Shown here piece by piece: positions 1 through 56,548 of a stretch of DNA of 56,548 nt. Under the pieces are notes generated by a model. The model did no database searches. It was not told the origin of the DNA and worked only from the letters and a program-made list of their open reading frames with translations. The position numbers were made by a program, and so were the translations under genes. Positions within the stretch are counted from its first letter, which is position 1; the number at the start of each line of letters is the position of its first letter. This DNA is from Longimicrobium sp. (GTDB taxonomy: Bacteria; Gemmatimonadota; Gemmatimonadetes; Longimicrobiales; Longimicrobiaceae), in contig DASVTZ010000029.1 in NCBI GenBank assembly GCA_036387335.1, positions 1 through 56,548 of the forward strand, read 5' to 3'.

Positions 1-701
1 GGGTCGATCTCCAGCTCGCGGACGTCCAGAATGGGCACCGGCTCGCCATCCACCAGCAGCAGCTTCTGCCCGACGGGTGCGGCGGCCGCCTCGTCCCAGT
101 CCGTCACCCGCCCCAGCCGCACCTCGCCGTCCGCGTGGCGCCACGAGAGCGGCGAGAGCGCCGGGATCAGCACCTCGCCCATCTCCGCGCCCGGGTAGCC
201 GTCGGCCGCCTGCACCCGGGCCGGGGCCCAGAGCAGGTCGCGCAGCCGCGATGGGGCTTCTACCCGCACCGCCGCGAGCTGCGCAAAGGGGATCCACGTG
301 TACTGCCCCGCCGCGAACAGCTCCAGCCGCGCACCCAGCCGCGGGTCCGCGTCGGTGATGGACGAGAACGGCCGCCCGTTCAGGCGCCCCGCCACGGGGC
401 GGCCGTCCTCCGCCGGCGGGGGGCTGCCGGAGGCGAACAGCTCCTGGCGGGTGCGCTCGGCGTGCAGGGCGCTGCGGTACAGCAGCGCGCCCAGCTCCGC
501 CTCGCGGCTGCCGCGCGCCACCACGTCCAGCTGCTTCTCCGCCCGGTCGTACTGCCCGGCGAAGCACAGCAGCTCGAAGAGGAAGGTGCGCGCCCGGACG
601 TCGCCCGGGTCGTCGCGAAGCTCCGCCCCCAGCGCCTCGATGGCCTCGTCCAGACGGCCCTCGTCCAGCAGCGCGCGGGCGCTCGCGGCCGCCGCGGGCA
701 T
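1..701 (-). CDS. tagJ: T6SS accessory protein TagJ/ImpE (3' end cut by the window edge)
   Basis: The minus-strand frame opens with ATG at 701 and runs off the window at base 1, giving 233 residues. ImpE/TagJ proteins are usually somewhat longer, so a short C-terminal piece is missing. Residues about 7-60 (ALLDEGRLDEAIEALGAELR...LFELLCFAGQYDRAEKQLD) form the helical, TPR-like N-terminal part typical of the family. The C-terminal half has the SPLSWRHADGEVRLGR and QKLLLVDGEP pattern. TagJ is an accessory factor that binds the TssB/TssC sheath system in other bacteria. It follows hcp with one base between stop and start, so it belongs to the same operon as tssB, tssC and hcp. The family call is confident; whether it is essential for secretion here is unknown. 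Confidence 0.85.
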   Translation of the reverse strand, partial: MPAAAASARALLDEGRLDEAIEALGAELRDDPGDVRARTFLFELLCFAGQYDRAEKQLDVVARGSREAELGALLYRSALHAERTRQELFASGSPPPAEDGRPVAGRLNGRPFSSITDADPRLGARLELFAAGQYTWIPFAQLAAVRVEAPSRLRDLLWAPARVQAADGYPGAEMGEVLIPALSPLSWRHADGEVRLGRVTDWDEAAAAPVGQKLLLVDGEPVPILDVRELEID

Positions 702-702
702 G

Positions 703-1191
703 TCAGGGCGTCACCGTCTGCAGGTTCCAGCTCGCCACCACCGGCGCGCCGGTGGCGCCCGCGTCGGACTGCGGCGTGTACGTGACCGTCACCTTGCCGA
801 AGGTGATCCCCAGCGACTCCGTGGGCCGGTCGTCGCCACCCGTGCTGCCGCTCCACTGGATGTTGTCCACGTACACCTTTTCGAACTCGTAGACCAGGTA
901 GTCCACCGGCGCGTCGCCGCCCGCCTTGCGCAGAGTGACCTTGGCCTTGGGAAAGTGCTTGCCGGCGCAGCAGGCCTGGAACAGCGGCGGACTGGCCGTG
1001 TCGGTGGCCTTGAGGCAGTTGAACGACGAGACGGTCGCCTTGCCCGCGCCGCCGCCGGAGCCCATGGAGCCCACCGTGGTGGTGTTGCTCGCGCCCCAGC
1101 TGAAGCTGAGCAGCTCGATGTGCTTCTCGAAGCCGGACCGGGTGGACTCGCCGTCCACGCCTTCGATCTTGAGGAATGCGTCGAATGCCAT
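703..1191 (-). CDS. hcp: Hcp, type VI secretion inner-tube protein
   Basis: This 162-residue protein starts MAFDAFLKIEGVDGES and has the Hcp1 beta-barrel pattern: KHIELLSFSWGASN, then KPxSS-like strands, KVTLRKAGGD, YEFEKVYVDNIQWSG and a terminal SLGITFGKVTVTYTPQ strand. Hcp forms hexameric rings that stack into the tube ejected by the contractile T6SS sheath. The length is normal, with no C-terminal effector extension. It lies between tssC and tagJ on the same strand. The gap to tssC is 67 bp, longer than the other gaps, so extra expression from its own leader is possible. A run of AGAGG upstream of the ATG can serve as ribosome binding site. Confidence 0.93.
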   Translation of the reverse strand: MAFDAFLKIEGVDGESTRSGFEKHIELLSFSWGASNTTTVGSMGSGGGAGKATVSSFNCLKATDTASPPLFQACCAGKHFPKAKVTLRKAGGDAPVDYLVYEFEKVYVDNIQWSGSTGGDDRPTESLGITFGKVTVTYTPQSDAGATGAPVVASWNLQTVTP

Positions 1192-1258
1192 GGTTCGTGT
1201 GCCTCTGGAAGGGTTGAGGTGCCCGGCGCGCGTCCGCGCCCCGGGCGGGGTGGGGCGC

Positions 1259-2749
1259 TCAGGCCGCCGGCGCCGGAAGGTCGGCCACCAGCCGCATCGA
1301 CACGCTCAGCTCGTCCAGCTGGAAGTGGGGGCGCAGGAACGCCACGGCGCGGTACGCCCCCGGCTTGCCCGGGATCTCCACCACGTCGATGCGCGCGTCG
1401 CGCAGCGGCCGCTTGGACTTCACCTCGGCCGAGGCGTCGTCGTTGGCCACCACGTAGTTGCTGATCCAGCGGTTCAGGAACGTCTCCGCCTGGCTGCGCG
1501 AGGTGTAGCCGCCGATCTTGTCGCGCATCATGCTCTTGAGGTAGTGCGCGAAACGCGAGACGGCGAAGATGTAGGGGAGCTGCGCGCTGATGCGCGCGTT
1601 GCCCGTGGCGGCGTCGCTGTCGTAGACGCGGGGCTTCTGCGCGGACTGCACGCTGAAGAAGGCCGCCTTGGGGGTCCCCTTGCAGTGCACCAGCGGCGCG
1701 AACCCCAGGTCGGCCAGCTCCTTCTCCCGCCGGTCGGTGATGGAGCACTCGGTGGGGCACTTCATGGCCACGTCGCCCGCGTCGGTCTTGAAGGTGTGGA
1801 CCGGCAGCCCCTCCACCAGCCCGCCGCTCTCCACCCCGCGGATGGTGGCGCACCAGCCGTAGGTGCCGAACGCCTGCGTCACCCGCGCGCCCAGCGCCCA
1901 GGCCGCGTTGCCCCACAGGTAGCGGCCGTGCTCGGTGCCGTCCACGCCCTCGTCGTAGTCGAACGCGTCCACCGGCACGCCGTTGCGGCCGTAGGGGTCG
2001 CGCAGCAGCATGCGCGGCAGGGTGAGCGCCACGTAGCGCGAGTCCTCGCTCTCGCGGAACGCCTTCCACAGCGCGTACTCGGTGGTGTCGAAGATCTTGG
2101 CCAGGTCGCGCGGGGCGTCCAGCTGGGTGTAGCTCTCCAGGTTGAACATGTTGCTGGAGGCGCCGGTGATGAACGGCGCGTGCGCCGCCGCGGCCACCTG
2201 CGACACCTTGCTCAGCAGCTCGATGTCCTGCCCGTCGCGGCCGAACTCGTAGTCGCCCAGCAGCGCGGCGAAGGGAGCGCCGCCGAAGACGCCGTACTCC
2301 TCCTCGTAGACCTTTTTGAAGAGGGCGCTCTGGTCGAACTCCGGCGCCTTGCGCAGGTCCGTGAGCAGCTCCTTCTTGGAGGCGTTGAGCACCTTGATCT
2401 TGAGGTTCGCCCCCGTCTCGCTCTGCGACAGCAGGTACTTCAGCCCTCGCCAGGTAGCCTCCAGCCGCTGGAACTCCGGGTGGTGCATGATCTCGCGGAG
2501 CTGGGCCGAGAGCAGCGCGTCGATCTGCGCGATGCGGGCGTTCAGCATGGCCTCGGTGTCGGGGCCCACGGCCATGGTGCCGTCCAGCACCTCTTCCACG
2601 AACCGCTTCACCAGGTCGCGGCCGCGCGCCTGCGCCGGCCCGGCGGGGCCGAAGCGCCCCTCGCGGACGATGGTGTCCAGGATCCCCTGGTGCTCGGCGG
2701 CCTCCTCCGCGGCGGCCGCGGGGCGGGCTCCCTGCAGCTCAGTTGACAT
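1259..2749 (-). CDS. tssC: TssC (VipB/ImpD), large subunit of the T6SS contractile sheath
   Basis: This 496-residue protein carries the family hallmarks in order: an N-terminal helical part with LVKRFVEEVLDGTMAVG, the HHPEFQRLEATWRGLKYLL block (residues about 90-110), GDYEFGRDGQDIELLSKVSQVAAAAHAPFI, a GLPVHTFKTDAGDVAMKCPTE segment, and a C-terminal RFAHYLKSMMRDKIGG and RWISNYV region. TssC pairs with TssB to build the contracting sheath in the cytoplasm. Its ATG lies inside the end of tssB (11-bp overlap), which fits translational coupling and equal amounts of the two sheath proteins. Length is usual for the family. Confidence 0.95.
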   Translation of the reverse strand: MSTELQGARPAAAAEEAAEHQGILDTIVREGRFGPAGPAQARGRDLVKRFVEEVLDGTMAVGPDTEAMLNARIAQIDALLSAQLREIMHHPEFQRLEATWRGLKYLLSQSETGANLKIKVLNASKKELLTDLRKAPEFDQSALFKKVYEEEYGVFGGAPFAALLGDYEFGRDGQDIELLSKVSQVAAAAHAPFITGASSNMFNLESYTQLDAPRDLAKIFDTTEYALWKAFRESEDSRYVALTLPRMLLRDPYGRNGVPVDAFDYDEGVDGTEHGRYLWGNAAWALGARVTQAFGTYGWCATIRGVESGGLVEGLPVHTFKTDAGDVAMKCPTECSITDRREKELADLGFAPLVHCKGTPKAAFFSVQSAQKPRVYDSDAATGNARISAQLPYIFAVSRFAHYLKSMMRDKIGGYTSRSQAETFLNRWISNYVVANDDASAEVKSKRPLRDARIDVVEIPGKPGAYRAVAFLRPHFQLDELSVSMRLVADLPAPAA

Positions 2750-3254
2750 CGGCGGCCTCCTGCGGCTCCAGCTCGTGCTTCAGGCGGCCCAGCGCCTCCT
2801 GGTCGTGCAGGGTGGCCTGGAGGATCTCCTCGAGCTTGTCGTTGCCCTGCAGGCTGCCGCGGAGGTCTGAGAGCTGGCGGCGCAGCTCCACCAGCCTGCG
2901 CAGCGGCTCCACCTGCTCCGCCACGCGGTCCGGCGCGAAGTCGTCCAGCGACTGGAAGTGCAGGTCCACCCCCACGCGGCCGTCCTGGTCGCTGAGGCGG
3001 TTGTCCACCTTGAACGAAAGGTGCGGCTGCATGCGCCGCAGCACGTCGTCGAAGTTGTCCGGGGTGACCTCCACGAACTTGCGGTCCTTGAGGCGCGCCA
3101 GCGGCTCCGTGGGGTGGCCGGTGAAGTCGCCCAGGACGCCCATCACGAACGGCAGCTCCTTCATCTCGATGGCGCCGCCCACCTCTACGTCGTAGCTGAT
3201 GTGTACGCGAGGCGCGCGGACGCGTCCCAGCTTTGCGTGGATGCCCTCTGCCAT
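2739..3254 (-). CDS. tssB: TssB (VipA/ImpC), small subunit of the T6SS sheath
   Basis: This 171-residue protein has the diagnostic KLGRVRAPRVHISYDVEVGGA start, then ELPFVMGVLGDFTG, KFVEVTPDNFDDVL and the DFAPDRVAEQVEPLRRLVELRRQL helix. This is the full TssB/VipA pattern. It interlocks with TssC to form the sheath protomer. The start is supported by AGGAG seven bases upstream. It is the first gene of the minus-strand operon tssB-tssC-hcp-tagJ. Its 468-bp upstream region contains the two palindromes described separately, so this is where operon control is likely to act. Confidence 0.95.
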   Translation of the reverse strand: MAEGIHAKLGRVRAPRVHISYDVEVGGAIEMKELPFVMGVLGDFTGHPTEPLARLKDRKFVEVTPDNFDDVLRRMQPHLSFKVDNRLSDQDGRVGVDLHFQSLDDFAPDRVAEQVEPLRRLVELRRQLSDLRGSLQGNDKLEEILQATLHDQEALGRLKHELEPQEAADVN

Positions 3255-3379
3255 CGTCCGCTCCTGTGTGATGGTGCGCGTGGGGGGAGAGAAGGCCGGC
3301 GCGGGAGGTGTCGGGCCGGGCGGCCGGTGCGCCGTTGAAGTGCCCGCCGGTCAGGATACGAACGGGCAGGTGAGGCCAC

Positions 3380-3397
3380 ATGGGCAGATCTGCCCAT
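3380..3397. promoter_or_regulatory. 18-bp perfect palindrome, operator-like, upstream of tssB
   Basis: ATGGGCA-GATC-TGCCCAT reads identically on both strands. It lies 126 bp upstream of the tssB start. The same half-sites with the same 4-bp spacer recur at 3535-3552. Paired copies suggest a dimeric regulator; the nearby LuxR-type gene is the obvious candidate, but this is inference. Confidence 0.55.
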
Positions 3398-3534
3398 TCT
3401 CCGCGCCCGGTGCCGGCGATGTTCGCTTCCCGCGGCGGTCCGCGGCCGACACCGGATGGTGCGGAACCGGCCGTGTACGCCCGGCCCGCCGCGGTGCAAC
3501 GGTCCGCAGGTTACCGCCGGCTCAGACCCGTCGC

Positions 3535-3552
3535 ATGGGCAGTTATGCCCAT
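3535..3552. promoter_or_regulatory. Second copy of the operator-like palindrome
   Basis: ATGGGCA-GTTA-TGCCCAT has half-sites identical to the copy at 3380-3397, and only the 4-bp centre differs. The two centres are 155 bp apart, which would allow looping. Apart from these sites I see no gene in 3255-3722. Confidence 0.55.
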
Positions 3553-3722
3553 TTCGGCGTGGGCCCGCGGACGCCCATCTCGCCCCGCATCTCACGGCCT
3601 CCAGCGGCTCCGCGCCTCCGCCGGCCGCGGGCATCCTCGCCCGTTCGAGCGTATATGGCCGTCGGGGGCACGCCGAGCGCCGCCCCGTCGCGCTCGGCGG
3701 GGCGGCAGTAGCGGTGGGAGAG

Positions 3723-4382
3723 TCAGCGCGCTTCCGCGGCGCGGCGCCCCACGCGCAGCACGTGGGCGGCCACCTCGCCGCGGGAGCGTACGCCCAGCTT
3801 CTGGCGCAGGTGCTCCGTGTGGTGGCGCGCGGTGTGGAGGGAGATGCAGAGCCGCGTTGCGATCTCCGCGTCGGAAAGGCCGAGCGTGACCAGGCGTGCC
3901 ACGCGTGCCTCCCGCGCCGTCAGGCTGTAGCGGGCCCGCAGCACCTCCGCGGGAAGGAACTCGGCGCCGGCGGGCTCCAGCGCCACCAGCAGCAGCGCGG
4001 CGCGCGGCTCCACGTCCGCGCGAACCATGCTGCCGCGGAGGAGGTAGCTTCCCTCCGAGGTGTCGAAGTCGCGCATCGCCAGCTCCTCCATCGCCTCCTG
4101 GTGGCGATGGCCGCGGCGTGCGAGCGCGCCCAGCGACTCCACGAAGCGGCGGATCTCGCGGCGGATGTCCTCCGCGTCGGGTTGCTCGGCGAGGATGCCC
4201 AGCAGCGTGGCGTTGGCGTGAACGGGGCGCTCGTCCAGGTCCACGAAGACCACGCCGTCGCGCAGCAGGTCCAGCGCGCGGGCCAGCAGTCCGTTCGGCG
4301 GGGCAACGGTTCCCTGGAGGGGAGAGGCCTGGTTTCCCAGGCGCAGAGACGAGAGGGGTGGCGGCGCAATCGGCGCGTACAT
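3723..4382 (-). CDS. LuxR-type transcriptional regulator with a PAS-like N-terminal domain
   Basis: This is a 219-residue protein if translation starts at ATG 4382, which has GGGAG about eight bases upstream. An in-frame ATG at 4415 lacks such support. Residues about 30-60 (ALDLLRDGVVFVDLDERPVHANATLLGIL) look like the start of a PAS sensory domain. Residues about 153-210 (YSLTAREARVARLVTLGLSDAEIATRLCISLHTARHHTEHLRQKLGV) are a clear LuxR/GerE helix-turn-helix. There is no receiver domain and no obvious acyl-homoserine-lactone domain. It lies upstream of tssB on the same strand, 468 bp away, so it may regulate the T6SS operon through the palindromes between them (inference). Confidence 0.85.
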   Translation of the reverse strand: MYAPIAPPPLSSLRLGNQASPLQGTVAPPNGLLARALDLLRDGVVFVDLDERPVHANATLLGILAEQPDAEDIRREIRRFVESLGALARRGHRHQEAMEELAMRDFDTSEGSYLLRGSMVRADVEPRAALLLVALEPAGAEFLPAEVLRARYSLTAREARVARLVTLGLSDAEIATRLCISLHTARHHTEHLRQKLGVRSRGEVAAHVLRVGRRAAEAR

Positions 4383-5098
4383 GTGGCACTCCCGAATCGA
4401 AGATGAAAATACCAACCTGTATTGTGGGTCATTGACGACTGCGCCGTGTGGGTCTCCTCCAGTGGGAAGGGTTAATCAGGAGATCGAAAAACCGTAAGAC
4501 GAAAATCAGAACGGGTGTTTCCGGACGTAAATGATCCTCAAATGCGCTCGCAAAGCAGACTTCAAAGTCTGAAACCCATCTGTCGATCAGCCGGGAACGG
4601 GAGATGCCCTGATGTGGAAGAGTAGGACCGCGGCTCCCATTTTTCCGCCGGACCGGCTGGCGCAGGCAGGTTTGGTGCCCGGTTAGAGGCACAGCGCCGA
4701 CCGCTCCGTACGGGACTCTGCGCCCGCGCAAAGCCGGACCGCCGGCGCGAGGCAACCTCCCTCGTATCGGCTATTTATGACCTGGCCGGCCGGGCACGGC
4801 GGTGCAGGCGCGCGACGCCCGTTGTGCGCGATGGAAAACGTCGTCATAAGTCCTTGCTGTCCCAGTGGGGCACGCGCGCCCCGGCATCCGTGCCCCAAAA
4901 GAGACGCCGAATGCATCGGCCTTTACAACATCCGGACGCGCGTTTGCGGGAGAGACGCTCCCGCCTCGAGCGCGCTGGCATAGGAACACCTTCGAACGTA
5001 CCCTGCACTCCGTGCTGGCGTCCTCGCTCCCGACGCGGAACGTCCTCGCCGCCGCACCATGCCCGGCAGCCGCGCCGGGCGTGGTTTTCTCTCCTTCG
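4383..5098. other. Gene-free stretch with one short inverted repeat
   Basis: No reading frame here has convincing protein character. Base composition is locally less GC-rich around 4440-4600 than in neighbouring genes. At 4556-4571 there is an inverted repeat CAGACTT-CA-AAGTCTG, about 175 bp upstream of the LuxR-type gene, which could be an operator for it. I see nothing else. Confidence 0.4.
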
Positions 5099-5345
5099 AG
5101 ATGACCCAGTTCTCCGCACCGCAAATCGGTATCTTGCACGCAGGCAGGTTCCCTCCCCGCCATTCTACATCCCTCCCCCCGTGCGACGGTCTACTCTCCT
5201 GCTGCTCATCTTCTTGGGGCTCTCCGGGACTTTCGCACTGATTTCTTCGCGCGCCAGCAGCTTCCCGGCCGAAGTGCTGGGCGTGCTGCATACGTTGTCG
5301 GACGACGGTCCGGCGCCGATGGAAGCGTTCGCCATCGTCCGGCCT
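5099..5345 (+). pseudogene. Truncated, decayed copy of the promoter and 5' end of the alpha-2-macroglobulin gene
   Basis: From about 5099 the sequence aligns with 10442 onward. Both have GTATCTTGCAC (5129-5139 and 10471-10481), then GGTTCCCTCCCCGCC, then a GTG start (5181 and 10522) after a leader of almost identical length. The encoded N-termini match: VRRSTLLLLIFLGLSGTFA here against VRRSTLLLIAVLGLSGTLA in the intact gene, followed by SSRAS and LGVL in both. Similarity fades near 5325, and the reading frame continues as unrelated sequence. So this is the first 50 or so codons of a paralogue plus its upstream region. It lies just before a block of accessory genes that ends at the intact copy. 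Confidence 0.8.
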
Positions 5346-5945
5346 CTACGGCTCGCCGCTCGTACCTGCCGGCGGCGAGGGTGGAGCGCCCGGCCAGTTG
5401 CGCATCCGCCAGAGTCTTGCGTCCAGCTCCTCGTCCGAGACTTCGTTGGGTGCATCCGGCATCAGCATCCGGTCGGCCCGCCGAAGTGAGACGGCCCCTC
5501 TGCTCCCCACGACCACGTAGTCGAGCACCACGATCCCGAGAACGGCGCCGGCGAGCTCCATCTGGTGCGCCAGCTCGACGTCCACCTCGCTCAGGGCGGT
5601 GGGCCCTGACACCTCGTTGCGCGCCAGGACCACCGCGAACGCATTCGCGGCGAGCGCCGCCTTGAACACCGAGGTCGGGGGGCAGTGTACGAAATTGACC
5701 TCACCCACCGCCGCGACGTGTGCACCCGTCACGCGATACTGCGAGTCGAGATAGAAGGCGATGAAGTAGACCCGGTCCGGCTTGCCCGCGACCCGGCGGA
5801 ACAGGTGGGTGATCTGCGAGGGGTTGTTCGCATACCGGGTACGTGAAGTGACGGAGCCGGTGCGGACCAGCTCAAGACGATAGACGGAGACCTCGTACCC
5901 ATCCGCGTTCATTCCACCCGTGCCGCCGGTTTCCACACCATTCAT
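5346..5945 (-). CDS. RadC-like JAB/MPN-domain protein with a degenerate metal site
   Basis: About 199 residues. The central part (VYFIAFYLDSQYRVTGAHV, FKAALAANAFAVVLARNEVSG, SEVDVELAHQMELAGAVLGI, VVLDYVVVG) follows the RadC family pattern closely. Family members carry a JAMM zinc motif H-N-H-P-S-G followed by S-x-x-D. Here the two histidines are replaced (ARNEVSG), while the Asp of EVD remains, so metal-dependent peptidase activity is unlikely. ATG 5951 is also possible, but ATG 5945 is better spaced from GAGG. It follows the AraC-type gene by about 35 bp on the same strand, probably as one operon. RadC-like proteins are common in mobile DNA; the role here is unknown. Confidence 0.65.
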   Translation of the reverse strand: MNGVETGGTGGMNADGYEVSVYRLELVRTGSVTSRTRYANNPSQITHLFRRVAGKPDRVYFIAFYLDSQYRVTGAHVAAVGEVNFVHCPPTSVFKAALAANAFAVVLARNEVSGPTALSEVDVELAHQMELAGAVLGIVVLDYVVVGSRGAVSLRRADRMLMPDAPNEVSDEELDARLWRMRNWPGAPPSPPAGTSGEP

Positions 5946-5980
5946 CTGCATTCCTCGCCCGTTTGGATGTGCTCTTGGTT

Positions 5981-6826
5981 TCAGTTGAGATATGACTTCG
6001 GAGACCGTGCGGCGGCTCGTGCCTGTGCCCGCGCCTTTGCAAGCTCATCCCTGAACGGTAGCGCGATGGTCGCGTGCGCACCCTTCTCCTTGACCTCAGC
6101 CGGCGTGGTCTTCACGACGGCCTTGAATGCGTGCCGCAGACTCGCGTCGGAAGCGTAGCCGCATGCGCGGGCGACTGCGGCAACGGATCGGCGGTTGCCC
6201 TCGCAGAGCATATCCGCGGCAAGCAGAAGCCGCATCCAGACGAAGATCCGACGAGGCTGCGGAAGCCCCGACTTGAGGCACCAGCGTAATAGCGTTCGTT
6301 CCGTGAGCTGGAGCCTCTCCGCGAGGTCGGTTGTTTGTCCACCATCGGACACCACCTCGGCCGCGGCGGTGATCAATGCCCGCGCCCGCATCGGAAGCGA
6401 GCGGGGCAGTGCGCGCTTCAGGACGACCCGGATGCGATGGTGGCGCACTGCCGCGAACCTGTGGAGGATCCCCGATGAGGTCAGCTCTTCACCGAGGTCG
6501 AGTGCATCGGCTACGCCCCACTGATGAAGGCACCGAAGGTCGCTGATCCGGTCAGGGATCACCTCGAATGCCACCACAACTGGCGAAGAAGGGCACTGCG
6601 CCAGCATTCGGAACAACTGCTCAGACAACGCACCCGGAGGTGTAGCCGCAAGGTACGGGTTCACCACGACTACGCTGTTCGGCGCGCATCGCTTCAGCGC
6701 CTCCCGAAGGGTTGTCCAATCCGCCACAACGCGCAGCCGACACGTTGGGCCGAGGTTGCGCCGGAGCGCGGCCTCCACCTCCGGCGCATCGTGCAGCAAA
6801 TAGAGCGTGGGGATTTCGGATTGCAT
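5981..6826 (-). CDS. AraC-type regulator with a receiver-like N-terminal domain
   Basis: This is a 281-residue protein. Residues about 1-110 (PTLYLLHDAPEVEAALRR...CAPNSVVVVNPYL...SPVVVAFEV) resemble a degenerate response-regulator or signal-sensing fold. Residues about 150-250 carry an AraC helix-turn-helix: TTDLAERLQLTERTLLRWCLKSGL, then SVAAVARACGYASDASLRHAFKAVVKTTPAEV. It is divergent from the small lipoprotein gene at 6907, with about 80 bp of relatively AT-rich sequence between them, and co-directional with the RadC-like gene. It probably controls one or both neighbours (inference from layout). No effector can be deduced. Confidence 0.8.
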   Translation of the reverse strand: MQSEIPTLYLLHDAPEVEAALRRNLGPTCRLRVVADWTTLREALKRCAPNSVVVVNPYLAATPPGALSEQLFRMLAQCPSSPVVVAFEVIPDRISDLRCLHQWGVADALDLGEELTSSGILHRFAAVRHHRIRVVLKRALPRSLPMRARALITAAAEVVSDGGQTTDLAERLQLTERTLLRWCLKSGLPQPRRIFVWMRLLLAADMLCEGNRRSVAAVARACGYASDASLRHAFKAVVKTTPAEVKEKGAHATIALPFRDELAKARAQARAAARSPKSYLN

Positions 6827-6906
6827 GAGTTGTCCGAAAAAATGATAATTCGGTGGGCCATACGGGCCGCTAGGCGATCATTCCCCCGTTCTACCGGAGC
6901 ACCAAC

Positions 6907-7125
6907 ATGAGAAACGTCACCGTAGCGCTCGTGCTTCTCGCCCTGGCTGGCTGCTCAAATTCACCGACGGACACTCCCGCACGGAGCCGCATCATCCCTT
7001 CGAAGCCATCCCTTGAAGGCGGCGGGTATATGGGAAGCGGCCTCGCCGTGAAGCCGCCTCCGTCAGACTCAACCACCAGTTCCGCGCGCGAGCCAACCAC
7101 CCTCAGCACGAGCGAGCCAGACTGA
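6907..7125 (+). CDS. Small lipoprotein
   Basis: The 72-residue product begins MRNVTVALVLLALAGCSNS: a positively charged start, a hydrophobic core and a lipobox (LAGC) with the modified cysteine at residue 16. The mature part is short, rich in Ser, Thr and Pro, and contains a GGGYMGSG motif. CGGAG lies about seven bases before the ATG. It is divergent from the AraC-type regulator and convergent with the TPR gene, overlapping the end of the latter by 23 bp. No known domain is visible and the role is unknown. The signal peptide and ribosome binding site make it likely to be a real gene despite its size. Confidence 0.7.
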   Translation: MRNVTVALVLLALAGCSNSPTDTPARSRIIPSKPSLEGGGYMGSGLAVKPPPSDSTTSSAREPTTLSTSEPD

Positions 7126-8401
7126 GCACGGGAGTGGTCCCGAGAGTCTGAACGAATTCGTTCGCGAGCTGTTCAGCGCGATCCTTGACGTTGAGGCTCT
7201 CGACCGCTCCGGCTCGATCGAGTCGGCTCTCGGCCCTGGCCGCGTCCAGTTCTGCCTCTGCTTGCATGCGGAGCTGGGCGAGCCCGTTTTCAGATGCTAT
7301 CCGGTGGGCATGCCGCGCCCACTTTTCCGCGTCCAGCATGTTCCCGGCGAGCCCCGCACCCTTTGCTAACGCGAGGTATACCTCGCCAGCCCTCGCCTTG
7401 CTCACTGGCCGGTTCAAGGCGCGTATGGCTTCGCGACCCTTTCTCTCGTACGTCTTTCCATCCGCAAGCCCCGCTGCCGCCCGAGCGGTATTCGCCGCGA
7501 TCAGCGCACGGTCCGCTGGTTCCACGAACGAGGATGAGAGAGCAGAGAAAACGGTGAGAGCGCGCGCAAACTGTCCCTGGTTCAACCAGAAGCAGGCAAC
7601 GTCATGCGCCAGCGCCGGAATTCGCCCGTGAGTGCGGCCGTAGGTCTCGAATGCAAGGGCCGCGAGCTCATTGGCTTCTTTCACCCTCCCCGTCTCTGCT
7701 GCGATTACGAAGAGATCATGGTAAGCAAAGCCCGTATAGCTCTTCACACGCCTGCGCAGGCTCGTCTTGAGGCCGCGCATTGCGAGTGCTTTCGCCGCCG
7801 GATAGTTGCCGGTCCTCATGTACAAGCCCGCAAGGACCAGATAGGCGAGCGTGTATGTCTCCCAATCCTTCCCACGTGCCAGCCGGATGGCTTTGCGAAA
7901 CCATGACTCCGCCCGGGCTGTGTCCCCGCAGTCCCGTGCTTCACGGCCAACTTCACAGGCGAGCCTCGGATCAGTGGAGCTCAGGAGTGCTGCGGCCTGA
8001 CGGAAGGCGAGACTCGTCGCCTGCCAGCTTTCGCCTTTCGCCCACGTCGCGATCATCTGGCATGCCCGTGCTACCTCTTCCTCTGACCCTGCATCGGGAG
8101 CGGTGCGGAGCGCGTCCAGTATCGCAAACGCTCCCGATAGCACGGCGGGGAGACCCGGCACCCCCTCTCTGGTAAGATCGGTCTCCTGATCGCGCTTCAT
8201 ACCGGCGCGCAACTCCGGGTGAAGAATCCATTGCGTCACGAAGCGGATGTGCTGCCAGAGGCGGAGACCGACTGCGTCTGGCAATTCGAGCAGCACTTCA
8301 ATCGCCTCTACGTGCGCCTCCCCGCGGAGGAGCGGTGGAGCTGCAAGCCAGGGCCGCGTTTGGGACCGGCCGAATGCCTTCTGCGGCTCCAAAGAACTCA
8401 T
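7103..8401 (-). CDS. TPR-repeat protein of unknown function
   Basis: This is a 432-residue protein with no signal peptide or membrane segment. The middle and C-terminal parts are a run of helical hairpins with TPR character: ARAESWFRKAIRLARGKDWETYTLAYLVLAGLYMRTGNYPAAKALAMRGL, GRVKEANELAALAFETYG, NQGQFARALTVFSALSS and MLDAEKWARHAHRIASENG. The N-terminal 100 residues have no recognisable fold. TPR arrays bind proteins; no partner is evident. It overlaps the 3' end of the lipoprotein gene tail to tail. The ATG at 8401 is the only reasonable start and has no strong ribosome binding site. Confidence 0.75.
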   Translation of the reverse strand: MSSLEPQKAFGRSQTRPWLAAPPLLRGEAHVEAIEVLLELPDAVGLRLWQHIRFVTQWILHPELRAGMKRDQETDLTREGVPGLPAVLSGAFAILDALRTAPDAGSEEEVARACQMIATWAKGESWQATSLAFRQAAALLSSTDPRLACEVGREARDCGDTARAESWFRKAIRLARGKDWETYTLAYLVLAGLYMRTGNYPAAKALAMRGLKTSLRRRVKSYTGFAYHDLFVIAAETGRVKEANELAALAFETYGRTHGRIPALAHDVACFWLNQGQFARALTVFSALSSSFVEPADRALIAANTARAAAGLADGKTYERKGREAIRALNRPVSKARAGEVYLALAKGAGLAGNMLDAEKWARHAHRIASENGLAQLRMQAEAELDAARAESRLDRAGAVESLNVKDRAEQLANEFVQTLGTTPVLSLARSC

Positions 8402-8913
8402 CTGCTGATTCCCCGGATGGGCTCTGGATGAGGTGAGCGGAGTAAACTTTCCCTTTACCGCCGCAACCTAAATCGCTCCGCCCTGCGTGAAAAGGCGCGT
8501 ATGCATCTGCATTGTTTCGGACAGGGCGTGTAGAAGGGGCCCGACCATGGGTGTGGTTGGGGTCAGAGCAACAGCAACACCCCGGCGAGGCTTGTGGGCG
8601 CGACAGAAAGCGCACCCGTGCAGCGAACGCGACAGACGGCTTACACAAACCTGGGAATACAAGCCACGGTGAACGGCTTTCCGCTGTTCTTCCTCTCTAT
8701 CTCCATTGTCTTGGTGTGAGTCACGCGGTTGCCGTTCTCGGCGTGCCCCTCCCCGCGCTACGGCAACCGCCCATCCATCGCGTCGCCTGTGCTAGCCCTC
8801 CGCCTTCTCCAACAACCGTTCCAGACGCGGGTCAGATTACCCTGCCGGGGGAGCGCACCGGCAAGCTACACTCCGCGGACACCTGTCCACCCCACCTGTG
8901 ACCAGCAAGCCGC
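8402..8913. other. Intergenic stretch without a convincing gene
   Basis: About 510 bp between the TPR gene (minus) and a membrane-protein gene (plus). The frames here are short, Arg-rich and lack ribosome binding sites or recognisable motifs. It must hold the promoters of both flanking genes, but I cannot assign them. I see no strong hairpin or repeat. Confidence 0.4.
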
Positions 8914-9627
8914 ATGATCCCCGACTCGCTCCCCATCTTTTTCGTCGTGCTGGCGGTGGCGCTAGCGGGGATCGCGGCCTGGGCCGTTGGGCATGTGGCC
9001 GGACGGCGCGCGGGGTGGATCGCGGCTGCGGTGCTGGCGGGGTGGCTCGCCGCTACGGGCGCCGCCGCGGCGGCAGGGGCGCTGCGCTTCTGGCCCATCC
9101 CTCCCACCATGCTCCTGGTGGTGGCCGGCGGCGCCGGGGGTGCGGTGTGGGCGGCGCGCTCGCGCCTGGGCGCGCGGATGGCGGCGGAGATCCCGCTCTC
9201 GCTGCTGGTGGGCGTGCAGGGCTTCCGGCTGCCGCTGGAGCTGATGATGCACCGCGCGGCGGAGGTCGGGCTGATGCCGGTGCAGATGAGCTTTGAGGGG
9301 TTGAACTTCGACGTGGTGAGCGGGGCGCTCGCCATCGTGGTGGGCGTGCTGGCGGCGTACGGGCGCGCGCCGCGCGCGCTGGTAGCGGCCTGGGCCGTGC
9401 TGGGGAGCTTGCTGCTCGCCAATGTCCTCGTGATCGCGGTCCTCTCCGCTCCCACGCCTCTGCGGATGTTCTGGAACGAGCCGGCGAACGTGTGGATCAC
9501 CACCTTTCCCTACGTCTGGCTCCCCGCCGTCATGGTACCCGCCGCGATCTTTGGACACCTGCTCGTATTCCGGCGCCTGGCGAGGGATACAGCCGCCGGA
9601 CGGCACCCCTCGCTCGAGGCGCGCTGA
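8914..9627 (+). CDS. Polytopic membrane protein, uncharacterised
   Basis: This 237-residue, very hydrophobic protein has about six or seven predicted transmembrane helices: PIFFVVLAVALAGIAAWAVG, WIAAAVLAGWLAATGAAAAAG, PTMLLVVAGGAGGAVW, VVSGALAIVVGVLAAYG, LVAAWAVLGSLLLANVLVIAV and YVWLPAVMVPAAIFGHLLVF. Between them are conserved-looking polar pieces (LPLELMMHRAAEVGLMPVQMSFEGLNFDV and WNEPANVW). I do not recognise a transporter or enzyme family. It stands alone, convergent with the zinc-ribbon membrane protein. The ATG at 8914 directly precedes the first helix, which supports the start. Confidence 0.7.
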   Translation: MIPDSLPIFFVVLAVALAGIAAWAVGHVAGRRAGWIAAAVLAGWLAATGAAAAAGALRFWPIPPTMLLVVAGGAGGAVWAARSRLGARMAAEIPLSLLVGVQGFRLPLELMMHRAAEVGLMPVQMSFEGLNFDVVSGALAIVVGVLAAYGRAPRALVAAWAVLGSLLLANVLVIAVLSAPTPLRMFWNEPANVWITTFPYVWLPAVMVPAAIFGHLLVFRRLARDTAAGRHPSLEAR

Positions 9628-9675
9628 AAGCGGATCGGTTCCGGACCAGGTGCCGCCCCTGAGGGTGATTCGCTT

Positions 9676-10122
9676 CTACCTTGTACTCATGCCCGCAAGC
9701 ACGCGGCGAATCTCCGCCGTGTTCTCCGCAGCGGCGGCCACGCCGTGAAAGAGGACGCAGGATACAAGGCCCTGGACGAAAACGGCGATGGCGATCCAGC
9801 CCGCCACCGGGTTGGTTCTCGTGGCGGTGTAACCAAAGCCGGTCGGGACTTCGACAGTGCCATACTCGCCGTAGATGAGGAAACCCGCGATTGCTCCGCC
9901 GATCAGCCCGAACCAGGCGAATACACGGAGCGCGTTTGCGCTTTCATCGCCGGGAATCGCGGCGACGGCCGGCGTGCTCGATTCCGCGCTGCCTCCTCTG
10001 AGCCGGTTCCCGCACGACGTGCAGAGAACGTTGGTGGCGAGGTTTCGGGTCGCGCAGTTCGCGCAAGCGACCATGCTGCTCCCGGTGCTGGCTGCGATCG
10101 GTGGCGCAGGGGTGGGGTCCAT
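9676..10122 (-). CDS. Zinc-ribbon-containing small membrane protein
   Basis: The 148-residue protein has an N-terminal treble-clef-like zinc ribbon, CANCATRNLATNVLCTSCG (residues about 19-37, C-x2-C...C-x2-C), a flexible linker, and two C-terminal transmembrane helices (LRVFAWFGLIGGAIAGFLIYG and GWIAIAVFVQGLVSCVLFHGV). Proteins with this layout are widespread and mostly uncharacterised. It is convergent with the preceding membrane-protein gene, with about 48 bp between them. No operon partner is apparent. Confidence 0.7.
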   Translation of the reverse strand: MDPTPAPPIAASTGSSMVACANCATRNLATNVLCTSCGNRLRGGSAESSTPAVAAIPGDESANALRVFAWFGLIGGAIAGFLIYGEYGTVEVPTGFGYTATRTNPVAGWIAIAVFVQGLVSCVLFHGVAAAAENTAEIRRVLAGMSTR

Positions 10123-10190
10123 GCTCTCCTCGCTTGTTCTGGTGAATGGAGCCGGTGTGCTCCCTGAAAACCGTCGCGGCGTGTAGCTCG

Positions 10191-10325
10191 CTAGTCCGCC
10201 GCCGCGAAGCCGCTGTCCGTGATCCGCCTCACGGCTCCGTCCGCCGGGCTCTCGATCTCGTACGAGGTGTAGCGGTCAGCGCCGGGATACCAGCGGTACT
10301 CCAACCGGCAGGATGTGAGCGCCAT
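10191..10325 (-). CDS. Possible 44-residue small protein or gene remnant
   Basis: From ATG 10325 the minus frame encodes a short product (SCRLEYRWYPGADRYTSYEI, then ESPADGAVRRITDSG) whose composition looks protein-like rather than random. It has no recognisable domain, and the ribosome binding site is weak. It ends where the accessory block meets the macroglobulin upstream region, so it may be the tail of a truncated gene. Listed with low confidence. Confidence 0.3.
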   Translation of the reverse strand: MALTSCRLEYRWYPGADRYTSYEIESPADGAVRRITDSGFAAAD

Positions 10326-10470
10326 CGGCAGTGCGTGATTGGGATGAAGTGAATCGCCTGCGCGCTCCTGGAGCCAGGCTCGGTGGAGGCGCACGCGAAC
10401 CCGCACGAAGGTCACGGCGACAGGCAGGCTGCGCCACTTGCGATAAACCTGTCGTCCAGACCGGAAATCC

Positions 10471-10481
10471 GTATCTTGCAC
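10471..10481 (+). promoter_or_regulatory. Likely -10 region of the macroglobulin-pbpC operon
   Basis: GTATCTTGCAC contains a TATCTT hexamer (10472-10477) 50 bp before the GTG start. The same string and nearly the same spacing to the start codon are kept in the decayed copy at 5129-5139, while surrounding bases vary, which argues for function. No -35 element is conserved between the two copies. Confidence 0.45.
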
Positions 10482-10521
10482 TTTGGTCGGTTCCCTCCCC
10501 GCCTTTTCACACCTCCCCAGC

Positions 10522-13500
10522 GTGCGACGGTCTACTCTCCTGCTGATCGCGGTCCTGGGCCTCTCCGGGACCCTCGCCTTCGGTTCTTCGCGCGCCAGCC
10601 AGCTTCCCGGCCGCGTGCTGGGGGTGCTGCGCACCTCGCCTGAAGAAAGCGCAGCGCCGATGGAAGTCATCACCGTCACGTTCGACCGGCCGGTGGCGGG
10701 CGGGCTGGACGAGACGGTGGACCCCAAGAGCATCTTCAGCATCGAGCCCTCCGTCCCTGGAAGGGTGGAGTGGCGCGACCCCGTGACGCTGCGCTTCACG
10801 CCCGCGGCGCCGCTGCGGCCCGGCGCCGACTTCCGCGTGCGGATCGGCGACAACTTCGCGGCGATGGACGGCGCGCGGCTGTCGAAGCCCTACGAGTTCA
10901 CCTTTCACGTGGAGCGCGCGCGGGTGCTGGCGGGCGACCCCGTGGGGCCCAACCAGAACCCGCGCTACCTGCCGCCGTCCCCGCTGTTCCGCGTGCTGAT
11001 GAGCAGCGAGACGGACGCGCAGGCGCTGGCCGCGGCCTCGCGCGTGGAGCCCGCCGCGGAGTGCCGCGCGCCGCCCGTGCCGCTCAGGCTCGTCGCGCAG
11101 CGCCCGCGCAACGGCGACGATCCCGAGTGGTTCCGCTACATGGGCGCGACCGGGAACGACACCACCCACGACCTGCGGCGCGTGGTGGAGCTCGCGCCCG
11201 TGCGCCCGCTGCCGCCCGGGTGCGACGCCGAGCTGGTGCTTCCCGCCAGCATGGACAGCGTGCGCGGAACGCCCGTGCGTTGGTCGTTCGCCACGTACGG
11301 TCCGTTCCGCGTGCTGCACGCCGGCTGCCCGCGCACGGGGAGCTGCCACTACGGGCCCGCGACGGTCGTCTTCTCCACTCCCGTGAAAGGCGCGGACGTG
11401 CTGCGCCACGTGCGCCTGGCGCGCAGCGGGGGCGCGAACCGCGCGTTCGTCATCCGCGACACCTCAGAGTATTCCGACCACTGGCGGCTGGAAGGGCGGC
11501 TGGAGCCGCGGCAGAGCTACACGATCACGATCGATCCCGCCCTGGCGGACCAGTTCGGCCAGCGCCTCCCCGCCGCGGGGACGAGCACCTTCGCCACGCC
11601 GGGCGTGCCGCCGTCCGTGGTCTATCCGCACGGCAAGATGATCGTGGAGCGCGAGGGCTTCCGCACGCTCGCCGTGCAGCACGTGAACGTCGATACGCTG
11701 CGCGTGGCCGTGGCCGAGGTGCCGCGTTCGATGGAGAAGGTCTTCCTGAGCCAGGGGTGGGGCCGCTGGGCCGACGCGTGGAGCCGGCTCGCGCCCACCG
11801 CCGCGCGCAGCAGCGTGCCCACGCGAGCCGCGCGAGACGTGAGCTCCATCACGGGTGTCCGCCTGCCGGCGCCCGATGCGCGCACGCCGCGGCGGGGCAC
11901 GCTGCTGGCCGTGCGGGTGCGCGGGCGCGGCGTGGACACGATCGACGACGGCGGCGCGCCCGTGGCGCTGGTGCAGGTCACCGACCTGGCCGTGCACGCG
12001 CGCGTCGGCGTGGACCAGGCCGTCGTGTGGGTGACGGGGGTGAGCGATGGGAAGGCGCGCCCGGGCGTGAGCGTGATGCTCCACGACACCGCGGGCGCCG
12101 TGCGCGCCACCGGCAGCACCGACGCGCGGGGGATCGCGACGCTGGCGGGCTTCCGCCGGCCCACGGTGCGCGGCGGGCGTGCTTGCAGCGACGAGTGCGA
12201 CGAGTCGTTCGAGGGCTACGTGTCCGCCGAGGCGGCGGACGACCGCGCGCTGGTGGGGGTGAGCGAGTACGATCCCGACCTTTCGCCCTGGCAGTTCGGC
12301 GTGTACAGCGCGTGGGGCGAGGGGCGGACGCCGGCCGCGGGCGCGGTGTTCACGGAGCGCGGCATCTACCGTCCCGGCGAGCCGGTGTACGCCAAGGCCA
12401 TCGTGCGCCGGGGGCCGCTCGGTGGCCTGGCGCCGCCCGCGCCCGGCGACTCGCTGCGCTGGACGTTCGACGACCGCGAGGGGAAGCCGATGCGGCAGGC
12501 GACCGTGGCGCTGAGCGGCTTCGGCACGGCGCACCAAACGATGCGCCTCCCTGCCGAGCTGCCGCTGGGGAGCTACGCGGTGCGCATCGAGATGCGGCGC
12601 GAGGGCGAGTGGCGCGAGGTGGGCGCGACGAGCTACCAGGTGGCCGAGTATCGTCCGCCCGAGTTCCTGGTGAGCGTGACGACCGACAGCGCGCCGCGCT
12701 TCGCCGGGCAGACGGTGACGGCCACGGTGGGCGCGCGCTACCTCTTCGGCGCGCCGATGGCCCGCGCCCCCGTGCGCTGGACGGCGCGGCAGACGTCGCT
12801 GTCGCCATGGGAGATCACCATCCCTGGCACGGAAGGATACCAGATCGGCGAGGAGTCCGGCGGGTTCGACGAGGAGGAGACCGGCGAGCAGACGGTGGGG
12901 AGCGGCGTGGACACGCTGGATGCGCGGGGTTACCGCGACCTGCGCGTGAAGGCGCAGCCGCAGCCGGACGGGCGTCCCGCGCGCCTCACCATCCTGGCGG
13001 AGGTGGTGGACGCCAACCGGCAGTCGGTGGTGGACGTCGCGTCGGCAGTGCTGCACCCGGCGGATTTCTACCTGGGCGCAAAGGTGCAGGGCGGCGGGTG
13101 GTTCTGGACGGCGGGGGCGCCGGTGCGCGTGGACGTCATCGCCGTGCGGCCGGACGGGCGCGGCGTGGGCGGCGTGGCGGTGCGCGGCGCCGTCGTGCGG
13201 CGCGAGTGGCACCGCGTGCGGCGCGAGCGGAACGGGGTCGTGGACGAGGTGGGACAGTGGGTGAGCGACACCGTGTCCACGTGCAATCTCACGACCGGCC
13301 GCGGGCCGCAGCCCTGCGCCTTCACCCCGCGTGAGGGCGGCGAGTACACCGTCCACTTCGAGGCGGAGGACGCGCAGGGGCGCGAGGTGCGCACCAGCTT
13401 CTCGCGCTGGGTGGTGGGCGGCGGGTGGGTGCCCTGGAACGACGAGGGCAAGTTCAAGATGGACATCGTCGCGGACAAGCAGCGCTACTCCGTGGGCGAC

Positions 13501-16260
13501 ACGGCCACCATCCTCCTCGCCGCGCCCTTTACCGACGCGGAGGCGTGGGTGACGGTGGAGCGCGAGCGCGTGCTGGAGCAGCGGCGCATCCGCGTCACTT
13601 CGGGCACGCAGACGATCCGCATCCCCATCACGGAGGAATTCGCGCCCAACGCGTTCGTCTCCGTGATCCTGGTGCGCGGGCGCACGTCGCGGCCGGGGAC
13701 GGTGGATGACCCCGGCCGCCCAACGCTGCGCGTGGGCTACGCCGAGCTGACGGTGACGCCCGAGTCCAAGCGCCTGGACGTGCACGTGCAGCCGCTTCAG
13801 GCCGAGTACCGCCCCGGCGACACGGCGCGCGTCCGGGTGCGCGTGCGCGACGCGGCCGGGCGCCCGCAGGCTTCGGAAGTAACGCTCTGGGCCGTGGACG
13901 AGGGCGTGCTCTCGCTCACCCGCTACACGACGCCGGACCCCATCGATCTCATCTACCAGCCGCGCGGTTTGGGCATGCGGCTGGGGAGCAACCTGGTGTC
14001 CGTGGCGCCGCAGGTTCCGGAAGGTCCCAAGGGCTCGCGCAGCCCCGGCGGCGGCGGCGGGCAGGACCTCGCGGGCGTCCTGCGCTCGCGCTTCCGGCCC
14101 ACGGGTTTCTTTTTGGGCTCGGTGATCACCGGCGCGAACGGCGAGGCGGTCGCATCCGCGCACCTTCCGGACAACGCCACCACTTTCCGGGTGATGGCCG
14201 TGGCGGTGACGGCGGGCGATCGATACGGCGCGGGAGACACGTCGCTCGTCGCCACGAAGCCGCTGCTGGCGCGCCCCTCCCTTCCGCGCTTCATCCGCGA
14301 GGGCGACGACTTCCTCGCGGGCACGGTGGTGAACCAGCGTTCCGGCGCGCCGCAGCGGGTGATGGTGATGGCGGATGCCACGTCGGTCACGCTCGAAGCC
14401 CCGCGGCAGGTCGTGGAGCTCGCCGCGGGGCGAGGCGCGGAAGCGCGCTTCCACTTCACCACGCCCGTGGGGGACAGCGCCACCTTCCGCTTCCGCGTGG
14501 AGGGCGGCGGCGAGACGGACGCGGTGCAGGTGACGATCCCCATCCGCCCGGCCAACCGCCCCGTCTTCCACACCGCGTCCGGCATGCTGCGCGACACGGC
14601 GACGGTGGAGATGGTGCTTCCCGAAGAGACCGACCCCGTCCGCTCGCGGCTGGAGCTGGGCTTCGGCACCTCGCCGCTCACCCTGGTGCAGGCGTACGCC
14701 CGCGCGCTGGCTTCGTATCCGTACGACTGCACGGAGCAGCTCGCCAGCGAAGCCATCTCGCTCATCGCCCTGTACCGGGCGCAGCGTGCGGGCGCTCCGG
14801 ACGTTGCACCGGCGGACACGCGCCAGCGGATCGAGCGGCTGGTGCGCGCGGTGAGCGCCCGGCAGCGCGAGGACGGCGGCATCGGGCTGTGGAACGCGCG
14901 CGGGTGGACGTCGCCGTGGCTGACGGCGTACGTAGGGCGGACGCTGCTGGAGGCGCGCGGCGCCGGCATCAACGTGAGCGACAGCGTGCTGGCGCGGGCG
15001 GGGCGTTACGTGGCGCGCGCGCTGCACGACCCAGCCCAGCTCGCGCCCGTGCTGGGCGACCGCGCCCGCGAGACGAGCTGGCTCCTGGCCGAGCGGGTTG
15101 CCTCGGCCGATTTCCTGAGCCGCCTGGGCCGCCCCGACGTCCCCGCCGAGAACCAGCTCCTGGGCCAGGCCGCGCGCATGGCGTGGGAAGACCGCCTCGC
15201 CCTCGCCGAGATGCTGGCCCGGCGCGGCGCTCGGGAGCCCGCCGGCCGCCTGCTGGACGCGGCGTGGGCGACGGTCACCATCCGCGGCGCGCGCGCGGTG
15301 CTCCCCGCGACGGCGTACCGCGAGCGCTTCTACTTCGCATCGCGCGTGCGGCCCGCGGCGCGGCTGCTCTCGGCCACCCTCGCGCTGCAGCCGTCCAACC
15401 CCGGCGTGGGCGCGCTGGTCGAATCGATCGTGCAGCAGAGCCGCGCCGAGCGCGACTACCTGTGGACGACGCAGGACTATGCCTGGGCCGTCCTCGCGCT
15501 CACCCGCTACCAGCAGCTCGTGCCGCGCGGGGCGCAGGACCGCACCGTGAGGATCGTGCACAACGGGCGCGTGGTGGCGGAGCGCCGCGCGCGCCAGACG
15601 GACGGCGGGCTCGACTCGCTGCGCTCGCTGGAGGGCCTGGTCACCACGCGCCCGGATGGCAAAAAGGTCCTGCGCGTCACGCTGCAGGGCGTGGGTGCCG
15701 GCGGACCCGTCTTCTACCACCTGGGCGTGCGCGAGCGGGCTGCAAAGCCGTCGTTCACGCCGCGCGACCAGGGGATCGCGGTGGAGCGGTGGTACGAGTC
15801 GGTGGATACGCGCCGGCCGTTGACCAGCGTCGCCGAGGGCCAGGTCGTCCGCGTGCGCCTGCGCATCCGTGTGCCCGACGAGCGGGTGATGGTGGTGCTG
15901 GACGATCCCCTCCCCGCCGGGCTGGAGGCGGTCGATCTGAGCCTCCGCACCGTCAGCCCCTTTGCGCCCGACGTCCTGGCCCCAGAGCCGGAGCCCGGCG
16001 CGGACGCGGGAAGCTGGCTCTTTGGAAGCTGGGACGCGGGGATGTGGTCGCCGTTCGACCACACCGAGATCCGCGACGACCGCGTGGTCTACTTCGCCCG
16101 CACGCTGTGGCGCGGCAGCTACAACGCCACCTACCTGGCGCGCGCGACCACGGCCGGCCGCTTCACCATGGCGCCCGCCCACGCCGAGGAGATGTACAAC
16201 CCCGGCGTCCACGGCCGCAGCGGCGGCGGCACATTCGTCGTCACCACGGCCGCGCCATGA
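10522..16260 (+). CDS. Bacterial alpha-2-macroglobulin (periplasmic protease inhibitor)
   Basis: The product is 1912 residues from GTG 10522. This start is chosen because the paralogous fragment at 5181 has the same GTG and N-terminus, and it yields a clean signal peptide (RRSTLLLIAVLGLSGTLAFG). Macroglobulin-like domains follow, with the ERGIYRPGEPVYAKAIVR block typical of the family near residue 615, and the thioester region YPYDCTEQLAS with Cys1403. CxEQ is the thioester motif that traps attacking proteases covalently. The C-terminal part (QDYAWAVLALTRYQQL, YLARATTAGRFTMAPAHAEEMY) matches the receptor-binding-like end. The gene overlaps pbpC by four bases, the classic pairing in which the inhibitor protects an envelope repaired by PBP1C. 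Confidence 0.93.
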   Translation: MRRSTLLLIAVLGLSGTLAFGSSRASQLPGRVLGVLRTSPEESAAPMEVITVTFDRPVAGGLDETVDPKSIFSIEPSVPGRVEWRDPVTLRFTPAAPLRPGADFRVRIGDNFAAMDGARLSKPYEFTFHVERARVLAGDPVGPNQNPRYLPPSPLFRVLMSSETDAQALAAASRVEPAAECRAPPVPLRLVAQRPRNGDDPEWFRYMGATGNDTTHDLRRVVELAPVRPLPPGCDAELVLPASMDSVRGTPVRWSFATYGPFRVLHAGCPRTGSCHYGPATVVFSTPVKGADVLRHVRLARSGGANRAFVIRDTSEYSDHWRLEGRLEPRQSYTITIDPALADQFGQRLPAAGTSTFATPGVPPSVVYPHGKMIVEREGFRTLAVQHVNVDTLRVAVAEVPRSMEKVFLSQGWGRWADAWSRLAPTAARSSVPTRAARDVSSITGVRLPAPDARTPRRGTLLAVRVRGRGVDTIDDGGAPVALVQVTDLAVHARVGVDQAVVWVTGVSDGKARPGVSVMLHDTAGAVRATGSTDARGIATLAGFRRPTVRGGRACSDECDESFEGYVSAEAADDRALVGVSEYDPDLSPWQFGVYSAWGEGRTPAAGAVFTERGIYRPGEPVYAKAIVRRGPLGGLAPPAPGDSLRWTFDDREGKPMRQATVALSGFGTAHQTMRLPAELPLGSYAVRIEMRREGEWREVGATSYQVAEYRPPEFLVSVTTDSAPRFAGQTVTATVGARYLFGAPMARAPVRWTARQTSLSPWEITIPGTEGYQIGEESGGFDEEETGEQTVGSGVDTLDARGYRDLRVKAQPQPDGRPARLTILAEVVDANRQSVVDVASAVLHPADFYLGAKVQGGGWFWTAGAPVRVDVIAVRPDGRGVGGVAVRGAVVRREWHRVRRERNGVVDEVGQWVSDTVSTCNLTTGRGPQPCAFTPREGGEYTVHFEAEDAQGREVRTSFSRWVVGGGWVPWNDEGKFKMDIVADKQRYSVGDTATILLAAPFTDAEAWVTVERERVLEQRRIRVTSGTQTIRIPITEEFAPNAFVSVILVRGRTSRPGTVDDPGRPTLRVGYAELTVTPESKRLDVHVQPLQAEYRPGDTARVRVRVRDAAGRPQASEVTLWAVDEGVLSLTRYTTPDPIDLIYQPRGLGMRLGSNLVSVAPQVPEGPKGSRSPGGGGGQDLAGVLRSRFRPTGFFLGSVITGANGEAVASAHLPDNATTFRVMAVAVTAGDRYGAGDTSLVATKPLLARPSLPRFIREGDDFLAGTVVNQRSGAPQRVMVMADATSVTLEAPRQVVELAAGRGAEARFHFTTPVGDSATFRFRVEGGGETDAVQVTIPIRPANRPVFHTASGMLRDTATVEMVLPEETDPVRSRLELGFGTSPLTLVQAYARALASYPYDCTEQLASEAISLIALYRAQRAGAPDVAPADTRQRIERLVRAVSARQREDGGIGLWNARGWTSPWLTAYVGRTLLEARGAGINVSDSVLARAGRYVARALHDPAQLAPVLGDRARETSWLLAERVASADFLSRLGRPDVPAENQLLGQAARMAWEDRLALAEMLARRGAREPAGRLLDAAWATVTIRGARAVLPATAYRERFYFASRVRPAARLLSATLALQPSNPGVGALVESIVQQSRAERDYLWTTQDYAWAVLALTRYQQLVPRGAQDRTVRIVHNGRVVAERRARQTDGGLDSLRSLEGLVTTRPDGKKVLRVTLQGVGAGGPVFYHLGVRERAAKPSFTPRDQGIAVERWYESVDTRRPLTSVAEGQVVRVRLRIRVPDERVMVVLDDPLPAGLEAVDLSLRTVSPFAPDVLAPEPEPGADAGSWLFGSWDAGMWSPFDHTEIRDDRVVYFARTLWRGSYNATYLARATTAGRFTMAPAHAEEMYNPGVHGRSGGGTFVVTTAAP

Positions 16261-18521
16261 GGTGGAACCGCCCTGCGATCACGCGGCCCCGCGTGAAGCG
16301 CTGGATCCTGCGCACGTTAGTCGGGATGGCGGCGATCACCGCCTGCGCCGCCGCGTGGATCGCCCTGCCGCTGCCGTCCGACGTCGCATCCCCAAAGCCG
16401 GTGACGCGCCTGGTGATGGAGGACCGCGCCGGGCTCCCCCTGCGCGCGACGCGCACGGTGGACGGCAGCCGTGGCGGATGGACGCCGCTGGCCGAAGTCG
16501 ATCCGCGCCTGGTGCAGGCGTTCGTGGCGGCGGAGGACCACCGCTACTTCGCGCACCACGGCGTGGACGTGCGCTCCGTGGGCCGCGCGCTGCGCGACAA
16601 CGTGGCGGGACGGCGCCGGGCGGGCGCGTCGACGCTGTCGATGCAGACGGCGCGGCTGCTGGTGCCCACCGGCCGCACCCTGCCGGGGAAGGTGCGCCAG
16701 GCGCTCTGGGCACTCCGGCTGGAGGCGCACCTCCCCAAGCGCGCCATCCTGGAGCAGTACGTCAACCGCGTGCCGCTCGGCCGGGCATCGGTGGGCGTCT
16801 CGGCGGCGGCGGAGCTGTACTTCGGCGCGTCGGCGCGCGAGCTCAGCCTGGGGCAGGCGGCGCTGATCGCCGGCATCGCCCGCTCCCCCGCGCGCAACAA
16901 CCCGTTCGCATCCCCCGCCGGCGCCCGCGCCCGCCGCGACGTGGTGCTCGCGCGCATGCGGCAGCTCGGGCTGGCGACGGCGGAAGAAGTCGCGCGCGCC
17001 CGCACCGAGCCCGTGCTCCCGCCGCGGACCGGGCCGGCGTTCCTCGCCCCGCACTTCACCGCCCGCCTGCTCCAGGAGGCGGATGCGGGCCATCTTCCCA
17101 GCGACGGCACCCTGCGCACCTCGCTCGACCTGGAGCTGCAGGCGCTGATCGAATCCGAAGTCCGGCACACCGTGCGCACGCTGGGCGACCGCGGCGGCCG
17201 CCACGCCGCCGCGGTCGTGCTGGACAACGCCACGGGCGAGGTGCTGGCGTGGGTGGGATCGCCCGACTTCTGGGAGCGCGAGGTGGGCCAGGTGGACATG
17301 GTCACCTCGCCGCGCCAGCCCGGATCGGCGCTGAAGCCGTTCCTCTACGGCCTGGCCTTCGACCGCGGCCACACCGCCGCGACGGTCCTGCCGGACGTGC
17401 CGCGCAGCTTCGCCAGCTCGCTGGGCCCGTATCGCCCGCAGAACTACGACCGGCGCTTCCACGGCCCCGTCCGCGCGCGGGAGGCTCTGGCCAGCTCGTA
17501 CAACCTTCCCGCCGTGGAGCTTGCGGACCGCGTGGGCGTGGATGCGCTGCTGGAGACGCTGCACCGCGCGGGCTTCGCGTCGCTCACGCAGGGCGCGTCA
17601 CACTACGGCCTCGGCCTGGCGCTGGGCACGGGCGACGTAACCCTGCTGGAGCTCGCCAGCGCCTACCGCGCCCTCACCAACGGCGGCGAGTGGATGCCCG
17701 CGCGCTTCACCCCCGTCCAGCCCGGCCAGGGCCCCGCCCGCCGCGAGCGGGTGATGTCGCGCGAGGCGGCCACGCTGGTGCTCAGCATCCTGGGCGACGC
17801 CGATGCGCGCGCGCCCGGCTTCGGCACCGAAACGGTGTTCGACTTCCCCTTCCCCGCCGCCGCCAAGACGGGCACCAGCCGCCACTTCACCGACAACTGG
17901 GCCGTGGGCGTGACGAAGGGGTTCACCGTGGCCGTGTGGGTGGGCAACTTCACCGGCCGGCCGATGGAGGGCGTGAGCGGCATCACCGGCGCCGGTCCCC
18001 TGCTCTACCGCTCCATGCTCGCCGCCGCCTCGCGCCGTCCCCCCGGCGTGCTCCCCGCGCCAGAGGATGCGGGGCTCGTGCCCGTGCGCGTCTGCCGCCT
18101 CTCGGGGATGCGCGCCGCGGGCGGGTGCGAGTCGCTGGTGGAGTGGTTCATCCCCGGCACCGAGCCTTCCAAAGATGACGACTGGGAGCGCGGCGGCCGC
18201 CTGTCGCTCCCTGCGGAGTACGCGGAGTGGGCGTCGGGCCAGGGCGGGCGCTGGGCCTCCGCCTCCGGCGCCGGCGAGGACCGCTTCCGCATCGTCACCC
18301 CCCGCGGCGGCGACCACTACTCCGTGCCATTGGGCGTCGAGGCCCGCTACGCCACCCTCTCGCTGCGCGCATCCGGCCGCACCGGCCCCGTCCGCTGGTC
18401 CGTGGACGGCCGCGAAGTCCCCGGCGCCCGCTGGCCCCTCATCCCCGGCCCCCACACCATCCGCGCCCTGGCCCCCACCGGCGAGGGCGACGAGGTGCGC
18501 ATCACCGTTGGCGGCGAATGA
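16257..18521 (+). CDS. pbpC: Penicillin-binding protein 1C (glycosyltransferase/transpeptidase)
   Basis: This 754-residue protein has an N-terminal membrane anchor (residues about 18-38). The family-51 glycosyltransferase domain shows AEDHRYFAHHGVD with catalytic Glu93, then GASTLSMQTARLL and RVPLGRASVGVSAAAELYFG. The transpeptidase domain shows PGSALKP (Ser357, Lys360), SSYN and AKTGTS (Lys537). The C-terminal PBP1C-specific extension has paired cysteines (VCRLSGMRAAGGC) and a beta-rich tail ending VRWSVDGREVPGARWPL...RITVGGE. ATG overlaps the macroglobulin stop (ATGA), so the two are coupled. The last 114 bp of the gene are repeated at 31446-31559. Confidence 0.95.
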   Translation: MRWNRPAITRPRVKRWILRTLVGMAAITACAAAWIALPLPSDVASPKPVTRLVMEDRAGLPLRATRTVDGSRGGWTPLAEVDPRLVQAFVAAEDHRYFAHHGVDVRSVGRALRDNVAGRRRAGASTLSMQTARLLVPTGRTLPGKVRQALWALRLEAHLPKRAILEQYVNRVPLGRASVGVSAAAELYFGASARELSLGQAALIAGIARSPARNNPFASPAGARARRDVVLARMRQLGLATAEEVARARTEPVLPPRTGPAFLAPHFTARLLQEADAGHLPSDGTLRTSLDLELQALIESEVRHTVRTLGDRGGRHAAAVVLDNATGEVLAWVGSPDFWEREVGQVDMVTSPRQPGSALKPFLYGLAFDRGHTAATVLPDVPRSFASSLGPYRPQNYDRRFHGPVRAREALASSYNLPAVELADRVGVDALLETLHRAGFASLTQGASHYGLGLALGTGDVTLLELASAYRALTNGGEWMPARFTPVQPGQGPARRERVMSREAATLVLSILGDADARAPGFGTETVFDFPFPAAAKTGTSRHFTDNWAVGVTKGFTVAVWVGNFTGRPMEGVSGITGAGPLLYRSMLAAASRRPPGVLPAPEDAGLVPVRVCRLSGMRAAGGCESLVEWFIPGTEPSKDDDWERGGRLSLPAEYAEWASGQGGRWASASGAGEDRFRIVTPRGGDHYSVPLGVEARYATLSLRASGRTGPVRWSVDGREVPGARWPLIPGPHTIRALAPTGEGDEVRITVGGE

Positions 18522-18973
18522 TGGACGCCGTTCCGCCAGAGGATGGCGCGGTCGTCGTCCTCAAGTCCGTTTGGTGGAAGAACCCGTTCCTCTGGATCGC
18601 CCTCGGGCTCGGCATCCCCATGACGATCATGATGATGGAGGACGGCACCGAGCACCTCGCGCCCGGGTTCGGAGTGGCGACCCTGGTGCTGGCCGTGTTC
18701 GCCCATCTTTCCCTGCGCGCCCGCCTGGAGATCCGCCCGGACGGCTTCCGCGAGAAGCTCGCGTTCTGGCGCACCATCGAGCACCGCTGGGCCGACGTGG
18801 GCGGGTTCATGGTACGCGAGGAAAGCGAGGCAGCGGACGCCGTCGGCTTCTGGGTCCGGGCGGCCGCGGGGAAGACAGCGAAGTTCGACATCCTCATGGG
18901 TGGGTACGGCGAGAGCGTCAAGGCGCTCACCAAACGCATGAACGCCGCGCGCGACAAAGCGCTCGGCGCCGGC
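18408..18973 (+). repeat. 566-bp direct repeat, copy 1 (pbpC 3' end plus small membrane gene)
   Basis: The segment from GGCCGCGAAGT to CTCGGCGCCGGC aligns without gaps to 31446-32011 and differs by scattered substitutions, roughly one base in fifteen by eye. It covers the last 114 bp of pbpC and most of the following gene. Both copies are in the same orientation, enclosing about 12.5 kb of accessory DNA. Confidence 0.9.
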
Positions 18974-19036
18974 GCATTGGGTGAACCACGCCTTCACGGG
19001 TCCCGGGGATTCAGCTCCACGCCGTCCAACTCATAG
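18518..19036 (+). CDS. Small membrane protein with a PH-like C-terminal domain
   Basis: The start is ATG 18518 or 18521, overlapping the pbpC stop, and the protein is about 172 residues. Two transmembrane segments (NPFLWIALGLGIPMTIMMM and FGVATLVLAVFAHLSLRARL) are followed by a soluble part (LEIRPDGFREKLAFWRTIEHRWADVGGFMV) that looks like a bacterial PH-type domain; this is a pattern impression. Translational coupling to pbpC suggests an envelope role. A near-identical paralogue lies at 31556-32056. The two proteins differ only by substitutions until ALGAG near residue 150, then have unrelated short tails, which marks the edge of the duplicated segment. Confidence 0.8.
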   Translation: MMDAVPPEDGAVVVLKSVWWKNPFLWIALGLGIPMTIMMMEDGTEHLAPGFGVATLVLAVFAHLSLRARLEIRPDGFREKLAFWRTIEHRWADVGGFMVREESEAADAVGFWVRAAAGKTAKFDILMGGYGESVKALTKRMNAARDKALGAGALGEPRLHGSRGFSSTPSNS

Positions 19037-19242
19037 ACGCGCGCGAGGCCCTGCTCGGCCAGGTCGCCAATTTGTAGCGAGCTCCGGTCTGCCACCAGCC
19101 GGACCTCGAACGCCTTCGCCGCCGCCTTCCACACCTGAGGTGTCCGCCTCAGGGAGAGCCGCCACTCCCCACGGTCCCCATCAGGCGCCACCTCACACGC
19201 CGATCCGGCTGGCGTGGGGCCTAGGGCGTCCAGCGGCCCCAT
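18994..19242 (-). CDS. Possible 82-residue protein or truncated gene
   Basis: The minus frame from ATG 19242 encodes GDRGEWRLSLRRTPQVWKAA, then AKAFEVRLVADRSSLQIGD and ARVYELDGVELNPRDP. Its composition is protein-like but has no recognised family. It overlaps the tail of the small membrane gene. Being at the boundary of the repeat, it may be a leftover of a longer gene. From 19243 to 19565 I see no gene. That stretch is locally AT-richer near 19430-19500 and should hold the promoter of the CHAT gene, but no clear -35/-10 pair stands out. Confidence 0.35.
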   Translation of the reverse strand: MGPLDALGPTPAGSACEVAPDGDRGEWRLSLRRTPQVWKAAAKAFEVRLVADRSSLQIGDLAEQGLARVYELDGVELNPRDP

Positions 19243-19565
19243 TTCAGCATGAAGCAGCGTGGCCGAGCCCGGTCAGGACGCGCCCCGCCGCTGGCCAGGC
19301 GAGCCCTAGATGCAAGTCAACACCGCAGACGAGCAGGAACGTCATGGCCGGGGTGGAGAACCAGTCACTAGCGCGGGCTGGGTAATCTGTTCCACACCAA
19401 AGTTACCGCCTTGATCTCACCCATGAACCCCCTCACGACATCAGCATTGACCTGCTCTGCTGCGAATCTGAAGTTACAATCGCAAAAATATCCATGACCG
19501 GAACACACCCGGCCTGATCGAACCCGGGTCTCCGCCGCCAGGGCACAGCCCCATCCAGAACAACA

Positions 19566-22500
19566 ATGCCGCCAAATCACTGGTACTCGCATCGTCCTAA
19601 ACTCGCCAGCTGCTTGACTATCGTTTTGGTGCCGGTGGTGCTTGTGGCCGCATATGCATCCGCGTTTGTGACCAGCGAAACGCCCAGTGAGCACCTGGTG
19701 AACGTTCTTCGTGGGGAGCGTTTCACCACCGGGCGGCTCGCCGCGCAGACGAAATGGCGGCCATGTGTGGCTGTGGAGGCTATCGCGCTCATACCTCGGA
19801 TGCGCTGCGGTCCGCCGATTCAGCCCCACACCCGTCGCTTTCGCCGTATCGCTAACGCACATCGCGAGGTGCTCCGCGCGCGGCCACCCGACTCCTCAAT
19901 CGCGGTGCTCCGTGGCACCGCACTGGTCGAATTGCAGTTCGCCGACACGAAGTTTCCAGCACTCAATCGCGCGGCGGCCTCGCTGCAGCAGGCGCATCAA
20001 CTGGCCCCAGGTGATGCCGGCGTCCTCAACGACCTTGCTGTAGCGTACCTTGCAATGGGTGAGCGAACTCAGCAACTCACCCCCATGCTGCGCGCGCTCG
20101 ACGCCGTGGAACGCGCCGCAGCCGCCGACTCGCTTGATCTCTCTATCCTGTTCAACCGCGCCCTCATACTCCAACGTCTGTACCTGATCGGGAGCGCCGA
20201 GCGTGCATGGGCGCGGTACCTGGCAATTGAGCGAGATCGCCGCTGGCGTAGCGAGGCCGAAAGGTACGCTCAGTGGGTCTCTCGGGTACCCATGAAGGCG
20301 ACTTGGGGGTCTGTCCTCGCCGCTCCTCCGGAGCCGTTGAACGCCGCGACCCGTAGCCGAATCGCGGCTCTGGTTCGACACGCACCTCACGCGGCGCGCG
20401 ACAGCGCCTTCATGATTCTGGGCAACTGGGGAACGGCGTTGTCCGGTGCAGATACGCTGCGCGCCACTCGTATGCTGGCCCTGGCCCGCGGCATTGGCGA
20501 GGCTGCGGATTCGATCGGGGCGGACCATGGCGTCGCGCTCGCGGTCGCCGCCATCGACCGCGCCTCCAACGCGCCTGCGCGCCTCGCCACCCTGGCAGAG
20601 GGACATATCCGCCTGGCGTCCGGGTACCGCCTTTACTATGAGGCACAATACGAAAAGGCTGCGGCATCTCTCCAGAGCGCCGAAAAAGCGCTGCGCTCGG
20701 AAGGGTCCCCGGCCGCCCGATGGGCAGCGTTCTACCATGCAGCGGCGGATATCAATCTCGCCCGGTTTGACGATGCGGACCGGCGCCTGGCTTTCGTGCT
20801 GAATGAAGCAACGGTGCAAGAGCCCGGGCTGATGGGTAAGGCGATTTGGGCACGAGGCGTAAACCAGCTCCGGCAGGGGAGCTACGAGGACGCGAGTCGC
20901 TATTACGGGCAGGCTGAGCCGCTCATCTTCCGCGCAAAAGAGCCGGAGAACCAAGGGGCCATCTCGTACCTCCTGTCGGAAAGCCTCGCATTGGCTGGCC
21001 AGTCACACGACAGTCGCGCAGAGGGCCTGCGCGGGCTGAAACGGCTTTCACCATACCGAAGCTCCAACTTTCTCAACAACCATCTCACCACCATAGCGGG
21101 TTTTGCGCGCACCGACGGGCTGACCCATGCCTCACTCGCGCTGATGGATGAAGTGCTGAGCGTGGCATATGCCCTTGGGAAGCCAGACGTCATCGCTCGC
21201 GCCCACCGCGCCCGGGCGCGAGATCTTATCGCGCTCCGGCGTAGCGATGCGGCGCGTAGGGATTTGGACCTGGCGTCGAGGTGGGCGCGGCGAATGGGCG
21301 AAGGACGTGGCGGTGACCGTGTCCGTGCCGATGTCGAATTGGTGCGGGGTCAGTGGCTGCGCGCCACTGATCCTGATTCCGCGCTCCACGTGTTAGCGGG
21401 CGTGGCCGAAACGTTTCGAACGGTTGCGATCGGGATGAACCTGCCGCAGGCGTTGTACGAAGCGGGGATGGCCGCGGAAGCCGCCGGCCAGCGGCGCCGT
21501 GCTCGGTCCTTCATCCACGAGGCGATCGACGTACTCGAACGGCAGCAAGCCGCTTTTTCGAGCTCGGAGATGCGGGCAACATTCCACGAGACGACCGAAA
21601 ACGTCTTCGATGCGATGATCCGCCACGAGCTATTAGCCGGTCGGCCAGATTCCGCTTTGGCGTACCTGGAGCGGGCCCGCGCCCCGGTTCAGCCTGGAGC
21701 CAACCAACCTCTCCACACCCACGTATACTCCAAGACCCCGCCGATCGCCGCAATTGCGGAGACGCTTCCCGACGATGCCCTTTTCATCGACTATGCCCTG
21801 CTGAACGAACAGCTGTCAATCTGGACGTTCTCGCGTAACGGCCTGCGACACCATGCACTTCCGCTGCGCCGGGACTCCATCGGTGCACTGATCGCACGGT
21901 TCACCGAGGACGCGCGTGAACCGGACGCGGGGGGCTCGGCGGCGCGAGCCCAGCTCTTCGACCTGCTGCTCGGCCCGGTGCGGGAGGAGATGAAGGGTGT
22001 GCACCGGCTGGTGATCGTGCCGGATCGGGAACTCTATCAGGTGCCGTTCGCCGCGCTGTGGGATCGGCGGGCCGGACGCTACATCGTGGAGGACTACGAG
22101 CTGACGACGGTACCGAGCGTCACGTTCTACACCTTGGCTCGTTCGCGGATTTCGCGGCATTCGGGCGCCCGCTCGGCGCTCGTCATTGGTAATCCGGCGC
22201 TCGACACCAGGTCCAGCTCACGGCTCGGTGACCTGCCCGGTGCCCTGCAAGAGGCGGAGAAAGTGGCGGCGCTGTACGCCGAACGGCGCCTGCTCACCGG
22301 CCGTGACGCTGGCCGCGAAACGTTGCTCCAGCTGCTTCCAGCCCACAGCGTGTTTCATTTCGCCGGCCACGCGGTCTTCAATAGTGATCAGCCCGGCTCC
22401 TCCTACCTCGCCGTCGCGCCAGATGGCGCGGGCGCAGACGGAACGCTGACCGCGCGCGAAATCAGCGGACTGCGCCTATCTAATGTGCAGGTGGTAGTCC

Positions 22501-22784
22501 TCTCCGCGTGCAGCACCCTGGGGCCGCGGCCCAGCCGGGCGGGCGCCACCGCAGGGCTGGCGTACAGCTTTCTTCACGCGGGCGCGCCGGCCACCGTCAG
22601 CACGTTGTGGGATGTCCGCGACGACGCGACCACGCCGCTGCTGGTGGAGTTTCACCGCCGGCTCCGCGGCGGCGCTCCGGCGGCGGCGGCGCTTCGCCTG
22701 GCCCAGTTGCAGGCGCTGCGGTCCGAAGCGCACGACGCGAGAGCGCCAGCAGGCTGGGCGGCGTTCATCTACACGGGACCTTAA
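19566..22784 (+). CDS. Exported TPR-CHAT protein (caspase-like peptidase domain)
   Basis: This 1072-residue protein starts with a basic stretch and a hydrophobic segment (residues about 15-35, SCLTIVLVPVVLVAAYASAF) that is a signal peptide or membrane anchor. Residues about 90-700 are helical repeats of TPR type (FPALNRAAASLQQAHQLAPG, YYEAQYEKAAASLQSAEKAL, GRPDSALAYLERARA). The C-terminal CHAT domain (about 740-1070) has the catalytic His935 in VFHFAGHAVFN, Cys982 in VVVLSACSTLG, and the AGAPATVSTLWDV block. CHAT domains are caspase/separase relatives, and TPR-CHAT proteins act as regulated proteases in several bacterial systems. It leads a likely operon with the 312-residue protein and a subtilisin-like peptidase. 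No good ribosome binding site is seen at ATG 19566. Confidence 0.88.
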   Translation: MPPNHWYSHRPKLASCLTIVLVPVVLVAAYASAFVTSETPSEHLVNVLRGERFTTGRLAAQTKWRPCVAVEAIALIPRMRCGPPIQPHTRRFRRIANAHREVLRARPPDSSIAVLRGTALVELQFADTKFPALNRAAASLQQAHQLAPGDAGVLNDLAVAYLAMGERTQQLTPMLRALDAVERAAAADSLDLSILFNRALILQRLYLIGSAERAWARYLAIERDRRWRSEAERYAQWVSRVPMKATWGSVLAAPPEPLNAATRSRIAALVRHAPHAARDSAFMILGNWGTALSGADTLRATRMLALARGIGEAADSIGADHGVALAVAAIDRASNAPARLATLAEGHIRLASGYRLYYEAQYEKAAASLQSAEKALRSEGSPAARWAAFYHAAADINLARFDDADRRLAFVLNEATVQEPGLMGKAIWARGVNQLRQGSYEDASRYYGQAEPLIFRAKEPENQGAISYLLSESLALAGQSHDSRAEGLRGLKRLSPYRSSNFLNNHLTTIAGFARTDGLTHASLALMDEVLSVAYALGKPDVIARAHRARARDLIALRRSDAARRDLDLASRWARRMGEGRGGDRVRADVELVRGQWLRATDPDSALHVLAGVAETFRTVAIGMNLPQALYEAGMAAEAAGQRRRARSFIHEAIDVLERQQAAFSSSEMRATFHETTENVFDAMIRHELLAGRPDSALAYLERARAPVQPGANQPLHTHVYSKTPPIAAIAETLPDDALFIDYALLNEQLSIWTFSRNGLRHHALPLRRDSIGALIARFTEDAREPDAGGSAARAQLFDLLLGPVREEMKGVHRLVIVPDRELYQVPFAALWDRRAGRYIVEDYELTTVPSVTFYTLARSRISRHSGARSALVIGNPALDTRSSSRLGDLPGALQEAEKVAALYAERRLLTGRDAGRETLLQLLPAHSVFHFAGHAVFNSDQPGSSYLAVAPDGAGADGTLTAREISGLRLSNVQVVVLSACSTLGPRPSRAGATAGLAYSFLHAGAPATVSTLWDVRDDATTPLLVEFHRRLRGGAPAAAALRLAQLQALRSEAHDARAPAGWAAFIYTGP

Positions 22785-22822
22785 CGTTGCCATACCCCTT
22801 CACATCCACACGAGAGGCTCTC

Positions 22823-23761
22823 ATGGCGTTCACACTCGAAGTTTCATTTACGGGGCTGTGCCTGTTCCTGCTGAAGGAGGACTGTACGCGGGTGGCGGTA
22901 GTGCAGCCGGACTGCCGCGCGAATGGTTTGCCACCGCAGCATCCCGACGGAGATCCCGAGCCCGGAGCCCCCCACGTCGGCTACCTCCGATATGACCTGG
23001 CGAGCTTGGGGGGCGGCTTTTCCCCGGGCACTGATCCGGTATCCGGCCCCCACTACGAAGTGGTACACCGCTTTGTGCGCGAAACGCTTGACTTCGGCCT
23101 TTCCAGCGTGGACGCGCCGATGACCATCGACACGAAGCTGCCTGCCATGGAGCGGATCGCGCCCGCCGCGGTGTACGGGCAACTCCTGCCTGAGAACGAG
23201 TGCGGCCATGGGGAGAAGTCGCTGCTGAAACCAATCGAAGGCTTGTTGTCGGGCAACAACCCACCCCTGGTCATGCGCACCGTCTTCAGCGGAGGAGACC
23301 TTGACGGCGGAAATACGTCCGACTTCGAGTTCCTTCGCGCGTTCAATCCGGGAGGGGCGGCCAGGTACCGGGGCAGGTTCGCCCGGAAGGTCATCTGGAC
23401 GCGTGAGGTGACGGATGCGGACCACCTGACCCTGACGCTCACGAGGTTCGACGGCACGCCGACGCAGAAGATCACCCTGAAGCCGGTGAAGGACATGGGG
23501 GGCAACGACGTCATCGTACTCAAGATCGGAAATCTGTGCGCCGACAACCCGCTCGAGTGGCCGGAGCTGGGAAAGGCCGAGGCCGCAGACATCGACCGCG
23601 ACTTCAAGTGGCTCTATCGCCTTTTGGAGACTACTGACGGGCGAGCGGCGCAGACGCTGCTGCCGGCCGACACGCGGTTCCCCGTACCCATTCGGCCGGC
23701 CAACGCGGGCTTGGGGGGAGAGAACTGCATCGGTACAAGGATCACCGTGACCACTCTCTGA
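22823..23761 (+). CDS. Unrecognised 312-residue protein between CHAT and subtilase genes
   Basis: The start at ATG 22823 is 38 bp after the CHAT stop. The protein starts MAFTLEVSFTGLCLFLLKED, has no signal peptide or transmembrane helix, and looks beta-rich and soluble. Distinct pieces are HVGYLRYDLASLGG, MTIDTKLPAMERIAPAAVYG, a Cys near ENECGHGEK, and a C-terminal DRDFKWLYRLLE followed by ENCIGTRITVTTL. I cannot assign a domain. Its fixed place between two peptidase-type genes makes it a candidate substrate, adaptor or target-sensing component of the cassette; that is inference from position only. The unusual Met-Ala-Phe-Thr-Leu opening could be checked as a family signature. Confidence 0.75.
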   Translation: MAFTLEVSFTGLCLFLLKEDCTRVAVVQPDCRANGLPPQHPDGDPEPGAPHVGYLRYDLASLGGGFSPGTDPVSGPHYEVVHRFVRETLDFGLSSVDAPMTIDTKLPAMERIAPAAVYGQLLPENECGHGEKSLLKPIEGLLSGNNPPLVMRTVFSGGDLDGGNTSDFEFLRAFNPGGAARYRGRFARKVIWTREVTDADHLTLTLTRFDGTPTQKITLKPVKDMGGNDVIVLKIGNLCADNPLEWPELGKAEAADIDRDFKWLYRLLETTDGRAAQTLLPADTRFPVPIRPANAGLGGENCIGTRITVTTL

Positions 23762-23837
23762 CCCGCGAAAAGGGCGGCCGGCGGCGGCGATCCGCCGCGG
23801 TCCCCAAACGACCTCTCACCCCAACTATGGTTCTTCG

Positions 23838-25151
23838 ATGTGTGGAAGAGATCGCTTACGCCCTGCCGCGTCCCGTTCTGTCTCCGTGGACGAGTGCGTG
23901 AAAGACGCGCTGGTCTTCGCGCTGCGCGACGGACAGGTGGCAAGCGACGCGGCTGCGAGCATTGAAGGGGGGATCGCGCCAGAGGGCGGCCTGGGGGCTG
24001 TATGGGAATACCTGGGGACATCTGGGATCCACGGCGCTTCGCTGTCGCTTCTTCACCCGGAGCGGGCGAAAGTCGTCCACCACCGAGCGCAATGGGAACT
24101 CGGGGTTCCCGCCTCGGGCTCGTTCGACGATGTGATGCTGGGAGTGATATACGTCCTGCGTGTCCCCTCCGATGAAGTAGTCCCGTGGCTGGAGAATGCG
24201 TTGGCAGATGACCCGCGTATCGCGTACGTACATCGTCCGGCCCTCAGGTACCCACTGAGAGATCAGCGGCGCCACACCGGTGGCGGGAACGTATCGTCCG
24301 ACTGGGGGGTGCGCAGGTGCCGCTTTCCGGAAGTCTGGGACATCCTCGATGTCGGGATGAGCGAGCGCGGCATCGCCATCGTAGACCAGGGACGGGATGA
24401 GGGACACAAAGAACTCCGTGGGCGGATCACGGTGGTACATCCCCCTGGAAGCGGCGGCATGAGGTCCCCCCACGCAGGATCGGTGGCGGGGATCATCAGC
24501 GCAATCCGGGATAGCCCCCGGGAGGAAGAGCTCAAGGGGTGCTGCTCGGCGAATCTGTTCCTGTACAACGTCTGGAAGGCTGACGGCTGCTTTGACTACT
24601 GCGCGTATTACCGCGCGCTCGGCGCGCTCGACTGCACGAAGGTGTCCGTCGTGAACCTCAGCATCGGCGGCACCGCCGGGGACTTTACCGAGGCGCGCGA
24701 AGTGGCCGCTTGCCTGGCCCGCGGCGTCGTGCTGGTGGCCGCGATCGGAAACCGCGGCAAAGGGGGAATACCCGAATACCCGGCGTTGCACACCGGCGTC
24801 GTGGCGGTCGGCGGCACCAACGCATCCGATAGCCCTGCCGCCGTCTCCACCCGCGGAGATCACATGTGGATCTCCGCGCCGGGGGAGCTGATCTGGACCG
24901 TAGACGGTAAGAAGCTCTACAGCGCTCTCACGGGCACGTCCTACGCCGCTCCGTTCGTCACGGCGGCAGTCTGGCTGGCGCGGCGATGCAAGCCGAGCTT
25001 GACGGTCGGCGAGACACGAGCGCTCCTGAAGAAGTCGGTAGCGGAGTACACCGTGCCACCGGACGGGCATTCGGCGGATCTTGGCCATGGCCGGTTGGAC
25101 ATGGTTGCGCTGGCGACGGCGCTGAACGCCCCTCCAGCGTACCCAGACTAG
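23838..25151 (+). CDS. Subtilisin-like serine peptidase (S8), intracellular type
   Basis: This 437-residue protein has no signal peptide. Residues about 90-145 (VIYVLRVPSDEVVPWLENAL, DDPRIAYVHR) look like an I9-type propeptide or N-terminal fold. The catalytic triad is complete: Asp183 in GIAIVDQG, His212 in SPHAGSVAGII, and Ser368 in LTGTSYAAPFV, with oxyanion Asn305 in AAIGNRG. A Cys-rich insert (CCSANLF, CFDYCAYY) lies between His and Asn. The usual HGTHVAG is altered to HAGSVAG but keeps the catalytic His. It follows the 312-residue gene by 76 bp and probably forms an operon with the CHAT gene. It could be activated by, or act after, the CHAT protease (inference). Its stop codon overlaps a queG fragment tail to tail. 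Confidence 0.88.
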   Translation: MCGRDRLRPAASRSVSVDECVKDALVFALRDGQVASDAAASIEGGIAPEGGLGAVWEYLGTSGIHGASLSLLHPERAKVVHHRAQWELGVPASGSFDDVMLGVIYVLRVPSDEVVPWLENALADDPRIAYVHRPALRYPLRDQRRHTGGGNVSSDWGVRRCRFPEVWDILDVGMSERGIAIVDQGRDEGHKELRGRITVVHPPGSGGMRSPHAGSVAGIISAIRDSPREEELKGCCSANLFLYNVWKADGCFDYCAYYRALGALDCTKVSVVNLSIGGTAGDFTEAREVAACLARGVVLVAAIGNRGKGGIPEYPALHTGVVAVGGTNASDSPAAVSTRGDHMWISAPGELIWTVDGKKLYSALTGTSYAAPFVTAAVWLARRCKPSLTVGETRALLKKSVAEYTVPPDGHSADLGHGRLDMVALATALNAPPAYPD

Positions 25152-25357
25152 GTGACGCCCAATCGGGCGAAGCTTGCCGAACGCCGTTCCGCGAACGCCG
25201 CCCCCGATTCCTCCCGCACCCACGCGTCCGCCTCGACCTCATGCCTCCCCCGCAACGCCTGCCGCGCCGCCTCCGTGCCGATGCGCCCAAGTGCCCACGC
25301 CGCGTGCCCGCGCACCAGCGGCTCGTCGTCGTTCAGCGCTACGGCGAGCGCTACGCT
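25148..25357 (-). pseudogene. queG 3'-end fragment (short copy)
   Basis: Read on the minus strand, this encodes VALAVALNDDEPLVRGHAAW, then ALGRIGTEAARQALRGR and EVEADAWVREE. It is the HEAT-like C-terminal repeat of QueG, followed by a private tail ending ARLGVT and a stop at 25148. Everything upstream of this repeat (the Fe-S and cobalamin-binding parts) is absent, so it cannot be functional QueG. It is the third copy in the window, after the intact gene (39077-40270) and the longer fragment (30654-31441), all in the same orientation. Its stop overlaps the subtilase stop. Confidence 0.8.
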
Positions 25358-25482
25358 CGGGGGCGGGGCTTACCGGGAGTTGTGGAATTCGCTGACTCTC
25401 GACGGGAGTGGCGGGTCCTGGCGGAGCGCTGGTCTTTCCTGGACCGCCCACCCGCCGGACCAGTGCGGAACCACCGGGTAGG

Positions 25483-25509
25483 GGCGGAGCCGAAATCTCC
25501 GGCTCCGCC
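25483..25509. terminator. Hairpin, possible terminator
   Basis: GGCGGAGCCG (25483-25492) pairs with CGGCTCCGCC (25500-25509) across a 7-base loop. Only a weak T-rich stretch follows on the plus strand (ATCTTAG). It separates the subtilase/queG-fragment end from the lipoprotein gene and could serve either direction. Confidence 0.5.
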
Positions 25510-25583
25510 ATCTTAGTCCTCTGCCTCGTATGACTGAGATTGCGAGGGAGCGTGGTTAAATGCCTCTCCCCCGTTGCGGCGGA

Positions 25584-26361
25584 TCAACGCCGCCGCCCGG
25601 TGAGCCGCGCGACAACCGCATAAGCGCCCGGTTCCACGTACCCGCCGCCGACCATCGTGAGCTGCCCACTTACCGCGGCGCCAGCCCCCGTGAACTGCAG
25701 CGTCATCCTCCCCGCGACGATCTGTTTGGGGCCCGCCGTGAGCCCCGTTCGCCAGACGAAGAAGTTCAGCTGACTGGTGCGCGCCACCGGCATCCCCGCG
25801 AACCGGTCGTCCACCTGCACGTCGAGCACGCCCCCCTGCTCGTCCGCGGAGACGTACGCGATGTCCAGTGCAGCGGCTTGCTGGGGGACGGAGCCCCCCA
25901 CGTACGAGAACAGGTTGGTGTTGGTCGCGAACCAGATCACCCCCGCCTCGCCCCTCGACGGGCCTCCAGAGAGCGATATCGCGCGGGTTCGCCCCGTTGG
26001 CCAGGCCGCCGGAAGCCGACTGGGTGGTGGGGACCACCACGAGCGCCGCAGTACGATTGAACTGCTCGATCGGCTGGTACTGCGTTTCCTGCGCGGGGAA
26101 CGCGGTGTTGCCCGCGTAGGTCACACCCTCCAGCTGCACGTCGTACACGGTTCCCCGCTGCGGAATGGGGCCGGAAGCCGCTGGCGGGGGTGCCGGTGGC
26201 ACTCCCCCGCCCCCCGCGCCGGGGCCAGGGTCAGTGCCGCCGCCGGGTCCGGTGCTATCGCCCGGACACCCGCCAAGTCCGCCCGCCACCAGCAGGAGCG
26301 CCAGCACGCGGACGGAACGGGCCGTGAGCGCACGCACGCGCACCGCGCCGCGGGCGGTCAC
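25584..26361 (-). pseudogene. Lipoprotein of unknown function, frameshifted near 25940
   Basis: The N-terminal frame has a signal peptide with lipobox (VRVLALLLVAGGLGGC), then a Gly/Pro-rich linker and TVYDVQLEGVTYAGN, up to ANPRDIALW. The rest continues in the next frame as VIWFATNTNLFSYVGG, SADEQGGVLDVQVDDRFAG and FFVWRTGLTAGPKQIVAG, ending VVARLTGRRR at 25584. One extra base in the five-base C run at 25940-25944 (G run on the coding strand) explains the change, so this is either a fresh mutation or a sequencing slip. GTG 26361 is a good start, because it would overlap the stop of the upstream gene after correction of that gene's own C run. No domain recognised. Confidence 0.55.
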
Positions 26362-26800
26362 TGAGGGCCCCGCAAGTGGGGGGGAGGTACCATCGCGGAT
26401 CACGCCGGACCATCTGCAGGAACTCGTCTACCCGTTGTTTCCCCTGGCCGGTCACCGCGTGGCTCCGCATGCGGCTGGTCACCCAGCCCTCCTCCGCCTG
26501 GGTCGCACCGATCACCCGCATCATGGTGCCCACGTTCTCCGGGGTCACGGCGACGTAGTACTCTCCGGTGCGCGCGGTGTGCGCACGAATGACGGCCGAG
26601 ATGGCGCGTTCGAGTCCCTGCTGCCGCGGGGTAAGCGAGTTCCACCACTGCTGGTTGGCGGCATGCCACCTGTTGATCCGGTCCCAGTCGATGTAGCTCT
26701 GGGTGGGCGCACCCCTAGCCTGCGACTCGGCGGGGCGGTGCGAGCCGAGCGCGCAGAGGAGCGCCGCCAGGGGTGCGACGATGCGGGTGCTTCGCTTCAT
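26255..26800 (-). CDS. Small secreted protein of unknown function
   Basis: ATG 26800 follows a strong CGGAGG site. The N-terminus (KRSTRIVAPLAALLCALGSH) is a signal peptide. The mature part has IDWDRINRWHAANQQWWNSL and TPRQQGLERAISAVIRAHTA, then RTGEYYVAVTPENVGTMMRV, without a family I recognise. As written the frame runs to 26255 with an Arg-rich tail. If the run of seven C on the coding strand (26379-26385 region) were eight, it would end at 26358 as YLPPHLRGPQ, with TGA overlapping the GTG of the lipoprotein gene. That looks like the natural end, so the true length is uncertain. It is divergent from the sigma factor gene. Confidence 0.55.
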   Translation of the reverse strand: MKRSTRIVAPLAALLCALGSHRPAESQARGAPTQSYIDWDRINRWHAANQQWWNSLTPRQQGLERAISAVIRAHTARTGEYYVAVTPENVGTMMRVIGATQAEEGWVTSRMRSHAVTGQGKQRVDEFLQMVRRDPRWYLPPTCGALSDRPRRGARACAHGPFRPRAGAPAGGGRTWRVSGR

Positions 26801-26912
26801 GTCTCTGCCTCCGTTTAGGAATGGGAGCCGTGCCCTACACATCATCGTGCGAAGTTTCACCGGAGAAGTGCTCATCCGATGTGCACCACGGTCCGCCGGT
26901 GGCATTTTTTGC

Positions 26913-26941
26913 TTTCATGGGGTGCGGGCACACCTTATCTT
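26913..26941 (+). promoter_or_regulatory. Possible promoter of the sigma factor/kinase pair
   Basis: TTTCAT (26913-26918), a 17-bp spacer and TATCTT (26936-26941) lie about 30 bp before the sigma factor ATG. The TATCTT hexamer is the same as the putative -10 of the macroglobulin gene. The -35 match is weak. Confidence 0.3.
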
Positions 26942-26971
26942 CGGGCTGGACACCTCACCGCGATTGAGCCC

Positions 26972-27581
26972 ATGCACTCTGCCGATTCGGTTCGCCCACC
27001 AACCTCCTCCTCTGCCGGCCCGGCGGGCGAAGTGACCCGCCTGGTTCGCGCCTGGATCTCGGGTGAACGTGGAGCGCTGGACCGCCTCCTGCCGCACGTC
27101 TACGACGAACTCCGGCAACTGGCGCGGGGCCAGCTCGCCCGCGAGCACGAAGGCCATACGCTCGACTCGCGGTCCCTTGTACACGAAGCATATCCCAGAC
27201 TCGCGGCGGCCCACCCGAGTGGCACCGCGAGCCGCGCGTGCCTGTTCGGGATAGCGGCGGGGGCCATGCGGGCGGTCCTCGTGGACCACGCGCGCGCGCC
27301 TGGCGGCGAAGCGTGGCCGCGGCGCCGTTCCCCTCCCGTTGGAAGCCGCTCAACTGGCGTGCGAGGAGCGCGACGAGCGCCTGATTGCTCTCGACGAAGC
27401 GTTGAGGCGCCTCCAACAAGTCAGTCCAGACGCGTGCCGCACGGTGGAGTACCGCTACTTCGAGGGACTGACCACCGACGAGATCGCTATTGTGCTCGGC
27501 GTGTCTTCGGCCACGGTGCGACGCCGCTGGGAGTTCGCAAAGGCGTGGCTGCACCGCGAGCTCCGTGTGGATAGCGTTTAG
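26972..27581 (+). pseudogene. ECF-type sigma-70 factor, frameshifted near 27290
   Basis: The first frame from ATG 26972 gives VTRLVRAWISGERGALDRLL, PHVYDELRQLARGQL and SRSLVHEAYPRLA, ending in LVDHARA. This is region 2 of the sigma family found beside Ser/Thr kinases (TIGR02999-like, from memory). The second half continues one frame over from about 27300: LAAKRGRGAVPLPLEAAQLA, then region 4 QQVSPDACRTVEYRYFEGLT and TDEIAIVLGVSSATVRRRWE. Loss of one CG unit in the run CGCGCGCGC near 27290-27299 (or gain of one base) explains it; restoring it gives DHARARLAAKR, the family norm. The kinase gene follows after one base. The gene is intact only if the frameshift is an artefact. Confidence 0.75.
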
Positions 27582-27582
27582 C

Positions 27583-30500
27583 GTGGGCACCGACCGTTTG
27601 GAGGCGGCGTTCGCCGCGCTCGCCGAACTCCCGCCGGGTGACCGGCACGCAGCCCTCGAGCGACTCCGCGCGGGTGACGCTGAACTCGCGCGCCAGGTGG
27701 CCGACCTTCTGCGCCACGCCGAGCATCCGTCGGGAGAGATCTTCCCTGCCCTGGAACCGCCGTCCCGCGCACCGGGCCGCATCGGCCCCTACGAGCTAAC
27801 GCGCCTGATAGGCGCCGGTGGCATGGGCACCGTCCATCTGGCCCGGCGCGAAGACATCGATCTATGGGTAGCCATCAAGCGGCCTTATCCAGAGCCAAGT
27901 GCCGAGGCAAGGTTCTACTCGGAGCGCCGGATCCTGGCGCAGCTCCGCCATCCGGGAATCGCGCGGCTCCTGGATGCGGGCGTAGATGACGGAGGAATCC
28001 CGTACCTGGTGATGGAGTTCGTAGACGGGCTCCCGATCGACCGCTGGTGCGACGCGCGCGGACTCTCCGTCACCTCGCGCGCGCATCTGTTAGTCCGCGT
28101 CTGCGAAGCGGTGGCGTACGCTCACGCCCATGCAGTGGTTCACCACGACCTAAAGCCGGCCAATGTCCTGGTAGACGCTGGAGGCGAGCCCAAGGTGCTC
28201 GACTTCGGCCTAGCGAGTCTTCCGGGCGCCGCACCATCCTCTGGGGGGCCCCGGATGCCGCTGGCTACCCCGGCGTACGCCGCACCGGAGCAGCTGCGCG
28301 GCGAGCCTGCCGGGCCGACGGCCGACGTGTACTCCCTGGGCGTCATCTTGCACGAACTGCTCACGGGCACGCGTCCAGATCTCTCGTCCCGCGAGTGGCC
28401 TCCAGAGCAGGGCAACAACCCTCTCTTCAGCATGACTGAACTGCGCGTGGTCGGCGCAGTGGTCTCTCGGTGCCTCGCCGCCGACCCGTCGGCTCGGTAC
28501 CCCGATGCCGATGCGCTGCGGTCCGACCTGCTCCGCGCTCTGGCCACTCCAGCCCGTCCACGCACCGGGCTGGGTGCGGCGAGTCGGGGGGTCGTCGCGT
28601 CTGTAGCCATCGCTCTCGCGTACCTCCTCTGGCCTGGCGCGCCGCCAGGGCCGGCTACACGCGCCCCTGCCTTCGCTGGGTTCGAGTCTGACCAGTCACG
28701 GCGGGTCGTGGTGTTCACGCCGCGCTTCTCCGGGGACTCGGCCCACGCGTACCGCGGAGACGCACTGCGGGAGCTGGTGGTGCGTGGGCTCGACGGGGCC
28801 GGACCATGGCGCAGCGTGGATGCGCGGCTCCTGGTGGCCGTCAGGACACCGCCCTTCTGAAGCCGGCCGCGTGGTCACAGCGTGCGGGGGCATCCGCCTA
28901 CGTGACTGGGAGCATAACGCGCGTCGGCAAACGAGTCCGCGCGGCCTCGCGCTGTGGGACGCGCGGAGCGGTCGGGTACTCGCCCGTGCGGACGCGGAGG
29001 GGAGTCCCGATCGGTTTTTCCGAATCGCCGACGAGCTCTCCGCGCGCCTGATCGCCGACCAGTTTCGAGGGAGAGGCGAGCAGCTGACCCACGCGGCCGC
29101 GGAAATGACGGATTCGCTCGGCGCCCTCAAGGCGTACCTCGAGGGCGAGTCGCTGCTCCGGACGGGAGACGCCGTGAAGGCAGTAGAGGCGTACCAGCGC
29201 GCGGTCTCGGAGGATACGACTTTTGCGCTCGCGTACTACCGCCTGAGCCAGGCCTCCACCTCGGCTGGACATACCTCCCTGATGCACGACGCGGCGGAGG
29301 CCGCGGTAAGGCACCGGGGCCGGCTATCCGCGCGGGATCAGATCCGCGTGCACGCGTGGAACGCGCGTCTCGGCGGTGACGTGGCGAGCGCGGAAGCCGC
29401 GTATCACCGCCTGCTGCACCTTTACCCGGACGATCTCGAAGCGACTTTCCAACTGGCGGACCTCCTCTTCCACAACAACCCGTTCCGCGGCCGGTCAGCC
29501 GCGGAGGCCCGGGGCGGGCTGGAGCGGTCGCTCGCGAGTGCGCCCACCCGACGAGAGGCCACCGACCACCTCGCGAAAGTCTACCTGCTGGAGGGCGACT
29601 CCGCGGCACTCCAACGGCTTCGCGCACATGCACGCAGTGACGGCCCCGACACGTCGCTCCTGGCGTGGCTGGATGCGCTGGAGGCTGCCGGGCGCCCCGG
29701 GCGTGGGCGCGACTCCGCGGTAGCTCGGGTTCGCGGGGCGGGAGACGTACATGCCATCATGTTTGTCTGGTGGGCCGCGGTGTACGGCGGCGCGCCCAGC
29801 GCGCGCGCGCTTGCCGGAGCCCTGCTGGAGCCGGACCGGGCTCCCGAGATTCGCGCGTGGGGGCACTTGACTCGTGCCGACCTGGCTGCGGGATGCGCGC
29901 GCTGGCCTGAGGCTACGCGCGAGCTGGCGCACGCTTCCGTGTTCGCGCCGCTCCGGGCCGCCGAGTTGCACGGCCTGTACTCCACGCTCCCGTGGGCACG
30001 TGCCGACCGCGCTACGCTTCTCGCCCTGCGCGACACGCTCGCGCGTTGGTCCGACGCACGTGCAGGCGCCGAGTCCAGCCCCCCCTTTGTTGAATTCCCG
30101 CCGGGAGCGCGGGAGCTGGTGCGAATCTACGTTTCGGGGCTCCTGTCGGTGCGTCTCGATGACGCCGCCGCGGCAGGGAGAGCCGTGCAGGCACTCCGCG
30201 AGAGCCGCGGGTCGGTTGCCGCACGACGGTATGGACGCGCACTGGCGGCCGGGGTGGAGGCGCACCTCCTCCGGGCTCGTGGGCAGCCGGACAAAGCCCT
30301 CGCCGCACTCGCGCGTGAGCCACTCGACTGGTCGCGTGACTACGGGCCGGTGCACTTTGCCGCGCACGCGCATGAGCGGTTCCTGCGCGCCGAGCTGCTG
30401 CGTGAAACCGGGCACCCGGCCGAGGCGCTGGGGTGGTATGCCACTCTGGGGGAGTTAGCCGGGGCTGACGCCGCGTACCTACCCCGGGCAAGACAAGCCC

Positions 30501-30589
30501 GGGCGGATATCTACGACCGTTCGGGCAAGACTGATCTAGGAACCCGGGAACGCCTGCGCGCAGCTCGCAGATGCTCGGCTGACCAGTGA
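27583..30589 (+). pseudogene. Ser/Thr protein kinase with C-terminal TPR domain, two apparent frameshifts
   Basis: GTG 27583 lies just after the sigma stop. The kinase domain is complete: IGPYELTRLIGAGGMGTVHL (glycine loop), VAIKRPYP (Lys), VVHHDLKPANVLVD (catalytic loop, HHD instead of HRD), VLDFGLA, and AYAAPEQLRG. A transmembrane helix (VVASVAIALAYLLW) follows near residue 350. The frame stops at 28860. The homologous continuation is in another frame (LLKPAAWSQRAGASAYVTGS, then ITRVGKRVR), and from about 28945 in the third (GLALWDARSGRVLARADAEG), which runs through TPR repeats to 30589. Each step fits one missing base. Corrected, it would be about 1000 residues, the normal layout for the kinase partner of this sigma family. 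The sensing role is family knowledge, not shown here. Confidence 0.75.
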
Positions 30590-30653
30590 CGTGACCGTCG
30601 TGGGTACCCGCAGCCAACCCCTTCATTTGCCCATTTCTGCGCCTGCTAAAGCC

Positions 30654-31441
30654 TTACCTGCAGAAATCCTTCATCCGGATCTGACTAACCCGCTCGGCAA
30701 CCAGTCGACGACCGCCCGCCTCAATCTCGGAAAGGACCCACGCGTCCTCCTCCACCTCCTCCCTCCCCCGCAGAGCCTGCCGCGCCGCCTCCGTGCCGAT
30801 GCGCCCCAGCGCCCACGCCGCGTGCCCACGCACCAGCGGCTCCTCGTCGTTCAGCGCGACGGCGAGCGCGGGAACGGCGTCAGGCGACCCCCAGTTCCCC
30901 AACGCGACCGCCACGTTCCGCAGCAGCCCGCGACGCTTCGTCCGCTTCACGGCGGAGCCCTTGAAGCGCGCGCTGAACTCCTTCTGGGTCATCCCCATCC
31001 ACTCGATCAGCGACGGCCCGTCCATACCCCCGCGCGGGATGAAGGCGGGGTCGTGCGCGGGCTCGGCGAAGCTGTTCCAGGGGCAGACCTCCTGGCAGAT
31101 GTCGCAGCCGTAGATGCGGTTGCCGATGAGGGGGCGGAGGTCGCGGGGGATGGGGCCGCGCAGCTCGATGGTGAGGTATGAGATGCAGCGCCGCGCGTCC
31201 ATGCGCGGGGCGCCCGTCTCGTCGCGCCCGAGCAGCGCGCCGGTCGGGCAGGCGCTCAGGCAGCGCGAGCACGATCCGCAGTGGTCGCGCGCGAACGGCG
31301 CGTCGTACACCAGCTCCACGTCCAGCAGCAGCACGCCGAGGAAGAAGTACGATCCGCGGCGCGGCTGGATGAGCATGGTGTTGCGCCCGAACCATCCAGT
31401 CCCGCGCGCGACGCGAGCTCGCGCTCCAGCACGGGTCCGGC
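30654..31441 (-). pseudogene. queG fragment (long copy), lacking its 5' third
   Basis: The minus frame matches QueG from GWFGRNTMLIQPRRGSYFFL through both Fe-S cysteine clusters (CGSCSRCLSACP and CDICQEVCPW) to the HEAT-like end GRIGTEAARQALRGR, with a different C-terminal tail. Homology with the intact gene covers 30716-31441 against 39130-39856. The only length difference is one missing base near 31398 (CCATCCAGTCCC against CCATCCGAGCCCC), which also breaks the frame. At 31441 the queG match stops abruptly and pbpC-derived sequence begins on the other strand. The catalytic-Asp region is missing. It lies 64 bp after the kinase gene. Confidence 0.88.
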
Positions 31442-31445
31442 CGCG

Positions 31446-31559
31446 GGCCACGAGGTGCGGGACGCGCGCTGGCCCCTCGCGCCCGGGCCCCACACCATCC
31501 GCGCCCCCGCCCCGACCGGCGAGGCAGACGAGGTGCGCATCACCGTCGGCCGCGAATGA
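31446..31559 (+). pseudogene. pbpC 3'-end fragment
   Basis: The frame ends ARWPLAPGPHTIRAPAPTGE and then ADEVRITVGRE, matching the last residues of PbpC (ARWPLIPGPHTIRALAPTGE, GDEVRITVGGE). Only the final 114 bp are present. As in the intact locus, the stop overlaps the ATG of the small membrane gene. It abuts the truncated end of the queG fragment head to head, marking the recombination junction. Confidence 0.88.
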
Positions 31560-32011
31560 TGGACGCGACTCCTCCAGAGGACGGTGAGGTCGTCGTCCTC
31601 AAGTCCGTGTGGTGGAAGAACCCCTTCCTCTGGATGGCCCTTGGGATGGGCATCCCCATGACGATGATGATGATGGAGGACGGCACCGAGCACCTCGCGC
31701 CCGGGTTCGGAGTGGCGACCCTGGTGCTGGCCGTGTTCGCCCACCTCTCCCTGCGCGCCCGCCTTGAGATCCGCCCGGACGGCTTCCGCGAGAAGCTCGC
31801 GTTCTGGCGCACCATCGAGCACCGCTGGGCCGATGTGGGCGGGTTCATGGTACGCGAGGAAAGCGAGGCGGCGGACGCCGTCGGCTTCTGGGTCCGGGGA
31901 GACGGGGGCAGGACGGCGAAGTTCGACATCCTCATGGGCGGGTACGGCGAGAGCGTCAAAGCGCTCACCAAACGCATGAACGCCGCGCGAGACAAAGCAC
32001 TCGGAGCCGGC
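31446..32011 (+). repeat. 566-bp direct repeat, copy 2
   Basis: Gap-free counterpart of 18408-18973 in the same orientation, covering the pbpC tail and the small membrane gene up to ALGAG. After 32011 the two loci are unrelated. Confidence 0.9.
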
Positions 32012-32056
32012 CCACGGCGCGGCGCGAGCTCCGCCACCCGTCAGTCGCCCCGGTAG
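31556..32056 (+). CDS. Second copy of the PH-like small membrane protein
   Basis: The 166-residue protein is nearly identical to the product at 18518-19036: same two membrane helices (NPFLWMALGMGIPMTMMMM and FGVATLVLAVFAHLSLRARL) and the same soluble part (REKLAFWRTIEHRWADVGGF), with a different tail after ALGAG (PRRGASSATRQSPR). Unlike the flanking queG and pbpC pieces it is intact, and substitutions between the copies are mostly conservative, so it may still be translated. Here it has lost its coupling to a full pbpC, and expression would need a new promoter. From 32057 to 32212 I see no gene. Confidence 0.75.
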   Translation: MMDATPPEDGEVVVLKSVWWKNPFLWMALGMGIPMTMMMMEDGTEHLAPGFGVATLVLAVFAHLSLRARLEIRPDGFREKLAFWRTIEHRWADVGGFMVREESEAADAVGFWVRGDGGRTAKFDILMGGYGESVKALTKRMNAARDKALGAGPRRGASSATRQSPR

Positions 32057-32212
32057 CCGGTGCCAGTCCGCTCGGCGCGCGCCGGCAGCGGACATCTTGT
32101 TTGAGTTGCCTCGGCAGCAGGCATCCTCATCACGTTACCTCTACGGGCGCCCTGCGACCGGGCTATGTAGCGGTGTACAGCGGGATCCCACTCGTAATCA
32201 GAAGGGTGAGGG

Positions 32213-32241
32213 TTGACAGGAAATGTTATAACAACTATCGT
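32213..32241 (+). promoter_or_regulatory. Promoter of the MarR-type gene with embedded operator
   Basis: TTGACA (32213-32218), a 17-bp spacer and TATCGT (32236-32241) lie just upstream of ATG 32248. Inside the spacer is the perfect 10-bp palindrome TGTTATAACA (32224-32233), so a bound repressor would block the polymerase. A near copy of this palindrome lies before doxX. Confidence 0.65.
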
Positions 32242-32247
32242 TCAGAC

Positions 32248-32721
32248 ATGAGTGATCAAGCGAAGGGCGCAGTATCGCTGCCGGTGTCGCCTGAACAAAG
32301 GGCCGCAGTCGCAATGGGGCGCGTGGTCGTTCGCGGCATATACCGGATGGAACAGCTGCTGAAGCCATACGGCCTGACGCCCACGCAGTACAACGTGCTC
32401 CGCATCCTGAACGGCGCAGGCGCCGAGGGGCTCTCCGGGACCGAGATCGGCAGCCGCCTGCTCTCCCCCGTGCCCGACATGACGCGCCTGCTCGACCGCA
32501 TGGCCGAGGCGGGGCTGCTGGTGCGGGAGCGTGACCCCAAGCAGCGCCGCTTCGTGAGGGCCAGGCTCACCGACACCGGGCGGGAGATGCTGCTGGAGGC
32601 CACGCCGGCGGTCGACGCCCTGCACCGGGAGCAGTTTCGGCGCTTCTCGCCTGGACAGCTCGCCACTCTGCGTTCGCTGCTCGAGCTCGTAGACGAACCC
32701 GAGAGCGCCGTCAGGACCTGA
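32248..32721 (+). CDS. MarR-family transcriptional regulator
   Basis: This 157-residue protein has the winged-helix pattern of MarR: YRMEQLLKPYGLTPTQYNVL, RILNGAGAEGLSGTEIGSRL (recognition region), DMTRLLDRMAEAGLLVRERD and RFVRARLTDTGREML (wing). The start at ATG 32248 is chosen over the upstream in-frame ATG 32101 because it excludes the promoter and gives the family length. It is followed by doxX, VOC and NADPH-oxidoreductase genes on the same strand. The operator in its own promoter suggests autorepression, and a second operator before doxX suggests it controls the downstream set, probably relieved by a small aromatic, quinone or oxidant (family knowledge). Confidence 0.88.
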   Translation: MSDQAKGAVSLPVSPEQRAAVAMGRVVVRGIYRMEQLLKPYGLTPTQYNVLRILNGAGAEGLSGTEIGSRLLSPVPDMTRLLDRMAEAGLLVRERDPKQRRFVRARLTDTGREMLLEATPAVDALHREQFRRFSPGQLATLRSLLELVDEPESAVRT

Positions 32722-32764
32722 GCACCACGCCTCCGCGCACGGAGGCTTTCGCCGGACAGGAAGC

Positions 32765-32774
32765 TGTTACAACA
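32765..32774. promoter_or_regulatory. Second MarR-type operator, upstream of doxX
   Basis: TGTTACAACA differs by one base from the palindrome TGTTATAACA in the marR promoter. It lies 34 bp before the doxX start. Repetition of the site within the regulator's own locus supports it as the operator. Confidence 0.5.
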
Positions 32775-32807
32775 AACCACGTTTCAACAGGTACAGGAGA
32801 ATCCGCC

Positions 32808-33239
32808 ATGACCACCACCGCTTCCGCCCGCCCCGCCCCGCAGTCCCGCCGCGCCCTGAACGTGACGCTCTGGGTCGTGCAGATCCTTCTGGCGATTGCC
32901 TTCGCGATGACCGGGCTGATGAAGCTGACGCAGCCCCTGGCCGATCTCGCGACGCAGATGGCATGGGTGGGCAGCGTGCCGGCTGCCCTCGTCCGCTTCA
33001 TCGGCATCGCCGAGCTGGCGGGCGCGGTGGGCCTGATCCTACCGGCGCTGACCCGCGTTCAGCCGCGGCTGACGGCGCTCGCCGCGCTCGGCCTGGTGGT
33101 GGTGATGCTGCTGGCGTCGGTCACGCACGCCTCGCGCGGCGAGTTCGGGATGATCCCGGTGAATCTGGTGCTGGGCGCGCTCGCGGCCTTCGTGGCCTGG
33201 GGCCGGAGCAAGGCCGCGCCCATCACGCCGCGCGGCTGA
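32808..33239 (+). CDS. DoxX-like membrane protein
   Basis: The 143-residue protein has four predicted membrane helices: LWVVQILLAIAFAMTGLMKL, LVRFIGIAELAGAVGLILPA, LTALAALGLVVVMLLASVTH and VNLVLGALAAFVAWG. The GLMKL...MAWVGSVPAALVRFIGIAE block is characteristic of DoxX/DoxD-type proteins. Members are often induced with oxidoreductases under thiol or quinone stress. It lies 86 bp after the MarR-type gene, with an operator-like palindrome in that gap, and is followed by a VOC gene after 39 bp. The specific role is unknown. Confidence 0.82.
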   Translation: MTTTASARPAPQSRRALNVTLWVVQILLAIAFAMTGLMKLTQPLADLATQMAWVGSVPAALVRFIGIAELAGAVGLILPALTRVQPRLTALAALGLVVVMLLASVTHASRGEFGMIPVNLVLGALAAFVAWGRSKAAPITPRG

Positions 33240-33278
33240 AACGCAGTTCACGTTCACCTGGTCACGGAGAATCCGGCC

Positions 33279-34202
33279 ATGAGCAACGCACCGACTGGGT
33301 ATTCGCGGGAAACGCGGGCGCCCGATATCGTCCGCACCGATCCCGCCGACTTCATGACCTTCGGCGCGGTGCACCTGGACGTCATCGACGCCGAGCGATC
33401 CCTGACATTCTGGAAGGACGTTGTCGGCCTGCACCTGCGGGGCCGGGACGAGACCGCGCTGGAACTGGGCACCGCGGACGAAACGCTGCTCGTGCTTCAT
33501 CCGGGCGCCACGAGCCGGCCCCGGCGAGGCTTCAGCGGGCTGTACCACGTCGCGATCCACCTGCCCGATGAGCCGGAGTTCGCGCGCGTGCTCGCCCGGC
33601 TGATCAAGCGCCGGTGGCCCATCGCCCCTACCGACCACGTGATGTCCAGGGCGATCTACCTGGACGACCCAGACGGGATCGGCCTGGAGCTGACGCTGGA
33701 AACGCCGGAGCGCATGCGCTCCATGGGGATGGTCGGCAACCGTCCCGTGGTCATCGATTCCGAGGGTCGGGAGCGCAGCGGGCGGGATCCGCTGGACGTA
33801 GAAGGGCTCCTGCGGCGGCTGCCGGACACGGACTACGACCGTCCGGTGCCGTCCGGGACCAGGGTGGGCCACATCCACTTCCACGTGGGCGACATCTACG
33901 CGTCGCACCGGTTCTACGGCGAGGTGCTCGGCTTCACCGACCACATGTACGCACCGGCGTTGGGGATGGCGGACTTCCAGGCCGGCGGCCGGTTTCCGCA
34001 CCGGCTCGCGCTGAACACGTGGCAGGGGGTGGGTGCGCCGCGGCAGCCCGCGGGGACGGCCGGCCTGCGGCACTACACGATCCGGCTCGACTCCGCCGCC
34101 CGCCTGGAGGCGGTGCTGGCGCGGGTTCCGGACGCTGAGCGTGATGCGGCCGGAGCGTGGGTGCCGGACCCCGCGGGCAACCGGCTCCGGCTCGCCGCCT
34201 GA
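33279..34202 (+). CDS. Two-domain VOC (glyoxalase/extradiol dioxygenase-type) protein
   Basis: This 307-residue protein has two vicinal-oxygen-chelate modules. The first is FGAVHLDVIDAERSLTFWKD, with HVAIHLPDEPEFARVL and IYLDDPDGIGLELTLE. The second is VGHIHFHVGDIYASHRFYGE, with LRHYTIRLDSAARLEAVL and VPDPAGNRLRL. The metal-binding His and Glu candidates are kept in both halves (GAVHLDV, LELTLE; GHIHFHV), though the final Glu of the second half is not obvious. This matches CatE-like ring-cleavage or glyoxalase relatives. It is in the MarR-controlled set and probably acts on an aromatic or reactive carbonyl compound; the substrate cannot be read from the sequence. Confidence 0.85.
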   Translation: MSNAPTGYSRETRAPDIVRTDPADFMTFGAVHLDVIDAERSLTFWKDVVGLHLRGRDETALELGTADETLLVLHPGATSRPRRGFSGLYHVAIHLPDEPEFARVLARLIKRRWPIAPTDHVMSRAIYLDDPDGIGLELTLETPERMRSMGMVGNRPVVIDSEGRERSGRDPLDVEGLLRRLPDTDYDRPVPSGTRVGHIHFHVGDIYASHRFYGEVLGFTDHMYAPALGMADFQAGGRFPHRLALNTWQGVGAPRQPAGTAGLRHYTIRLDSAARLEAVLARVPDAERDAAGAWVPDPAGNRLRLAA

Positions 34203-34253
34203 CTTCAGGGACGCGTAAGCGCGTAATCAACTCACACTAGAAAGAGGCACGAC

Positions 34254-34881
34254 ATGAAGATCGGGATCATCGGCGCGGGCAACATGGGCTCCGCCTTCGC
34301 GAAGCGCCTCGCGGCCGCCGGCCACCAGGTCAGCATCACGGCACAGGACCTCTCGCACGCCGAGCAGGCGGCCTCCAACGCGGGCGGCAGCGTGCGCGCG
34401 GTGCCTCCGGGCCAGATCGCCGCGGGTGCCGACCTGCTCATCCTCGCCACACCGTACACCGCGGCCGCCGAGGCGCTGCGCGGCGCGGGCGACGTGAGCG
34501 GCAAGACGGTGATCGACATCAGCAACCCGGGCAAGCCGGACTTCTCGGGCCTGCTGGTCGGCCTCAACACTTTCGGCGGCCGAGGAGATCCAGGAGGCGG
34601 TGCCGGGAGCGCGGGTCGTGAAGGCCTTCAACACCATTTTCGCGCAGGTGCTCGGCTCCGAGCCGGGCGCCGCGAGGCCCCAGGTGTTCTACGCCGGCGA
34701 CGACGAAGCGGCGAAGGAGGCGGTGCGCGGCCTCATCGAGAGCGCCGGGTTCGAGGCCGTGGACGCCGGTCCGCTCTCGAACGCGCGGTACCTGGAGCCG
34801 CTGGCGATGCTCAACATCCACTTTGGATACATGGCCGGCCGCGGGACCGGAATCGCGCCGGTCTGGATCTCGGTCGCCTGA
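34254..34881 (+). pseudogene. NADPH-dependent F420 reductase-type oxidoreductase, frameshifted at 34571
   Basis: The first frame starts MKIGIIGAGNMGSAFAKRLA (Rossmann GxGxxG), then LLILATPYTAAAEALRGAG and VIDISNPGKPDFSGLLVGLN, and then loses sense. The second frame carries on with PGARVVKAFNTIFAQVLGSE, VFYAGDDEAAKEAVRGLIES and LAMLNIHFGYMAGRGTG to 34881. One extra T in the TTT at 34571-34573 explains the change; removing it restores LNTSAAEEIQEAVPGARVVK, which is family-like. The protein would then be about 208 residues, normal for this family. Whether it is a real mutation or an artefact is open. It lies 51 bp after the VOC gene with AGAAAGAGG upstream, so it is part of the same operon. Confidence 0.75.
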
Positions 34882-35068
34882 CAGGAGCCTCAGCGTACTC
34901 CACGCGGGCAGTGACCCCCGCCGTGCGTGCCTGAAGGCCGCGACCACTCAGGGTTCCGATGCACTGGCCAGCTTCCCTCGTGAGGCGGCCAGTGCCACCG
35001 CCCACTACTCACGCGGGTCGCGCTGATGCGCCGATCCTCATCCAGCACTCCGCAAAGGAAGAACGACC

Positions 35069-35458
35069 ATGCAAGTGGAAGGCATCACCTGGCACGCCGT
35101 CACACTCGGCGATGAAAGGAAGTTCGCGGCGATGAAGAAGCTGGCGGCCGAGACGCTCGGTCTCACCCCCATGATGGAGATGCCGGGCGTCAGCGTGTTC
35201 TCGATGCCCAATGGCACCATTCTGGAGCTGTACCTGCCGGAGGCCCTGCCGCCCTTCGGCTACAATGAAGGCGGCGTCGCGTTCGGCTTCCGCGTGGACG
35301 ACATCGAGGCCGCGTCCCATGCGGTGGAGGCCGTCGGCGGCGAGCTGCTCGGCCAGATCAACCGCTTCCCGGAGATGGGGTACGCCTTCCGCCACTTCCG
35401 CGGACCGGACGGCCGGGTGTACGGGCTGAATGAGCAGAAGGCGCCGGCCGAGAGATAA
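35069..35458 (+). CDS. Single-domain VOC (glyoxalase-like) protein
   Basis: This 129-residue protein begins MQVEGITWHAVTLGDERKFA and continues KLAAETLGLTPMMEMPGVSV, FSMPNGTILELYLPEALPP, VAFGFRVDDIEAASHAVEAV and FPEMGYAFRHFRGPDGRVYG. This is the compact beta-alpha-beta-beta-beta repeat of the VOC fold, with a His near the start and a Glu in ILELYLP. The start is supported by AAAGGAAG. It follows the oxidoreductase gene after 187 bp without a gene, so it may have its own promoter. The enzyme activity is not predictable. Confidence 0.8.
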   Translation: MQVEGITWHAVTLGDERKFAAMKKLAAETLGLTPMMEMPGVSVFSMPNGTILELYLPEALPPFGYNEGGVAFGFRVDDIEAASHAVEAVGGELLGQINRFPEMGYAFRHFRGPDGRVYGLNEQKAPAER

Positions 35459-35582
35459 GGCCCCGTCCAGGCGGTCGATGGTAGATCCTCGGCGTGGCGT
35501 ATCGGACTCGTGAAAGCCCCCAGCAGGTCGCGGATGAGCGCGAGAGCGGTGCTGGCCAACCGGCGGACACGTTGGACGCTAT

Positions 35583-35795
35583 TCAGCTGCCGAGGCGCCC
35601 GGATCCCGCGGACGACCGAACGTCTTGGTCCCACGCGAGCGTGCTCTGCGCCGACGCGGTACTTCCCGTTGCGGCGAACGCGCACAGGACGACGGCGCCG
35701 GTGCCCGCAAGCCGAAGCAGCAGGCGCCGGCCGGCACTTCGGCCGGTGGATCCGTTCATCACCGCCCGACCGGCGGCACTCAGTATCGCGTTCAT
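35583..35795 (-). CDS. Small secreted protein (70 residues)
   Basis: ATG 35795 has a strong AGGAGAG site eight bases upstream. The product has a typical signal peptide (RRLLLRLAGTGAVVLCAFAA then TGSTASAQ) preceded by an unusually long polar N-terminus, and a short mature part (STLAWDQDVRSSAGSG). It follows the MFS gene by 59 bp on the same strand and probably shares its transcript. No family recognised. Short exported peptides in such operons are easily missed by gene finders. Confidence 0.6.
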   Translation of the reverse strand: MNAILSAAGRAVMNGSTGRSAGRRLLLRLAGTGAVVLCAFAATGSTASAQSTLAWDQDVRSSAGSGRLGS

Positions 35796-35854
35796 CTTGA
35801 CTCTCCTCTTGCAGTTACGCGGGAAAGACGATTCCGGGAATCGGTGCCGGTCTT

Positions 35855-37069
35855 CTACTTCGCTCGCGCCGCGCGCCAGCCCATCGCCGTGAGGAGCGCC
35901 GACGCACAGAGCGCGGCCGCGGCGACCGCGAAGGTGCTCTCGTATCCGCTGCCGTCGTAAATGAAGCCGCCCGCCGTCGCGCCCAGGGCGATGGCCAGCT
36001 GGACGACGGCCACCATGAGCCCGCCGCCGGCTTCCGCATCCTCCGGGAGCACCCTGCTCAGCCACGTCCACCACGCGACCGGCGCGGCCGTGCCGATCAG
36101 GCCCCAGCCGGCGAGCAGAACCGCGACGATCATCGGAGACGAGCCGAAAGCGGTGAGCGCCAGGGCGATGGCGGCCATCGCGAGCGGCATGGCGATGAGC
36201 AGGCTGTGGAGCCGCGTCCGCAGCATGCGCCCGATCAGCCAGGTGCCGAACAGTCCCGCGACCCCGGTGACCAGCAGCAGGAGCGAGAGCGTCGACACGC
36301 TGACCTGCGTGACCGTCTCCAGGAAGGGGCGCAGGTACGTGAACAGGGCGAACTGCCCCAGGAAAAACAGCGTGATCGCCGCCATCCCCATCGGCACCTG
36401 CCGCCGGCGAAGAACGCGGAAGACGGTGCCGCCGCCCGGCCCGCGATCCGACGGCATGGAGGGCAGGCTCGTCCACAGCCAGCCGAGGGTGAGCGCCGCG
36501 AGCGGCACCACGGCGAAGAAGGCGCCGCGCCACCCGACGTATTGGCCCAGGAAGCTCCCCAGCGGCGCGGCGATGGTCGTCGCCAGCGCGTTGCCGCCGT
36601 TCAGCAGCCCCAGCGCGCGCGGCACCTCCGCCTCCGGCACCAGGCGCATGACGGTGGCGGCCGACATCGACCAGAATCCGCCGATGACGACGCCGAGCAG
36701 CGCGCGCCCGGCCATGAAGACGGCGGCGTTGGGCGCGAGCGCCACCATCGCGCCCGACACCAGCATCAGCACGGCCAGCCACAGCAGCACGCGGCGCCGG
36801 TCGATCCCGCGGGTCGCCGTCGAGATGCCGAGGCTCGTCAGGACGGCGAAGATCCCCGAAACGGCGATGGCCTGCCCCGCGCCGCCCTCCGTCACGCGCA
36901 GGCCGGCGGCGATCGGCGTCAGCAGGCTCACGGGCATGAACTCGGACGCGATCAGCGTGGCCACGCACAGGGTCATGGCGAACACGGCGCCCCACGCGTG
37001 CGCCTGCCCCGCCCCTGCGCGCGCGCCGGGCACACCGTCGACATCCATCGTCGTGATCTGCACTGACAT
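35855..37069 (-). CDS. MFS efflux transporter, NepI-like (DHA1 family)
   Basis: This 404-residue protein has twelve predicted helices. The N-terminal pattern (LIASEFMPVSLLTPIAAGLR, then VTEGGAGQAIAVSG), the loop LLGVVIGGFWSMSAATVMRL, and IAAPLGSFLGQYVGWRGAFF closely follow the purine-nucleoside exporter NepI of E. coli as I remember it. So does GWGLIGTAAPVAWWTWLSRV in the second half. The substrate could nevertheless be a drug. GGAGGG precedes ATG 37069. It lies 27 bp after the SDR gene and is divergent, together with it, from the LysR-type regulator at 38008. Confidence 0.85.
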   Translation of the reverse strand: MSVQITTMDVDGVPGARAGAGQAHAWGAVFAMTLCVATLIASEFMPVSLLTPIAAGLRVTEGGAGQAIAVSGIFAVLTSLGISTATRGIDRRRVLLWLAVLMLVSGAMVALAPNAAVFMAGRALLGVVIGGFWSMSAATVMRLVPEAEVPRALGLLNGGNALATTIAAPLGSFLGQYVGWRGAFFAVVPLAALTLGWLWTSLPSMPSDRGPGGGTVFRVLRRRQVPMGMAAITLFFLGQFALFTYLRPFLETVTQVSVSTLSLLLLVTGVAGLFGTWLIGRMLRTRLHSLLIAMPLAMAAIALALTAFGSSPMIVAVLLAGWGLIGTAAPVAWWTWLSRVLPEDAEAGGGLMVAVVQLAIALGATAGGFIYDGSGYESTFAVAAAALCASALLTAMGWRAARAK

Positions 37070-37096
37070 CGAAATCCCTCCCTGGATGCGGGACCT

Positions 37097-37843
37097 TTAG
37101 AGCTCCTGGCTCGTGGGACGGAACAGGATCTCGTTGATGTCCAGTTCATCTGGCTGGCTGATCGCGAACGCGACGACTCTCGCAAAGGAATCGGCCGGTA
37201 CGCCGACCCCCCCGACGTAGTCCTGGTTCGCCTTCTGGATGTCCGACTCGGTGATGTGGTCGAGAAGCTCCGTCTTGACCGCACCGGGCGAGATGATCGT
37301 CGTGCGGATGTTGTAGGGCTTCACTTCCTGCCGAAGCCCTTCCGACAGGGCGCGCACGCCGAACTTCGTCGCAGAGTAGACGGCGGAGCCGCCAAAGAGC
37401 TTGTGGCCCGCCACGGACGAGAGGTTGATGATGTGCCCCGACTTCTGCTCCTTCATGTGAGGGAGCGCCGCGGCGATGCCATAAAGCACGCCCTTGAGGT
37501 TGACGTCGATCATCCGGTCCCATTCGTCGACCTTGAGGCGCTCCAGGGGCGAGAGCGGCATCACGCCGGCGTTGTTGATGAGAACGTCGATCCGGCCGTA
37601 CGCCTCCACGGCCGTATCCACCAGGCGCCGTACCTGTCCGCGGTCCGTGACGTCGGTCTCCACGGCGAGCGCCTTTCCTCCGGCGGACGTGATCTCCTCC
37701 ACCAATGCCTGGAGGCGCTCCCTCCGGCGCGCGCCCAGCACGACGGTGGCGCCCTGCGCGGAAAGGTGGCGGGCAGCCGCCTCTCCCATCCCGCTGCTGG
37801 CACCCGTGATCACGACGACCTTCGCTTCGATGCTGTTGCTCAT
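37097..37843 (-). CDS. Short-chain dehydrogenase/reductase (SDR)
   Basis: This 248-residue classical SDR has the cofactor motif [10 protein letters not shown] (residues about 14-23), NNAGVMPL, the catalytic Ser in IINLSSVAG, and [15 protein letters not shown] with Tyr and Lys. The Arg-rich GARRRERL after the second strand suggests NADP(H) preference. The C-terminus ([17 protein letters not shown]) is of the common type with unknown substrate. It is the first gene of a minus-strand operon with the MFS transporter and the small secreted protein. The divergent LysR-type gene, 164 bp away, is the likely regulator. Confidence 0.9.
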
Positions 37844-38007
37844 ATCATCCCTCTGCTCGGAGTGTTGCGGATCCCCTTCGTGGTGACGGGCCCTGGATCA
37901 GAATCACGCGCGGCCCGGCGATCGCCCTTTCGGAGGATGAAGCTAGGAGAAAGATTGCAGCCGATAAACCGGACAGCGGTTCGCACCCTGATGCCTGCAG
38001 GTTCGCA

Positions 38008-38940
38008 ATGGTGGATGTAACGGACGGCGTGCCGGAGTTCGTGGCGGTGGTGGACGCGGGGGGATTCCGCGCGGCGGGACGGCGGCTGGGGGTGAGCGGG
38101 ACGGCGCTGAGCAAGACGTTACGGCAGCTGGAGCAGCGGCTTGGCGTAACCCTGCTCCTGCGGACCACCCGGAGCGTGCGGCTGACCGAGGCGGGGGACA
38201 CGTTCTACGCGGCGTCGCGCCAGGCGCTGGATGCACTGCAGGCCGCGGCGGAGGAGGTGGGGGAGCTGGCGGATGAGCCCCGCGGCACGATCCGGCTGAA
38301 CATCGCCGCGGGCGCGGACGGGTTCCTGCGCGGACCCGCGATCCCCGGGTTCCTGCAGGCGTACCGCGACGTTCATCTGGACATCATCGTCGACGAAACC
38401 TGGAGCGACATCGTGGCCGCCGGCTACGACGCGGGCATTCGGCTGGGCGAGGTCATCGAACAGGACATGATCGCCGTCGCGGCGTCCGGCCCGCAGCGGA
38501 TGGTGGTGGTGGGATCGCCGTCGTACTTCGCGACGCACCCCCGGCCGCAGCATCCGCGCGACCTGGCTGAACATGCGTGCATCCGATGGCGGCCGGGGCC
38601 GGATGCCCCGCCCTACCGCTGGGAGTTCACGGAGCCAGGCGGCCAGGACTTCTCCGTCTCGGTGCCGGGCCGGGTGATCGCCAACGATTTTTCGCTGATG
38701 ATGCGGCTCGTGACCGCGGGGCTCGGGCTGACCATCGGGATGGGGGACGGAGTGCAGCCCTACATCGATCGCGGGGAAGTCGTGGCCGTGCTGGAGGATT
38801 TCTGCCCGCCGTTCCCCGGCTACTACCTGTACTATCCCGCTCGTCGGCAGGCCTCCCCCGCCCTCCGCGCCCTCATCGACTACCTGCTCCCGGCACGCGC
38901 GATGCACCGCAAAGCCCCCATGGCCGAACGCCGGGGCTGA
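38008..38940 (+). CDS. LysR-type transcriptional regulator
   Basis: This 310-residue protein has the N-terminal winged helix (FVAVVDAGGFRAAGRRLGVS, GTALSKTLRQLEQRLGVTLL, RTTRSVRLTEAGDTFY) and a LysR substrate-binding domain (GTIRLNIAAGADGFLRGPAI, YDAGIRLGEVIEQDMIAVA, VTAGLGLTIGMGDGVQPYID). It belongs to the group that usually regulates a neighbouring divergent SDR or transporter. It is divergent from the SDR-MFS operon, and the 164-bp gap must hold its binding sites. I could not assign a single T-N11-A box with confidence. A strong terminator follows at 39005. Confidence 0.9.
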   Translation: MVDVTDGVPEFVAVVDAGGFRAAGRRLGVSGTALSKTLRQLEQRLGVTLLLRTTRSVRLTEAGDTFYAASRQALDALQAAAEEVGELADEPRGTIRLNIAAGADGFLRGPAIPGFLQAYRDVHLDIIVDETWSDIVAAGYDAGIRLGEVIEQDMIAVAASGPQRMVVVGSPSYFATHPRPQHPRDLAEHACIRWRPGPDAPPYRWEFTEPGGQDFSVSVPGRVIANDFSLMMRLVTAGLGLTIGMGDGVQPYIDRGEVVAVLEDFCPPFPGYYLYYPARRQASPALRALIDYLLPARAMHRKAPMAERRG

Positions 38941-39004
38941 CCGCTGCGGAACGGATCTGAGCCGCGGCCGTCGCGACCCCGGCAAACTGCATCGCCGGAT
39001 GTGA

Positions 39005-39042
39005 AAAGCGTGGGCGCCACGGGGGCGCCCACGCTTTGTTTT
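39005..39042 (+). terminator. Strong rho-independent terminator after the LysR gene
   Basis: A 14-bp stem (39005-39018 with 39024-39037, AAAGCGTGGGCGCC and its complement) closes a 5-base loop and is followed by GTTTTCT. The stem also starts with AAA, so it may work in both directions, ending the intact queG transcript as well. Confidence 0.85.
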
Positions 39043-39076
39043 CTCGACATTGAGCGCGAGTGCGCTTTAGCCCGGC

Positions 39077-40270
39077 TTATTCGCCGGCCGATGGCGGGAA
39101 TTGTCGTTCATTTCTGTTCTCGCCAGCGGCCGCCTCGATCTCCTCCCGCACCCACCCATCCTCCTCCACCTCCGCCCTCCCCCGCAGCGCCTGCCGCGCG
39201 GCCTCCGTGCCGATGCGGCCCAGCGCCCACGCCGCGTGCCCGCGCACCAGCGGCTCCTCGTCGTTCAGCGCGACGGCGAGCGCGGGGACGGCCTCGGGCG
39301 AACCCCAGTTCCCCAGCGCCACCGCAACGTTGCGCAGCAGCCCGCGCCGCTTCGTGCGCTTGACGGCGGAGCCCTTGAAGCGGCGCGAGAACTCTTCCTG
39401 GCTCATCCCCATCCACTCGATCAACGACGGCCCGTCCATCCCGTCGCGCGGAATGAAGGCGGGGTCGTGCGCGGGCTCGGCGAAGCTGTTCCAGGGGCAG
39501 ACCTCCTGGCAGATGTCGCAGCCGTAGATGCGGTTGCCGATGAGGGGCCGGAGGTCGCGGGGGATGGGGCCGCGCAGCTCGATGGTGAGGTACGAGATGC
39601 AGCGCCGCGCGTCCATGCGCGGGGCGCCCGTCTCGTCGCGCCCGAGCAGCGCGCCGGTCGGGCACGCGCTCAGGCAGCGCGAGCACGATCCGCAGTGGTC
39701 GCGCGTGAACGGCGCGTCGTACTCCAGCTCCACGTCGAGCAGCAGCACGCCGAGGAAGAAGTACGACCCGCGGCGCGGCTGGATGAGCATGGTGTTGCGC
39801 CCGAACCATCCGAGCCCCGCGCGCGACGCGAGCTCGCGCTCCAGCACGGGCCCGGCATCGACGTACGCGCGCCCGCCGAGCGGCGTCAGCTCGGCGTTCG
39901 CCCACTCCTGCAGGGCGATGAGGCGGTCCTTGAGCAGGTCGTGGTAGTCGTCGTTGCGTGCATAGCGCGCCACGATCCCCCGCGACGGATCCACCTCCCC
40001 GTCCTCCTCCCCGTGGTACCCGATCGCCACGACCACCGCCGAGCGCGCGCCGGGCACGAGCACGGCGGGATTGGCGCGCTTGGCGACGGCGTCTTCGCGG
40101 GCGAGGTAGGCCATATCGCCGTGCATCCCCTCCCCCAGCCACTGTCCATACGCCTCCGCATGCCCGGACGGCTGCACAGGCGCGACGCCTACCGCCTCGA
40201 ACCCCAGCTCCAGGGCACGTGCGCGGATGCGGTCGGTCAGCTCGGCGGGGGAAATCGGCGTCTGGAGCAT
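39077..40270 (-). CDS. queG: QueG, epoxyqueuosine reductase
   Basis: This 397-residue protein starts at ATG 40270 (MLQTPISPAELTDRIRARAL); longer in-frame starts would overlap the GxxExxY element. It has the QueG N-terminal domain with the catalytic-type Asp138 in YVDAGPVLERELASRAGLGW, and the ferredoxin-like cysteines C193-x2-C196-x2-C199-x3-C203 and C251-x2-C254-x3-C258. The C-terminus carries HEAT-like repeats (RNVAVALGNWGSPEAVPAL and GHAAWALGRIGTEAARQALR). QueG reduces epoxyqueuosine to queuosine in tRNA with cobalamin and Fe-S cofactors. This is the only intact copy; two 3' fragments lie at 30654 and 25148 in the same orientation, making its 3' part a repeated sequence. Confidence 0.93.
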   Translation of the reverse strand: MLQTPISPAELTDRIRARALELGFEAVGVAPVQPSGHAEAYGQWLGEGMHGDMAYLAREDAVAKRANPAVLVPGARSAVVVAIGYHGEEDGEVDPSRGIVARYARNDDYHDLLKDRLIALQEWANAELTPLGGRAYVDAGPVLERELASRAGLGWFGRNTMLIQPRRGSYFFLGVLLLDVELEYDAPFTRDHCGSCSRCLSACPTGALLGRDETGAPRMDARRCISYLTIELRGPIPRDLRPLIGNRIYGCDICQEVCPWNSFAEPAHDPAFIPRDGMDGPSLIEWMGMSQEEFSRRFKGSAVKRTKRRGLLRNVAVALGNWGSPEAVPALAVALNDEEPLVRGHAAWALGRIGTEAARQALRGRAEVEEDGWVREEIEAAAGENRNERQFPPSAGE

Positions 40271-40312
40271 GCGCGTGCTACACCCGTGCGTCTTGCGCGT
40301 GCCGGGGTATTT

Positions 40313-40351
40313 AACTGCAGGTGTCACGCGAAGGCGCAAAGACGCGAAGAA
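40313..40351 (+). repeat. Left inverted repeat of the GxxExxY element
   Basis: Positions 40325-40351 match the reverse complement of 40775-40801 with one mismatch in 27. The match continues outward to 40313 with three further mismatches in 12. The core contains CGCGAAGGCGCAAAG. Confidence 0.75.
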
Positions 40352-40372
40352 AGAACGAGGAGGGGAGAAATC

Positions 40373-40771
40373 GTGGAGATCGAGGAGATCATGAAGGAGA
40401 TTGTCGATGCCGCGTACAAGATTCACACGCGGATCGGCCCTGGGCTGTTGGAGAGCGTGTATGAAGTGGTGCTCGCGACGGCTCTGGAGCATCGTGGCCT
40501 CACGGTCGGCAGGCAGGTGCCGATTGCGATCAGGTATGAGGGTATTCAAATCGAAGAAGCTTTCAGAGTGGATCTTCTCGTGGAAAACAGCGTGGTTGTG
40601 GAGCTCAAGTCAGTCGAGAAGATGGCACCGGTGCATGCGAAGCAGCTGCTGACCTATTTACGGCTGATGGACCTGCGCCTGGGGCTGCTGATTAACTTCG
40701 GAGCGCCCACCCTTAAGGAGGGAACTCGTCGAATCGCGAATGCCTACGCTCCACCACGAGGTTTCCTTTAA
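40373..40771 (+). CDS. GxxExxY protein (PD-(D/E)XK-like nuclease fold)
   Basis: GTG 40373 is preferred because AGGAGGGGAG lies five bases before it; an in-frame ATG 40391 is also possible. The 132-residue protein shows IGPGLLESVYEVVL, the motif that names the family, followed by FRVDLLVENSVVVELKSVEK. The latter has the D...E-x-K pattern of PD-(D/E)XK nucleases. The end (HAKQLLTYLRLMDLRLGLLI, NFG) is typical. Function is unknown for the family. The gene fills a 500-bp unit bounded by imperfect inverted repeats, which suggests that gene and repeats move or are maintained together. Confidence 0.85.
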   Translation: MEIEEIMKEIVDAAYKIHTRIGPGLLESVYEVVLATALEHRGLTVGRQVPIAIRYEGIQIEEAFRVDLLVENSVVVELKSVEKMAPVHAKQLLTYLRLMDLRLGLLINFGAPTLKEGTRRIANAYAPPRGFL

Positions 40772-40774
40772 CTC

Positions 40775-40813
40775 TTCTTCGCGCCTTTGCGCCTTCGCGT
40801 GAGCCATGCAGTT
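40775..40813 (-). repeat. Right inverted repeat of the GxxExxY element
   Basis: Reverse-complement partner of 40313-40351; it begins three bases after the GxxExxY stop codon. No target-site duplication is evident outside the repeats. Confidence 0.75.
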
Positions 40814-40882
40814 CGCCGTCCTTGACGCCGCTCCGGCGCAGGCGCACCTTCCGCGCTCCTCGACCACCCGGAGCACCGGACG

Positions 40883-42028
40883 ATGCCAGACCAACACGCC
40901 CCGCACCCCGAGCTCGCCACGCAATGGCGCCGCGAGTTCCCGATCCTGCAGACCCACACCTACATGAACTCGTGCTCCCTCGGCGCGCTCTCCCGGCGCT
41001 CGATGGGGTACCTGGGCGAATACCAGGCGCTCTGGAACAGCATGGGCGCCTCCGCGTGGTACGAGCTGTGGCTGGGAAGGATCGCCGAGCTGCGCGGCCA
41101 CGTCGCGCGCATGTGGAACGCGCGGGAGAACGAGATCGCGCTCACCCCCAGCGTCTCCGCCGCGCTCTCGTCGGTGGCTTCCACCATCGACTACACGAAG
41201 CGCAACCGCGTGGTCGTCTCGGACCTGGACTTCCCCACCCTCGTCTACCAGTGGCTCGCGCGCCCCGAAGTCGAAGTGGTGCGCGTGCCCAGCGACGACG
41301 GCATCGGCGTGCCGCCCGAGCGCTGGGCCGAGTACGTCGACGAGCGCACCGCCATCGTCGCCACCAGCCACGTCTTCTACGGCACGGGATACGTGCAGGA
41401 GCTGGAGCCGATCGCGCGGGCGGCGCGCGGAGCGGGCGCGCTCTTTTTGGTGGATGGATACCAGGCCGTCGGCCAGATCCCCGTGGACCCGCGCGCCAGC
41501 GGGGCGGACGTGTACGTGGCTGGGCCCCTCAAGTGGCTCCTGGGCGGGCCGGGGCTCGCGTACCTCTGGGTCCGCGAGGAGCGCATCGCCGAGATGCGCC
41601 CCACCGTGACTTCGTGGTTCGGCGCGCGCGACCAGTTCTCCTTTCGTGTCGATGAGTACGAGCCGCGCGAGGATGCCGGCCGCTTCTCCCTCGGCACCCC
41701 CGCCGTGCCGACGGTCTACACGGCGCTGGGCGGAATGGAGATCTTCAAGGAAGCGGGCGAGCGCGCCGTCTACGAGCGCATCGCCGGGCTCACGGCGCAC
41801 CTCGTTGAGCTGCTCGAGGATGGCGGGTTCGAGCTGCGCATCGCGGACGAGGCGCACAGGTCAGGGATCGTGCTGCTGAAGCACGACGACGCGGCCGGCG
41901 CCGTCGCGCGCCTGGCCAAGCAGGGGATCGTCGTGGACCACCGCGCCGGCTACGTGCGCGTCTCGCCCCACTTCTACAACACCGAAGCGGAGAACGAGCT
42001 CACCGTCCGCGCGCTCCTGGAGGGGTGA
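40883..42028 (+). CDS. Class V aminotransferase-fold PLP enzyme
   Basis: This 381-residue protein has the SufS/kynureninase-like pattern: FPILQTHTYMNSCSLGALSR at the N-terminus, ALTPSVSAALSSVASTIDY, VVVSDLDFPTLVYQWLAR, IVATSHVFYGTGYVQELEPI, the PLP aspartate in ALFLVDGYQAVGQIPVD, and the Schiff-base lysine in VAGPLKWLLGGPGLAYLW. The C-terminal domain ends GYVRVSPHFYNTEAENELTV, typical of the class. The substrate (cysteine desulfuration, an amino acid, or another group) is not determined. It stands alone between the GxxExxY element and the pilus operon. Confidence 0.85.
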   Translation: MPDQHAPHPELATQWRREFPILQTHTYMNSCSLGALSRRSMGYLGEYQALWNSMGASAWYELWLGRIAELRGHVARMWNARENEIALTPSVSAALSSVASTIDYTKRNRVVVSDLDFPTLVYQWLARPEVEVVRVPSDDGIGVPPERWAEYVDERTAIVATSHVFYGTGYVQELEPIARAARGAGALFLVDGYQAVGQIPVDPRASGADVYVAGPLKWLLGGPGLAYLWVREERIAEMRPTVTSWFGARDQFSFRVDEYEPREDAGRFSLGTPAVPTVYTALGGMEIFKEAGERAVYERIAGLTAHLVELLEDGGFELRIADEAHRSGIVLLKHDDAAGAVARLAKQGIVVDHRAGYVRVSPHFYNTEAENELTVRALLEG

Positions 42029-42029
42029 C

Positions 42030-42068
42030 GTTCCCGGACGGGAACAGGGCATGTTCCTAAACGGGAAC
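42030..42068. promoter_or_regulatory. Two operator-like inverted repeats upstream of the pilus promoter
   Basis: GTTCCCGGACGGGAAC (42030-42045) and GTTCCTAAACGGGAAC (42053-42068) share the half-site GTTCC(C/T) with a 4-base centre, 23 bp apart (about two helical turns). A further half-site ATTCCC follows at 42071. They end 10 bp before the -35 hexamer, a position suited to an activator. Confidence 0.6.
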
Positions 42069-42078
42069 ACATTCCCAA

Positions 42079-42107
42079 TTGACGACGTGCCCGATCGAGT
42101 GTAACTT
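42079..42107 (+). promoter_or_regulatory. Promoter of the pilus operon
   Basis: TTGACG (42079-42084), 17-bp spacer, TAACTT (42102-42107). The first pilin gene starts about 135 bp downstream, leaving a long 5' leader without a gene. Confidence 0.55.
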
Positions 42108-42243
42108 ATTGCACCAACACGACTTGCACCGCACCACGGGGGTGGCATATCGGTTGCCCATGTCGCTGTCGGAACACGGAGCCGGCCGCCCAACGCGGAG
42201 CCCGCCCGATCCTGCGCCACCCCAAACCCCTCCTGGAGACCAC

Positions 42244-42765
42244 ATGAAGAAGTTCGCGATCGTTCTCGGTGCCGCTGCCCTGCTTGCCCTTCCGTCGCTC
42301 GCCTCCGCGCAGAGCACTGCTACCGGCTCCATCGCCGCCACGGCCACCGTCGCCACGGTGCTCGACTTCGGCACCGCGTCCGGGATGAACTTCGGCATCG
42401 TGACGCCGGGCACCACGTCCAGCGCCGTCAGCGGCTACATCCCGTTCACCCGCAACGTCGGCGTGACCTTCACGCTGCCGGACGGGGCGACCACCGGGCG
42501 CCTGACCCGCGCGGGCGGCACCGAGACGCTGCAGCCCGCCTTCAGCGCCTGCGGCGTCGGCACCACCAACAGCGCCATCACCAGCGCCTTCTCGGCGTGC
42601 GGCGGCACGGGCCTCACCTCGGCGAGCGTGGTCGGCACCCTCACGGCGCCCACCACCGGCCCCACCAGCGAGTTCGTGATCTTCACCGGCACCGTGGCGG
42701 TTCCGACGGCGGCCGTTCCGGGGACGTACACCGGCACCATCAAGATCACGGCGACGGCCAACTGA
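42244..42765 (+). CDS. Secreted pilin-like protein (DUF4402/spore-coat-U-like), major subunit candidate
   Basis: This 173-residue protein has a classical signal peptide (MKKFAIVLGAAALLALPSLA, SAQ). The mature beta-rich part has DFGTASGMNFGIVTPGTTSS and a final GTYTGTIKITATAN strand. This is the one-domain Ig-like fold seen in DUF4402 and spore-coat-U-type subunits of chaperone-usher systems. It has two internal cysteine pairs (SACGVG, SACGGTG). GGAG precedes ATG 42244. As the first and AT-poorest secreted subunit of the operon, behind a strong promoter, it is the likely main fibre protein (inference). A longer in-frame start at 42079 would cover the promoter and is rejected. Confidence 0.8.
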   Translation: MKKFAIVLGAAALLALPSLASAQSTATGSIAATATVATVLDFGTASGMNFGIVTPGTTSSAVSGYIPFTRNVGVTFTLPDGATTGRLTRAGGTETLQPAFSACGVGTTNSAITSAFSACGGTGLTSASVVGTLTAPTTGPTSEFVIFTGTVAVPTAAVPGTYTGTIKITATAN

Positions 42766-42797
42766 GCCGCACCGGATCGCCGCGGGACGAGAGGGGG

Positions 42798-43283
42798 ATG
42801 CGGGCGGCCGTAAGGACGGCGCTCCTCCTCGCGCTCGCGGGGTGTTTAAGCGGGGGCGGGGCATACGCCCAGGCCCCCGCGAGTGTCGGGGTGGATGCGG
42901 TTCCGGTCCAGGGGCTGTCGTTCGGCCCGCTGATCCCGGGAGTCTCGGAAGCGATCCCGGTGACGGACGCCGGGCGCAGGGCGGAGATCGTGCTGAACGG
43001 GCACGGCACGCTGGACGTGACGCTGGTGCTCCCCACGGCGATGGTCTCGCCCGCGGGCGCGCGGCTTCCGCTCCTCTTCACCGCGCGCGACGGGGCGCTG
43101 ATGAGGAACGTCTCGGCCTCGCTCCTCCCCGTCGATCCGCTGAGCACGATGCGGGTGAGGCTGGACGCGTCGCAGGGCCCCGCCCGCCTCCTGCTGGGAG
43201 GCACCGCGCGCCCCTCGCGGGAGCAGCCGGCGGGAAGCTACACCGCCACCATCCTGGTGGTGATCACCAATCCTGGAACGTGA
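42798..43283 (+). CDS. Second DUF4402-like secreted subunit
   Basis: The 161-residue product has a signal peptide (TALLLALAGCLSGGGAYAQA), possibly a lipobox at LAGC, although cleavage after AYA is equally likely. The mature part follows the DUF4402 pattern: GLSFGPLIPGVSEAIPVTDA, GRRAEIVLNGHGTLDVTLVL, and the final strand GSYTATILVVITNPGT. GAGAGGGGG lies before the ATG. It lies 32 bp after the first subunit gene and is likely a minor or tip subunit. Confidence 0.78.
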   Translation: MRAAVRTALLLALAGCLSGGGAYAQAPASVGVDAVPVQGLSFGPLIPGVSEAIPVTDAGRRAEIVLNGHGTLDVTLVLPTAMVSPAGARLPLLFTARDGALMRNVSASLLPVDPLSTMRVRLDASQGPARLLLGGTARPSREQPAGSYTATILVVITNPGT

Positions 43284-43317
43284 TGTGCGCTCCGGGAGCA
43301 GAACCGCGGGAGATGCG

Positions 43318-44166
43318 ATGACGATGCCCAAGATCCCCTCCTTCGCCGCCCGTGTGGCGCTCCTGCTGCTGGCGATGTCCGCCGGCACGGCGAGCCGCGC
43401 TGCGGCGGTGACGGTGAGCCCCACGGCCCTCTTCATCGACTCGCGCAGCCCCACGGCCATGCTGGTGCTCTTCAACGCCGGCACCGCGCCCGAGGAGATC
43501 GAGATCGGCTTCGCCTTCGGCTATCCCACGACGGACGCGCAGGGGCGGACGAACACGATCCTCACCGACTCCGCGCCGGCGGGCGATCCCTCCATCCTCC
43601 CCTACGTGCGCGCCTTTCCGCGCCGCCTGACGCTCGCCCCCGGGCAGCGCCAGACGGTCCGCGTGCTGGTGCAGGCGCCGGCCGGGATGGCGGAGGGCGA
43701 GTACTGGGGCCGCGTGGTGGTGCGCTCGCGCGGGGGCACGCCCCCCATCGAGCAGAACAACGGCGCCGTGCGCATGCAGCTCAACGTGGAGACCGCAGTC
43801 GCCACGGCCGTCCTCTTCCGCAAGGGCACCGTCACCACCGGCCTGGCGGTGAACGGCAGCGTCGCGCGGCTCACCCCGGCCGCCGTGGAGGCAGAGTTCG
43901 ACGTGCGCCGCACCGGCAGCGCCGTCTTTCTGGGCCACCTGCGCGCCGAAGTCGTGACCGCGGACGGGCGGGTGGTGGGGCGGATGGAGGACGAGATGGC
44001 CGTCTACCGCGCCCTGCGCCTGCGCTACACCATCCCGCTGGCGGCCGGCGCGCCGCGCACGGGGCTCACGGTGAGGTACACCTTCGACACCGAGCGCCCC
44101 GACCTTCCCGCGCCGGGCGCCGTCAAGGCCGCGCCCGTCTCGGGCACCGCAACCGTACAGGGCTGA
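43318..44166 (+). CDS. Periplasmic PapD-like fimbrial chaperone
   Basis: The 282-residue product has a signal peptide (ARVALLLLAMSAGTASRAAA). The first mature domain reads VTVSPTALFIDSRSPTAMLV, then VRAFPRRLTLAPGQRQTVRV and EGEYWGRVVVRSR, which is the chaperone Ig fold with its conserved P-x-R-x-x-L-x-P-x-Q core. The second domain is GLAVNGSVARLTPAAVEAEF and TYRALRL-like strands. It is somewhat longer than classical FimC proteins and resembles the chaperones of non-classical usher systems. It overlaps the next gene by one base (TGATG) and so is coupled to it. Confidence 0.8.
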   Translation: MTMPKIPSFAARVALLLLAMSAGTASRAAAVTVSPTALFIDSRSPTAMLVLFNAGTAPEEIEIGFAFGYPTTDAQGRTNTILTDSAPAGDPSILPYVRAFPRRLTLAPGQRQTVRVLVQAPAGMAEGEYWGRVVVRSRGGTPPIEQNNGAVRMQLNVETAVATAVLFRKGTVTTGLAVNGSVARLTPAAVEAEFDVRRTGSAVFLGHLRAEVVTADGRVVGRMEDEMAVYRALRLRYTIPLAAGAPRTGLTVRYTFDTERPDLPAPGAVKAAPVSGTATVQG

Positions 44167-44747
44167 TGATCCGCATCCGCTTCTTCCTGACGCTCGCCAT
44201 AGGGGCCGCGCTCTGCGCCGCCCCCGTGCGCGCGCAGGAAAAGCCGATGTCCTCTTCCGGCATCGCCGCGATGGCGGAGGTGCCGTACCCGCCGCTCACG
44301 GCCACGGGTATGCGCCCGGTGCTGTTCGGCAACGTCACCCCCGGCACGCCTGAGATCGTCCTTCCCGGCTACGCGGCGGGGAGCATGTCCGGCGAGTGGC
44401 GGATGACGGGTGTGGCGCGCGCGCGTACCATCGACATCTCCTTCGTCCTCCCGACCACGCTGAACGCGGCGGGCGGGCGGACGATGCCCATCTCGTTCAA
44501 CGGCAACTACGCCGCCCTGTGCGAGATCGACGACGCCGCACAGACGTGCGTGCCGGCGTCGTGGGTGACCTGGAACCCGGTGACCACGCCCAGCTTCCGC
44601 GACACGCCGCAGCGCTACAAGCCGGGACGGCCGAAGTACGAGTACGACCACTACTCGGTGTACATGGGCGGCCGGGTCGCTCCCCCCGTGAGCCAGCCGG
44701 CGGGCAACTACTCGGGGACGATCACCATCCAACTGGTGATCAACTGA
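44166..44747 (+). CDS. Third secreted pilin-like subunit
   Basis: This 193-residue protein has a signal peptide (FFLTLAIGAALCAAPVRAQE). It follows the same plan as the two earlier subunits (VLFGNVTPGTPEIVLPGYAA, TIDISFVLPTTLNAAGGRTM, final GNYSGTITIQLVIN) but has an extra loop of about 35 residues containing two cysteines and many aromatic residues (CEIDDAAQTCVPASWVTWNP; YKPGRPKYEYDHYSVY). That insertion could be an adhesive or capping feature (inference). It starts at the chaperone stop codon and ends 16 bp before the usher. Confidence 0.78.
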   Translation: MIRIRFFLTLAIGAALCAAPVRAQEKPMSSSGIAAMAEVPYPPLTATGMRPVLFGNVTPGTPEIVLPGYAAGSMSGEWRMTGVARARTIDISFVLPTTLNAAGGRTMPISFNGNYAALCEIDDAAQTCVPASWVTWNPVTTPSFRDTPQRYKPGRPKYEYDHYSVYMGGRVAPPVSQPAGNYSGTITIQLVIN

Positions 44748-44763
44748 GCCGGGGTCCCGCTCC

Positions 44764-47337
44764 GTGAGCGCCATCCGCGCGCTGCTCTGCGCCCTTGCCG
44801 TGCTCGTCGCGGGCGCCCCTCTCGCCGCGCAGGAAACACCGCCCGGCTACGAGCAGGGGATCTACGACCTCCGCGTCGGCACCCTGAACCCACTCAGCGT
44901 CCCCGTGCTCCTCGATGAGCGCGGGGCCGTCCTCGTTCCGCTCCGGCCCCTGCTGGAGCTGTCGGGCGCGCCCTTTCGCGTGGTGCCGGACAGCGGGCTC
45001 GCCGTCGTCTCGCGGCCGCGCGGGGCCGGGCAGGCGGTGCTGGACGTGCGCGCCGGCACGCTGACGGCCGCCACGCGCGTGACCCTCGCCCCCGGCGACG
45101 CGCTGGTGTGGGCGAGCGACGTCTACGCCACCGTCGCGCGCGCCGCGCAGCTCCTGGAGGCCGAGGCGGCCACGGACGCGGCGGAGCTGACCGTGCGCTT
45201 CACCCGCGCCGTTCCCTTTCCGGCACAGGAGCGCGGCGAGGCGGAGGCGCGGCGCCAGTTCGAGAGCGGGCAGGGGCGCGACGGGCCCGCCGTGGACCCG
45301 CGCTCCGTCCCGTTCCGGCCGCGCACCGGCGGCGCGGTGCTGGAGTGGGGCGTGTCGACCTCCACCCCCGACCTCGGCGTGCCGGACGCCGGGTCGGCGG
45401 TGGTGGGGCTGGGCGTGTACGGCGGGATGCTGCAGGTGGGTGCCTCCGTCTCCAACCCCGGCGGCGGCCTGCCCGTGCGCACCGATCCCACGGCGCGCTT
45501 CCGCCGCGTCTTTCCGCTCAACCGCTGGCTCCGGCAGGTGCAGTTGGGCGACGTGGCGACGGAGAACCTGCGCGTGCGGGCCGTGCGCGGCGTCACCCTC
45601 ACCAACGCGCCCTTCATCCGCGATCCGCTTTTCGGCTCCGTGCAGTACGACCCGTCGCTCCCCGCGGGGTGGGACTACGAGGTCTACCAGGACGGCCGCC
45701 TCCTGGGCTTCTCGCACGGCGCCGAGCGGGGGCCCGTCTCCATCCCGCTGGGCTACGGCAGCACGCCGGTGCGGGTGCGGCTGTACGGCCCGGCCGGCGA
45801 GCAGGTTGAGTCCGAGCTGGTGTACCTCGTCCCCGTGACGCAGCTCCCGGCCGGGCGCTGGCAGTACGCGGTGGGGGGCGGCGCCTGCGTGCGCGACCCC
45901 GACTGCCGCCAGATGGGATACGTGGACGTTCGCCACGGCCTTTCCCGCGCCCTCACCCTCTTCGCCGGCGCCGATGCGCTGGCCGGCGACGAGTCGCGTG
46001 TGCGGCCGTACGGGGGCGCCAGCCTGGCGGGCGGCTCCGCGTGGGCCGCGCAGGTGGAGGCGATGGCGGGCGCGTTCGTGCAGGGTGCACTGCAGAACTT
46101 CGGCAGCGGCCCCGTGTCCGGCACGCTGAGCGGCGGCATCACCTTTCCCGAGCTGGACGGGCGCTCGCTGGCGGGTCCGGGCGGCGCCGCGCCCGTTCCG
46201 GGGACCGGCACCCGCTGGAACGTGGACGCCACCGCGGGGATCAGGACGCCGCGCGCCGGGCGACGCATCGGGGTCACGGGCCGCGTGGAGGGCGGCAGTG
46301 GCACCGGTCTGGACCACGCGCGCGGAGCGGTGCTGGGCACGCTGCGCGGCGTGATCCTGGAGGCCGCCGTGGAGCACGTCGCGTCGCCCGTCCTGGGCAC
46401 GTCGGACGTCGGCTCGCTGCGCGGCACCTTTCCGCTGCACGCCCTCAGCAGCCGCCTTCCCAGCGGCACGCTGATCACCGCGGAGGCGGGCGCCGGAGCG
46501 GGCGGGTTGCAGCGCGGCGAGCTGGGCGTCTACGCACAGGTGCGTTCCCTGGTCCTCAACGCGGTGGGCCACTGGGATGCGCGCATCTCGTCGCCCTCGC
46601 TGGTGATCGGCACGTCGCTGCGCTTCGGCTACGGGCGCGCGCAGGCAAGGCTGGGTTCGCAGGGCGGGCAGCTGACGGGCGGCACCACGATCAGCGGCGC
46701 GCTGGCCTTCTCCGGCGGCGCGGGCATCGCTCCCCTCCCCTACGGCGGAATGGGTCAGTCGGGGCTGCACGGCGTCGTCTTCCACGACCTCGACGGCAAC
46801 GGCGCCCTCGATCCGGGTGACGAGCCGGTGCCGGACGCGCGCGTCTTCGTGGGCGGCGCGCTGGTGAAGACGGATGCCGCCGGCCGCTACGCCACCTGGT
46901 CCGTGCTCCCGTACGAGATCGCCAGCGTGCGCGTCGACACGATCGGCCTCAACGATCCGTCGTGGGTGCCGGTGCGCGACATCGTGCTCCTGCGCCCCTC
47001 GCCGCACCTGTTCACGCGCGTGGACCTCGCCCTGGCGCCCACGCGCGAGCTGGCGGGCGCGCTGGTCCCCGAGCGCGGCGTCGCCACCGCGAGCGGCATC
47101 ACGGTGGAGATATTGGGCGCGGACGGGGCGGTGTCACAGCGCGTCCTGACCTTCAGCGACGGCAGCTTCTACATCGGCCGCATCCGTCCGGGCCAGTACC
47201 AGGCGCGCGTCTCGGAGTCCTCGCTTCGCGCGCTCGGCGCCCGCGCCGCCCCCGCCACCGTCACCTTCACCGTCCCCTCCTCCGGCACCGACCCCCTGGT
47301 GGAGATCCCGACGATCCGGCTTGTGCGGGGACCATAG
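44764..47337 (+). CDS. Outer-membrane usher-like protein with SdrD-B-type C-terminal domains
   Basis: This 857-residue protein starts at GTG 44764, with signal peptide (IRALLCALAVLVAGAPLAAQ). The N-terminal part (LRVGTLNPLSVPVLLDERGA, LRPLLELSGAPFRVV) is unusual. The middle has usher features: RQVQLGDVATENLRVRAVRG, LPAGWDYEVYQDGRLLGFSH, and a long beta-barrel-like stretch rich in alternating hydrophobics. The C-terminal region has LHGVVFHDLDGNGALDPGDE, a calcium-type SdrD-B motif, followed by regulatory-like Ig repeats (GSFYIGRIRPGQYQARVSES). Classical ushers end in periplasmic CTDs, so this arrangement differs. It closes a five-gene operon of three subunits, a chaperone and this assembly platform. 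Confidence 0.75.
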   Translation: MSAIRALLCALAVLVAGAPLAAQETPPGYEQGIYDLRVGTLNPLSVPVLLDERGAVLVPLRPLLELSGAPFRVVPDSGLAVVSRPRGAGQAVLDVRAGTLTAATRVTLAPGDALVWASDVYATVARAAQLLEAEAATDAAELTVRFTRAVPFPAQERGEAEARRQFESGQGRDGPAVDPRSVPFRPRTGGAVLEWGVSTSTPDLGVPDAGSAVVGLGVYGGMLQVGASVSNPGGGLPVRTDPTARFRRVFPLNRWLRQVQLGDVATENLRVRAVRGVTLTNAPFIRDPLFGSVQYDPSLPAGWDYEVYQDGRLLGFSHGAERGPVSIPLGYGSTPVRVRLYGPAGEQVESELVYLVPVTQLPAGRWQYAVGGGACVRDPDCRQMGYVDVRHGLSRALTLFAGADALAGDESRVRPYGGASLAGGSAWAAQVEAMAGAFVQGALQNFGSGPVSGTLSGGITFPELDGRSLAGPGGAAPVPGTGTRWNVDATAGIRTPRAGRRIGVTGRVEGGSGTGLDHARGAVLGTLRGVILEAAVEHVASPVLGTSDVGSLRGTFPLHALSSRLPSGTLITAEAGAGAGGLQRGELGVYAQVRSLVLNAVGHWDARISSPSLVIGTSLRFGYGRAQARLGSQGGQLTGGTTISGALAFSGGAGIAPLPYGGMGQSGLHGVVFHDLDGNGALDPGDEPVPDARVFVGGALVKTDAAGRYATWSVLPYEIASVRVDTIGLNDPSWVPVRDIVLLRPSPHLFTRVDLALAPTRELAGALVPERGVATASGITVEILGADGAVSQRVLTFSDGSFYIGRIRPGQYQARVSESSLRALGARAAPATVTFTVPSSGTDPLVEIPTIRLVRGP

Positions 47338-47360
47338 GGTTAACACCCCGCACCGCATCC

Positions 47361-47454
47361 GTAGGGGCGCGATTTATCGCGCCCGTGCCCGACCGCGCAC
47401 CGCCGCCCGCCATTTACACGAATGCGTCGTAGGGGCAGACCGACGTGTCTGCCC
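47361..47454. repeat. Interspersed palindromic repeats, types A and B (first pair)
   Basis: 47361-47390 is type A in minus orientation: GTAGGGGCGCGAT, TT, ATCGCGCCC, then GTGCCC. 47429-47454 is type B: GTAGGGGCAGAC, a short centre, GTGTCTGCCC. Each is a hairpin whose outer end carries GTAGGGGC (GCCCCTAC on the other strand). Further copies lie at 47552, 47619, 54411, 54485 and 54548. Confidence 0.75.
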
Positions 47455-47551
47455 GCCCTCGCCCGCGCGTCTATGCCCGGCGCCGTCACACCGACCGATG
47501 CGCTTCGCGGTAGAGACGTCGCCGGGCGCGGAGATCGGGGCGCGCAGAGGA

Positions 47552-47587
47552 GGGCGGACACGCAGGTCCGCCCCTACGGTTTTTTTG
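47552..47587 (+). terminator. Type B palindromic repeat with a T run
   Basis: GGGCGGAC (47552-47559) pairs with GTCCGCCC (47566-47573), followed by CTACGG and seven T. It has the form of a rho-independent terminator for the pilus operon, built from a member of the interspersed repeat family. Confidence 0.6.
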
Positions 47588-47618
47588 GTGTACGGTGGGC
47601 GGGTGGCGGAGCCGCGCG

Positions 47619-47707
47619 GGGCACGGGCGCGATGAATCGCGCCCCTACGGGGCATCGTGCGGATGCACGCGAACTCCCCCTCCCCCAGGCAGTTATGGGG
47701 GAGGGGG
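47619..47707. repeat. Type A repeat followed by a C/G-rich inverted repeat
   Basis: 47619-47650 is type A (GGGCACGGGCGCGAT, GA, ATCGCGCCCCTACGG). 47676-47686 and 47697-47707 form an 11-bp stem, CCCCCTCCCCC with GGGGGAGGGGG, around a 10-base loop. This second element contains the stop codon of the MOSC gene and supplies its last codons. Confidence 0.7.
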
Positions 47708-48178
47708 ATGCGTCGCCGAGCGACGCTGGGGGTGGGGCCCCACCGCATCCCCCACCCGGATCTCGCCGCCCTCGACGATCGTCGCGCGCAGGCCGCCGCG
47801 GTCGGCGAGGTCGCGCATGACGCCGCGGTAGGTGAAGCGCTGGAGGCGGCGGCACGGATCGCAGCGCTCCACGCCGCGCAGAACGACGTTCCCGATCCGG
47901 AACATCTGCCCGACGAGCGCGTTCAGATCCACCCCGCGCGTAACGATGTTGCGCCGCGTGTCGGCCGCGGAGAAGTCGCGGCCGGTGGCGCGCACACCCT
48001 CCACCGCCTCCGCCTCCACCAGCGTGACCTCGCAGACGGCGGCGTAGCGGGTGGGTGGCGCGCCCAGGTAGCGGTCGCCCAGCAGCCCCTGCCCCGCCAC
48101 CGCCGTCGCGGATTCGACGGGGGTGCGGGGCTCGCCGCGCGCAGTCGCCAGAAAGATGGCCTCTACGTTCGCGATCAC
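47693..48178 (-). CDS. MOSC-domain protein
   Basis: GTG 48178 is a likely start, with AGGAG just upstream; an in-frame ATG at 48244 is the alternative. The protein of about 161 residues shows the MOSC pattern: NVEAIFLATARGEPRTPVES, GLLGDRYLG, and RRNIVTRGVDLNALVGQMFR followed by LRGVERCDPCRRLQRFTYRG, with the conserved Cys (CDPC). MOSC proteins bind sulfur or molybdenum cofactor groups, as in YiiM and mARC. The C-terminal tail after VGDAV (GPHPQRRSATHPPPP) is encoded by an interspersed repeat, so the repeat has replaced or extended the original end. It stands alone; substrate unknown. Confidence 0.85.
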   Translation of the reverse strand: MIANVEAIFLATARGEPRTPVESATAVAGQGLLGDRYLGAPPTRYAAVCEVTLVEAEAVEGVRATGRDFSAADTRRNIVTRGVDLNALVGQMFRIGNVVLRGVERCDPCRRLQRFTYRGVMRDLADRGGLRATIVEGGEIRVGDAVGPHPQRRSATHPPPP

Positions 48179-48310
48179 GATCTCCTGAGTGTTCGGACAC
48201 GGTACCCGGTCATACCACCCCTGCGCAAAGCTCGTTGGCGACACGTGCGGAGCTCGATAGATTGTTGCCGATCAGCGCGAGGCCCATGACTTCACGCGAA
48301 CGGAGAAGCT

Positions 48311-48538
48311 ATGAACGGTCGATCAGACGCTGACGATCTGCGGGCGGAGTACGACTTCACTCCCGAGCAACTGCACGAGGGCGTGCGGGGAAAGTACGCG
48401 GCGCGTTACGCCGAGGGCACGAACCTCGTGCCGCTGGATCCAGATGTGGCCGCGGTATTTCCGGATGCTGCCGCCGTAAACCACGCGTTGCGCGCTCTGG
48501 CGGCGATCATCAAGGAACGAGCCCGATCCGCTGCATAG
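48311..48538 (+). CDS. Small conserved protein, antitoxin-like
   Basis: The 75-residue product contains DLRAEYDFTPEQLHEGVRGK and YAARYAEGTNLVPLDPDVAA, then VFPDAAAVNHALRALAAIIK. I recall this pattern (EYDF...GVRGKYA.RY..GTN.V.LDPDVA..FPD...VN.ALR) from many small bacterial proteins near toxin-antitoxin or transposon genes. No toxin gene is next to it here, so it may be an orphan. It lies between the MOSC gene (divergent) and a membrane protein gene (convergent). The start is preceded by GGAGAAG. Confidence 0.75.
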   Translation: MNGRSDADDLRAEYDFTPEQLHEGVRGKYAARYAEGTNLVPLDPDVAAVFPDAAAVNHALRALAAIIKERARSAA

Positions 48539-48573
48539 CGCCGGGCCTGAAGAGTCGGGCTCAGCGGTTCCGC

Positions 48574-49098
48574 TCACGGCGACCCAGGCAGCAGCGGGGT
48601 GCGCCGGCCCTGTTCGGGCGGATCCGGGAGCAGCCGGTTCACGAACGGGTACCACGCCAGCTCCCCATCCTTGGCTCGGAACGCGGCGCCGACGGGCAGG
48701 ACTAACCACGCCACAGTGGCAGAGACCAGTAACGATCCGAACGCCACCACGATTATCTCGGGAATCATCTCGTCCCACCTTTGGCCCGCCATGATCATCA
48801 TCGCGAGCCCACCGGCTGAGTTGGCGGCGAGCGCGCGAAACCCGTGCGAGGCGAGAAAGCCGCGCCACCGGGAGGTGCGAGCCGCCCACAGCGCCGCCGC
48901 CGGCGGACCAAAGAATGACACGACCGCGAGCGACACGCGCATTGCGGTGCTCCACTCGTACACGGACTGCGCGCCGGGAGTGTCGTAAATCTCGGCCCCC
49001 CACTCCATCAAGCGGCCGAGCGCCAGCCAGGCGTGAAGCCCCAGGTGAGAGCACGCGGCCAGCAGCCGAACGTCGCGAGGAGGACCGGGGCGGCTCAT
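48574..49098 (-). CDS. Membrane protein, DUF4870/Tic20-like impression
   Basis: About 174 residues from ATG 49098. It has four hydrophobic segments: LLAACSHLGLHAWLALGRLM, MRVSLAVVSFFGPPAAALWA, LAANSAGGLAMMIMAG and IIVVAFGSLLVSATVAWLVL. The closing YPFVNRLLPD piece and the pattern of short loops resemble DUF4870 proteins, but the match is from impression only. It ends 35 bp from the convergent small protein and lies just downstream of the HD hydrolase gene on the same strand, so the two may be co-transcribed. Function unknown. Confidence 0.65.
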   Translation of the reverse strand: MSRPGPPRDVRLLAACSHLGLHAWLALGRLMEWGAEIYDTPGAQSVYEWSTAMRVSLAVVSFFGPPAAALWAARTSRWRGFLASHGFRALAANSAGGLAMMIMAGQRWDEMIPEIIVVAFGSLLVSATVAWLVLPVGAAFRAKDGELAWYPFVNRLLPDPPEQGRRTPLLPGSP

Positions 49099-49123
49099 GA
49101 TCGTGCGGGGAGATCGCGGGCGC

Positions 49124-49693
49124 CTACTCGGTCCCCGCCAGCCCCAGCTCGGGCGCCACACCACGCATCGCCTCGATCACGAAGGCGACGTGGTCGGAGA
49201 GCTCCACGCCGAGCAGCTCGGCCGCGTGGCGCACGTCCTCGCGGTCCACGCCGGCGGCGAAGCCCTTGTCCTTCATCTTCTTGAGCACCGACTTCGCCTC
49301 CAGGTCCATCACCGACTTCGAGGGACGCACCAGGGCGGCGGCGGTCACCAGGCCGGTGATCTCGTCGCAGGCGTACAGGGTGCGGTCCAGGACGGACTCG
49401 GGCTGCACGCCGGTGCGCGGCGCGTAATGCGCGAGGACGGCGTGGATCATCTCGTCCGGGTAGCCGCGCTCGCGCAGGATCTCGGTGCCGGGGAGCGGGT
49501 GCTGGTCCGGGAAGCGCTCGTAGTCGAAGTCGTGCAGGAGGCCGGTGAGCCCGAACAGCTCCTCGTCCTCGCCGAAGCGGCGGGCGTAGGCGCGGCACGC
49601 CGCCTCCACCGAGTACATGTGGCGGCGCAGGCTCTCGCTCTGCACGTACTCGTGCATCAGCGCCAGGGCTTCATCGCGGGCGGGAAGCGGCAT
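49124..49693 (-). CDS. HD-domain (HDIG) phosphohydrolase-like protein
   Basis: This 189-residue protein starts MPLPARDEALALMHEYVQSE. Its HD motif is spread over LRRHMYSVEAACRAYARRFG (His), LTGLLHDFDYERFPDQHPLP (HD) and MIHAVLAHYAPRTG, continuing to LYACDEITGLVTAAALVRPS (Asp). Together they complete the metal ligands. Small HD proteins of this type hydrolyse nucleotides or phosphomonoesters; the substrate is unknown. It is followed by the four-helix membrane protein gene on the same strand. Between it and the next gene upstream lie short tandem repeats. Confidence 0.85.
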   Translation of the reverse strand: MPLPARDEALALMHEYVQSESLRRHMYSVEAACRAYARRFGEDEELFGLTGLLHDFDYERFPDQHPLPGTEILRERGYPDEMIHAVLAHYAPRTGVQPESVLDRTLYACDEITGLVTAAALVRPSKSVMDLEAKSVLKKMKDKGFAAGVDREDVRHAAELLGVELSDHVAFVIEAMRGVAPELGLAGTE

Positions 49694-49734
49694 CGGATCG
49701 GGGGTGTGGAAGATGGGTCAGAGTTCTGGGAAAG

Positions 49735-49797
49735 AAGTCCTAAGTCCTAAGTCCTGGATCAATAGCGCACTCACGCACTAACGCACTCACGCACTGC
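49735..49797. repeat. Short tandem repeats
   Basis: Three units of AAGTCCT (49735-49755) are followed by about four 8-base units related to GCACTCAC and GCACTAAC (49766-49797). They fill the gap between the HD gene and the regulatory-like-domain gene. Neither set has the unit length or spacers of a CRISPR array. Confidence 0.7.
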
Positions 49798-49822
49798 AGT
49801 TCAGCACTCAGCTCTGCGCCGT

Positions 49823-51751
49823 TCAGGGCGCCGGGCGCGCCATCTCAAAGGTCACGTACACCTCGCCCCCGCCGACCGCGATCCAGCGCGTCTGCATGCC
49901 GTACCGCGGATGCTCGATCTCCACCCGGTGGGTGCCCTGCGTCACGCGGCCGGTGACGAACATACCACGGCGGTTGGTGGTCCGCGGGGCGGCGCCCTCC
50001 ACGCGCACCGTCACTCCCTCAACCGGATCGCCGCTGGCCGCGTCCAGAACCTGGCCGTGCACCGCGACGGGGGGCGAGCCGGTCGCCTGCAGCGTCACGC
50101 CCTCCACGTGCACGGTCTGCGAGAACACGGTCACGGCCAGGTCGCGCAGCACGGGCGCGGTGCCGACCAGCGTGAGGGTGACGGGGTCGCCGTGCTCGCC
50201 GTGCACCGTGGCGCGCGCGGTGATCGGCACCCCCACCGGCGCGGCGCAGAACCGGTAGTTCCCCTCCGAGTCCGTCCGCACCTCGCCGCGCACCGGCCCG
50301 GCGGGGCCGTTCCACCACACCGTGACGGCCGCGTCCGGAATCGGGACCCGGCTGCCGCTGTTCCGCACAGCACCGGCGAGCACGCCCGCGCCGGCGGCCA
50401 GCGAGTCGCACCCCGCGGCGATCACGGTGGCGAGCGAGGGCGAGAGGAGGCGTACGCTCGCGGCCGCGCCGGTCCGCACCGCCACGTCCGTGGCCGGCAC
50501 GCGGTAGCGGAGCGAGTCGGTGCGCGGATGGGTGAAGGTGACGGAGTAGCGCCCCTCGCCGAGCCCGGCGATGCGGAAGCGGCCCTCGCCATCGGTCATC
50601 GCCGTCCGGTCGGTCCCCACCAGCGCGACGCGGGCACCGGGGAGCGGAGCCGCCGTCACCGCGTCCACCACCACCCCTTCCAGCGTCCCGGATTCGGCCG
50701 CGAACACCCGCTCGCCGGCCGCCGTCGACACATCCTGCACGTAGCCGCCGGTCTCGCGGAGCGCCTTGAGCACCACGTTGCTGCCGCGCCACGCCGTGGT
50801 GTTCCAGGTCTTCGCGACCAGTTGCGGCATCCGCAGGCGCCAGCGGCGGACGATCCAGGCACCGCCCGCCAGCCGCGCGAACTCCACGCGCCCGCCCACC
50901 CCCTCGTGCTCCTCTTCGCGCGGGAGGCCGGTGAAGCGGAAGTCGAGGTGGCGAAGCTCCGAAGTCGCGGGGTCCAGCCAGAGCACGCCGCTCACGTCGG
51001 TTACCTCGCGGCGGCGCGATGGCTCGAAAGTGAGCCCCACGAGCCCCGCGGTCGGTCCTTCGCCCCGCTGCACGCCGAAGCAGTGCGTATCCTGGAACTC
51101 GTCCGAGAGGAGGAGCGCGGCGTCAGGCGCGAAGAAGTAAATCCCGTCGCCGCGCACCTCGCGGTATCCCAGGCGAGTGAGCTCCGCGGCGTCACGGCTC
51201 CGCCACACCGAGCGCCCGCTGAAGCTGAGCCGCTGCGACGTCTCGGTGGTGATGCGCTCCGTCTCCGCCTCGATGTCGCGCACGTACTCGGTAAACCCGA
51301 AGCGCATGGCGCCCGACGTCCACGTGGTGGCGTCGATCGCCTTGCGCGCCTCCTCCCACAGCAGCGCCGCGGCACGGCCGTCCGCGCGGCGCACGTCGCA
51401 GCGCGAGCGGCCCTGCGCCACCACCGCCTCCAGAGCCACCGGCGCGCCGGCGCTCACCAGCCGCAGCTCGCGCGACTCGCCCGCCGCCAGCGCTAACGCA
51501 AGCGAGTTCGTCGCCCCGAACCCGATCCGCTCCGCGCGCACGCGGTAGCTCCCCGCCGTCCTGCCCTGCACGCTGAAGCGCCCGTCCGCGCCCGTCAGCG
51601 CACGCGCCACCACCTCGCCACCCTCGCCGCGCAGGCTGATGAAGGCGCCGGAGACCGGCTTCCCGGCCGCATCCACCAGCACTCCCCGCACCTGCTGCGC
51701 GGCCACCGGGCTCGCTGCGAGAGTGGCGATCACTGCGAGGACGATGCGCAT
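49823..51751 (-). CDS. Secreted carboxypeptidase-regulatory-like domain protein
   Basis: This 642-residue protein has a signal peptide (MRIVLAVIATLAASPVAAQQ). Residues about 20-100 form a first regulatory-like beta-sandwich (VRGVLVDAAGKPVSGAFISL, ADGRFSVQGRTAGSYRVRAE). A central domain of about 230 residues with two Cys (SRCDVRRADGR and THCFGVQRGEG) is followed by three more repeats (LEGVVVDAVTAAPLPGARVA, GSRVPIPDAAVTVWWNG, VHGQVLDAASGDPVEGVTVR). There is no TonB-dependent barrel. Such proteins are abundant in this kind of genome and of unknown function, possibly surface-exposed carbohydrate or protein binding. It is monocistronic by spacing. Confidence 0.8.
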   Translation of the reverse strand: MRIVLAVIATLAASPVAAQQVRGVLVDAAGKPVSGAFISLRGEGGEVVARALTGADGRFSVQGRTAGSYRVRAERIGFGATNSLALALAAGESRELRLVSAGAPVALEAVVAQGRSRCDVRRADGRAAALLWEEARKAIDATTWTSGAMRFGFTEYVRDIEAETERITTETSQRLSFSGRSVWRSRDAAELTRLGYREVRGDGIYFFAPDAALLLSDEFQDTHCFGVQRGEGPTAGLVGLTFEPSRRREVTDVSGVLWLDPATSELRHLDFRFTGLPREEEHEGVGGRVEFARLAGGAWIVRRWRLRMPQLVAKTWNTTAWRGSNVVLKALRETGGYVQDVSTAAGERVFAAESGTLEGVVVDAVTAAPLPGARVALVGTDRTAMTDGEGRFRIAGLGEGRYSVTFTHPRTDSLRYRVPATDVAVRTGAAASVRLLSPSLATVIAAGCDSLAAGAGVLAGAVRNSGSRVPIPDAAVTVWWNGPAGPVRGEVRTDSEGNYRFCAAPVGVPITARATVHGEHGDPVTLTLVGTAPVLRDLAVTVFSQTVHVEGVTLQATGSPPVAVHGQVLDAASGDPVEGVTVRVEGAAPRTTNRRGMFVTGRVTQGTHRVEIEHPRYGMQTRWIAVGGGEVYVTFEMARPAP

Positions 51752-51780
51752 GCGGGCTCCGGTGCTGCGGGAAAACCATC

Positions 51781-51858
51781 ACACAGAGAAAACGGAGGGG
51801 AACAACAAGCCGCAGAGAACCCCTCCTCCTCTTTCAGTACCCCTCTGTGTCTCTGTGT
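51781..51858. repeat. Short inverted repeat between two genes
   Basis: ACACAGAGA (51781-51789) and TCTCTGTGT (51850-51858) face each other across about 60 bp, together with matching CGGAGG and CCTC pieces. It resembles a small miniature repeat; no gene is present in it. Confidence 0.5.
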
Positions 51859-51870
51859 AAGGCCAGTTCC

Positions 51871-53271
<1,401 letters not shown>

Positions 53272-53377
53272 CGGTCTCAGAATGTGGTCGGACGCTGGTT
53301 TGTCTGGACGGCGTGAAGCATCGCTGCCAACTTACTCATTCCGGCGCGATCCTGCACGATCCCTTCGGCCACCCTGG

Positions 53378-53989
53378 ATGACTGACTCCGAGCTGGCGCA
53401 AGCGCTGCACGACGCGTGGCACTCCGACCGCGAGCACGTGGAGCGCATCGTCCTCGCCGCCGCCGTGATCGCGACGGCCCTGAAGCGCGCCGGGATGCGT
53501 GCGACGCTCGTCGGCGGCGCGGCGATAGAGTTCTACGCGCCTCTCGCGTATGCGACCACTGATATCGACCTCGTGGTGGAGGGCCGCACCCGCGACGAGA
53601 TCAATGCGACCCTCACCGCGCTCGGGATGCGCAGGCAAGGCCGCCATTGGGTGCTGGACGACCTGTACGTGGAGGTGCCGGGCAGTTACTTCGGAGAGGT
53701 CGCTGACTCGTTCGAAGTCGGGCCTTTCACGTTGCGCGTGATCCGCAGGGAGTACGTGCTGGCGGATCGCATCATCGGCTTCCGCTGGTGGAAGTACGCC
53801 GGTTACGCGGTTCAGGCGATCAACATGATGCTCACGTTCGGCGGCACCATCGACGACGCTCTGATGCGCGCGTACCTGCGCAAGGAAGGTGCGGAAGACA
53901 CCTACGACCTCCTTCTCCGCTTCGCCGCATCGGGCGCGGTGGCGGAGCCGGAAACCCTTGAGGCTCTGTGGCGCGAGCACTACCGCTGA
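53378..53989 (+). CDS. Nucleotidyltransferase-fold protein (AbiEii/DUF6036-like)
   Basis: The 203-residue product has MRATLVGGAAIEFYAPLAYA and TTDIDLVVEG near residues 45-75. This is the GG...DxD core of minimal nucleotidyltransferases of the type found in toxin-antitoxin and abortive-infection pairs. ATG 53378 is chosen over upstream in-frame codons because those would overlap the asnS promoter. It is followed after 14 bp by a 93-residue protein gene, likely co-transcribed. Whether the pair forms a toxin-antitoxin unit is inference; the usual partner (HEPN or AbiEi) is not recognised in the second protein. Confidence 0.75.
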   Translation: MTDSELAQALHDAWHSDREHVERIVLAAAVIATALKRAGMRATLVGGAAIEFYAPLAYATTDIDLVVEGRTRDEINATLTALGMRRQGRHWVLDDLYVEVPGSYFGEVADSFEVGPFTLRVIRREYVLADRIIGFRWWKYAGYAVQAINMMLTFGGTIDDALMRAYLRKEGAEDTYDLLLRFAASGAVAEPETLEALWREHYR

Positions 53990-54003
53990 CGCGAAGGAAT
54001 GCG

Positions 54004-54285
54004 ATGAACATCGACGACATCGATCTGTCCGAGTTCCGCCAAATGTGGGCGCGCAGCCGCGAGGCGACCGCCGCATTCCGTGCGCGCACCAACCCGGTCG
54101 GCATGACCCGCCCGCCGCGCGATCCTGACGAGCGCGCGTTTTTGGAGGAGCGCGGGCTGCTGGGGCCGTTCATCGAGATGGAGCAGCCCGGGTGGCGCGA
54201 GTACATGGAGCGGAAGTACACGCGGCCAGCGGCGGAAGAATCACGCGATCAGGAGGATTCGGGCGACGACACGATGCCCGCGTAA
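54004..54285 (+). CDS. Small acidic protein paired with the nucleotidyltransferase
   Basis: The 93-residue product starts MNIDDIDLSEFRQMWARSRE and contains ATAAFRARTNPVGMTRPPRD, RAFLEERGLLGPFIEMEQPG and WREYMERKYTRP, ending in an acidic tail. It looks helical, soluble and charged, without a known domain. AAGGAA lies before the ATG, and the gap to the nucleotidyltransferase gene is 14 bp. Its stop codon is immediately followed by an interspersed repeat. It is a candidate partner or antagonist of the nucleotidyltransferase. Confidence 0.65.
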   Translation: MNIDDIDLSEFRQMWARSREATAAFRARTNPVGMTRPPRDPDERAFLEERGLLGPFIEMEQPGWREYMERKYTRPAAEESRDQEDSGDDTMPA

Positions 54286-54659
54286 CGAGTCCGCGCAGGC
54301 GGACTTCGCGTGGTTCCAGCCGCGAATTCATTCGCCCCGGTGCGGATCCGCCACGAATGGCGGGTTTGTGGGACGAATTCGGTGCGAAACGCGGGTTACG
54401 GCGAATGGTCGGGCACGGGCAGCCACATGGGGCGGCCCCTACGAGATCGGTGTGCGCGGCGGTATTTGGGGTGGCGGAAAGGATGGGCAGACACGTGGGT
54501 CTGCCCCTACGGAGAATCGGTGTATCGACGGGCGACGGGGCGGCGGCGGGCACGGGCGCGATGAATCGCGCCCTACAGGGTGGTGGAGGGTCGGGATCTC
54601 GCCCGCGAGTCCGCGAAGGCGGACTTTGTGCTGTTGTTGCAGCGAGTTCACTCGCCCGG
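54286..54659. repeat. Cluster of palindromic repeats (C-A/B-C arrangement)
   Basis: Two type C units (54286-54340 and 54605-54659), each with a hairpin AGTCCGC-xxx-GGCGGACT and an end related to TTCACTCGCCC, flank three A/B-type units. These are 54411-54443 (GGGCAGCC...GGCGGCCCCTACG), 54485-54512 (GGGCAGAC...GTCTGCCCCTACGG) and 54548-54576 (GGGCGCGAT, GA, ATCGCGCCCTAC). Four of the five lie in the gene-free stretch between the small acidic protein gene and nth. The last unit supplies the 3' end of nth. Confidence 0.75.
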
Positions 54660-55328
54660 CGGTCCCAGGTTCCGGTACACCGCCGGGGCTGTGGGGCACA
54701 GCTCGGCCAGCGCGCAGCGCTCGCAGTAGGGGCGGCGGGCGGTGCAGATGGCGCGGCCGTGGTCGATGGTCAGGTGCGTAAAGAGCACGCGCTCCTCCGG
54801 GGGCACGAGGGGCATCAGGTCCTGCTCGATCTTCTCAGGGTCCTCCTCGCGCGTCAGGCCCCAGCGGTAGGCGATGCGCTTGACGTGCGTGTCCACCACG
54901 ACGCCCTCCGCGATCCCGAAGCCCACGCCCAGCAGCACGTTGGCCGTCTTGCGACCGACGCCCGGGAGCTGCGTGAGGGCCTCCATGTCGACCGGCACCT
55001 CGCCGCCGTGGCGCTCCACGAGCGCGCGGCCGAGGCCGATCACGGAGCGCGCCTTGTTGCGAAAGAAGCCGAGCGTGGCCACGTAGCGCTCCATCTCCTC
55101 CTGCGACGCGGCGGCGAAGTCGGCGGCGGTGCGGTAGCGGGCAAAGAGCGCCGGCGTGGCACGGTTCACCGCCGCGTCCGTCGTCTGCGCGGAGAGGACG
55201 GTGGCGACCAGGAGCTGGAGCGGGTTCTCGTGGGTCAGCGAGCACTTGCTGTCGGGGTACATCCCCTTGAGCCGCTCGATGATCGCCAGCGTGCGCTCAC
55301 GTTTTGCGCGCTTGCTTTCTCTGGGCAA
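54648..55328 (-). CDS. nth: Endonuclease III
   Basis: This 226-residue protein shows the Nth pattern: NPLQLLVATVLSAQTTDAAV, LPGVGRKTANVLLGVGFGIA (helix-hairpin-helix), VDTHVKRIAYRWGLT with the catalytic Asp in VDTHV, and the 4Fe-4S cluster C-x6-C-x2-C-x5-C in CTARRPYCERCALAELC. The catalytic Lys lies in the HhH region (GRKTA). It removes oxidised pyrimidines from DNA. Its ATG overlaps the end of polX by 32 bp, so the two repair genes are coupled. The last codons (LGPPGE) are read from an interspersed repeat. Confidence 0.95.
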   Translation of the reverse strand: MPRESKRAKRERTLAIIERLKGMYPDSKCSLTHENPLQLLVATVLSAQTTDAAVNRATPALFARYRTAADFAAASQEEMERYVATLGFFRNKARSVIGLGRALVERHGGEVPVDMEALTQLPGVGRKTANVLLGVGFGIAEGVVVDTHVKRIAYRWGLTREEDPEKIEQDLMPLVPPEERVLFTHLTIDHGRAICTARRPYCERCALAELCPTAPAVYRNLGPPGE

Positions 55329-56548
55329 AGTAGTCTTCCACCTCTTTGAGTTCCCACGTGTTCAGGACGCCCCGCGCGGGGAGCCACGCCTTGCGCGCGA
55401 CGTTGACGCCCCACGCCACGTTGTCCAGCCCCGCCACCGAGTGCGCGTCCGGGTTGATGGGGACGAGGACGCCGCGCTCGGCCGCGTAGCGCGCGTGGCG
55501 CCAGTCGACGTCCAGCCGGCGCGGATCGGCGTTGATCTCCACCGCCACGCCGTTCTCGGCCGCGGCGTCGATCACCGCGCGCACGTCCACCGGATACCCG
55601 CTCCGGCCCAGGAGGAGCCGCCCGGTGGCGTGCCCCAGGATGGTGAGGCGCGGGTTCTGGACGGCACGGATCAGCCGGTCCGTCTGCGCGCGCTCGCTCT
55701 GCTGGAAGGCGCTGTGGATGGAGCCCACCACGTAGTCGAAGCTCGCCAGCGTCGCGTCGGGAAAGTCGAGCGTGCCGTCGGCCAGGATGTCCGCCTCGGT
55801 GCCTTTGAAGATGCGGAAGCTCCCCTTCCCCACGTCGCGGTTCCATGCGTCGATCTCGCGGTTCTGCTTCTTCACGGCGGCTGGGGTAAGCCCGCCGGCG
55901 TACGAGGCGAGCTGGCTGTGGTCCGCGATCCCCAGGTAGTGCCAGCCGCGCGCGCGGGCCCCCTCCGCCATCTCGGCGAGCGTCGCCCGGCCGTCCGAGT
56001 AGGTGGTGTGGCAGTGAAAGGTGCCGCGCAGGTCGGCCAGCTCCACGAGCCGTGGCAGCGTCCCGGCCGCGGCAGCCTCCACCTCGCCCCACCCCTCACG
56101 CAGCTCGGGCGGGATCCAGGCGAGCCCCAGCGCCTCGTACAGCGCCTCTTCCGTGGGCGTGGCGACGCCGCCGAGTCCGTCCGGGCCCAGTGTCAGGCCA
56201 CGCTCCCGTGCGCGCCCCGCCAGCTCCGCCACGTGCGCCTCGCTCCCCGTCCACACCGCCAGCGCCGCGCCGAAGCGGTCGGCGGGGACGCAGGCGAGGC
56301 TCGCCGCGAATCCGTCGCTGAAGCGCACCTCGGCGCGTCCCTTTCGATCCCCGCCGCCCGCCGTGTGCTCGCCGAGCGTGCGAAAGGCGGCCAGGGTATC
56401 CTCCGCGCGGTCCGTGGCGGCGACGAGGTCGATGGAGGAGACGACCTCCATCCGCCGCCGCAGCGGGCCGGCGAGCTCGGCGGCGGAGACGCCGGGGAGG
56501 GTGCGGACGTGCGCCACCAGCCGCGCCGCCACGTCCAGCGCGTGCACG
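55297..56548 (-). CDS. polX: PolX-type DNA polymerase/PHP exonuclease (N-terminal part outside the window)
   Basis: The frame is open at the window end and covers 417 residues of the C-terminal two thirds. The first part (VRTLPGVSAAELAGPLRRRM, EVVSSIDLVAATD) is the fingers/palm and thumb of family X polymerases. The PHP domain follows: GTFHCHTTYSDGRATLAEMA, YLGIADHSQLASYAGGL, FKGTEADILADGTLDFPD, YVVGSIHSAFQQ, ILGHATGRLLLGR and VPINPDAHSV. The His, Asp and Glu metal ligands of the exonuclease are all present. Bacterial PolX proteins with this layout act in gap filling and base excision repair, which fits coupling to nth. Confidence 0.92.
   Translation of the reverse strand, partial: VHALDVAARLVAHVRTLPGVSAAELAGPLRRRMEVVSSIDLVAATDRAEDTLAAFRTLGEHTAGGGDRKGRAEVRFSDGFAASLACVPADRFGAALAVWTGSEAHVAELAGRARERGLTLGPDGLGGVATPTEEALYEALGLAWIPPELREGWGEVEAAAAGTLPRLVELADLRGTFHCHTTYSDGRATLAEMAEGARARGWHYLGIADHSQLASYAGGLTPAAVKKQNREIDAWNRDVGKGSFRIFKGTEADILADGTLDFPDATLASFDYVVGSIHSAFQQSERAQTDRLIRAVQNPRLTILGHATGRLLLGRSGYPVDVRAVIDAAAENGVAVEINADPRRLDVDWRHARYAAERGVLVPINPDAHSVAGLDNVAWGVNVARKAWLPARGVLNTWELKEVEDYFAQRKQARKT

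Follow-up and report, generated by a model that had tools for sequence, protein, structure and literature searches.

A three-gene protease cassette in a variable island

The window, by which we mean the whole stretch of Longimicrobium sp. DNA that was analysed (56,548 nucleotides of contig DASVTZ010000029.1), carries three collinear genes that encode a TPR-CHAT protease, a middle protein that we call MID, and a subtilisin-like S8 peptidase, with 38 bp between the CHAT and MID genes and 76 bp between MID and S8 (Table 1). Coordinates, collinearity and gaps were all reproduced from a preliminary description of the locus, and the catalytic residues that it had called intact are in place: His935 and Cys982 form the CHAT dyad, and Asp183, His212 and Ser368 form the S8 triad, with Asn305 at the expected oxyanion position. 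The TPR part of the CHAT protein is weakly recognised (TPR_19, E=0.0015, below the cut-off), and its N-terminus holds a transmembrane segment (TM) and two Cys 14 residues apart, both common to its family. Of the curated models of PADLOC, the window proteins matched only one for subtilases in general and, weakly, that of BovA, and no complete defence system listed there was recovered.

Table 1. Positions in the window of the cassette genes and of the repeats around them
Feature	Position	Strand	Evidence and remarks
569-bp direct repeat, left copy	18408..18976		repeat comparison; flanks the island; 91% identical to right copy
TPR-CHAT protease, 1072 aa	19566..22784	+	PF12770, E=1.8e-68; N-terminal TM/signal; predicted exported
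MID (middle protein), 312 aa	22823..23761	+	constant CHAT partner; no family or PDB match
Subtilisin-like S8 peptidase, 437 aa	23838..25151	+	PF00082, E=9.1e-23; no signal peptide; exchangeable third position
QueG-gene repeat fragment, 155 bp	25197..25351		directly after the S8 gene
QueG-derived repeat, full copy	30713-31441		nested with the 569-bp repeat
569-bp direct repeat, right copy (PBP1c/X repeat)	31446..32014		91% identical to left copy
QueG-derived repeat, full copy	39127-39856		nested with the 569-bp repeat; gene identified as QueG

The cassette had also been described as lying in an accessory island between direct repeats, and this holds: the repeats are real, and the GC content of the cassette is low, at 65%, where two stretches on its flanks have 74% and 71%. 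A congener (G006) is collinear with the window on both sides and has other DNA between PBP1c/X and QueG; the insertion site is therefore variable. The QueG-gene repeat segments, which are 93.6% and about 90% identical, and the 569-bp PBP1c/X repeat mark a mosaic insertion hotspot. Elsewhere in the window, Pfam models identify the type VI secretion genes Hcp, VipB (TssC) and VipA (TssB) on the reverse strand (706-3350), and an ECF sigma factor (PF07638), a protein kinase and TPR-type ORFs lie to the right of the cassette (26879-30589).

The MID family

To judge from its sequences, MID represents a previously undescribed protein family of about 270-310 aa. The preliminary description had found the middle protein unrecognisable, and so did we: searches of Pfam, NCBIfam, PADLOC, PHROGs and the PDB matched nothing to the window MID, 28 members scanned together gave no convincing Pfam or NCBIfam family, and a 28-sequence profile found no PDB chain at E<=10. 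AlphaFold, run on four MID sequences, gave a model with a pLDDT of 29, which we discarded. By hydropathy, MID has neither a signal peptide nor a TM.

We collected at least 38 distinct MID genes, all from Gemmatimonadota, with relatives on plasmid 1 of Gemmatirosa kalamazoonensis, in related MAGs and in the genome of the window itself, which holds a second copy (locus L041, G000:C109). Phylum searches each gave matches in 18 of 395 genomes; as they score a limited number of candidates in each genome, the copy numbers are lower bounds. A scan of genome contigs with a single MID sequence returned no match and a clade-alignment search of genome contigs returned three loci; the clade-alignment search of viral contigs found no MID, and none was seen at nine TPR-CHAT loci from other phyla. 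Two matches were set aside, L009 for showing no MID features and L125 for being short and partial. At one locus, two different MID genes stand in tandem behind a single CHAT gene (L060:8202-9948).

Across the alignment, His51 is invariant (38/38 sequences), the Cys302 column near the C-terminus holds Cys in each of the 32 rows that extend so far, and Arg152, Gly158 and Trp192 are near-invariant; an N-terminal GLCLF motif keeps its Cys in 33 of 38 sequences, and the C-terminal tail is conserved too. Might MID itself be an enzyme? The invariant His and Cys would suit an enzyme such as a cysteine peptidase or a transferase that uses His51 and Cys302 and is matured or degraded by the neighbouring peptidases, but a Cys so near the terminus could equally be structural or a site of modification, and there is no fold evidence to lean on; we regard an enzymatic MID as very improbable.

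CHAT and MID form a co-inherited core

TPR-CHAT and MID constitute a conserved, co-inherited core. The preliminary description had proposed searching gene neighbourhoods with the 312-residue protein as query, and the outcome strongly supports a recurring system: a TPR-CHAT gene adjoins 33 of the 35 assessable MID genes (all but L122 and L124), and a peptidase occupies the third position in 20 of 33 units. These are hand tallies from neighbourhood tables, and the contig-edge loci L049, L059 and L067 were left out of the 35. With only 5-8 CHAT genes per genome in the window's genus, we estimate that chance would place one within about 5 kb at roughly 1-2% of positions. The two proteins have also diverged together, with pairwise MID and CHAT protein distances over 23 loci giving a Mantel r of 0.857, a value reached in 0 of 5000 permutations. 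In a Gemmatirosa copy (L006:6864-9970) the TPR-CHAT gene is split over two frames, as a frameshifted pseudogene or through a sequencing error.

The third gene is exchangeable

The census of third genes rests on the 33 units with visible downstream sequence. A C14 caspase fills the position in 14 of them, including, at L010, an exported one that adjoins the CHAT gene; an S8 peptidase does so in three (the window, L050 and L119), an M28 metallopeptidase in another three (L043, L047 and L121), and a Swt1-like HEPN (RNase-like) gene in one (L055), and 12 units have no recognised third gene. The peptidase has therefore been swapped between the unrelated folds C14, S8 and M28, and occasionally for another kind of gene; as the third partner varies in this way, the constant pair is CHAT and MID. 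The M28 partners are 33-39% identical to each other and unchanged in position.

How much does each partner tell us? C14 genes number 1-3 per genome, and 8 of the 14 in six genomes sit within CHAT-MID cassettes. S8 genes are common, at 8-22 per genome, so adjacency of an S8 gene alone is weak evidence. Outside the window, S8 occurs as a single conserved lineage in two copies, L050 and L119, which come from different genera and keep the CHAT-MID-S8 order at 53%, 46% and 50% identity. Their S8 proteins are only about 26% identical to that of the window and are tied to a different MID clade, which points to a separate recruitment of S8. The trio first described thus stands in part: it belongs to a recurring system, and S8 adjoins MID in two separate MID clades, but S8 is the rarer partner and C14 the usual one.

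The window copy lies in a variable, low-GC island between direct repeats, the kind of hypervariable site in which mobile genes could gather and adjoin one another without any shared function. We give hardly any credence to this account of the cassette, against which stand the CHAT-MID linkage, the matching distances of the two proteins and a gene order kept at about 50% divergence.

Predicted compartments and linked sigma factors

N-terminal anatomy was assessed on 25 TPR-CHAT proteins with an N-terminus. In 24 of the 25 there is a single TM whose N-side flank is the more positive, and in 24 of the 25 two Cys follow it soon after, 13-17 residues apart; several carry a lipobox. The positive-inside TM, the paired Cys and the lipoboxes predict export of the CHAT protein. 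Its catalytic His and Cys are intact in every row that covers the catalytic region. By contrast, hydropathy shows neither a signal peptide nor a TM in the S8 and M28 partners or the usual C14; a single C14 partner is the exception in having a signal peptide. The recurrence data support a conserved protease module, but the direct relay first suggested for this locus, from CHAT to MID or from CHAT to the subtilase, is weakened and finds no support in that form, because CHAT is predicted outside the cytoplasm and neither MID nor, with few exceptions, the third-gene peptidases carry a signal peptide. This predicted mismatch of compartments favours sigma/anti-sigma signalling or an indirect coupling.

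Many cassette copies include an ECF sigma gene together with a gene for a single-TM protein whose N-terminus is weakly zf-HC2-like, and which we interpret as a putative anti-sigma factor of the cassette's ECF sigma factor; the two genes often lie between CHAT and MID in divergent orientation. The cassette sigma factors match, above or near the cut-off, the general ECF superfamily only, and that of L066 weakly matches CAS_III-E_sigma, the model of the CASP-sigma of Craspase (E=2.2e-4, 21 bits, cut-off 100). The cassette could then be an envelope-stress regulon, in which the exported TPR-CHAT protein, acting as a site-1-type protease, cleaves the anti-sigma factor in its extracytoplasmic part and the freed ECF sigma factor transcribes MID and the peptidase, much as in DegS/RseA or, in its logic, Craspase with CASP-sigma. 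CHAT is predicted in the compartment suited to cutting the anti-sigma C-terminal domain, and proteolytic control has been proposed for ECF54 sigma factors, in a context of CHAT, subtilase and carboxypeptidase genes (PMC8999054). Such a regulon would, however, leave the retention of MID after sigma loss and the swapping of the peptidase unexplained, and no sigma gene adjoins the window copy or about a dozen others. The sigma gene to the right of the window cassette (26879-27574) matches PF07638, another Pfam ECF family, and belongs to the kinase-TPR neighbourhood. When we looked ad hoc for spaced motifs that might mark a common sigma promoter, no interpretable motif emerged. We consider the regulon unlikely as the main explanation.

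Some caspase-type copies have a short CHAT gene after the caspase, and in L067, L044 and L048 ZorA- and ZorB-like genes follow the pair. In L067 the caspase-type cassette leads into the short CHAT gene, the ZorA/ZorB-like genes and two further genes (2688-7481), and the set recurs in L044 and L048. In L008, the caspase and the short CHAT gene are closely followed by a transposase-like ORF (10715-12022).

Discussion

The closest working analogies to the cassette come from Craspase and the bacterial gasdermins. In Craspase (type III-E CRISPR: Csx29-Csx30-CASP-sigma), the TPR-CHAT protease Csx29 cleaves Csx30, an inhibitor of an ECF sigma factor (PMC10028731), and the two systems share a TPR-CHAT protease, a protein of otherwise unknown kind, an ECF sigma factor and the logic of a proteolytic switch; the resemblance of the L066 sigma factor to CASP-sigma is weak. 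The cassette differs in its exported-type TPR-CHAT protein, its separate TM anti-sigma-like protein and its extra, swappable peptidase. The ORFs listed around the window cassette included no conspicuous Cas7-11 or CRISPR component, and the MID profile gave no Csx30-like match in the PDB at E<=10, at the level of sequence. The ECF54 neighbourhoods, whose model comes from Geodermatophilus, are alike in gene context, with an ECF sigma gene linked to CHAT and subtilase or metallopeptidase genes; they are described without an anti-sigma factor, and neither MID nor caspase partners are mentioned (PMC8999054).

Bacterial gasdermins are cleaved about 20 aa from the C-terminus by an adjacent protease. 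MID might likewise be a killing effector, kept silent until the protease encoded next to it makes a cut close to the conserved C-terminal tail of MID, which we think quite improbable. As in gasdermin operons, a small protein is constantly paired with exchangeable proteases, C14 and CHAT among them (PMC9612521), and MID is mostly 270-310 aa long, with the conserved GLCLF-motif Cys and C-terminal tail. Against a gasdermin-like effector, the MID profile has no PDB counterpart and MID no confident fold; no sequence similarity to gasdermins was found, and the His/Cys pattern of MID and the exported-type TPR-CHAT protein set the cassette apart. The EAD/caspase/trypsin conflict systems resemble it in their peptidase effectors, their exchangeable parts and, at some loci, an ECF sigma factor and a TPR protein, and the three window proteins and 28 MID members gave no EAD, Death-like or TRADD-N adaptor match in Pfam. 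The likeness to Zorya extends to the three caspase-type copies with ZorA/ZorB-like genes and not to the window. In the literature, where subscription papers were mostly outside reach, we found no account of MID or of these swapped peptidases.

We tentatively prefer to see the window cassette as one form taken by a modular protease system in Gemmatimonadota that runs from a CHAT initiator through MID to a peptidase executioner, although its chance of being right falls somewhat short of even. The TPR-CHAT protein would be a sensor and initiator at the cell envelope, MID the constant link between CHAT and the peptidase, whether as adaptor, inhibitor or activating substrate, and the third-gene peptidase a cytoplasmic executioner that destroys cell proteins. 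A signal of damage or invasion would switch CHAT on, CHAT would release the sigma factor, where there is one, and/or MID, and the peptidase would in turn arrest or kill the cell. The window copy would have its S8 peptidase, probably synthesised as a zymogen, as executioner. Why would the executioner change and its partners stay? Selection may have swapped it and kept the initiator-adaptor pair, with MID as the adaptor that couples an envelope-anchored CHAT initiator to executioners of unrelated folds, an idea that we hold to be doubtful.

The cascade draws on the 33/35 linkage, the correlated distances (r=0.857), the peptidases in 20 of 33 third positions, the order kept between L050 and L119 and the intact CHAT His and Cys, and further on the enrichment of C14, the export signature of CHAT, the sigma/anti-sigma-like genes and the ZorA/ZorB-like genes downstream. 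Set against it are a CHAT protein predicted outside the cytoplasm where MID and almost all the peptidases lack signal peptides, the 12 of 33 units without a recognised third gene, the single S8 lineage elsewhere and the lack of an adjacent sigma gene in the window. From the island context and the ZorAB-like neighbours of some copies, we infer a role in defence or cell death.

CHAT with MID, often accompanied by one of three unrelated peptidases, has the look of a new modular, protease-based cassette that would serve in stress, defence or cell death. If this is right, a little-studied soil phylum holds a protease-based stress or cell-death module with an interchangeable executioner peptidase, and the cassette would offer a natural non-CRISPR comparison for the TPR-CHAT/sigma-factor part of Craspase. 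MID, with its invariant His and C-terminal Cys, is thereby defined as a new protein family whose role is open to direct testing.

Follow-up and report, generated by a model that had tools for sequence, protein, structure and literature searches.

The closest described counterpart of the arrangement reported here is the REPIN-RAYT system, or REPtron, in which REP palindromes are paired with a TnpA-REP tyrosine transposase; according to two papers, the enzyme gene is a resident that does not move and lies in or beside its own palindromes, while gene-less doublets are found genome-wide (PMC3116915; PMC8266576). A second group, the CGTC-tagged palindromes, is dispersed across deep phyla and is not known to have a dedicated transposase (PMC3733652). 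We analysed a window comprising the whole of a 56,548-nucleotide contig (C29) of the 5.82-Mb genome of a Longimicrobium sp. (G000), in which a gene of the GxxExxY family lies between two inverted arms. A reading of the sequence alone had likened this form to that of REP-associated genes, and of the systems considered this proved the best comparison. Compared with what the REPIN-RAYT papers describe, the likeness extends to hairpins that consist of two inverted arms and are dispersed, a dedicated gene with those same arms on its flanks, gene copies that are single or distinct and are neither moved nor amplified, and a gene and repeat that occur together and co-vary. Unlike in REPIN-RAYT, the enzyme here is a predicted PD-(D/E)XK nuclease and not an HUH/Y1 tyrosine transposase, the arms, rows of 8-9 nt units, open with TCAC or ACCAC, and related species can differ in the hairpin type present at a shared site. 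Since the enzyme is not an HUH transposase, we do not count the GxxExxY system as a member of REPIN-RAYT. With the CGTC-tagged palindromes it shares dispersal across deep phyla, but the sequence differs. The open-licence part of the literature yielded no published link between GxxExxY and a repeat.

The gene, its arms and the predicted nuclease

The features of the window are collected in Table 1. The imperfect 39-bp inverted repeats that the sequence-only reading had described around the gene are borne out: the two arms, of 39 nt each, match at 35 of 39 positions, and their inner 28 nt, from TCAC onward, contain a single mismatch. As that reading also had it, the right arm begins three bases after the stop codon (40769-40771), and arms and gene together occupy 501 bp. 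The start codon is likely the GTG at 40373, which is preceded by AGGAGGGG at about 40357-40364. Elsewhere in the window, the gene-less hairpin of the CACAGAG type is likely a relative of the gene's arms, while the relation of the weak arm to them is uncertain. A search of the region against Rfam gave no match.

Table 1. Features of the repeat-bracketed gene and of related sequences in the window
Feature	Position	Strand	Remarks
Left arm	40313..40351	+	AACTGCAGGTG + TCACGCGAAG GCGCAAAG ACGCGAAG AA; 8-nt tandem units
GxxExxY PD-(D/E)XK nuclease-like gene	40373..40771	+	132 aa; PF13366 4.7e-42, TIGR04256 3.3e-42
Right arm	40775..40813	-	inverted copy of left arm, 35/39 identical
Degraded gene-less hairpin, CACAGAG type	51779..51857	+	TCACACAGAG ... 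CTCTGTGTCTCTGTGTAA; arm motif and sequence
Weak, degraded arm	8628..8719	-	TCACACCAAG ...; arm motif and sequence

Against TIGR04256 the encoded protein reaches 143.5 bits (cut-off 35), which makes it a member, and it also exceeds the PF13366 (PDDEXK_3) cut-off of 22, whereas the profile search returned no Y1_Tnp match. Membership by score is all that these models convey, as their names give neither a function nor a link to repeats. The AlphaFold2 model of the protein (pLDDT 91.5) has a predicted PD-(D/E)XK fold, with an alpha-beta core carrying the D...ExK residues. Its nearest structural neighbour is Cas4 (4ic1; Z 8.9 over 100 residues, rmsd 4.3); restriction enzymes and the Holliday-junction resolvase Hjc appear lower among the matches, and beyond the Cas4-like ones these have middling Z scores that may reflect a common arrangement only. 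Residues H24, D73, E83, K85, Q97 and Y101 are conserved in GxxExxY proteins, K85 being invariant and D73 and E83 nearly so; we take these residues to be the RecB-type QxxxY pattern. On the strength of the predicted fold and these residues, the protein is a PD-(D/E)XK nuclease-like member of GxxExxY, in agreement with the nuclease character first read from its sequence. In searches by sequence, the best PDB hit had an E value of 0.17 and PADLOC gave weak Cas4-like matches only. Fold and conserved residues are thus like those of Cas4 and RecB-type nucleases, but GxxExxY consists of one small domain, and no CRISPR genes were found among the neighbours inspected. The comparison with casposons that had also been offered was rejected, as there is no Cas1 and the unit between the arms holds a single gene, that for the PDDEXK_3 protein.

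We found a single GxxExxY copy in the whole of G000, and a 90%-identical gene is present in a Longimicrobium record. Of the genomes sampled, 134 of 395 from Gemmatimonadota and 139 of 294 from Planctomycetota carry the family, which also occurs in eight of 72,556 plasmid records and in none of 50,697 phage records. Among the best 80 of 338 relatives, 11 matched gene stretches contain a stop or an unknown residue in the matched frame (L056, L061, L070, L075, L076, L079, L080, L087, L096, L098, L102), and decayed copies may be common.

Gene-less hairpins and the recurrence of the bracket

The core of the arms, CGCGAAGGCGCAAAG, is frequent across G000, mostly without a gene. Its exact form was listed at 33 places, of which 30 became loci, two of these being the arms of the gene itself. 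At 27 of the other 28 a second arm closes a hairpin of 69-94 bp (most often 72 bp), the sole exception being L010, so that the gene-less copies of the repeat pair envisaged by the earlier reading do exist. Allowing up to two mismatches, the core has 124+123 matches in G000 against 63+60 for the control, and the hairpin pattern TCACRCNRAGN{40,70}CTNYGYGTGA has 243 forward matches, mostly gene-less, against none for the reversed-pattern control. REPINs bear a GTAG (or CGTC) tag at the foot of the palindrome; the arms of the hairpins listed here begin with TCAC. Each arm is built of about three successive units of 8-9 nt, which here read nCGCnAAG on the purine-rich strand. The outer AACTGCATGGC of the gene's right arm also precedes gene-less repeats (L006, L008, L009, C105 and several sites in the related genome G006), and for this reason hairpins with and without the gene look like two forms of a single entity. 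Contigs that had not been picked for the core contain 13 GAG and six AAG hairpins in G000 (median pairwise identity 0.62 and 0.85, respectively) and 37 GAG and five AAG hairpins in G006. The 72-bp hairpins often lie within a longer, MITE-like unit of about 157 bp (L002-L031, e.g. L005, L013, L029, L031), with a left end CCGTTTCTCACGAATCCGTGTGCAT... and a right end ...GCACAGAACTTCTGTCGAGACGG. The outer inverted repeats of this unit are imperfect, and TA sometimes adjoins them.

The generality of the bracket was assessed in three samples not chosen for repeats: 80 cross-phylum loci (the best 80 of 338 relatives), 51 Gemmatimonadota genes and 30 Planctomycetota genes. We define a bracket as an inverted repeat scoring at least 14 between windows on either side of the gene, the controls being 501 window pairs (428 + 73) located 500-1600 bp from GxxExxY genes. 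A bracket was found around 71 of 161 genes and in none of the 501 controls: 50 of 131 genes against 0 of 428 windows in the first two samples (the former again the best 80 of 338; L318-L332 were excluded, some having been fetched because a hairpin had already been seen), and 21 of 30 against 0 of 73 in Planctomycetota. The repeat bracket thus recurs around GxxExxY genes of other phyla. If hairpins and motifs are counted along with brackets, the figures are 90 of 131 and 21 of 30, leaving 50 of 161 genes (41 of 131; 9 of 30), many of them from Sphingomonadales, with none of the three. Around the 80 cross-phylum genes (best 80 of 338), the motif TCACRCNRAG has a density of 2.93 per kb at up to 150 bp from the gene, against 0.03-0.09 beyond 300 bp. 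Planctomycetota arms usually begin with ACCAC, not TCAC (e.g. ACCACAGAGACACAGAG), some of their units reading CATGAAG, ACGAAT or ACAGAT, and at some loci in other genomes the gene stands beside a hairpin, on one side only.

Gene and hairpins also go together at the level of genomes. Hairpin matches on both strands occur in 30 of 395 Gemmatimonadota genomes, namely in 25 of 134 with the gene and 5 of 261 without it (Fisher p 1e-8), or in 17 of 126 and 5 of 261 when the genus itself is left out (p 1e-5). For Planctomycetota, the 18 positive genomes among 294 divide into 16 of 139 with and 2 of 155 without the gene (Fisher p 3e-4). Among 50 gene-bearing genomes of mixed phyla, taken from the 79 loci L033-L111, 20 contain the pattern and none the reversed control. 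The scans used one narrow hairpin pattern, of which 109 of the 134 Gemmatimonadota and 123 of the 139 Planctomycetota gene-positive genomes have no match. Four of the five gene-negative Gemmatimonadota with matches look like a different CGTCACGC array, and the fifth is G025.

Several observations lie beside this association. Three gene-negative Gemmatimonadota (G389, G237 and G141; loci L141, L142 and L144) carry another palindromic array with 13-nt units like GACGTCACGCGAAG. Repeat-less GxxExxY genes of Sphingomonadales (e.g. L048, L078, L085, L091, L097, L104, L105, L109, L110) seemingly lie between one and the same pair of coding genes in more than one genus, and are perhaps a domesticated branch. 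In G422 (C35:74699-75262), three tandem hairpins with a 238-nt period are found about 1.3 kb from a GxxExxY gene (73020-73385).

A stable locus, changing hairpins and a unit letter that follows a residue

We searched ten genomes of the genus. In eight (G000, G001, G002, G004, G005, G006, G008, G009) the gene adjoins the same aminotransferase gene, in G007 it is on another contig, and G003 has no gene at the aminotransferase locus, with gene fragments between hairpins elsewhere. Close relatives had been suggested as the place to look for empty sites; the gene-free G003 locus did not show a clean one with a target duplication. The arms of the gene vary within the genus (CGCGAAG, CACAGAG, CGCGGAG, CGCAGAG).

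G000 and G006 share 94% identity at the gene locus, and their comparison resolved 13 hairpin sites. Four are kept (C109:58100, 72224, 76947 and L014); four have switched type with their borders kept and their flanks well conserved (L007, L008, L009, L022), L008 differing in three genomes; and five are present in one genome only (L002, L015, L025, C109:53457 and G006 C116:147337), with no clean target duplication seen at the absent sites. Because an AAG core was the criterion by which the L sites were picked, they give a biased view of the direction of switching, which cannot be read from them. G006 has AAG-type gene arms like those of G000, yet 37 of its 42 hairpins are of the GAG type, which indicates that the content of a genome does not simply follow its resident gene. 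A cluster of partial GxxExxY remnants with a hairpin is found in G408 (C60, L400), and its homology to the intact locus L377 begins exactly at the TCAC of the hairpin.

Five genomes with several copies (G463, G593, G550, G717, G527) provide 22 genes and 40 within-genome pairs. Identity between paralogues is 40-58%, a distance at which none can be a recent copy. Brackets surround 16 of the 22 genes, and the arms mostly differ between paralogues of one genome. Examples of such different arms are ACCACAAAGGCACGAAG, ACCACAGAGAAACAGAG, AACACGAATTAGACGAAT and GCCACAGAAAAACACGG in G463, and in G118 two genes are accompanied by different hairpin families, each family having further copies. Contig C1 of G118 also contains more long hairpin families (ACTCACGTGAGT..., GAGTACGGAGTAAGG..., ACCCACAACCCAGAACCC...; e.g. 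at 2587370-2794124 and 3448598-3460065), for which no partner gene was identified.

The unit's AAG/GAG letter requires four changes when mapped on a 54-gene tree, against 18.5 +- 1.9 when shuffled, and with 88 genes nine against 28.9 +- 2.3; the G/A letter that precedes it by three positions shows no such agreement with the tree (9 against 11.1 +- 0.9). The trees omit L032 and L133, the careful tree also L192, likely a chance motif, and 84 of the 177 genes available for the larger letter analysis had no clear unit label. Residues 13 and 109 of the protein, numbered on P0001, which begins six residues before the GTG, separate the AAG from the GAG types. In a held-out set of 43 genes outside the first set, residue 13 was correct in 29 of the 31 callable genes (27 of 29 without a rule for V that was added after the 88-gene set had been seen) and residue 109 in 33 of 42, while the nearest protein of the first set by overall similarity was correct in 23 of 43. 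These sequence comparisons suggest that the protein recognises the repeat unit. An AU test did not reject a single clade of all AAG-type proteins (p 0.40, careful tree); convergent residues in the P0001 clade were therefore discarded as a proof, since the test allows one AAG clade. Independent-pairs tests of residue against unit had too few pairs to decide.

Explanations of the gene-hairpin link

We consider it rather probable that GxxExxY is a small PD-(D/E)XK nuclease that has a hairpin family of its own and operates in the manner of REPIN-RAYT without belonging to it. The protein would read the repeat unit and cut the hairpin, either as an extruded cruciform or in single-stranded form at replication, and the break would be repaired by copying another hairpin of the genome. 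Such repair would convert sites to the type favoured by the resident nuclease and so spread the hairpins, while the gene would stay put as a long-lived resident, as a RAYT gene stays while REPINs spread. We infer this route of spread, cutting followed by repair from another hairpin; it would agree both with hairpins that change type where they stand and with the fact that clean ends are missing. More tentatively, and with doubts that outweigh our confidence, we hypothesize that the GxxExxY proteins provide the enzymes for a second nuclease-hairpin class that evolved independently and is widespread in bacteria, in which each would read its own 8-9 nt unit by an amino-acid code (T at residue 13 for GAG, and either A or M there for AAG), cut hairpins and copy its unit type into existing sites by break repair, the hairpins being rewritten in place rather than transposed.

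The hairpins might instead be spread by another transposase, with GxxExxY genes carried or tolerated in them. The 157-bp units around the 72-bp hairpins of G000, with their outer inverted repeats sometimes at TA, agree with such a passenger role and are, we presume, reminiscent of MITEs of a DDE transposase; some genomes, moreover, have hairpins and no gene. Yet brackets built of a unit specific to the gene are found in several phyla, and the unit letter tracks a protein residue better than overall similarity does. As for a candidate transposase, Y1_Tnp (PF01797, the RAYT family) is found in 12 of 17 hairpin-bearing genomes, being absent in G004, G017, G122, G118 and G312, and none of 12 Y1_Tnp loci has the motif within 300 bp. 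RAYT was thus rejected as the partner of the hairpins, and the passenger explanation as a whole appears improbable.

We think it similarly improbable that GxxExxY serves in housekeeping or defence as a nuclease against hairpins or cruciforms, in which case the hairpins next to the gene would be self-regulatory sites and the dispersed ones leftovers kept in check. The predicted fold, nearest to Cas4 and with Hjc among the matches, would suit such a nuclease, as would a gene that is vertical in the genus and almost never found on plasmids or phages, but this explanation does not account for the fact that hairpin-bearing genomes mostly have the gene, nor for arms that are particular to each paralogue.

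A role at the level of RNA, in which the arms would pair the 5' and 3' ends of the mRNA for expression control or supply a repeat-RNA antitoxin as in type III toxin-antitoxin, seems to us very unlikely. Both arms may lie in the transcript, and they consist of tandem short units; against this stand the empty Rfam search, the same hairpins at many gene-less places and the loci with a hairpin on one side only.

Least likely of all is the minimal self-mobile element of 501 bp that the sequence-only reading had proposed: the gene does sit inside inverted arms and the G408 remnants do begin at a hairpin's TCAC, but the locus shared by eight of ten genus genomes, the absence of recent duplicates among 40 paralogue pairs and of a clean empty site with a target duplication, and the rarity in plasmid and phage records led us to reject it as the main reading.

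Under the preferred reading, a nuclease with its own hairpin family, the link between gene and hairpin offers GxxExxY a candidate function, a DNA substrate and a testable prediction at the level of single residues. If it is true, a REP-like pairing of nuclease and repeat arose more than once, with unrelated enzymes.
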